DNA of 30,058 bases from the NCBI GenBank assembly GCA_016783505.1, contig JADHWK010000025.1, forward strand, positions 1 through 30,058. The letters are read 5' to 3'. The notes under the pieces were generated by a model. The model was given only the letters and a program-made list of their open reading frames with translations. It was not told the origin of the DNA and made no database searches. A program made the translations under genes and the position numbers. How positions within the stretch are numbered: position 1 is the first letter of the stretch; each line of letters begins with the position of its first letter. Positions 1 to 30,058 of the stretch are shown here, piece by piece. The stretch is from Candidatus Zhuqueibacterota bacterium (GTDB lineage: Bacteria; BS750m-G25).

Positions 1-1173
1 GTCTGGATGGCCCTCGACTATCGTTCCGCCCGGGATTTCGGGGGGCCGAACGTGGTGCAGAATCTGCTCAGGGAATATGAGAAGGATCGGGTGGTTGATC
101 CAGAACTAACATTTTTCACCTTTGACACCAACGCCCCAGCCAATACCATCGCCTACGCTGATAATCAGATGGTCTGCCGCAATTTCGCCCTACAGGAGGG
201 CATCAGGGTGTTCGACGTAGATGCGGGAATCGGCACCCACGTGGCCTTAGAACAGGGGCTGGTGGTGCCCGGGGATACGGCGGTGGGGACGGACTCCCAC
301 TTCAACATCATGGGGGCCATAGGAGCTTTCGGCCAGGGAATGGGGGATCAGGACGTGGCCTTCGCCTTCCGAACGGGGAAGACCTGGTTTGAGGTACCGG
401 GAACGATCAAAATTTCAGTTAAAGGCAGACTACCGGAGAACTGCACCTCCCGGGATCTTACCCTGAAAATTGTGGGCCTCCTGGGTTCCAAAGGGGCTTT
501 GGGCAAAGCGGTAGAAATTTACGGGGAAGCTATTGACGATCTATCCTTGGCCGGGCGGATTACCTTAGCCTCCATGGCCACCGAGACGGGGGCCATCTCC
601 TACTTTTTGGTGCCCAATCAGGAAGTCGTAAATTTTTGCCAGAACCGGTCCGGTCGCAATGATTTTCCCATCATCGAGGCCGATCCGGATGCGGTCTATG
701 AAAAAGAGATTGAGATTGACGTTATGGACCTGAAGCCCCAGATCGCCTGCCCCCCCCGACCGGATAACGTGGTGGATGGAGACAGGGTGTCCGGGAAAAA
801 GGTGGACTCTGTCTTTTTGGGTTCCTGCACCAACGGGCGTTTTGAAGACATGAAAGCGGCGGCGGATATTCTGCAGGGTCAAAAGGTGGCCCCCGGGGTG
901 ATGATGCGGATAGTGCCGGCCACTAAAGAGGTTTACGGCCAGATGCTAAAGGAGGGGCTCTTGCAAATTTTTTATGAGGCCGGGGCCATCGTGTCCAATC
1001 CCGGGTGTGGGGGGTGCGCTGCCGGGCAGATCGGGATGACGGGGAAGGGAGAGGTGCAGGTCTCCACCTCCAACCGTAACTTTCCCGGCAAGCAGGGGGC
1101 GGGCGAGACCTATTTAGCCAGTCCGGTTACGGCGGTATGGTCTGCGGTAAGGGGGACCATTGCGGTTAGGTAA
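1..1173 (+). CDS. Aconitase-superfamily hydro-lyase, large subunit (LeuC/homoaconitase type), 5' partial
   Basis: The enzyme isomerises a 2-hydroxy-acid by dehydration and rehydration on a [4Fe-4S] cluster; 3-isopropylmalate and homocitrate are the usual family substrates. The three cluster cysteines are visible: C274 in SCTNG, and C334 and C337 in GCGGC, numbered from the first in-window ATG at 7. The C-terminal STSNRNFPGKQG and YLASP blocks are typical of LeuC. The frame stays open to base 1. Family proteins are about 420 residues, so roughly 30 N-terminal residues lie outside the window and the ATG at 7 is probably internal. The substrate-loop DSHT is DSHF here, and the stretch after it diverges from textbook LeuC. 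The small subunit follows after 125 bp. No leuA or leuB is visible, so the substrate is not settled; homoaconitate, isopropylmalate or another malate derivative are all possible. Confidence 0.85.
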   Translation, partial: VWMALDYRSARDFGGPNVVQNLLREYEKDRVVDPELTFFTFDTNAPANTIAYADNQMVCRNFALQEGIRVFDVDAGIGTHVALEQGLVVPGDTAVGTDSHFNIMGAIGAFGQGMGDQDVAFAFRTGKTWFEVPGTIKISVKGRLPENCTSRDLTLKIVGLLGSKGALGKAVEIYGEAIDDLSLAGRITLASMATETGAISYFLVPNQEVVNFCQNRSGRNDFPIIEADPDAVYEKEIEIDVMDLKPQIACPPRPDNVVDGDRVSGKKVDSVFLGSCTNGRFEDMKAAADILQGQKVAPGVMMRIVPATKEVYGQMLKEGLLQIFYEAGAIVSNPGCGGCAAGQIGMTGKGEVQVSTSNRNFPGKQGAGETYLASPVTAVWSAVRGTIAVR

Positions 1174-1298
1174 TTTTTTTATACTTTGTTGTATTATATC
1201 ATGAAATATAAAATATGATCATTGAAAAAAGATGATGGGCAGTCAATAGGTAATCGTAGATGTATTTTTAGTAAATAGACTAAAAGGAATGTCGGCTT
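1174..1298. other. AT-rich spacer between the two hydro-lyase subunits
   Basis: This 125 bp spacer is much more AT-rich than the flanking genes. It contains no clear hairpin-plus-T-tract terminator. An AAAAGGA stretch about a dozen bases before 1299 can serve as a ribosome binding site for the small subunit. A second promoter for the small-subunit operon could lie here, but no convincing -35/-10 pair is seen. Confidence 0.4.
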
Positions 1299-1808
1299 AT
1301 GAAACCTACCAAAATCGGCGGTCGCGTGTGGGTTATCCCCGAACATGACATTGACACTGATATGATCTTTCACAATCGTCATCTGGCGATCACCGACCTC
1401 AAGCAGATGGGACAGTTCACCTTTGGGAACCTGAAGGGCTGGGAGGATTTTCCCAAGCGCGCCCGAAAGGGCGACATCGTAGTGGTGGGGGATAACTTCG
1501 GCTCCGGATCGTCCCGCCAGCAGGCGGTGGACTGTTTCCGGTCGTTGGGTATCTCCTTTATCATCTGTCAATCCGTTGGGGCGATCTATAAACGGAACGC
1601 CATCAATTCGGGGTTTCCTCTGCTGATCTGTCCCGGTATCTTAGATTCAGGGATCGAAAGCGGGCATGAATTAGAAGTGAACATGGTAAATGGCGAAATC
1701 AAAAATCTAACCAAAGACCGGATGATAAAGGCCCAGCCTTTCTCCCGGGTGCAGATGGATATTTATCAGGCTGGGAATTTGTTTGAGTACGGGAAAAAGC
1801 TGCAATGA
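1299..1808 (+). CDS. Aconitase-superfamily hydro-lyase, small subunit (LeuD type)
   Basis: This is the swivel domain that pairs with the large subunit to close the active site. At 169 residues it has the short length typical of the LeuD2/archaeal class of small subunits. The family motif appears as NFGSGSSRQQA (about residues 66-76), where most LeuD proteins have NFGCGSSREHA. The substrate-specificity loop near residues 22-30 reads DMIFHNRHLA instead of the common IIPGRYL-type sequence. Both differences suggest a substrate other than plain isopropylmalate, but this is inference. The stop codon overlaps the start of the outer-membrane protein gene (ATGA), so the two are probably translationally coupled. 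Confidence 0.85.
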   Translation: MKPTKIGGRVWVIPEHDIDTDMIFHNRHLAITDLKQMGQFTFGNLKGWEDFPKRARKGDIVVVGDNFGSGSSRQQAVDCFRSLGISFIICQSVGAIYKRNAINSGFPLLICPGILDSGIESGHELEVNMVNGEIKNLTKDRMIKAQPFSRVQMDIYQAGNLFEYGKKLQ

Positions 1809-2908
1809 AATCCATCTCCCTATATTGCCTTTCTTACATTTTGATTCTAGTTTTAACAAGTGGGTCTTTTGCAGTCAACGAAGGAACCCCACGGGCTGAT
1901 TACCTTCTGTTGGGGATAAGGCCCTCTTCGTTAGGGGGTGCTTTTACTGCCCTCAGCGATGAGGCGGTGGGGGCCTATTATAATCCGGCAGGTTTGGCTT
2001 TTAGTCCAAAGTTTTCAGGTGAGTGGTTCTTACTAAGATCACAGAGCCAATGGTGGAGTTATGGGGTGGATTATCCTTTATATCACGTTAATATTTCTTA
2101 CCGATCGAATCGTTTGGGAACCCTGGGATTTAACTATGTAAAAATTTCTTACGGACGAGATATTAGAACTGACGAAACAGGCCAAATCATAAAGGATTCA
2201 GATATATATGACAAATCCTATCTGGTTAGTTTCTCAAAGATTTTCTTTTCTAATCTTTCTTTTGGTATAAATCTCAAATTTCTACAGGATATTATCTATT
2301 TTGAAACCGATGAATTTTATCGGGACACCTATTCTTGGGATATGGGGTTGCTAATCCGAAATTTATTTCCAAAACTTACTTTTGAAGGCGGGAATAACTC
2401 CTTGATAGATAGGCAACGAGGTTTATTAGTTGCAAATTCGGAAGGATTAAGCTTAGGGTTTAGTTTGATGAATATGGGTTTGTTCACCAATCATTCGGAC
2501 CGGGGGATGCGATTCTATTTCCCCCAAATTGTTCGGGTCGGTATGGCCTATCGTGCAGTCAAGACCCCATCCATTCAATTACTGGTTGCAGGGGATGTGG
2601 AATATATAAATCTGGATGACAGATCCTTTATGCTTCAAGGCACTGCCGGTTCGACACTTATTGGCGGACATTTTAGTAAAAAAAACCGGTGGATTCCTCA
2701 TTTTGGCCTGGAGATAAGGTTGCACGGTTTTGTTTTTATGAGGATGGGAAGTTATCGCTTTTATGATGATTATGAATATAATTGGGTGAAGTCTTTTGGT
2801 CTAGGTTTTGGAAATAATCAATTAAATATGAATTATTGTTGGGAATACTGGCCCCACTTTCCCCGAGGTCATAGTGCCTTTTCGATTCGGACAAATATTG
2901 GAATGTAA
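1805..2908 (+). CDS. PorV/PorQ-like outer-membrane beta-barrel protein
   Basis: The 367-residue protein starts with a signal peptide: a hydrophobic run to about residue 22 ending SGSFA, before VNEGTPRADYLLLG. The mature start is followed by RPSSLGGAFTALSDEAVGAYYNPAGLA, the N-terminal hallmark of the PorV/PorQ/UPF0164 barrel group: a small-residue-rich block, then YYNPAGL. The rest alternates polar and aromatic residues with many Tyr, Phe and Trp, as expected of transmembrane beta-strands. PorV is a type IX secretion component in Bacteroidota, but many relatives in other FCB and candidate phyla have no known role, so a type IX function is not claimed. It overlaps the upstream gene by four bases and the downstream endonuclease gene by about 35 bases. 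Base composition is lower in GC than the neighbours. Confidence 0.75.
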   Translation: MKSISLYCLSYILILVLTSGSFAVNEGTPRADYLLLGIRPSSLGGAFTALSDEAVGAYYNPAGLAFSPKFSGEWFLLRSQSQWWSYGVDYPLYHVNISYRSNRLGTLGFNYVKISYGRDIRTDETGQIIKDSDIYDKSYLVSFSKIFFSNLSFGINLKFLQDIIYFETDEFYRDTYSWDMGLLIRNLFPKLTFEGGNNSLIDRQRGLLVANSEGLSLGFSLMNMGLFTNHSDRGMRFYFPQIVRVGMAYRAVKTPSIQLLVAGDVEYINLDDRSFMLQGTAGSTLIGGHFSKKNRWIPHFGLEIRLHGFVFMRMGSYRFYDDYEYNWVKSFGLGFGNNQLNMNYCWEYWPHFPRGHSAFSIRTNIGM

Positions 2909-3587
2909 AGAGACCCAAAAGCAGATAGTCAAAAGGATTAATGATATTTTAGAGGAACGGTTGGGCATCCCTCGCTGGAATGGAAAACATGATCCCCTTG
3001 ATTCATTGATTAGGACCATCCTTTCCCAAAATACCAACGACCGCAATCGGGACAGGGCCTATCAGTTCCTCAAGAAAAAATTTCCCACCTGGGAATCGGT
3101 GAGGCGGGCGGGGGTTTCTGAAATTTCAGAAGCCATAAAGGTCGGGGGGCTGGCGAACCAGAAGGGAAGAAGAATTAAGGGGCTTCTAAATTGGATTAAA
3201 GAAAAGCATGGGGATTTCAACCTGGATTTTATGTGCCGAATGCCGACCGAAGAGGTTTTCAAAACCTTTCTTCCGCTGAAGGGGGTTGGGGTGAAAACAC
3301 TGGCGGTGGTTCTGATGTTCGCCTGCGGCCGGGACATCTTCCCGGTGGACACCCATGTCCATCGGGTCTGCCGGAAGCTGGGGCTGGTGCCCAATCCGTC
3401 CACGGCGGAGAAGACCTTTTATTCGATGCAGAATTTAATCCCTGAGGGGAAATCCTATTCCCTGCACCTAAACATGATCACCTTCGGCCGCACCATCTGC
3501 CAGGCCCGAAACCCCCAATGTTACCGCTGCTTTCTTTTCTCCGAATGTGTTTTTGAAGACAAAGTGGTCTATGCCCAAAGTGCCTAA
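2874..3587 (+). CDS. nth: Endonuclease III-like DNA glycosylase/AP lyase
   Basis: This base-excision repair enzyme removes oxidised pyrimidines and nicks abasic sites. The helix-hairpin-helix LPLKGVGVKTLA carries the catalytic lysine K141, and the catalytic aspartate is D159 in PVDTHVHR. The C-terminal [4Fe-4S] ligands are C209, C216, C219 and C225, with exactly the family spacing C-x6-C-x2-C-x5-C. Length is 237 residues, slightly longer than E. coli Nth. The start is a GTG at 2874 with a GAGG Shine-Dalgarno-like stretch a few bases upstream, placed inside the end of the barrel gene. The region Q52-N58 (QNTNDRN) corresponds to the usual SQxTxD block. Substrate range (thymine glycol or other) cannot be read from sequence. 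Confidence 0.93.
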   Translation: MPFRFGQILECKETQKQIVKRINDILEERLGIPRWNGKHDPLDSLIRTILSQNTNDRNRDRAYQFLKKKFPTWESVRRAGVSEISEAIKVGGLANQKGRRIKGLLNWIKEKHGDFNLDFMCRMPTEEVFKTFLPLKGVGVKTLAVVLMFACGRDIFPVDTHVHRVCRKLGLVPNPSTAEKTFYSMQNLIPEGKSYSLHLNMITFGRTICQARNPQCYRCFLFSECVFEDKVVYAQSA

Positions 3588-3900
3588 AAAACCGAAGCCG
3601 AGGATTCCACTGCCCAAGAAGCCTCCCAAGGTTGAACCCTTGAAGAAGGTTTATTCACGAAAGAAAAAACATAAAAAAGAGGGCGAAGAGCTTCTTAATG
3701 AGGTGAAGGTGCCCGTCTTGTGTGCCAACAAGCCCAAGCCCGGACCCCCGGAGGGGACGGCTTACACCCTGACTATTTTAGTGGCCGATTCATACATGAA
3801 AGAAGCCCTGTCTCATCCCAATCCACAGGAGGCCGCGTGGGCGGTGGTTAAGTCGCTTAAGGACTGGTGGGAGCAGATAGGGTTATTAAGCAATCCGTAA
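3571..3900 (+). CDS. Lys/Pro-rich small protein of unknown function
   Basis: I do not recognise this 109-residue protein. The first 45 residues are dominated by lysine and proline (repeated KPK, PKKP and KKKHKK runs) and look disordered and nucleic-acid-binding. The last 60 residues look folded, with a predicted strand (YTLTILVAD) and an amphipathic helix (EAAWAVVKSLKDWWEQIGLL). The ATG at 3571 is preferred because it reduces the overlap with the endonuclease gene to 17 bases; an ATG at 3547 in the same frame would add eight residues. It lies at the end of a DNA-repair gene and before the MrfA-like helicase gene, so a DNA-binding accessory role is possible but unproven. Confidence 0.6.
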   Translation: MPKVPKKPKPRIPLPKKPPKVEPLKKVYSRKKKHKKEGEELLNEVKVPVLCANKPKPGPPEGTAYTLTILVADSYMKEALSHPNPQEAAWAVVKSLKDWWEQIGLLSNP

Positions 3901-3958
3901 CAGTTTACCACTAAGTTCTATTTCTGAATTCTTTGGCCTTTTTAAAAACCCCCATTTG

Positions 3959-4007
3959 AAATCCCCCCTTATTCCCCCCTTTAATAAAGGGGGGCTGGGG
4001 GGGATTT
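3959..4007. repeat. C-rich/G-rich imperfect palindrome (REP-like)
   Basis: Two C6 runs separated by TTATT on the left are mirrored by G6 and G7 runs separated by CT on the right, and the whole is bounded by AAAT and ATTT. The centre is TTTAATAAA. It can fold into a long hairpin on either strand. No long T tract follows, so it is a repeat-type palindrome more than a classical terminator. Elements of this look are common intergenic repeats in bacterial genomes. Confidence 0.7.
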
Positions 4008-4017
4008 AGCGGGAGAA

Positions 4018-4048
4018 TTGACATAGAACCAAATTTTAGAATTATCAT
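4018..4048 (+). promoter_or_regulatory. Possible sigma70-type promoter for the helicase-nuclease gene
   Basis: A perfect TTGACA hexamer at 4018-4023 is followed, after 19 bases, by TATCAT at 4043-4048. The spacing is longer than ideal, and the alternative 17-base spacing gives a poorer hexamer. It lies just after the G-rich palindrome and about 55 bases before the start codon at 4105. Confidence 0.3.
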
Positions 4049-4104
4049 ATTTGTTTTTCTTTGTGCTTTGACGACTGAACTGTTACCCCTTTGAAATTTT
4101 TGTA

Positions 4105-6999
4105 ATGAAGACATTTATTAAAGAATTAAAAATATCCCAGGACTTTGCTGATCAAATCGTCCACCATGAGGTGATCCAGGCTCGGAAGGGGGTCTATCAA
4201 AAGACCAAGCGTCCTCTGTCTTCACCGGTGGCCCGGGCACTAAAAAAAATGGGGATAACGGAACTTTACTCCCATCAGGCCAAGGCCATTGATTTCGTCC
4301 GAGGGGGCAGTAACGTGGTGGTGGTAACCCCCACCGCCAGCGGGAAGACATTGACCTATAATATTCCGGTGTTGGAATCCATCCTCAGGGATAAAAATAC
4401 CAAAGCCCTTTACATCTTTCCTTTAAAAGCCTTAGAGCAGGATCAGCTAAAGGGGCTTGATGGGTTTGGCGCCCTATTAGGGGGGGAAAGGGGGGGGCAA
4501 GCGGCAATCTATGACGGGGACACCTCTGCCTACAGGCGGAAAAAGATTAAGGCGGATTTCCCGAATATTATTCTTACCAACCCCGATATGATCCACCAGT
4601 CCATCCTCCCCTTTCACCCCCAGTGGGAACCGTTTTTCAGGGGCCTGAAATTTGTTATCATTGACGAACTGCACACCTATCGGGGGATCTTCGGCTCCCA
4701 TATCCTTCAGGTCTTAAGGAGGTTTTCCCGCGTTTGTAAATTTTATGGCGCGCAACCACAATTCATCACCTGTTCTGGTACCATCAATAATCCCAGGGAA
4801 CTGGCGGAGACGCTGGTGGGGGCGCCTTTTGAGCTGGTGGCAGATAACGGGGCTCCCCAGGCGGAAAAGCATTTTCTTTTCTTAAATCCAGTCTTAAGTC
4901 CCTATACAGAAGCTGCCAAGATCTTTCGCCGCTGTCTGAAGCGGGGGTTCAAGACCATCGCCTTTACTAGATCGCGCAAGGTGACCGAACTCATTCACGC
5001 CTGGACCTTAGATGCTGAACCGGAACTGGCCCCCTTGGTGAGCTCCTACCGGGCCGGGTTTCTCCCCGAGGAACGGCGGGAGATTGAGGAAAAACTTTTC
5101 TCGGGTGAGCTTTTGGGGGTGATCTCTACTTCGGCCCTGGAGATGGGGATTGACATCGGGGGGCTGGACGTGTGCCTTCTGGTAGGCTACCCGGGGACGG
5201 TCATTAACACCTGGCAGCGGGGGGGAAGGGTGGGACGGGGCGATAACCCTTCATTGATTGTTTTGATCGCCCTTCCCAATGCTCTGGATCAATACTTCAT
5301 GCGACATCCGGGGGATTTTTTCGGCCGGAGTTTTGAAAAAGCAGTGGTGGACGGGGAAAACCCGGAAGTAATAAAGGACCATCTGGTGGCAGCAGCTGCT
5401 GAAGTTCCCCTGTCCCAGGAGGAGACCTCATTTGATCTGATCCGACATCAGGGGGTTCTGCGGGGGTTGGTGAAGGAAGGTTGGCTTTTGGAGAGCGCCG
5501 CCGGGAATCAGTATTTTTCCGCCCGCCTCCGGCCCCAACGGGAGGTGGACATCCGCTCCATTGGGGAATCCTTTACCATTTATGAGGGGGAGAATAAACG
5601 ATTGGTGGGGCAGGTGAATGGGGGTACGGTGTTCGGGGAGTGTCACCCCGGGGCCGTCTACCTCCATCGAGCACGGCAGTATCTGGTCAGAAATCTGGAT
5701 CTGGAAAAAAGGGAGGTCCTGGTTGAACCGGTGGAGGTTTCCTATTATACCCAGCCCCTTTCCGAAAAGGAGACCGAAATCCTGTCGGTAGAGAGGTCAA
5801 GACCGGTAGAGAATTTCCTCTTGAGGCAGGGGCGGCTGAGGGTAACCGAGCAGGTGGTGGGTTTTCAGAAGAGACGGATTTTCAGCCAAGAACTCTTGTC
5901 CGTCCATGACCTGGATTTGCCAGCACAAACCTATGAAACGGTGGGCATCTGGCTTGAAATCGAGGGTCTGATCCAGGAATACACACAGAAAAAGAATTAC
6001 CATTTCATCGGTTCCCTGCACGGGGTGGAACACGCGGTTCTGGCCCTCTTTCCCCTGTTCGCTCTCTGCGACCGCTGGGATTTAGGGGGAATATGTTATC
6101 CCATCCACCCCCAGGTGCAGAAAGCGGCCATCTTTTTCTACGATGGCTACCCCGGCGGGGTGGGCCTGACCCCGAGGGGGTATGAAGTCATCGAGTCCCT
6201 GTTAGAAAGGACCTTAAGTTTAATCGAAGGGTGTCCATGCGAGGAAGGCTGCCCCTCCTGCATCCATTCCCCCAAGTGTGGTTCTGGGAACAAACCCTTA
6301 GATAAACAGGGGGCCCGGGAAGTGCTGAGGATTTTGTTAGGGAAAATAAGTTTTGGGGAGGTAAAAGAGATGATCGAGGGATTAAGCCCTGTGTCCCACC
6401 GAAAGGAGGTCGCTTTCCGAGAAAAGCGGGTTTCCCCTTCGGACCGCAAAAGGGTCCTGTTTTTCGATCTGGAGACCCAGCGGTCAGCCGATGAGGTGGG
6501 GGGGTGGGGGAACATCCACCTGATGCGGCTAGCGGTGGGGGTTCTCTATGATAGTTTAGAAGAAAAATATTTTAACTTCTACGAAAAGGATGTGGATAAT
6601 TTAATTGAATATTTGAAGAAAGCAGATTTGGTGGTGGGGTTTAATATTAAGCGGTTCGATTACCGGGTGCTGATGGGATATTCTGATGAGGATTTCGATC
6701 AAATTCCTACTTTTGATATCCTGCAGGATGTACAGCGAAGATTAGGCCACCGGTTAAAACTGGATAGTTTGGCCCGGAGCACCCTGAAAGTGGCGAAAAC
6801 GGCCGATGGGCTTCAATCTATCGAATGGTTTAAGCAGGGGGAGATTGACAAGGTGCGGGACTACTGCCAGCGAGATGTGGAGATCACCCGGGATTTGTTT
6901 CAATTCGGCGTCCGGAACGGTTATCTGCTTTACGAAAAGAAGAATATGGGAACCGTAAGGCTGCCGGTGGATTGGGATCTGGAGGAGATTGTTGGGTAA
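4105..6999 (+). CDS. mrfA: MrfA-type DEAD/H helicase fused to MrfB-type DEDDy exonuclease
   Basis: A 964-residue fusion. The helicase has Walker A TPTASGKT (75-82), DELH (187-190), a SGT motif III (TCSGTINNP) and motif VI QRGGRVGRG. The MrfA-type C-terminal zinc region carries C710, C712, C716, C719 and C725 in EGCPCEEGCPSCIHSPKC. From about residue 783 a DnaQ-like exonuclease follows: D788/E790 (FFDLET), N847 and D852 (GFNIKRFD), and Y920/D924 (YCQRD), giving a complete DEDDy site. In Bacillus subtilis, MrfA (YprA) and MrfB (YprB) are separate proteins of about 750 and 410 residues from one operon and act in mitomycin C lesion repair. Here both activities share one chain, although the TPR-like extension of MrfB is absent. 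A repair role is inferred from the family and supported by nth and radC nearby. No strong ribosome binding site is seen. Confidence 0.88.
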   Translation: MKTFIKELKISQDFADQIVHHEVIQARKGVYQKTKRPLSSPVARALKKMGITELYSHQAKAIDFVRGGSNVVVVTPTASGKTLTYNIPVLESILRDKNTKALYIFPLKALEQDQLKGLDGFGALLGGERGGQAAIYDGDTSAYRRKKIKADFPNIILTNPDMIHQSILPFHPQWEPFFRGLKFVIIDELHTYRGIFGSHILQVLRRFSRVCKFYGAQPQFITCSGTINNPRELAETLVGAPFELVADNGAPQAEKHFLFLNPVLSPYTEAAKIFRRCLKRGFKTIAFTRSRKVTELIHAWTLDAEPELAPLVSSYRAGFLPEERREIEEKLFSGELLGVISTSALEMGIDIGGLDVCLLVGYPGTVINTWQRGGRVGRGDNPSLIVLIALPNALDQYFMRHPGDFFGRSFEKAVVDGENPEVIKDHLVAAAAEVPLSQEETSFDLIRHQGVLRGLVKEGWLLESAAGNQYFSARLRPQREVDIRSIGESFTIYEGENKRLVGQVNGGTVFGECHPGAVYLHRARQYLVRNLDLEKREVLVEPVEVSYYTQPLSEKETEILSVERSRPVENFLLRQGRLRVTEQVVGFQKRRIFSQELLSVHDLDLPAQTYETVGIWLEIEGLIQEYTQKKNYHFIGSLHGVEHAVLALFPLFALCDRWDLGGICYPIHPQVQKAAIFFYDGYPGGVGLTPRGYEVIESLLERTLSLIEGCPCEEGCPSCIHSPKCGSGNKPLDKQGAREVLRILLGKISFGEVKEMIEGLSPVSHRKEVAFREKRVSPSDRKRVLFFDLETQRSADEVGGWGNIHLMRLAVGVLYDSLEEKYFNFYEKDVDNLIEYLKKADLVVGFNIKRFDYRVLMGYSDEDFDQIPTFDILQDVQRRLGHRLKLDSLARSTLKVAKTADGLQSIEWFKQGEIDKVRDYCQRDVEITRDLFQFGVRNGYLLYEKKNMGTVRLPVDWDLEEIVG

Positions 7000-7070
7000 A
7001 TAAAAGTTAATCAATCATAGTTATAAGTCAGTAATCATCAGTAGACTATTCTATCATTACCTCAGAAATT

Positions 7071-7107
7071 CCGGTGGATGACCCGCCCGTAGGGCAACAT
7101 CCACCGG
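7071..7107. repeat. Intergenic stem-loop CCGGTGGATG ... CATCCACCGG
   Basis: A perfect 10 bp outer stem (7071-7080 with 7098-7107) encloses an inner GCCC-GTA-GGGC hairpin (7085-7095). It sits between the converging helicase-nuclease and response-regulator genes, so it could stop or protect both transcripts, although no T tract follows on either strand. Its CCCGTAGGG core and the AAC...CCGG end resemble the repeats at 24635 and 27971. Confidence 0.7.
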
Positions 7108-7126
7108 GAGCGAGGGAGTTGAGGAG

Positions 7127-7510
7127 CTATAGATTGTCGGAACGATCTTGGAAATTGGGGAGCTGACTTATTAATTTCTCGATCTCATTAAGGTTAAAGG
7201 GCTTTTTCAGGAACCCGTCAGCTATTTGGAGTAAAGGGCCCAGTTGCCAGTCCGGAGAGCCTGTAATCAGGATCACCGGTAGTTGAGGATTTTTAGTTTT
7301 GACCGCCTTAAGCAATTGTCCCCCGTTCATGTGGGGCATTCTGAAGTCGGTGATGATGAGATCTACCGGGGTTTGGATCAGAATCTGTAGGGCTTCCCGT
7401 CCGTTTTCCGCAACTATCCCTACGTGTCCCATGGTTTCAATCATTTCCTGCAGCAAAAGGCGGGCATCCTTTTCATCATCAACGATCAACACCGTTTTCT
7501 GGGCGGCCAT
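7127..7510 (-). CDS. Single-domain response regulator (CheY-like receiver)
   Basis: The 127-residue protein is a lone receiver domain with no output domain. The acidic pair is D11/D12 (LIVDDEKDA), the phospho-acceptor is D55 (LIITDFRMPHMNG), the switch threonine is T83 (ILITG) and the conserved lysine is K103 (FLKKPF). The ATG at 7510 is chosen because an AAGGAG Shine-Dalgarno stretch lies 8-9 bases upstream and because the receiver fold begins right there. The frame stays open upstream to 7663, but that part covers the structured leader described separately and looks non-coding. No histidine kinase is adjacent. Lone receivers usually act by binding a partner, so the output is unknown. Confidence 0.9.
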   Translation of the reverse strand: MAAQKTVLIVDDEKDARLLLQEMIETMGHVGIVAENGREALQILIQTPVDLIITDFRMPHMNGGQLLKAVKTKNPQLPVILITGSPDWQLGPLLQIADGFLKKPFNLNEIEKLISQLPNFQDRSDNL

Positions 7511-7534
7511 GGTTTTATCTCCTTGGGGAAGAAT

Positions 7535-7672
7535 AAAAAAACCTCTGGCAAGCTTAACTGAAACGGGGTATCTTGTATGTATGTTGGCACACACACAAAC
7601 AGCCAACTCCGCCTCAATGCTCGCCAGAGGTATCCTTATCCGTGGAGAATAAAGATACCTCACATTTCAGTT
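7535..7672 (-). promoter_or_regulatory. Structured leader with mutually exclusive folds, ending in a U tract (candidate attenuator or riboswitch)
   Basis: Read on the minus strand, this untranslated region has two incompatible sets of pairings. Fold 1: AACTGAAA (7672-7665) with TTTCAGTT (7563-7556), continued after a small internal loop by GGTATCTT (7659-7652) with AAGATACC (7574-7567). Fold 2: GGTATCTTTAT (7659-7649) with ATAAGGATACC (7639-7629), plus CCTCTGGCGAGC (7630-7619) with GCTTGCCAGAGG (7553-7542), which is followed directly by seven U. A GTTGGC/GCCAAC hairpin (7607-7602 with 7588-7583) fits both. The layout resembles a transcription attenuator upstream of the response regulator; a pseudoknotted small RNA is the main alternative. 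I do not recognise it as a known riboswitch class. Confidence 0.5.
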
Positions 7673-7773
7673 TTGTTTAAGGCGGAATCATGCTACTTGT
7701 ATGCGTGCCATCAATAATTTAGCAAAATAACTTTTAAAATGCAAGAGATTTCTTATGAAAGGCGAACGATTCC

Positions 7774-8463
7774 ATGAAGAAATCCTTTACCATTCATGAT
7801 CTACCGATTTCCGAACGTCCTAGGGAGAGGTTATTGAAGCTGGGTTCGGAAGCCCTGTCCGCCCAGGAGATTCTGGCTCTGATTCTGGGTCGGGGGGTAT
7901 CCGGGGAGTCGGTGATGGTCACCGCCCAGAGGCTGCTCTCCCGGTTCGGTAGCCTTCAGGCCATTGGCAGCAGCAGTGTTGAAGAGCTTTCCCAAGTGCG
8001 GGGGATCGGGCTGGCCAAGGCCGCCCAGATCAAGGCTGCCTTTGAGCTGAGCAAAAGGGTCGGGGGGTATCCGGAGACCGAAAAAAGATTGACTGTCAAA
8101 ACCCCAGAAGATGCGGTGAAGCTGGTGCGAAATAGGTTGAAGGATAAGAAAAAGGAATATTTCCTGACCCTACTCCTGGATTCTAGAAATAAGCTCATCC
8201 GAACCGCTGAGATCTCCGTGGGCAGTCTGAACGCCAACATTGTCCATCCCCGGGAGGTTTTTAAGGAGGCCATCTCCGCCTCGGCAGCGGGGGTCATCTT
8301 GGTCCATAATCATCCATCGGGGGACCCGGCCCCATCCGAGGACGACATTAAGATTACGAAAAGACTGGTAGAAGTGGGAAAGGTGATGGATATTGACGTT
8401 CTCGATCACATCATCGTGGCTGGGAAGGATTATCTGAGTATGAATAATAAAGGATTGATTTGA
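7774..8463 (+). CDS. radC: RadC family JAB/MPN-domain protein
   Basis: The 229-residue protein has the standard RadC layout: an N-terminal helical/HhH part (about 1-100, with EELSQVRGIGLAKAAQIKAAFEL) and a JAB/MPN metalloprotease-like fold (about 105-229). The JAMM metal motif is complete, HNHPSGDPAPSEDD at residues 178-191. RadC was once linked to repair of radiation damage, but that role is doubtful and its true activity is not known. It is transcribed divergently from the response regulator, so the 7673-7773 gap should hold back-to-back promoters. A GAAAGGCG stretch lies about a dozen bases before the ATG. Confidence 0.92.
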   Translation: MKKSFTIHDLPISERPRERLLKLGSEALSAQEILALILGRGVSGESVMVTAQRLLSRFGSLQAIGSSSVEELSQVRGIGLAKAAQIKAAFELSKRVGGYPETEKRLTVKTPEDAVKLVRNRLKDKKKEYFLTLLLDSRNKLIRTAEISVGSLNANIVHPREVFKEAISASAAGVILVHNHPSGDPAPSEDDIKITKRLVEVGKVMDIDVLDHIIVAGKDYLSMNNKGLI

Positions 8464-8553
8464 TATTGTTATATCAAATGTCAAATAAAAGCCAAATGTT
8501 CTGAATTTAATGACAGGAAAAATACCAGTACACAGTTTGGATTTTGGTTAATT

Positions 8554-9210
8554 ATGAATATTAAAGAAAAACACCACAGGCGTTCAATCAGGTTGAAAGA
8601 TTATGATTATTCGCAACCTGGTGGGTATTTTATTACGATCTGTTTACAACACCGACAATGTTTATTAGGCGAAATTGTGAAACGGGAAATGAAATTGAAT
8701 GCCCCCGGTAGGATGATTGAAAAATGGTGGATGAAAATACCCGTTAAATTTCCGGGAACTGAAATTGACGAGCATATAATCATGCCCAACCATTTTCATG
8801 GTAACGTAATGATTGTAGGGGCAGTCCCACGTGTCTGCCCGAATAATATACGTATTTGCCAAAATGATAGGGGCGAACCCATGTGTTCGCCCCTACGGGA
8901 CAATGATAGCAAACGTAGGGGTTCACCCCTACCAAAAATCATACAATGGTTCAAAACAATGACAACAAATGAATACATTCGTATGGTAAAAAATGCAGGG
9001 TGGATATCATTTCAAGGCAAATTATGGCAGCGCAATTATTACGAACACGTCATCCGAAATGAAGATGAATTAAATCGAATTCGTGAATACATCATCAACA
9101 ACCCGTTAAGATGGGAATACGATAGAGACAATCCTGATGGAAAACCTGAAAAGGCAGAAAATAAATTCTGGAAGGATTTTGTCCGAGGTGTGAAGATAAG
9201 AGACCATTAG
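8554..9210 (+). mobile_element. REP-associated tyrosine transposase (RAYT, Y1/IS200-like HUH enzyme)
   Basis: The 218-residue protein has the RAYT signature: RRSIRLKDYDYSQPGGYFITICLQ at the N-terminus, the HUH motif H80-F-H82 in IIMPNHFHG, and a catalytic tyrosine in WQRNYYEH (Y162 or Y163), followed by IRNEDELNRIREYIINNPLRW. Such enzymes nick single-stranded DNA at REP palindromes and are usually single-copy domesticated genes, not active insertion sequences. The segment between the HUH motif and the tyrosine (about residues 88-128) is encoded by DNA full of palindromes, listed separately. It is AT-rich outside that insert. No terminal inverted repeats or target duplication were found around it. 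It lies between radC and the MetV-MetF gene and looks independent of both. Confidence 0.9.
8815..8932. repeat. Three REP-like palindromes inside the RAYT coding region
   Basis: Palindrome 1 (about 8817-8840) pairs GGGGCAG with CTGCCC. Palindrome 2 has a perfect 11 bp stem, TAGGGGCGAAC (8868-8878) with GTTCGCCCCTA (8885-8895), around a six-base loop. Palindrome 3 is GTAGGGGT-TC-ACCCCTAC (8915-8932). All share a GTAGGGG core. They keep the transposase frame open and encode a low-complexity insert rich in Arg, Pro, Cys and Ser. Confidence 0.75.
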
Positions 9211-9249
9211 TAAATTGTACGAAGGACTAATTTGAACTAGGAATTGAAA

Positions 9250-10893
9250 ATGATCGTAACCGAAAAAAAACCCTTCGATGAGATATTAAGATCACTGGAG
9301 GGGGAGGAAAAGATATTCATCGTCGGCTGCGGGGACTGCGCTGACCTGGCTCAGACAGGGGGGGAGAAGGAGGTGGAGGATATGGCGGTCAGGCTGGCGG
9401 AAAAAGGCAAGGAAGTGGTGGGGACTTTTGTAAGTGAGGGCCCCTGTCACGTTCTGCGGACAGCCCGAGAACTGCGAACCGTCTCTGAGGAGTTGAATTT
9501 AGCGGACTCGGTACTCGTCTTGGCCTGCGGCGCCGGGATTCAGACGATCGCTGATCTGGTGGACAAACCTGTCCACCCGGGGCTGAATTCCCTGTTTCTG
9601 GCTAATGTCAAGCGCTACGGCTGGTTTGAGGAGCGGTGCAGCCTGTGCGGGGAATGTGTGCTGGACTTTACCGGGGGAATCTGTCCCGTTACCCGCTGTG
9701 CCAAATCCTTAGTCAACGGGCCCTGCGGGGGGGCAGAGGAAGGCAAGTGCGAGATAGGGAACGGCCGGGAATGCGTCTGGCAGTTGATCTATGATCGGCT
9801 GAAGAAAAGAGGTCAACTGGACCGACTGTTGAAATATCAGGTAATGAAGGACTTTGAACGCTCCATCAAGCCGGGTGTGCTGGACCTGAGGGGGGAGACC
9901 CAGGATGAACGCAGTATCCGCATAGGGAATGCCGATCAGGCCCGGGCGTCCTGGCATCCCGAGTTCGAATTCGGGCACCGGAACTGGGAGATTCAACTTG
10001 AAAATGTAAGGCCCAGGGGACTGACGGAGCTACAAAAAGCCTTAGATGGGGACCGGTTCGTGGTGACCTGCGAGCTGGTGCCCCCCAAGGGGGTGGATGT
10101 AAACCAGGCCTTGCAGGATGCCCGCTCGGTGAAGGATTATGTTACCGCCGTCAACGTCAATGAAAATCCCTCTTCTAAGATGAGGTTAAACTCCCTTTCC
10201 CTGTGTCATCTTCTGGTGGAAGGGGGGATCGAACCCGTCTTTCACATCACCACACGGGAGCGGAACCGCTTAGCCCTGCAATCAGAGTTGTTAGGGGCCT
10301 ATGTGCTGGGGATCCGGAACGTGGTGGCCATGACCGGGGATCACCAGTCCATGGGGGATCATCGGGAGGTCAAACCGGTCTACGACTTAGATTCGGTGCA
10401 GCTCTTAAGACTGGCTATCGAACTTATGGGGGGGAAAGACTACAACATGAACAATCTGAATGGGGCGCCCCAATTTTACCTGGGGGGGGTTATCAACCCT
10501 GATTCCGATCTGCTTGAGCTTCAGATCATTAAGATGAGAAAGAAAGCCCGGGCCGGGGCCAGCTTCTTTATCACCCAGGCCATTTATGACCTAGAGAAGT
10601 TCTCCGATTTTCTGGATCAAGTGAAGGATGTAAAGGCCTATATTATCGCCGGGATCATCCCCCTTAAGTCGGCCCGGATGGCCCGGCATATGAACGCAAA
10701 TATCCCCGGTATTCATGTTCCCGAAGGATTGATCGAGAGAATGGAAAAGGCCCGGGATAAGGGGGTTGAAGGGGTAGCCATTGCCCGGGATCTGGTCCGG
10801 GGCTGCCGGGACCTGTGTCAGGGGGTGCACCTGATGCCCATCGGGTGGTATGATAAGGTGCCACAGATTCTTGAAGGGATTGTATCCGTTTAA
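9250..10893 (+). CDS. metF: Fused MetV-MetF: corrinoid/FeS-type MTHFR partner domain plus 5,10-methylenetetrahydrofolate reductase
   Basis: A 547-residue fusion. Residues 1-205 match the MTHFR_C/MetV family, with many conserved cysteines: C27 and C30 (GCGDC), C93, then C130, C133, C136, C145, C150, C159, C167 and C175, probable Fe-S and zinc ligands. Residues 255-545 are a MetF TIM barrel, with catalytic Glu E275 in CELVPPKG and a folate/FAD region including NVNENPSSK and VVAMTGDHQ. In acetogens, MetV and MetF are separate subunits of the ferredoxin- or NADH-linked reductase; the fusion suggests a Wood-Ljungdahl-type or anaerobic C1 pathway, but no other such genes are in the window. The ATG at 9250 is chosen over a TTG two codons upstream because AGGA sits seven bases before it. 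Confidence 0.88.
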   Translation: MIVTEKKPFDEILRSLEGEEKIFIVGCGDCADLAQTGGEKEVEDMAVRLAEKGKEVVGTFVSEGPCHVLRTARELRTVSEELNLADSVLVLACGAGIQTIADLVDKPVHPGLNSLFLANVKRYGWFEERCSLCGECVLDFTGGICPVTRCAKSLVNGPCGGAEEGKCEIGNGRECVWQLIYDRLKKRGQLDRLLKYQVMKDFERSIKPGVLDLRGETQDERSIRIGNADQARASWHPEFEFGHRNWEIQLENVRPRGLTELQKALDGDRFVVTCELVPPKGVDVNQALQDARSVKDYVTAVNVNENPSSKMRLNSLSLCHLLVEGGIEPVFHITTRERNRLALQSELLGAYVLGIRNVVAMTGDHQSMGDHREVKPVYDLDSVQLLRLAIELMGGKDYNMNNLNGAPQFYLGGVINPDSDLLELQIIKMRKKARAGASFFITQAIYDLEKFSDFLDQVKDVKAYIIAGIIPLKSARMARHMNANIPGIHVPEGLIERMEKARDKGVEGVAIARDLVRGCRDLCQGVHLMPIGWYDKVPQILEGIVSV

Positions 10894-10936
10894 CTATGTG
10901 AATTGGACAATGGATTAGAAGGTATTAGAATGGGAG

Positions 10937-11045
10937 AGCAGGGGTGCAAGGGAGCTGAGGAGCAAGGGAGAATCGGTCAGGCGCCCGACTGAAAGGGGAT
11001 AGGAATTCTTTCCCCTCTGCTCCCCAGCCCCTCCGCTCCTCTGCT
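10937..11045. repeat. Imperfect inverted repeat with a shared 25 bp core, in the 10894-11086 spacer
   Basis: The purine-rich arm at 10937-10971 (runs of AGCAGGGG, GGGAGC, GAGGAGC) is loosely complementary to the pyrimidine-rich arm at 11011-11045 (TCCCCTCTGCTCCCC, CTCCGCTCCTCTGCT). Between them, at 10970-10994, is a sequence containing AATCGGTCAGGCGCCCGA that recurs at 20230-20254. The purine arm also resembles 7108-7125 downstream of the response regulator (GGGAG(C/T)TGAGGAGC). It may act as a terminator-like hairpin or be a decayed small mobile repeat. Confidence 0.55.
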
Positions 11046-11086
11046 GTTTTCTAACTTAAGATGACTAAACAGCTACAAAGGATTTA

Positions 11087-12733
11087 ATGAAAAAACATTC
11101 AGTTTTCGTTTTTTTGGCCAGTATTGCCATCGGTTATGCCCAGATTCAGTATGAAGAAGGGGATTGGGTCAGCTATACCGATTCCCGGTATCTGACCGGG
11201 GTGGATGTGGGCGAAACCTATGTTTACTTTGCTGGTATGGTGGGGATATTACGCTACCATCGCTATCGGAATGCCTGGGATTTGCCCTTCACCGCCCTGC
11301 GGACCTCAATAGAGAGCCGGCCCTTAGGGGGGGTGGAAATTGTGGCTTACGATCCCGATACCGACTACCTCTGGGGAACAACCACCCAGGGGCTGGTGGT
11401 CTATGATCCCATCCGACAGCGCTGGGATGTCCATCCGTACACCAAACTCGGGCTCCCCGGTCAGATTAAAGCCATCGGGGTGGGTCAGAACTATATTTGG
11501 TTAGAGTCCGGGGAAAATTATTATTACGGGAACAAACAGGTGGGGGGCTTCTTCCCCGTTAGTTCTGAACAGGAGATGAAAGAATTAGACCCAGTTATAA
11601 AAATGCACTATGCCCCGGGTCGGATTTCGATGGAATTTCCAACCCTTTTTATGGATAGAGGGTATCTGTTTTTCAATGAGGGCTATATTACCGACCGAAA
11701 CCTCCGTCGGTTTTACATTACCAATTACGCCTACGATGACTGGGGCAACCTCTGGTTGACCACGAAGGGATTGGGGGCCGCGGTGGCTGATCTTAAGGGC
11801 AAGAGGCTGACCCTTCTGGAATTTGGCCCCATAGGGGGGGATGTTCGGGCTCTGGCACTGGACGGGAATAGTATGTGGATGGGGGGATTCTCCGGCAGTT
11901 CCGGGAGCATGGGGATCTCAACTTGGGAACGGGGTTTGGGGAGGTGGATCTATTACGAAGCCTCCTACCTTATGGGTCTTCAGAGCGACCAGGTCTGGGC
12001 CATCCAGCCCGATGGGAAGCTGATGTGGGTGGGAACAGAAGAGGGACTTTCGGTTTACGACAAAAAGAAGGGTAATTGGAGAACGTTTACAACCTTTGAC
12101 AATCTATGGGGTAACCGAGTGCGGGCGGTGGCTCCCGATGGGGATTCGGTTTGGGTGGCCACCGACATGGGGATCAATATCTTCCTTAAACATCCGGAGG
12201 ATTCGAAAAAGAAATTTAAGATTGAAAGGATAAAAGATAATCGCCTGACCAATCTTACCATTTACGACTTGGCAGCGGAAAGGGATTACGTGTGGGCGGC
12301 CACCGACCTGGGACTTTTCCGTTATCACAAAAGGCTGAAGGTCTGGGGGTTTGTGGAGGGGAAAACGGGTACTCCGGCCTGGTCAGTAAGGACGATTTCT
12401 GTCAGCCCCGATGAGGTCTGGCTGGGGACGGAGACCGGGGTGGTTCGTTTCGATAAAAAAACCGGGGAATGGTCATCCTACCCAGCAGGGACCGTTCAGC
12501 CTTACGGTCCGGTGAACGATGTGGTAGCGGACCAGAAAAACGTCTGGGTGGCCCGGGATGATGGGGTGATAAAATACGACCGGGGGCGAAACTACTGGCA
12601 TCATTATACCGAAGCGGACGGCCTTGTTGAGAACCGGGTTCATGTTGTCCTGCTGGAAGGGGACACCGTATGGTTCGGGACCCGAAGGGGGTTGACCCGC
12701 TTTAACTGGGCCAAATATGCCTCACGTGATTGA
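11087..12733 (+). CDS. Secreted Reg_prop/WD-like beta-propeller protein
   Basis: The 548-residue protein starts with a signal peptide (MKKHSVFVFLASIAIGYA, cleavage likely before QIQYEEG). The rest is built of repeats of about 45-60 residues with the pattern W-V/L-G-T-x-x-G-L-x-V/R-Y/F-D-x-x-x-x-x-W, for example WVGTEEGLSVYDKKKGNW, WAATDLGLFRYHKRLKVW, WLGTETGVVRFDKKTGEW and WFGTRRGLTRFN. These are the two-component-regulator-propeller (Reg_prop) repeats, giving one or two beta-propellers. Unlike hybrid sensor kinases there is no membrane segment or kinase domain, so this is a free periplasmic or exported propeller, probably for binding a ligand or partner. It is the last gene before the AT-rich island. 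Confidence 0.8.
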   Translation: MKKHSVFVFLASIAIGYAQIQYEEGDWVSYTDSRYLTGVDVGETYVYFAGMVGILRYHRYRNAWDLPFTALRTSIESRPLGGVEIVAYDPDTDYLWGTTTQGLVVYDPIRQRWDVHPYTKLGLPGQIKAIGVGQNYIWLESGENYYYGNKQVGGFFPVSSEQEMKELDPVIKMHYAPGRISMEFPTLFMDRGYLFFNEGYITDRNLRRFYITNYAYDDWGNLWLTTKGLGAAVADLKGKRLTLLEFGPIGGDVRALALDGNSMWMGGFSGSSGSMGISTWERGLGRWIYYEASYLMGLQSDQVWAIQPDGKLMWVGTEEGLSVYDKKKGNWRTFTTFDNLWGNRVRAVAPDGDSVWVATDMGINIFLKHPEDSKKKFKIERIKDNRLTNLTIYDLAAERDYVWAATDLGLFRYHKRLKVWGFVEGKTGTPAWSVRTISVSPDEVWLGTETGVVRFDKKTGEWSSYPAGTVQPYGPVNDVVADQKNVWVARDDGVIKYDRGRNYWHHYTEADGLVENRVHVVLLEGDTVWFGTRRGLTRFNWAKYASRD

Positions 12734-12792
12734 GGGGAAATTTTCAATAAAAGCATTTGGTTCTGATTAATAAAGTTCGATTTTTTCGGAAG
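12734..12792 (+). repeat. Left copy of short sequences repeated on both sides of the GNAT/amidohydrolase cassette
   Basis: GGGGAAATTTTCAATAAAAG at 12734-12753 resembles GGGAAATTTTTCAACAAAAG at 14466-14485, and AAAGTTCGATTTTTTCGGAAG-like sequence at 12772-12792 resembles 14580-14600 (about 19 of 21 positions). Order and orientation are the same in both places. They bracket the island genes at 12902-14453. Confidence 0.5.
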
Positions 12793-12901
12793 GAGAAATG
12801 GGCGAAGTTATTCGTCAATCCAATAGTTATGCAAAAGCCTGAGTAATATTAACAAGCAAAGCCGTAAGTTATGATGACAAGATTTAAAGGAGTGATTAAT
12901 A

Positions 12902-13678
12902 ATGGAAAGAATAGAGATAATTGATACGAATGCAGACAATATTCTTGAATACGGAGTCTGCGGGTACAAAAATATTAAGAGAGCAGGATACACAGAAAAG
13001 ATTGAGTGGTTAAAAGATCGTTTCCAAGAAGGTATGAAAATAAAAACATTGTTATCAGATAAGGACGGAAATCAAGGTATGATCGAATACATTCCAGGTG
13101 AATATTGCTGGAGACCGGTTGAAGCAAGTGGATATATGTTTATTCACTGTATATTTCTCGGTTTTAAACGTGCTTACAAAGGGAAAGGTTATGGTTCGCT
13201 TTTAGTGGATGAATGTTTAAAAGATGCTAAAAAAGAAAATTTGTATGGGGTTGCTGTGGTAACTCGTAAGGGGTCATTTATGGTGGGTAAGGAATTATTC
13301 GTAAAAAACGGTTTTGAGATTGTTGATACGGCGCCACCTGATTTTGAGTTACTAGTGAAAAAGTTCAATAAAGACACACCTACACCGAAATTCAAAGGAG
13401 ATTGGCAGAAAAGACTGAATCAATATGGCAAAGGCCTAACGATAATTAGAGCAGACCAATGTCCTTACACAGTTAAAAATGTTAAAGAAATAAGTGATAC
13501 TGCAGAGAAGGAATACGGAATAAAACCAAAAATAGTTGAATTAAAAAATTGCGAGGAAGCCCAAAATAGCCCATGCGCGTTTGGAACCTTCTGTATAATA
13601 TATAATGGAAAAGTGATTGCGGATCATCCCATAAGTAATAAAAGGTTCATCAATATTATGAATAAGGTTTTAAAATGA
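12902..13678 (+). CDS. YoaP-like GNAT acetyltransferase with C-terminal thioredoxin-fold domain
   Basis: The 258-residue protein has an N-terminal GNAT fold (about 1-155) with the acetyl-CoA loop GFKRAYKGKGYGSLLVDECL (88-106) and a C-terminal YoaP-type domain (about 160-258) that resembles a thioredoxin fold, with CPYT at 187-190 where a redox CxxC would sit and two more Cys pairs near 217-231. The natural substrate is not known for this family. A strong AAGGAG at 12885-12890 precedes the ATG. Codon use is clearly AT-rich compared with the genes at 11-12.7 kb, which suggests acquisition by transfer. The stop overlaps the ATG of the amidohydrolase by four bases, so the two were once a translationally coupled operon. 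Confidence 0.82.
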   Translation: MERIEIIDTNADNILEYGVCGYKNIKRAGYTEKIEWLKDRFQEGMKIKTLLSDKDGNQGMIEYIPGEYCWRPVEASGYMFIHCIFLGFKRAYKGKGYGSLLVDECLKDAKKENLYGVAVVTRKGSFMVGKELFVKNGFEIVDTAPPDFELLVKKFNKDTPTPKFKGDWQKRLNQYGKGLTIIRADQCPYTVKNVKEISDTAEKEYGIKPKIVELKNCEEAQNSPCAFGTFCIIYNGKVIADHPISNKRFINIMNKVLK

Positions 13679-14453
13679 TACTGCTTAAGAATTGTTTTTA
13701 CGTTGCTACCTTTAATGATAGAGAAGATGAGCTAAAAAACCATGACATTTTGATCAGGGAAAATGTTATAGAAAAGATAGCTCCTGCCATACAGTTATTC
13801 CCCCAGGAGTTAATGAACACCGAGGTGATAGACTGCTCCCGGTTTCTGGTAATACCCGGAATGATCAACACCCATCACCATCTTTTTCAAACGCTTACAA
13901 GGAATCTTCCCGGGGCGCAGAACGCAAAACTCTTCGACTGGCTTGTTTATCTTTATCCCATATGGGGGCGCATGGATGAGGAGGCCATTTATTATTCCAC
14001 CCTTCTGGGGAGCGCTGAACTGCTGAAAACCGGTGCCACTACAACCACAGACCAGATGTACCTGTATCCTGAGGACTTCAAAGGTGACATGATGGGAATT
14101 CAGTTTGAAGCGGCTGCGAGGGCCGGAATACGATTTTCTCCCTCAAGGGGATCTATGACAAGGGGCGAAAGTGATAGGGGGCTGCCCCCAGATCATGTGG
14201 TTCAAAACACCGAAGAGGTGATCAGAGACATGGTGAGGGTGCAGACCTTGCCCTGTATGATATGTTTAAACTCCAGTACGCGGGTGCGCTTGAAGATCCC
14301 CTTGCCGCCATCGTTTTTTCAGGTTATAACCATGAAACGGCGTATACGATCGTGAATGGAGATGTTGTTGTCAGGGAAGGGGAAATTGTGGGCTATGATG
14401 AAGAGGAGATTGTTGAGAGGGTGAATGCGATGGCGGGAAGGATTGTGGGATAG
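13675..14453 (+). pseudogene. Amidohydrolase (8-oxoguanine/hydroxytriazine deaminase-like) broken by an internal deletion
   Basis: The first ~186 residues read as the N-terminal half of a metal-dependent amidohydrolase: LVIPGMINTHHHLFQTLTRN with the metal H-x-H (H67, H69), then GATTTTDQMYLYPED. Near 14230 the reading frame changes. The C-terminal end of the same family continues in another frame from 14232 to the stop at 14453: GADLALYDMFKLQYAGALEDPLAAIVF and TAYTIVNGDVVVREG. Family members are about 450 residues; the two parts add up to about 260, so around 190 middle residues, with the remaining metal ligands, are missing. The product from the ATG runs out of frame to 14355 and should be inactive. 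A start-to-stop overlap ties it to the YoaP-like gene. Confidence 0.82.
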
Positions 14454-14465
14454 ACGATAATCGAA

Positions 14466-14600
14466 GGGAAATTTTTCAACAAAAGACTTGATTCTTTCCA
14501 ATTATTTTTGTAACATAATCCTCAGCGTGAGAGAACATATTTTTTAAAAAAGCCTTCAAAGGCTTTTTCGTGCTTTAAGAAAGTTCATCTTTTTCGGAAG
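14466..14600 (+). repeat. Right copies of the cassette-flanking sequences, with a terminator between
   Basis: 14466-14485 and 14580-14600 match 12734-12753 and 12772-12792 respectively, in the same order, but the distance between the two blocks is larger here because 14486-14579, including the hairpin at 14546-14568, lies between them. This could mark duplication of a gene border during insertion of the cassette. Confidence 0.5.
14546..14568 (+). terminator. Rho-independent terminator after the amidohydrolase remnant
   Basis: An A-rich left arm with GCCTT, a one- to four-base loop and AAGGCTTTTT form a compact hairpin with a T run at its 3' end, 93 bases after the stop at 14453. The A tract on the other side makes it potentially bidirectional. 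Confidence 0.75.
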
Positions 14601-14612
14601 AAATTAATGTAA

Positions 14613-14705
14613 GGATCACGTGTGGCTATTGGTCAGACACAAGCTGGTCGGTATCTGCGTGTTATTTATGTACCGGACCCAGAGCCTAAAGATGAAGCAG
14701 AATAA
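14613..14705 (+). pseudogene. BrnT-like toxin remnant (C-terminal fragment)
   Basis: After an in-frame stop at 14610-14612, this frame reads GSRVAIGQTQAGRYLRVIYV and then PDPEPKDEAE before TAA at 14703. The GQTxAGRYLxVxY block is the conserved core of BrnT/DUF4258-type ribonuclease toxins, but the N-terminal half (about 50 residues) with its usual catalytic residues is absent. It overlaps the ATG of the antitoxin-like frame at 14692, the usual toxin-antitoxin order in this family. The call rests on a short match. Confidence 0.5.
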
Positions 14706-14844
14706 ATTTCCACCCGGATGGGACGAAAACCGAGTCCGTCGTGTTTTAGCCAATTACGAGCGTCAGACCGAAGAGGAAGCCTTAGCAGGAGATAAAGCAG
14801 CGGGTCAGGGAAGCAGCGGACATCCTGGGCAAGATTCAAATTAA
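14692..14844 (+). CDS. BrnA-like/CopG-type antitoxin-like small protein, 3' end altered
   Basis: The 50-residue frame starts with KQNKFPPGWDENRVRRVLAN and continues YERQTEEEALAGDKAA. This is the start of a common small antitoxin-associated protein found beside BrnT/DUF4258 toxins. Intact members go on with an acidic helix and a VPxxLVPxVRELI-type tail. Here the tail is replaced by an unrelated Gly/Ser/Gln-rich sequence (GQGSSGHPGQDSN), so a frameshift or fusion near 14795 probably destroyed the C-terminus. The ATG at 14692 is inside the toxin remnant. Function is unlikely to be retained. Confidence 0.5.
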   Translation: MKQNKFPPGWDENRVRRVLANYERQTEEEALAGDKAAGQGSSGHPGQDSN

Positions 14845-14905
14845 GAAATTTGAATTAACTTATGAGGGTAAAGAACGGGAAGAAGATGTCCCTACACATA
14901 GCTGA
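14786..14905 (+). pseudogene. Unassigned gene-end fragment before the restriction-methyltransferase gene
   Basis: In a second frame across the end of the antitoxin-like gene, an open stretch encodes REAADILGKIQIKKFEL followed by TYEGKEREEDVPTHS and a TGA at 14903-14905. The amphipathic pattern and codon use look like real coding sequence, but I do not recognise the protein. It may be the 3' end of a gene lost by deletion, joined to the antitoxin remnant near 14790. Confidence 0.3.
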
Positions 14906-14922
14906 CAGGTAAGTGAGGAACA

Positions 14923-17900
14923 ATGGAAGCAAAGAAATATTGGCAAATAGATACAGAGAAATTAGCAGAAGACATTAAAGAAATTGCTCGTAGAGTCAAA
15001 ACAGAAGAAGACCTCAAAATGGGCATGGAACCATTGCTTCAAAAAACGTTTAAGAAGATGGGTGTTGATATTAACATTGTCAGGTATGAGAAAACAAGCA
15101 CAACTTTCCGAGGAAGATCTGACGCGGTCTATGGTTATCTAACTATAGAATATAAAGTTCCAAGCAAATTATCAAGAAAGACAGACGTCAAAGTAGCTAC
15201 AGAACAACTTAAACGCTATTTAGGTGAACAGGCTGTACACTTTGGACAACAGAGAGAAGATTTTTTGGAGAAAGCGGTCGGTGTGGCCACTGATGGCAAA
15301 CACATACTTTTCCTGAGATTTACAAAGGTTCCCACAACTTTACAAACGCCCATACCTATCGGAGAGGCACAGGCTGCTCTTTTCCCCGAGATTGAAGCCA
15401 AGCGTGGGTTTCAAGTCTTGGGTCCATATCCAATAAATAAAACAAGTCTTGCAAATCTATTGATATTCGTCCGAGCTTCCGCTCGGCGTCCTTTAACTGC
15501 AAAAGACTTGGCTATAGTGTTTGCCCCTACATGTCAGATAGCGCAACAAGCAGTGTCTGGACTGTATTCCATGCTAATGAGAGCCCAGAGAAGGCAGACA
15601 CCCTCCCGAATAAAGGTATTCTTTCAGGAATGGGATAAAAATTTTGGTGTTGTATATGGTCAAGAATTGGAAAAAGCAAAGAAATCAGCCGCAGAAACAG
15701 CGGAATTATATCGGATGCCAGCTGGCGTTAGACTTAAACAATTGCTTTTTGCGATTCATACTTTCTATGCCTTTCTTATGAAGATTATTTCCATTGAACT
15801 TGTTTCATTGCAAGGTGAAAGCACAGTAAAGTCTTTTGTTAAAGGACTCACTGCGATGGACGATGACGAATTAAAGGATAGACTATCTTATCTAAAGAGT
15901 GGAGCAGACTTCTATAACCATGGAATTGTAAACTTTTTAGAAGCAGATTTCTTCTCCTGGTATCTTGACGGATGGGATCCACATATCGCAAATGTATTTC
16001 GCGCTATTGTAAATGCACTTTCTGATTTTGAACCCGCGACTCCAATGCTTGAACCTGAATGGACAAGAGACCTACTTCAAAGGCTATATGAATTACTCGT
16101 TCCTCGGAAATTAAGACATGATTTAGGAGAGTATTATACTCCTGAATGGCTTGCAGGCTATGTGGTAGATAAAAGCGGATATAAAGGAGTAATTGGCTCT
16201 CGTTTTCTTGACCCTGCCTGTGGATCAGGCACTTTTCTGGTTCAGGCTATTAATAAAGCAATTAGACATGCTGAAGGTGATAGAAAGACGGTGGCACGCC
16301 ACATACTTGAAAATATTGTAGGTTTTGATTTGAATCCAATTGCGGTGTTGTCAGCCCGGACAAATTATCTAATCGCATTTTCGAGGCTCATTTCCTATAT
16401 ACGTCCAATTTCCATTCCTGTCTACTTATGTGATTCTATACTCACACCGACCCGTTATGTAGAAGAAGGAAAACTTCAACTTGAAAATACAATCATTTTT
16501 ACCACAACAAAAGGTAATTATACTTTCCCCATTTCAATGAAGGAAAAGACTCATATAGATAAGTTCACTTCAATGATGGATGTTGCCTTAAGAGGAAAAG
16601 TTAAGCCAGAAAACTTTAAAAATGAGGTTAAGACAGAGTTTAATTTACCCGAAAAAGAAATCTCTCTTCTTGTTAATATTTACAAACGCATAAAAGAGTT
16701 AGATGATGCAGGCGAAAATGGGTTTTGGGCACGATACATAAAGAATGCCTTTGCTCCTGTATATCTGGGTAAATTTGACTTTGTTATTGGTAATCCACCC
16801 TGGGTTAGATGGGATTATCTCTCAGACGATTACCGAAAAAGAACGCTTAAATTATGGCAGAGATATGGGCTTTTCTCTCTGAGAGGTTATGAGGCAAGAT
16901 TAGGAGGTGGGAAAAAAGATTTTTCTATGCTGTTTACTTATGCATCTGCAGATAATTACCTCAAAGACAATGGCATTCTGGGCTTTTTAATTACTATGGA
17001 AGTTTTTAAATCAAAAGGAGCGGGTGAAGGATTCAGGCAGTTTGAATTAAAGGATAAAAAAGTCCCCTTTAAAGTTTTGAGTATGGAAGATATGGTTGAT
17101 TTGCAGCCTTTTCAATCTGCTAACAAGACATCCGTATTTTTCATAAGAAAAGGGGAGAAAACAACTTATCCTGTCAAAGTTATTGAATGGAAGCGAAAAC
17201 CTGGTATTGGTCGTATCCTACCTGATTGGTCTCTGGATATAGTAGAGGCAAATTGTAAGGTAAAACAGATACAGGAAATACCTGTTAATCCAGATAAATT
17301 ATCTTCATCTTGGCAGACCGCAAAAACTGCAGAGTTAACTGTATATTCTAAATTGAAAGGACAAAATCCATATAAGGCCTATACAGGTGCATTTACCACC
17401 CCTTATGGTGTTTTTTGGTTACAGGTTAAAGAAGTAAGACCAGACAATATTCTTGTCGTTGGGAATTTACATGAAAGAGGAAAATGGGAGGTAAAACCTG
17501 TTCATACAGCAATAGAGCCTAATTTAGTATTTCCGGCAGTAAGCGGTGGTGATATATTAAAATTTGGTGTAAGATCTTATTTTTATTTACTGATATCACA
17601 AGACCCTCATAAAAGACGTGGATATGATGAAGAATATTTAAGCACAAAATTTTCTCTCACCTATGCTTACCTTGTCCAGTTTAGAGATATACTTGTTAAA
17701 CGAGCAGCATACAAAAAATATTTCTGTAAAGAAGTTAAAGAAAAAGGGAAAGTAATTGACTATAAGCCTATTGCTCCATTTTATTCTCAGTTCGACATTA
17801 GTGAATTAACTTTTGCCAGATATAGAGTAACTTGGAAACAAATGGCGTCAAAAATGTCTGCGGTTGTGCTATCAAGTATTAGAACTGATTTCGGGACAAA

Positions 17901-18216
17901 ACCGATGATTTCTACTCATACATCCGCATTTTTCCCAGTAGATAATAGAGAAGAGGCACATTATCTTTGTGCCATATTAAATTCAGATATTGTTAATAAC
18001 TTCATAAAAAGTTTCTCGGCAGCTGGACGAGGATTTGGCACCCCATCTATTATGAATAATTTTGCTATCCCACGCTTTAATAACAATAATGAAACTCATA
18101 AGAGACTTGCTAGACTATCAGAGAAAGCACATGAGCTGGTTAAAAGGGGCAAGAGCACAGAGGACCTTGAAAAGCAAATAAACACGGTGGTTAAAAAACT
18201 ATGGAATATAAAATAA
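14923..18216 (+). CDS. Single-chain restriction-modification enzyme (type IIG/Eco57I-like N6-adenine methyltransferase with nuclease domain)
   Basis: A 1097-residue protein combining cleavage, methylation and DNA recognition. The N-terminal nuclease shows a PD-(D/E)xK-like site: D67 in GRSDAVYGYL, then E76-x-K78 in TIEYKVP. A helical linker (about 200-400) leads to the adenine methyltransferase with SAM-binding motif I DPACGSG (430-436) and catalytic motif IV NPPW (624-627). The last ~350 residues, with FSAAGRGFGTPSIMNNFAIP, are the target-recognition and C-terminal part seen in Eco57I/type IIL enzymes. Every key motif is intact and the frame unbroken. Codon use is AT-rich, unlike the glycogen genes downstream. 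A GAGG lies four bases before the ATG at 14923. It overlaps the DprA-like gene by 16 bases. The recognition sequence cannot be read. Confidence 0.85.
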   Translation: MEAKKYWQIDTEKLAEDIKEIARRVKTEEDLKMGMEPLLQKTFKKMGVDINIVRYEKTSTTFRGRSDAVYGYLTIEYKVPSKLSRKTDVKVATEQLKRYLGEQAVHFGQQREDFLEKAVGVATDGKHILFLRFTKVPTTLQTPIPIGEAQAALFPEIEAKRGFQVLGPYPINKTSLANLLIFVRASARRPLTAKDLAIVFAPTCQIAQQAVSGLYSMLMRAQRRQTPSRIKVFFQEWDKNFGVVYGQELEKAKKSAAETAELYRMPAGVRLKQLLFAIHTFYAFLMKIISIELVSLQGESTVKSFVKGLTAMDDDELKDRLSYLKSGADFYNHGIVNFLEADFFSWYLDGWDPHIANVFRAIVNALSDFEPATPMLEPEWTRDLLQRLYELLVPRKLRHDLGEYYTPEWLAGYVVDKSGYKGVIGSRFLDPACGSGTFLVQAINKAIRHAEGDRKTVARHILENIVGFDLNPIAVLSARTNYLIAFSRLISYIRPISIPVYLCDSILTPTRYVEEGKLQLENTIIFTTTKGNYTFPISMKEKTHIDKFTSMMDVALRGKVKPENFKNEVKTEFNLPEKEISLLVNIYKRIKELDDAGENGFWARYIKNAFAPVYLGKFDFVIGNPPWVRWDYLSDDYRKRTLKLWQRYGLFSLRGYEARLGGGKKDFSMLFTYASADNYLKDNGILGFLITMEVFKSKGAGEGFRQFELKDKKVPFKVLSMEDMVDLQPFQSANKTSVFFIRKGEKTTYPVKVIEWKRKPGIGRILPDWSLDIVEANCKVKQIQEIPVNPDKLSSSWQTAKTAELTVYSKLKGQNPYKAYTGAFTTPYGVFWLQVKEVRPDNILVVGNLHERGKWEVKPVHTAIEPNLVFPAVSGGDILKFGVRSYFYLLISQDPHKRRGYDEEYLSTKFSLTYAYLVQFRDILVKRAAYKKYFCKEVKEKGKVIDYKPIAPFYSQFDISELTFARYRVTWKQMASKMSAVVLSSIRTDFGTKPMISTHTSAFFPVDNREEAHYLCAILNSDIVNNFIKSFSAAGRGFGTPSIMNNFAIPRFNNNNETHKRLARLSEKAHELVKRGKSTEDLEKQINTVVKKLWNIK

Positions 18217-19031
18217 TAACTCCAAGCGATTCTAAATATCCACAGAAACTTATTAAAAGTCTGGGTGATAAATGTCCTGACAAAATTTATTATAGCGGCC
18301 CATTAGAATTTCTTGACCATTTTACTATGGCGGTAATTTGTTCAGATAAAAGTGGTGGGATTGCACTGATGGAGACAAACCAAGTCCTTTTTACAGTGCG
18401 AGAATACGAAATGAATTATATTGGTGGTTGGCATTCAGTAATAGAGACTGAAATTTTCAGACTGAGTTTATTTAGAAAAAACACAACGACCACTCTCTTC
18501 TCTGCAAAAGGATTAGCTGTAGAGACATTTGAATCTTTTCTGAAAGACAGGTTTTATCCACCCTTGCATGAATTTCCTGAAAGAGATGAGTATTTCAGAC
18601 GGGCCAAAAACAGTGAGTTGTTGGTACTTTCTGTTAGTAACCCCAACGAGACAAGACAGTCGCGAAAGAATGTAATTGAAAGAAACTGGACATCCTGTGT
18701 TCTTGCAGACATTGTTTTTGTCCCGTATGGGCCAAAAGGTTCAAAGACTTACACAATGGCAAAAAGAATTCATGAAGCAAATATACCCGCCTTTACAATT
18801 GAAAACGACGGATGTAAAGATCTCCATGAACTTGGTATTCCTGGATTCAATCGTAAAACTGTTAGGGCCTTTCTCGAAGACAATGGTGCAAAACGGGCAA
18901 TTCCACAGAAAGAGACAAGGAAATCTGTCGAGGCATATAAGAGACCAATAAGTCAGCAACTGTCCTTTGTAAAAGAGCCTACCCAGAAAGAACTGAAATT
19001 TAAAAAGAATAGCAAGAATAGCAATCTGTAA
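18201..19031 (+). CDS. DprA/Smf-like SLOG-fold protein coupled to the restriction-methyltransferase
   Basis: The 276-residue protein follows the DprA outline: SKYPQKLIKSLGDKCPDKIYYSG matches the DprA entry (YPxxLxxIxDxPxxLYxxG), and ESFLKDRFYPPLHEF to ERNWTSCVLADIVFVPYGPKGSKTY plus IHEANIPAFTIENDG and LHELGIPGF matches the second half of the Rossmann-like fold (RNRIIAxLSxxxVVVExxxxSGSLxTA...GxxVFAVPG). The glycine-rich GSR nucleotide/DNA loop is replaced by CSDKSGG, so normal DNA-processing function is doubtful. SLOG-fold proteins often bind nucleotides or signalling molecules. The C-terminal 50 residues are Lys/Gln-rich. Its ATG lies 16 bases inside the methyltransferase gene without a Shine-Dalgarno sequence, so translation is probably coupled and the two are one module. 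Confidence 0.72.
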   Translation: MEYKIITPSDSKYPQKLIKSLGDKCPDKIYYSGPLEFLDHFTMAVICSDKSGGIALMETNQVLFTVREYEMNYIGGWHSVIETEIFRLSLFRKNTTTTLFSAKGLAVETFESFLKDRFYPPLHEFPERDEYFRRAKNSELLVLSVSNPNETRQSRKNVIERNWTSCVLADIVFVPYGPKGSKTYTMAKRIHEANIPAFTIENDGCKDLHELGIPGFNRKTVRAFLEDNGAKRAIPQKETRKSVEAYKRPISQQLSFVKEPTQKELKFKKNSKNSNL

Positions 19032-19190
19032 GTGTTTTTAGTTATACTGGAAGAAACAAGGATTATTGCACTCCTTTCTTTCAAGCTCTGAGAGAAGGGG
19101 AATACAGAACCCTTAAGTAAAAGATTTAGGCTGAGTCAGAGGAGATATGATAAAAATCAGTTGGATAAAAGGCAAGAATTTTTCCCCCAA

Positions 19191-19215
19191 ATCCCGAGGC
19201 TTCGGGATCGGGCTT
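19191..19215 (+). terminator. Hairpin ATCCCGAGGCTTCGGGAT after the DprA-like gene
   Basis: TCCCGA and TCGGGA arms close a GGCT loop, followed by CGGGCTTTCTTTT with an interrupted T run. It marks the right-hand edge of the AT-rich island and could end its transcript. The same TCCCGA/TCGGGA design recurs at 20277-20292 and 25865-25880. The rest of 19032-19244 shows no gene. Confidence 0.55.
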
Positions 19216-19244
19216 TCTTTTAGCCGTAAGCCGTTTCCAGTAAT

Positions 19245-20186
19245 TTGATCCTAACAGTGACAGACAATGAAAAACTAGCCATCGGCCTGGACTATGGGGG
19301 GAAGAACATCAAGGCGGGACTGATGGCCCGCGATGGGTGCATCCTAACTGAACATCAGTCCGCAACCGGGGCCGAGCTGAGCTACCAGGCGGTGGTGGAA
19401 AAGCTGGTGCTGGCCATCCGGGAACTACTGGTGGGGAACGAATCCCGGGTCATCGGGGTCGGCATTGGGTCGCCGGGCCTGATTGACCTGGAAGGCACTA
19501 CTATCTTCACTTCCCCCAACTTCCTCTACTGGAAAGACCAACCATTAAAAAAAGATTTACAAAAAAGTATTGACCTTCCCATTTTCATCAATAATGATGT
19601 GAACATGCTGGCCATCGGGGAGCACCGGTTTGGGGCTGCCAGGGGCTGCCGAAATTTTATCTGTCTTGCCCTGGGCACGGGAGTTGGGGGCGCCATCTTT
19701 GTTGATGGGGAACTCTACCGGGGGGCTACCGGGACTGCCGGGGAACTTGGTCATATGACCATTAACTTCGATGGTCCCATTTGTAAATGTGGTAATCGAG
19801 GAGATCTGGAGAGTTATATCGGGGCTGACTACTTGGTGAAGAGGGCCAGCAAGAAAATAAGGGGTTGCCCTGAGCTTACCCCAAAGATCATTGCTGAGAT
19901 GGCCTATCAGGGGGATAGGGATGCGGCGGAAGTTATGGCGGAAACAGGACGTTACCTGGGAGTAGCCTGTGCCAGCTTCATCAATATTTTCAACCCGGAA
20001 AAGATCATCATCGGGGGTGGTATTGCTCAGAGCGGGGATATTCTGTTCCGGGCCATTCAGGACGAGGTCGGGGAGAGAGCCTATACCCAATTGGTTAAAA
20101 ACGTTGAAATTATCCCGGCTCAATTGGGAAACCGGGCCGGGCTTATGGGGGCGGCAGCGACGGTGTTTGAAAGTATTAGGGGATAG
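19245..20186 (+). CDS. ROK-family sugar kinase (probable glucokinase)
   Basis: The 313-residue protein phosphorylates a hexose, most likely glucose. ROK features: ATP site DYGGKNIKAG (16-25), GVGIGSPGLID, catalytic NDVNMLAIGEHRFG, LGTGVGGAIFVDGELYRGATGTAGELGH and the C-terminal GGGIAQSG. The zinc-site region reads GPICKCGNRGDLESYIG: C180 and C182 are present, but the position usually held by a third cysteine (CGNRGCLE) is D187. Start is uncertain: TTG at 19245 or GTG at 19257, with no strong ribosome binding site for either. It stands first in the alpha-glucan cluster, where it would phosphorylate glucose released by the GH57 enzymes. Confidence 0.88.
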   Translation: MILTVTDNEKLAIGLDYGGKNIKAGLMARDGCILTEHQSATGAELSYQAVVEKLVLAIRELLVGNESRVIGVGIGSPGLIDLEGTTIFTSPNFLYWKDQPLKKDLQKSIDLPIFINNDVNMLAIGEHRFGAARGCRNFICLALGTGVGGAIFVDGELYRGATGTAGELGHMTINFDGPICKCGNRGDLESYIGADYLVKRASKKIRGCPELTPKIIAEMAYQGDRDAAEVMAETGRYLGVACASFINIFNPEKIIIGGGIAQSGDILFRAIQDEVGERAYTQLVKNVEIIPAQLGNRAGLMGAAATVFESIRG

Positions 20187-20200
20187 ATTTTAGGTAATAG

Positions 20201-20302
20201 TTCACCACAGATACCCACAGAATAACACAGAATCGGTCAGGCGCCCGATTGAAAAGACTTTCGTGTAGTTCCGTGATCCCGAATGCTCGGGACTGTGGTG
20301 AA
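20201..20302. repeat. About 100 bp inverted-repeat element carrying a 25 bp repeat and a hairpin
   Basis: TTCACCACAG at 20201-20210 is the exact inverse of CTGTGGTGAA at 20293-20302. Inside are AACACAG...CGTGTAGTT-like inner arms, the 25 bp repeat with AATCGGTCAGGCGCCCGA (20230-20254, also at 10970-10994) and the TCCCGA-ATGC-TCGGGA hairpin (20277-20292). No coding capacity. It resembles a small palindromic repeat placed between the ROK kinase and the GH57 gene. Confidence 0.6.
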
Positions 20303-20331
20303 TTGTTACGATTCTAGATAGGGAATAAAAC

Positions 20332-22455
20332 ATGAGGTCTCCCCTTCATATTGCCTTTCTCTGGCACATGCACCAACCTTACTACTGGGACCCCTTTACT
20401 GAAAAATATCGGCTGCCGTGGGTGCGCCTGCACGGGGTAAAAGATTATTACGATATGGTGGCCATCCTGAAGGATTTTCCCGACATCCGGGTCACCTTTA
20501 ATCTGGTCCCCTCACTATTAGATCAACTAGAAGGATATGTTCTGGGGATCACCGATCCCTTTTTAGATATTACGTTGAAGTCGGACTACGATGGGGATGA
20601 CCGGCTCTTCCTGCTGAAAAATTATTTCGCATTGAACATTCCCCGTATGGTCAGGCCTTATCAGCGGTATTGGAGGCTTTTTCAACTCAGGGGCGGGGGA
20701 TCGGGGATTAACCGGGGTTTTAAGGATCAGGAATTTCGCGACATAGCGGTATGGTTTAACCTGGCCTGGTGTGGCCATACGCTGCGGATTACCGATAGCG
20801 TGCGCGGTCTTCTGCAGAAGGGTAGAAATTTTACCCATAGGGACAAAGAACTCCTCATTTCTGAACAAAATCGCTTAATCGAAAAAATTATTCCCACCTA
20901 CCAGGAATTTGCCCATCAGGGTCAGATTGAGATTACCACCAGTCCCTACTACCATCCCATATTGCCATTGTTAATAGATACCGGTCTAGCCCGACAGGTC
21001 GATCCCGCCCTTAATCTTCCCCAACACAGCTTTAACCGCCCTGAGGATGCCCGCTGGCAGATTGGTGCCGCCGCCGAGGCCTATCAACGTTGTTTCGGCA
21101 TCCCACCCCGAGGACTTTGGCCTTCCGAGGGGTCCCTGTGCCGCCAGGCTATTCCCATGATGGCGGATGCCGGTTTTCATTGGACGGCTACTGACGCCGA
21201 AATCCTGCGCCGCAGTTTAGGAAAAGGAAGGTTGGCTCCTAAAGAACTCTACCGACCTTATCGGATAACCGTAGACGGAGGGGAATTGGTGGTTTTTTTC
21301 CGGGATTCCACCTTATCCGACCTCATCGGGTTTACATATGCCGGATGGGACTCAGTACGGGCGGCGGATGACTTCGTCCACAGGCTTGCGGCCATCCGGG
21401 AGGGACTTCCCGATGACGGGCGGTCCTATGTTATCTCTATTATTTTAGATGGGGAGAACGCCTGGGAGCACTACCCCAACAACGGCTGGGATTTTTTAAC
21501 CAGCCTCTACGGGAAATTGCAGCAATCCACAAGGTTTAAGACGGTGACGTTTTCTGAATTCCTGAAAGGGGAGGAAAGGCCGGAGGAATTGAGCAGAATC
21601 GTTCCGGGTTCCTGGATTAACGGCAATTTTGATACCTGGATCGGTCAGCCCGAGAAAAACAGGGCCTGGGACCTGTTGGCGGGGGCCCGGACCGGGGTGG
21701 GGAGAAGCCTGATCGAAGGGGATGGCGGGGCCCCTGAGGGGCTACACCAGATTTACATCGCCGAGGGCAGTGATTGGTTCTGGTGGTTGGGGGAGGGCCA
21801 ATACAGTCTCTATGAGAATGAGTTTGATTCCCTCTTTCGGAATCATTTGAAGAAGGCCTATTCCCTGATCGGTCGTCCCATTCCTGCCACACTGGAGGAG
21901 CCTCTCACCAGGGGGAAGGCAATGGGAGTATTCGTTCCCCCCACCCATCTGATAAGTCCGGGGGTTAACGGGGCCTCCGATCTTTATTATGATTGGACGG
22001 CGGCCGGCTATTGCCAGGCGCGGGAGGGGGCCATTCACCGAACTTACCGGTTGCTGAAAAAGTTATACTTTGGCTTCGATTTGGAAAATCTTTACTTGAA
22101 GCTGATTCTGGACCGGCCCAGATTGGAAGCCCTGCGGGACAATCCCGCCCTGGAGTTTAAATTTTACCGGCCGGTGAGGGGGAGGCTTCGAGTCACCCTA
22201 TTCAGGGACGGATACAAACTTATATTTGTCCTTGATGATAGGGAGAAGGAGATTCCGACGACCAACTTTTCAATGACAAAATCCCTGAAGATTCGGCTGC
22301 CCTTTGTGGTTTTGGGGGCCAGGGCCGGGGATCCGGTGGAATTTTACCTCTCCTTGACCATCAACGATAACGAGGTCGAAAGACTGCCCGGCGATGAGCT
22401 GATTGACCTGGTCGTCCCATCAGAGGAATTTGAAGGAGAGAATTGGTATGTTTAA
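20332..22455 (+). CDS. GH57 glycoside hydrolase (alpha-amylase/amylopullulanase-like)
   Basis: The 707-residue cytoplasmic enzyme (no signal peptide) begins with IAFLWHMHQPYYWDPFTEKY, the GH57 region 1 (HxHQP). Region 3 has the catalytic glutamate E266 in GLWPSEGS, and region 4 has the probable acid/base D373 in IILDGENAWEHYPNNG. The barrel is followed by helical and beta-sandwich sections (about 420-700) that carry no second known catalytic motif. The family acts on alpha-1,4 and sometimes alpha-1,6 glucans. Its LDGENAWEHY block is like amylopullulanase-type members and unlike the 4-alpha-glucanotransferase next door. It overlaps that gene by eight bases, so the pair is cotranslated. Exact specificity (amylase, pullulanase or debranching) is not readable. 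Confidence 0.85.
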   Translation: MRSPLHIAFLWHMHQPYYWDPFTEKYRLPWVRLHGVKDYYDMVAILKDFPDIRVTFNLVPSLLDQLEGYVLGITDPFLDITLKSDYDGDDRLFLLKNYFALNIPRMVRPYQRYWRLFQLRGGGSGINRGFKDQEFRDIAVWFNLAWCGHTLRITDSVRGLLQKGRNFTHRDKELLISEQNRLIEKIIPTYQEFAHQGQIEITTSPYYHPILPLLIDTGLARQVDPALNLPQHSFNRPEDARWQIGAAAEAYQRCFGIPPRGLWPSEGSLCRQAIPMMADAGFHWTATDAEILRRSLGKGRLAPKELYRPYRITVDGGELVVFFRDSTLSDLIGFTYAGWDSVRAADDFVHRLAAIREGLPDDGRSYVISIILDGENAWEHYPNNGWDFLTSLYGKLQQSTRFKTVTFSEFLKGEERPEELSRIVPGSWINGNFDTWIGQPEKNRAWDLLAGARTGVGRSLIEGDGGAPEGLHQIYIAEGSDWFWWLGEGQYSLYENEFDSLFRNHLKKAYSLIGRPIPATLEEPLTRGKAMGVFVPPTHLISPGVNGASDLYYDWTAAGYCQAREGAIHRTYRLLKKLYFGFDLENLYLKLILDRPRLEALRDNPALEFKFYRPVRGRLRVTLFRDGYKLIFVLDDREKEIPTTNFSMTKSLKIRLPFVVLGARAGDPVEFYLSLTINDNEVERLPGDELIDLVVPSEEFEGENWYV

Positions 22456-24589
22456 AAAAATTAACTTTATTTTTGGTGTTCACTGCCACCAGCCGGTGGG
22501 TAATTTCGACCATGTGTTCGAGGAGGCCTATCAGAAAAGCTACCTGCCATTCCTGGGGGTGCTGGAACAATTTCCCCAAATTCGGGTAGTCCTCCACTAC
22601 AGCGGTTCCCTTTTGGAATGGATTGAGGATCGGCACCCAGATTTTTTAAACCGGGTTAAGGAAATCATTCATCGGGGTCAGGCGGAACTTTTAACCGGGG
22701 GGTTCTACGAACCCATTTTGCCAATTATCCCCGATGAGGACAAAATCGGTCAGATCACATCGTATACGGAGCTATTAACCAAAAGATTCGCCTGTCATCC
22801 CCAGGGCCTGTGGCTTACCGAGAGGGTGTGGGAGCCCCATCTGGCGAAACCCCTGGCCCAGGCTGGGGTTCGATACATTGCGGTGGACGATTATCACTTC
22901 AAGAGCACGGGGATGGGGGAAGGGGAACTGGGGAGATATTTCATGACCGATGAATTGGGCAAAACCCTGGCCATCTTTCCCATCAGCGAACGGTTGAGGT
23001 ATTTGATCCCCTTTGAAAAGCCCGGGGATACCATCGAATATCTTAGATCGTGGGCGGACCCGTCCGGGGAAAGGCTGCTGGTGCTGGCCGACGACGGAGA
23101 GAAGTTCGGTCTATGGCCGGGGACCTATGACTGGGTCTATGGACAAAAATGGCTGGAGTCCTTTTTCAGGGATCTGGGGGAAAACGCCGATTGGATTTCA
23201 GTCACCACCTTCTCTGATTTTATGGAAAAGCATCCCCCGGCCGGTCGGGTTTATCTGCCCACCGCCTCCTATTTCGAGATGAGCCAGTGGACCCTGCCGG
23301 CCCAGAGCGGGGAGAAATTTGAGGCCCTGGTTGAGGACCTTAAGGAGAAAGGCCGGATTGAGGAGTATAAACCCTATTTAAAAGGGGGTTTCTGGCGAAA
23401 CTTTCTGGCCAAATATCCTGAGAGCAACAATATGCACAAACGTATGCTCCGGGTCAGCGGGATGATTCATCATTACGAGAAGGAAAAAGGCGTCCTTTTA
23501 AGAGAAGAGCGACGGGAACTCTATCGGGGCCAGACCAACTGCGGCTACTGGCATGGGGTGTTCGGTGGGCTTTACCTGCCCCACCTCCGGGATGCCGTCT
23601 ACCGCCACCTTCTAAAAGCCGAGCGGCTGCTGGAAGCACGGATTCATTCCGGTAAGGATTGGATCGAGGTGGAAAGGACGGATTTTGACAGGGATGGGTC
23701 GGATGAGATAATCGTTAACACTAAAAGTTTAAGCCTGTTTTTCTCACCGGGGGATGGGGGTCATCTCTTTGAGCTGGACTACAAACCCACTGATTTTAAC
23801 CTGATCAACACCCTGGCCCGGAGGCCGGAGAGCTACCATCGGGGGATTCGGGAGTACCATCCAGGGCAGCAAGAAGGGGAAAGGGAAACCAGCATTCATG
23901 ACCTCACCCGCCCGGTGGACGAGGATTTGAAGAGATTTCTGGTTTACGACCGGGCCCGCCGGGTTTCCCTGATTGATCATTTTCTGGGTCCCACCACCGA
24001 CCTGGACGGGTTCCGACTGGAAAGGTATAGGGAAGCCGGGGATTTTATAAAGGGGAGATACCAGGCTGCCGTAAGGGAGAGCAGGGGGAGGGTTCGGGTG
24101 CAGATGTCCAGGGAAGGGCGGGTAGTCGCAGATGGCCGCGAGGGAAAGCTTTCGGTTACAAAAACCATACAAATTCTGACTGGACGTGATGTTATTACTA
24201 TTGATTATGCCCTGCGCAATCTGGCGGCAGAGGGTGTTAAGCTATGGTTTGGTTCTGAGTTTAATTTTTCCATGCTGGGATCCAAAAATAAAGGGGTCAG
24301 ATACGTGATTCCAGGCGAAGATCTAAAGGCCAACGGATTGGGGGACAAGGGGGAATTGGTCGGGGTTCGAACCTTTCAGATTGTTGACGACCGCCAAGGA
24401 ATAGAGATTTCATTGGACTTTTTAGCGCCGGTAACCCTGTGGTATTTTCCCATCGAGACCATATCCCAATCAGAAAGTGGGTACGACAAATTGTATCAGT
24501 CTTCAGTTGTATTCCCGAATTGGAAGATTGATCTTAAACCGAAGGGAGCCTGGAAGGTTCGGTTTTTTTTAAGAATAGATTCAATATAA
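22448..24589 (+). CDS. GH57 4-alpha-glucanotransferase/alpha-amylase with DUF1925 and DUF1926
   Basis: 713 residues from the ATG at 22448, chosen because AAGGAG sits nine bases upstream; an upstream in-frame start at 22403 would overlap the previous gene further. GH57 barrel: FGVHCHQPVGNFDHVFEEAY, catalytic E125 in GLWLTERVWEP and D215/D216 in LADDGEKFGLWPGTYDWVY, matching the position of the Thermococcus litoralis 4-alpha-glucanotransferase residues E123 and D214. The middle helical domain contains KNFLAKYPESNNMHKRMLRVS-like sequence (DUF1925), and the C-terminal beta-sandwich (DUF1926) ends with the LWYFPIETISQSESGYDKLYQSS block. It transfers maltodextrin chains, helping to recycle or reshape glycogen. 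Confidence 0.9.
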   Translation: MFKKINFIFGVHCHQPVGNFDHVFEEAYQKSYLPFLGVLEQFPQIRVVLHYSGSLLEWIEDRHPDFLNRVKEIIHRGQAELLTGGFYEPILPIIPDEDKIGQITSYTELLTKRFACHPQGLWLTERVWEPHLAKPLAQAGVRYIAVDDYHFKSTGMGEGELGRYFMTDELGKTLAIFPISERLRYLIPFEKPGDTIEYLRSWADPSGERLLVLADDGEKFGLWPGTYDWVYGQKWLESFFRDLGENADWISVTTFSDFMEKHPPAGRVYLPTASYFEMSQWTLPAQSGEKFEALVEDLKEKGRIEEYKPYLKGGFWRNFLAKYPESNNMHKRMLRVSGMIHHYEKEKGVLLREERRELYRGQTNCGYWHGVFGGLYLPHLRDAVYRHLLKAERLLEARIHSGKDWIEVERTDFDRDGSDEIIVNTKSLSLFFSPGDGGHLFELDYKPTDFNLINTLARRPESYHRGIREYHPGQQEGERETSIHDLTRPVDEDLKRFLVYDRARRVSLIDHFLGPTTDLDGFRLERYREAGDFIKGRYQAAVRESRGRVRVQMSREGRVVADGREGKLSVTKTIQILTGRDVITIDYALRNLAAEGVKLWFGSEFNFSMLGSKNKGVRYVIPGEDLKANGLGDKGELVGVRTFQIVDDRQGIEISLDFLAPVTLWYFPIETISQSESGYDKLYQSSVVFPNWKIDLKPKGAWKVRFFLRIDSI

Positions 24590-24594
24590 AATTA

Positions 24595-24656
24595 CCCGCC
24601 AAGGGCGGTCAGACCCATACGGGGGCTACGCTCCGACCCGTAGGGGGTAACTCCGG
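24595..24656. repeat. Repeat CCCGCCAAGGGCGGTCAGACC ... GTAGGGGGTAAC-CCGG, copy 1
   Basis: Begins with the CCGCC-AAG-GGCGG palindrome at 24596 and ends in GACCCGTAGGGGGTAACTCCGG-like sequence. The same beginning and end recur at 27949-27993, where the middle is shorter by about 17 bases. It follows the glucanotransferase stop codon directly, where a terminator would be expected. Confidence 0.65.
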
Positions 24657-24678
24657 CATTGTAGTTTATCATAATGAT

Positions 24679-24702
24679 GTCGGGGATGAAAACATCCCCG
24701 AC
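24679..24702. repeat. Perfect hairpin GTCGGGGATG-AAAA-CATCCCCGAC
   Basis: A 10 bp perfect stem around an AAAA loop, 42 bases upstream of the galT-like start. No T tract follows, so it looks like a REP-type palindrome or an mRNA-stabilising stem rather than a terminator. Confidence 0.7.
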
Positions 24703-24743
24703 GAGCAGTAGAACCACAGATTTAATGAAGGAGAGTCACCACC

Positions 24744-25772
24744 ATGCCCGAACTGAGACACGACCCGATTCAGAAACGGTGGGTTATCATTTCCACGGAA
24801 AGATCGAGGCGACCCTCGGATTTTAAGGTGACCAGCCCCCCCCCTGACGACAAATTCTGTCCCTTCTGCGAGGGGAACGAGGATAAAACCCCGCTCGAAA
24901 TTTATTCCATCCGCCGGGACGGCACCCTGCCCAACACCCCCGGCTGGGAGGTGCGGGTGGTGCCCAATAAATTTCCCGCCCTGATGATCGAGGGGGAGCA
25001 TGACCGGGCCGGGGTGGGGCTCTATGACCGGATGAACGGCATTGGAGCCCATGAAGTGATCATTGAAATCCCCGATCACGGTAGTTCTATGGCTGACAGG
25101 CCGCTGGAAAATCTGGTGAAGGTATTCACTGTCTATAAAAACAGGCTTATAGACCTGATAAAGGATAGGCGGTTCAAATATATTTTAATCTTTAAAAACC
25201 ACGGTCGGGTGGCCGGGGCCTCCCTCTCCCATCCTCATACCCAGATAATCGCCACCCCGGTGACCCCCCGTACGGTGGCGGTGGAGCTGGAATCGGCCCG
25301 CGCTCACTATCAGCTTAAGGAGCGATGCATCTTCTGCGACATCATCAAGCAGGAGATCGAGGCCGGGGACCGGATCATCTGCATTGACGAAAATTATGTG
25401 GCCATTGCCCCTTACGCCTCCAGGCATCCCTTTGAGGCCTTCGTGGTCCCCCGGGCACACCGGCACGACTTCGGCGAATCCACTGAGGAGGAAATCTATC
25501 AACTGGCCGTTATGATGAAGGATCTGCTCGTTCGCTTAAAGCTCAGTTTAGGGGACCCGCCCTACAACTTTCTTTTCCACACGGCACCTAACGTGATCCC
25601 CCAACCCCGGCGGCCGGGCTATTGGGAGACGCTGTCCTTGGACTGGCACTGGCACATCGAAGTGCTGCCGCGGCTGACCCGAACGGCGGGGTTCGAATGG
25701 GGCACGGGCTTTTACATAAACCCTACCCGGCCGGAGGATGCGGCGAAGTTTTTGAGGGAGGTAGAAGTATAA
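24744..25772 (+). CDS. galT: GalT-family nucleotidyltransferase (galactose-1-phosphate uridylyltransferase)
   Basis: 342 residues of the HIT-superfamily GalT type. Zinc ligands C39 and C42 lie in CPFCEGNE. The active site is HPHTQ (163-167) with nucleophile H165, preceded by KNHGRVAGASLS. The second half repeats the HIT fold (CIFCDIIKQE; ...PYNFLFHTAP; DWHWHIEVLPRL). It moves UMP between UDP-glucose and galactose-1-phosphate. Because it sits inside an alpha-glucan cluster, an ADP-glucose-phosphorylase-like or other NDP-sugar specificity is also possible; sequence alone cannot decide. A GAAGGAGA ribosome binding site precedes the ATG. Confidence 0.85.
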   Translation: MPELRHDPIQKRWVIISTERSRRPSDFKVTSPPPDDKFCPFCEGNEDKTPLEIYSIRRDGTLPNTPGWEVRVVPNKFPALMIEGEHDRAGVGLYDRMNGIGAHEVIIEIPDHGSSMADRPLENLVKVFTVYKNRLIDLIKDRRFKYILIFKNHGRVAGASLSHPHTQIIATPVTPRTVAVELESARAHYQLKERCIFCDIIKQEIEAGDRIICIDENYVAIAPYASRHPFEAFVVPRAHRHDFGESTEEEIYQLAVMMKDLLVRLKLSLGDPPYNFLFHTAPNVIPQPRRPGYWETLSLDWHWHIEVLPRLTRTAGFEWGTGFYINPTRPEDAAKFLREVEV

Positions 25773-26086
25773 CTCACAAGAACAGATCACTAAACAACTA
25801 TTTGATTTTTCAATAGGGGGGTGTTTTGGAATGCATCGTCCGTCTTGTCACCGTATATCGTTTATCCCGAAGCTTCGGGAAGCCCGTATCGAAGCCTGGT
25901 ATTGAGCATTCGTAACCCGGCTTCCTTTAAGAAATGCCAGGAGACAAAAACCGATGAGATTGGCCGAAGGCCGGGCAACGAAAGCCGTAACCGATACAGG
26001 CAGCGTCACCGATAAACCGGTCACGATTATCGTCTAATTTATTTTTACAATAGTTTAGAGACCAATAACTTTTTCCTGGAGTCAAC
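25773..26086. other. Spacer without a recognised gene (hairpin plus a weak 27-codon frame)
   Basis: About 310 bp between galT and the branching enzyme gene. It contains the palindrome TCCCGAAGCTTCGGGA (25865-25880). A short frame at 25954-26037, with AGGAG ten bases before its ATG, would encode MRLAEGRATKAVTDTGSV and nine further residues; I do not recognise it and it may be chance. Longer frames here have no coding character. A promoter for the branching enzyme could lie in the AT-rich last 50 bases. Confidence 0.4.
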
Positions 26087-27793
26087 ATGAAAAAGCCTTA
26101 CGGATATTTTTCCTTTGTTTTACACAGCCATCTGCCGTATGTCCTGGCTCACGGCGGCTGGCCCCACGGGACCGACTGGCTGTTCGAGGCGGCGGCTGAG
26201 ACCTATCTTCCACTGTTGAACCTCCTGTTTGACTTAAAGGAGACAGGGATAGCCCCGAAGTTGACCCTGGGGATCACCCCGGTGCTGGCTGAGCAGTTGG
26301 CCGATGACCGCTTCAAGGGGGGATTGGCTGATTATTTGGAAATGAAGATAAAATCCGCCCAGGAAAATAAAAAGGAGTTTGAAAGTGTCGGGCAGCCCCA
26401 CCGGGCCGCCCTAGCCGGGATGTGGAAGGACCATTTTGAGGGGCTTCGGAGCTCTTTTAACGACCGTTATCACCGGGATCTGGTCGGGGCGTTCCGAGAG
26501 CTTCAGGATGATGGGACCATTGGGATTATCACCTCGGCGGCCACCCACGGCTACCTTCCCCTGCTGGAGACGGACCAGAGCGTCCAGGCCCAGATAAAAT
26601 GTGGGGTCGCTTCCTATGAGAAGCATTTCGGCCGCCGGCCCCAGGGCATCTGGCTGCCCGAATGTGCCTACCGACCGAGTTACCAATGGGCCTCGCCGTT
26701 GGGGGGAGAGAAGCCCTATCTACGGAAAGGCATCGAAGAGGTTCTGGCTGATGAGGGAATTCTTTATTTCATCGTTGACTCCCATCTTTTAAAAGGGGGA
26801 CGGGCCATCGGGGCCTATCTGGATCGCTTCGAGGCCCTGAAGGTCTTGTGGCAGCGGTTTGCCGAGAGCTACCAGCCCCGGGAAGAGGATAAGGAAAAAT
26901 TTTCCTGTTCGGTATACCTGGCTGGGTCGGAGGGGAGCCCCAAGACCACCGCCTTTTTTGCCCGGGATGAAAAGACAGGGCTTCAGGTCTGGTCAGGGGA
27001 ATGGGGTTACCCCGGGGACGGCTGGTATCTGGATTTTCATAAAAAGCATTTCCCAGGGGGACACCGCTACTGGAGGGTTACATCGGCCAAGGCGGACCTG
27101 GCCGATAAGCACGAATACGATCCTGCCAAGGTGGATGAAATTCTGGGCAATCAGGTTCACCATTTCGTCGAGCTCGTCAAGGAAACGCTGAAATCGCATT
27201 TTGAAAGGACGGGTGAGGCCGGGGTTATCTGTGCCCCTTACGATACCGAGCTTTTCGGCCATTGGTGGTTCGAGGGACCCCGATGGATCGCCGGGGTGCT
27301 AAAACGAATTGCCCAGGACCCGGAAATAGAGCTCACAACCCTGGGGGAGCATCTGGGTCGGGCCCAGCCCCGGGGGGTGGTCTCCCTGTCTGAGGGATCC
27401 TGGGGGGAAGGGGGTTTCCATTACATCTGGTTCAATGACTGGAACCGCTGGACCTGGAGGCATATCTACGATGCCGAGAAGAGGATGATCGGGCTGGTCA
27501 AATCCAGCCCAAGAACGGCTGATGGGAAGCTATACCGGATTTTAAAGCAACTGGCCCGGGAGCTTTTGCTTCTGGAAAGCTCAGACTGGCAGTTTCTGAT
27601 CAGCACCTGGTCGGCCCGGGACTACGCCGAAGGGCGGGTGGTCCTGCATACGGAAAACTTCAACCGGTTGGCCGAAATGGCTGAAAAGTTCCTCGGAGGG
27701 AAAGAAATTGGGGATGGGGATTGGGCGTTTCTGGATACGCTGGAAAGAAACGACTGCCTGTTTCCAAACGTTGATCCTTCCTGGTGGCTATGA
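26087..27793 (+). CDS. GH57 1,4-alpha-glucan branching enzyme
   Basis: The 568-residue enzyme makes alpha-1,6 branches in glycogen. It begins GYFSFVLHSHLPYVLAHGGWPHGTDWLFEA, the signature start of GH57 branching enzymes (HSHLPY, WPxGxxWLxEA). The catalytic pair is E192 in GIWLPECAYRPSYQW and D386 in APYDTELFGHWWFEGP, equivalent to E183 and D354 of the Thermococcus kodakarensis enzyme. The C-terminal DUF1957 helices carry SEGSWGEGGFHYIWFNDWNRWTW and ELLLLESSDWQFLISTWSA, needed for branching specificity. With the two upstream GH57 enzymes and the ROK kinase it completes a glycogen building and recycling set; glycogen synthase is not in the window. Confidence 0.92.
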   Translation: MKKPYGYFSFVLHSHLPYVLAHGGWPHGTDWLFEAAAETYLPLLNLLFDLKETGIAPKLTLGITPVLAEQLADDRFKGGLADYLEMKIKSAQENKKEFESVGQPHRAALAGMWKDHFEGLRSSFNDRYHRDLVGAFRELQDDGTIGIITSAATHGYLPLLETDQSVQAQIKCGVASYEKHFGRRPQGIWLPECAYRPSYQWASPLGGEKPYLRKGIEEVLADEGILYFIVDSHLLKGGRAIGAYLDRFEALKVLWQRFAESYQPREEDKEKFSCSVYLAGSEGSPKTTAFFARDEKTGLQVWSGEWGYPGDGWYLDFHKKHFPGGHRYWRVTSAKADLADKHEYDPAKVDEILGNQVHHFVELVKETLKSHFERTGEAGVICAPYDTELFGHWWFEGPRWIAGVLKRIAQDPEIELTTLGEHLGRAQPRGVVSLSEGSWGEGGFHYIWFNDWNRWTWRHIYDAEKRMIGLVKSSPRTADGKLYRILKQLARELLLLESSDWQFLISTWSARDYAEGRVVLHTENFNRLAEMAEKFLGGKEIGDGDWAFLDTLERNDCLFPNVDPSWWL

Positions 27794-28019
27794 GAGTAGG
27801 TCCGAAATGAAGTTTGAAGTGTGAAATGCGAAGCTCGGAGTCACCGCTTTAGCGGTTTATAGATTTTATATTCATTCTGGGCTATCCAAAGACCACAAGA
27901 ATCAAAGATAAGAAGGAATATTCTTTCTTATAAATTATATTTGTTGTGCCCGCCAAGGGCGGTCAGACCTCGACCCGTAGGGGGTAACACCGGATTAGTT
28001 ATTGTTTTTCTTAAATAAA
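27794..28019. other. Spacer with three small palindromes
   Basis: No gene seen. It contains ACCGC-TTTA-GCGGT (27843-27856), an imperfect TAAGAAGGAAT/ATTCTTTCTTA hairpin (27909-27930) and the second copy of the CCCGCCAAGGGCGG repeat (27949-27993). Confidence 0.5.
27949..27993. repeat. Repeat CCCGCCAAGGGCGGTCAGACC ... GTAGGGGGTAAC-CCGG, copy 2
   Basis: Matches both ends of 24595-24656. The central CATACGGGGGCTACGC-like segment of copy 1 is missing, leaving GACCTCGACCCGTAGG. It is placed immediately upstream of the DUF72 gene, so it is not tied to one kind of position. Confidence 0.65.
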
Positions 28020-28760
28020 ATGATCTCATTTACGGAGAGGAAACTTCACATCGGCACTTCGGGATATTATTATAAACATTGGGTTGACCTATTTTATCCC
28101 AAGGATGTGAGGAAGGAGAGATGGCTGGAGTTCTACGCCGGGCGTTTTGGCACCGTGGAGATTAACTCCACCTTTTACCACCTGCCCCGGGAGAAGATGG
28201 TGGACGGCTGGCGAAAAAGGGTTCCGGATAATTTTTTATACACTTTTAAGGTCAATCGCCGGATCACCCATGTTAAAAAACTTAATGAAGCCCGGGAGGA
28301 CCTCTACCGATTTCTTCACCTGATCAAGCCCTTAAAAGTGGCGGGAAAGCTGGGGACCCTGCTGTTTCAACTGCCACCGAGCATGAAAGTCAACGCCAAG
28401 AGGCTGGAAGAATTTTTGGAAATTCTGCCCACCGGGTATAAATGCGTATTCGAATTCCGTAATCCTAGCTGGTTCAGTGAACAAATCTATTCTCTGTTAA
28501 GGAAATACGGGGCCGGGTTCTGCATTATGGATCTGCAGGGGTTTAAACCTGTCATCAGGGCTACGGCCCCGTTCGTCTATTTCCGCTTCCATGGGCCTAA
28601 TGTCCCCTACAGTTCTCCCTATTCAGACCAGGAACTTAAGATGTGGGCGGGTCATATACGGGGATTTCTAAAAGAGGGCAGGGAGGTTTTTGCCTATTTC
28701 AACAACGACATCGGGGGGTATGCGGTCGGGAACGCCCTAACTTTAGAACAATTGGTGTAA
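28020..28760 (+). CDS. DUF72 family protein
   Basis: 246 residues from the ATG at 28020; an in-frame TTG at 28002 would add six residues but lies next to the repeat. The family pattern is clear: LHIGTSGYYYKHWVDLFYP at the start, FGTVEINSTFYHLP, LGTLLFQLPPS, VFEFRNPSW, then YFRFHGPN and VFAYFNNDIGGYAVGNALTL at the end. DUF72 proteins are TIM-barrel-like and of unknown function; the conserved acidic and histidine residues suggest an enzyme. The product is shorter than some members at the N-terminus but looks complete. No operon partner is certain; the phosphatase gene follows after 35 bases. Confidence 0.85.
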   Translation: MISFTERKLHIGTSGYYYKHWVDLFYPKDVRKERWLEFYAGRFGTVEINSTFYHLPREKMVDGWRKRVPDNFLYTFKVNRRITHVKKLNEAREDLYRFLHLIKPLKVAGKLGTLLFQLPPSMKVNAKRLEEFLEILPTGYKCVFEFRNPSWFSEQIYSLLRKYGAGFCIMDLQGFKPVIRATAPFVYFRFHGPNVPYSSPYSDQELKMWAGHIRGFLKEGREVFAYFNNDIGGYAVGNALTLEQLV

Positions 28761-28795
28761 GTCAGGTTTTTTATCCGTTTTTAGTTGTTCTTACA

Positions 28796-30058
28796 ATGAG
28801 AAAATCCCAGGTAGAAATAGAGAAGGAAATCCAGTCCCGGATCGATCGGGTGATCGAGACAATCATGTCCTATCTGGATATACAGAGCATCAGGGACAAG
28901 TTTCTGGACCTTATTGTCTCGGAGATCGGACCTCTGCTATCCATCACCCGGGGACGCATCTGGGAGGCCCGAAAGGACCATTATGAATGCGTAAAAGAGA
29001 TTGGTGAGAGTCAAGAATCGGTGGGGAAGACCGTTTCCAAGGATTATCCACCCATCCGGAGGATCATCGAAGAGGGGTTCGTCATCTACTCCCAGAAGGA
29101 GGCCATCGCCGACCCGGAAGTGGAGGGGGAGATAAAGACGGGGTTTATGTCCACCGGGGTGGCTATCGGAGACCAGGCCGATCTAATCGGGGGGTTTACC
29201 GTTAAGGGTAAGTTCAAATGGCAAAGGCAGATGCTGGAAAGGATGCTGAAGCGCATCTCCCGGGGGACCTCCATCGCCCTGCACAACGCCGAACGGTATC
29301 AGCAGGCAGTTAAGGATTTCACGGACATGGAGCGGCAGATGTTGATCGCCCGCATCATTCAGGAAAAGCTGCTCCCCAAATCCCCGAGATTTGAAGGATT
29401 TGACATCTACGGTAAGCTGATCAGTTCCAAATACGTGGGAGGGGATTATTATAATTTTCTGAACCTGGGGGACGCTGGCCTGGGGATCGCCATCGCCGAC
29501 GTGGCCGGCAAGGGGCTTCCGGCGGCCCTGCTTACCAATACCCTGGACGGAGCCCTGGGGATGAAGGTGCAGGATGAATCCAAGGTGAACACCATCGTAC
29601 GGAGGCTGAATAACTTCTTGACAGAAAAGACGAGCCAGGAGACCTTCATCACCTTTTTCTACGGCGAACTTTCACGGGAGGGATTATTTAGTTATTGCAA
29701 CGCCGGCCATAATGCTCCACTGCTTTTTTCGGGACAGCAGATTTCGGAGCTGGACGCCGGGGGTCCCCCCCTGGGGTTAGTGGAAAAGACACCCTATCGG
29801 CTGGGGTCGGTACAGATGGAAAAGGGGGATATTTTAGTCCTGTTCACCGACGGTATCAGCGAGGCCCCGGGCCAGAAAGGGGGGGAATTCGGGGTGGAAC
29901 AGATAAAGATTGTTGTATCCAAAAACAGGGGATTGAAGGCCATTCAATTGGCCAATCGGATCTTCAACGCGGTGGAGATGCACCAGTGGGGTTACGTCGG
30001 GGATGAACTGGAGACCGACGATAAGACACTGATTGTGGTAAGATATTTAGCATCGGAT
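28796..30058 (+). CDS. SpoIIE/RsbU-type PP2C serine phosphatase with GAF-like sensor, 3' partial
   Basis: The frame runs from the ATG at 28796 without a stop to the window end (421 codons seen). Residues about 1-175 form a GAF-like sensory region with helical edges. From about 180 comes the PPM/PP2C phosphatase: RIIQEKLLPKSPRFEGFDIYG, metal Asp D217 in YVGGDYYNF, D235 in IADVAGKGLPAALLTN, TFFYGELSREGLFSYCNAGHNAPLL and VLFTDGISEAPGQKGGEFG. These enzymes dephosphorylate STAS anti-anti-sigma proteins in partner-switching control. The last segment (GDELETDDKTLIVVRYLA) is nearly the normal end of the domain, so only a few residues are probably missing. Confidence 0.88.
   Translation, partial: MRKSQVEIEKEIQSRIDRVIETIMSYLDIQSIRDKFLDLIVSEIGPLLSITRGRIWEARKDHYECVKEIGESQESVGKTVSKDYPPIRRIIEEGFVIYSQKEAIADPEVEGEIKTGFMSTGVAIGDQADLIGGFTVKGKFKWQRQMLERMLKRISRGTSIALHNAERYQQAVKDFTDMERQMLIARIIQEKLLPKSPRFEGFDIYGKLISSKYVGGDYYNFLNLGDAGLGIAIADVAGKGLPAALLTNTLDGALGMKVQDESKVNTIVRRLNNFLTEKTSQETFITFFYGELSREGLFSYCNAGHNAPLLFSGQQISELDAGGPPLGLVEKTPYRLGSVQMEKGDILVLFTDGISEAPGQKGGEFGVEQIKIVVSKNRGLKAIQLANRIFNAVEMHQWGYVGDELETDDKTLIVVRYLASD

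What the first reader, a model, noticed from the sequence alone, without database searches (positions are those of the whole stretch)
14923..19031. Two-gene module: Eco57I-like restriction-methyltransferase coupled to a degenerate DprA/SLOG protein
A complete single-chain nuclease-methyltransferase (D67, E76-x-K78; DPACGSG; NPPW) overlaps by 16 bases a 276-residue protein with a DprA-like fold whose GSR loop is replaced by CSDKSGG. Type IIG enzymes normally need no partner. Tight overlap, shared AT-rich codon use and an island position suggest a single defence unit in which the SLOG protein could sense DNA ends or a nucleotide signal, or modulate the nuclease. Basis: motifs are seen; SLOG ligand binding is established for the superfamily; the joint function is inference.
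Basis: partly seen in the sequence, partly recalled or inferred. Interest (0 to 1): 0.75.

Follow-up and report, generated by a model that had tools for sequence, protein, structure and literature searches.

The report
Restriction enzyme with obligate DprA-like partner
Two overlapping genes, a one-piece DNA-cutting and DNA-marking enzyme and a DprA-shaped partner, travel together as one mobile defence unit across distant bacteria; the partner probably keeps the cutter from harming its own host, a problem long left open for such enzymes.

Summary
ORF 14923-18216 is an intact single-chain Type IIG enzyme of the TspDTI subfamily (D67-E76-x-K78, DPACGSG, NPPW). ORF 18201-19031 starts 16 bases before its end and has a DprA fold (Z 21.8) without DprA's GSR loop. 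The pairing is specific and conserved: all 7 other loci found for this partner clade (38-82% identity, several phyla) have the same IIG, or its remains, ending at the partner's start; of 15 other genomes with an IIG of this family, none has the partner beside it. Both genes are under purifying selection (dN/dS about 0.14) and move as a low-GC cassette. Separately, 4 of 7 genomes with an unrelated IIG family carry a related DprA-like gene in the same cluster. The nearest characterised relative, RqlI, binds and restrains a genotoxic partner (PMC4670107). I infer that the partner restrains or licenses the IIG on host DNA rather than sensing DNA ends or a signal: the ligand loop is not conserved, no signal-making gene is present, and two loci keep an intact partner beside a broken IIG. 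A disordered tail carries a conserved Q-x-x-L-x-F motif resembling a sliding-clamp-binding peptide (untested). Verdict: a new variant of a known kind.

The parts
14923..18216 (+). Type IIG restriction enzyme-methyltransferase, 1097 aa, TspDTI subfamily
   Evidence: PADLOC REase_MTase_IIG PDLC03630 E 2.9e-260 over residues 14-1096; Pfam Eco57I 53.7 bits and N6_Mtase 37.9 bits, both over their cut-offs
15121..15156 (+). nuclease motif D67...E76-x-K78 (PD-(D/E)XK type)
   Evidence: D67 invariant and E76 nearly invariant in 15 relatives
16210..16230 (+). SAM-binding motif DPACGSG (430-436)
   Evidence: same motif as TspDTI (PMC3384240)
16792..16803 (+). methyltransferase catalytic motif NPPW (624-627)
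   Evidence: invariant in 15 relatives
17263..17802 (+). variable stretch, probable target-recognition domain (residues 781-960)
   Evidence: identity falls to 25-35% in some pairs while most of the rest is about 63-97%; mosaic pattern
18201..19031 (+). DprA-fold (SLOG) partner protein, 276 aa
   Evidence: PF02481 E 9.5e-7; AlphaFold2 pLDDT 82, pTM 0.81; best solved match DprA 3uqz Z 21.8, ShosA 8zva Z 18.4
18201..18216 (+). 16-base gene overlap
   Evidence: same overlap in L039-L044
18339..18359 (+). CSDKSGG loop replacing the DprA GSR loop; not conserved within the clade
18897..19028 (+). disordered C-terminal tail of the partner (residues 233-276)
   Evidence: pLDDT mostly below 60 after residue 230; linker identity 32% against 74% in the body
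18984..19001 (+). conserved tail motif QKELKF (Q-x-x-L-x-[FY]), candidate sliding-clamp-binding peptide
   Evidence: present at the same place in 7 of 8 members, QLKLL in the eighth

Best explanation
This is a self-contained, horizontally mobile two-gene restriction-modification cassette. The first gene makes a TspDTI-type single-chain enzyme that cuts unmodified DNA and methylates its site. The overlapping second gene makes a DprA-fold partner that has lost the DprA ligand loop and most likely works as a restraining or licensing subunit. It would bind the conserved nuclease/methyltransferase body (not the recognition domain, which recombines freely while the partner stays the same) and keep cleavage in check on host DNA that is temporarily unmethylated, for example just after replication or just after the cassette enters a new host. 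Shown here: intact motifs, DprA fold, clade-wide pairing with a fixed overlap, purifying selection on both genes, joint transfer, recognition-domain mosaicism. Inferred: physical contact, restraint rather than activation, and the host-protection role.
For: Pairing: the 7 partner loci found in a scan of 84,980 species genomes plus the window all have the IIG C-terminus at the partner's start; intact full-length pairs are the window, L039, L041 and L043. The IIG tree puts these in one clade at 100/100; in 15 other genomes of 290 with this IIG family, none has the partner beside it. dN/dS is about 0.14 for both genes. Cassette identity (62-71%) exceeds that of the flanking V-ATPase genes (24-55%) between L039 and L043, so it was transferred. 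Recurrence: the related PsyrA/RqlI-type DprA protein lies within a few genes of an unrelated IIG (PDLC03628) in 4 of the 7 genomes with that IIG (genome-level chance 8e-6), beside Type I M and S genes (L019), and, with a RecQ helicase, inside a Type I system and a BREX operon. Precedent: RqlI, the nearest characterised relative, binds its operon partner RqlH and blocks its genotoxicity (PMC4670107). Asymmetry: L042 and L045 keep an intact partner beside a broken IIG; no IIG of this clade was seen without the partner. Need: for MmeI-family IIG enzymes, which mark one strand, how unmethylated daughter DNA is told from foreign DNA is stated as unclear (PMC4081073, PMC3874165); Tth111II, a TspDTI-subfamily member, is listed without a companion methylase (PMC3874165), and this cassette has no second methylase.
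Against: No interaction or activity was measured. Most TspDTI-family enzymes work without such a partner, so restraint is not a general need. The asymmetry rests on two draft-genome loci. An activating or stabilising subunit would give the same gene-order evidence. The IIG is only inferred to mark one strand; its recognition site is unknown. The loci were found with the partner as query, so 'IIG of this clade without partner' was tested only in 290 genomes, plasmids and viral contigs.
Confidence: 0.5

Rival explanations
1. Activating subunit or DNA-structure sensor: the DprA-like protein binds DNA ends, ssDNA or replication/recombination intermediates of invading DNA and switches the IIG on.
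For: DprA binds ssDNA and the model is closest to DprA (Z 20-22). R161-N162 and a G-S-K-T stretch at the DprA RNR and SGSLIT positions are kept. The pairing evidence fits activation equally well.
Against: The GSR-equivalent loop is not conserved, K50 included, in the 8 cassette members. The nearest characterised relative is an inhibitor (PMC4670107). TspDTI-type enzymes cut without any partner (PMC3384240).
Confidence: 0.22
2. Nucleotide-signal receptor: the SLOG pocket binds a small nucleotide made on infection and modulates or backs up the IIG (Thoeris/ThsA-like logic).
For: SLOG folds bind ADP-ribose derivatives in ThsA and TRPM2; these appear as weaker structural neighbours (Z about 8-9).
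Against: No signal-producing gene in the cassette at any locus; no effector domain fused; ligand loop varies. DprA and ShosA are far closer than ThsA (Z 18-22 against about 8.5).
Confidence: 0.08
3. Independent second protein, for instance a recombination mediator that repairs or protects host DNA, kept next to the IIG for co-transfer but without acting on it.
For: DprA is a recombination mediator; the partner could protect the host by helping repair accidental breaks. The tail motif could recruit it to the clamp.
Against: The fixed 16-base overlap and exclusive pairing in all loci found argue for matched synthesis and a direct link; six host genomes already have an ordinary DprA.
Confidence: 0.15
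4. Chance or passive neighbours: the pair is an ordinary IIG with an unrelated downstream gene.
For: Most IIGs of the family stand alone.
Against: 8 of 8 loci across phyla, joint transfer, parallel selection.
Confidence: 0.02

Closest known systems
TspDTI subfamily of Type IIG/IIC/IIS enzymes (TspDTI, Tth111II/TthHB27I, TsoI)
   Same: About 1,100 aa single chain, nuclease-helical-methyltransferase-specificity order, DPACGSG and NPPW motifs, D-EXK or D-EXE nuclease (PMC3384240); PADLOC model PDLC03630 spans the whole chain.
   Different: Known members are not described with a protein partner; here a DprA-fold gene overlaps the 3' end in every clade member found. Site and activity unknown.
RqlHI / PsyrTA (RecQ-PRTase helicase with DprA-like RqlI/PsyrA)
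   Same: DprA-like partner in an operon with a DNA-acting enzyme; the cassette partner matches PADLOC PsyrA over residues 3-63 (E 8.4e-8), and its wider relatives match PsyrA much better.
   Different: The partnered enzyme is a restriction enzyme, not a helicase-PRTase; the partner lacks the RqlI helix-turn-helix and instead has a short disordered tail with a Q-x-x-L-x-F motif.
ShosTA (ShosA antitoxin)
   Same: ShosA is the closest non-DprA solved fold (8zva, Z 18.4).
   Different: Weak sequence match (E 0.0037, residues 3-50); different partner.
DprA/Smf recombination mediator
   Same: Same fold (3uqz Z 21.8, 202 residues, rmsd 2.3).
   Different: TIGR00732 score 28 against a cut-off of 191; no GSR loop; relatives carry a separate true DprA.
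PDLC03628 Type IIG clusters with SNF2-type helicase and a PsyrA-like gene (L018, L021, L073, L076)
   Same: DprA/PsyrA-like gene in the same cluster as a Type IIG enzyme.
   Different: Different IIG family, several extra genes, no overlap between the two.

Membership tests
TspDTI-subfamily Type IIG enzyme | single chain of about 1,100 aa with nuclease, SAM-binding DPACGSG and catalytic NPPW | tested here: met
   features as listed in PMC3384240
TspDTI-subfamily Type IIG enzyme | D-EXK/D-EXE nuclease site intact | tested here: met
   D67, E76, K78, kept in the clade
TspDTI-subfamily Type IIG enzyme | cuts 11/9 from an asymmetric site, SAM-modulated | not testable with these tools
   needs biochemistry
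DprA (TIGR00732 equivalog) | score above the curated cut-off | tested here: not met
   28 bits against 191.15
DprA (TIGR00732 equivalog) | GSR loop of the DNA-binding pocket | tested here: not met
   replaced by CSDKSGG and variable in the clade
DprA/SLOG fold superfamily | DprA-type Rossmann fold | tested here: met
   Z 21.8 to 3uqz over 202 residues, model pLDDT 82
PsyrA/RqlI antitoxin family | sequence match over the DprA-like domain | tested here: inconclusive
   E 8.4e-8 but only residues 3-63; wider relatives match over most of their length
PsyrA/RqlI antitoxin family | encoded beside a RecQ-type helicase/PRTase | tested here: not met
   partner gene is a Type IIG enzyme in all loci
PsyrA/RqlI antitoxin family | neutralises the toxicity of its operon partner | not testable with these tools
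   needs expression tests
Thoeris-like SLOG receptor | signal-producing enzyme encoded alongside | tested here: not met
   no such gene in the cassette
beta-clamp-binding proteins | QL(S/D)LF-like peptide in a disordered tail | tested here: inconclusive
   Q-x-x-L-x-[FY] conserved in 7 of 8, QLKLL in the eighth; consensus only loosely met

The most novel reading that the evidence does not exclude
The DprA-fold partner is a replication-coupled licensing factor. Its tail docks on the sliding clamp, so that the IIG bound to it methylates, and does not cut, the daughter duplex that emerges unmethylated from the fork. This would be a dedicated answer to how a lone restriction enzyme that marks only one strand spares newly replicated host DNA.
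Probability: 0.2. Interest if true: 0.85.

Novelty: new variant of a known kind. Interest (0 to 1): 0.6.

Why it matters
For MmeI-type single-chain Type IIG enzymes that modify one strand, reviews say it is unclear how unmethylated daughter DNA is told from foreign DNA (PMC4081073, PMC3874165). A clade of IIG enzymes with a fixed, overlapping partner gene gives a handle on that question: remove the partner and see whether the enzyme becomes self-harming. It also extends the role of DprA/RqlI-like proteins, seen here beside Type IIG, Type I, BREX and RecQ genes, from single cases to a recurring control module of DNA-attacking systems.

Tried and rejected
Phage and viral collections: no relative of the partner or the IIG clade. 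Plasmids: no partner homologue, only distant IIGs of about 28% identity; the four inspected lack a DprA-like neighbour. Ordinary DprA: rejected by TIGR00732 score and by separate true DprA genes in six relatives; the window's own genome could not settle it (60% complete). Recognition subunit: rejected as a role for the partner because the variable domain is inside the IIG. Inherited V-ATPase operon neighbour: rejected because flanking genes are much less similar than the cassette. Paper searches found no description of a DprA-like partner of a Type IIG enzyme; the library lacks most subscription papers, and REBASE could not be consulted.
Full report
Observation. The two ORFs stand at 14923-18216 (1097 aa) and 18201-19031 (276 aa), same strand, overlapping by 16 bases. 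The first matches PADLOC's Type IIG model PDLC03630 along its full length (E 2.9e-260). It carries D67, E76-x-K78, DPACGSG and NPPW, the features given for the TspDTI subfamily of single-chain enzymes (PMC3384240); D67 and the SAM and catalytic motif cores are invariant in 15 relatives. The second matches the DprA domain weakly (PF02481 E 9.5e-7; TIGR00732 28 bits against a cut-off of 191). Its AlphaFold2 model (pLDDT 82, pTM 0.81) is closest to DprA (3uqz, Z 21.8, rmsd 2.3 over 202 residues) and ShosA (8zva, Z 18.4).

Conservation of the pair. A scan of 84,980 species genomes with the partner found seven loci, in Neomarinimicrobiota, Desulfobacteraceae, Desantisbacteria, Nitrospirae and unassigned bacteria, at 38-82% identity. 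In all seven the IIG C-terminus reaches the partner's start. L039, L041 and L043 are intact full-length pairs with IIG identity 79, 80 and 70%. L040 and L044 show the IIG end up to the contig edge. L042 has only the last 66 residues of the IIG, and L045 a degenerate IIG, both beside an intact partner gene. In 290 genomes, 16 (the window's included) hold an IIG matching the same PADLOC model, and only the window's has the partner next to it. In a tree, the partner-bearing IIGs form one clade (100/100), whose nearest relatives without a partner are at 40-43% identity.

Mobility and selection. dN/dS is about 0.14 for both genes where dS is measurable. The cassette has lower GC than its surroundings in each locus measured (window 37.6% against 50.4%). 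L039 and L043 carry it at the same junction, right after the V-ATPase subunit E gene, although the flanking V-ATPase proteins are only 24-55% identical and the cassette proteins 62-71%. No transposase or integrase accompanies it in the intact loci. Within the IIG, residues 781-960 fall to 25-35% identity between some pairs, with a mosaic pattern, while most of the rest stays at about 63-97%. This fits swapping of the recognition domain and argues that the partner acts on the constant part.

The partner protein. DprA's GSR loop is replaced by CSDKSGG here and by CSDDTGG, SADSISG, SADSIYG or TADQEPG in relatives, so a ligand role of that loop is not conserved; R161-N162 and, in most, G-S-K-T are kept. 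After residue 232 the chain is predicted disordered and the linker is poorly conserved (identity 32% against 74% in the body). Yet Q253, K258, Q262 and L265 are invariant and position 267 is F or Y in the seven closest members; the eighth has QLKLL. Q-x-x-L-x-F resembles bacterial sliding-clamp-binding peptides (consensus QL(S/D)LF, variable; PMC9690074). This is a lead, not a demonstration.

The wider family. More distant relatives (CSxKCPG loop) match PADLOC PsyrA well. In the same 290 genomes, eight carry such a gene (not counting the window and a PsyrTA copy). Seven carry an unrelated IIG family, PDLC03628. Four genomes have both, and in all four the two genes lie in the same cluster (L018, L021, L073, L076); genome-level chance is 8e-6. 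Others lie beside Type I M and S genes (L019). With a RecQ helicase, relatives lie inside a Type I system in E. coli and a BREX operon in Acinetobacter. RqlI, the experimentally studied member, binds its operon partner RqlH and suppresses its genotoxicity (PMC4670107).

Is it an ordinary DprA? Six genomes with this partner have a separate full DprA (262-277 bits). The window's genome shows no other DprA, but it is 60% complete, so this cannot be decided there.

Mechanism. The most likely reading is a restraining or licensing subunit of a mobile IIG system. The need is clear for MmeI-family IIG enzymes, which mark only one strand: replication then yields fully unmethylated daughter sites, and how these are spared is stated as unclear (PMC4081073, PMC3874165). 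PMC3874165 lists Tth111II, of the TspDTI subfamily, without a companion methylase, and none lies in this cassette. The bolder reading is that the tail couples the enzyme to the clamp so that nascent DNA is methylated at once. In favour of the general idea, a methylase with a non-palindromic site, DnmA, is enriched at the replisome (PMC9973331). Restraint, contact and clamp binding are inference; an activating or repair role remains possible.

Limits. All loci other than the window were found with the partner as query; close IIGs lacking it could exist outside the sets searched. Several loci are draft metagenome assemblies. The IIG structure job did not finish.

Noticed in passing
L039 5142-9816; L043 5112-9813: In two distant bacteria the cassette sits at the same junction, directly after the V-ATPase subunit E gene, suggesting a preferred insertion point inside an operon; no mobility gene is present.
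   Followed up: partly
window 17263-17802 (IIG residues 781-960): The probable recognition domain is mosaic between cassette members, so site specificity likely changes by recombination.
   Followed up: partly
window 14560-14922: Remnant of what looks like a toxin-antitoxin pair (an antitoxin-like peptide MKQNKFPPGWDENRVRRVLANYERQ...) just upstream of the cassette; judged by eye only.
   Followed up: no
window 7-1808 and 13675-14440: An aconitase-like gene split over two ORFs and an amidohydrolase that appears to have lost its middle part; real decay or assembly errors.
   Followed up: no
L076 7681-15999: A PsyrA-like gene follows a DarTG toxin-antitoxin pair, a Type IIG enzyme (PDLC03628) and a helicase in one apparent operon.
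   Followed up: partly
L018 6347-18000: Large cluster: helicase with PLD domain, Type IIG enzyme, AbiEi/AbiEii, PsyrA-like gene, GmrSD-type and Mrr-type nucleases.
   Followed up: partly
L074 6858-8537: A PsyrA-like gene directly downstream of a candidate defence nuclease (PADLOC PDC-S02).
   Followed up: no
window 20332-27793: Cluster of three GH57 glycoside hydrolases and a GalT-like gene, probably glycogen metabolism.
   Followed up: no
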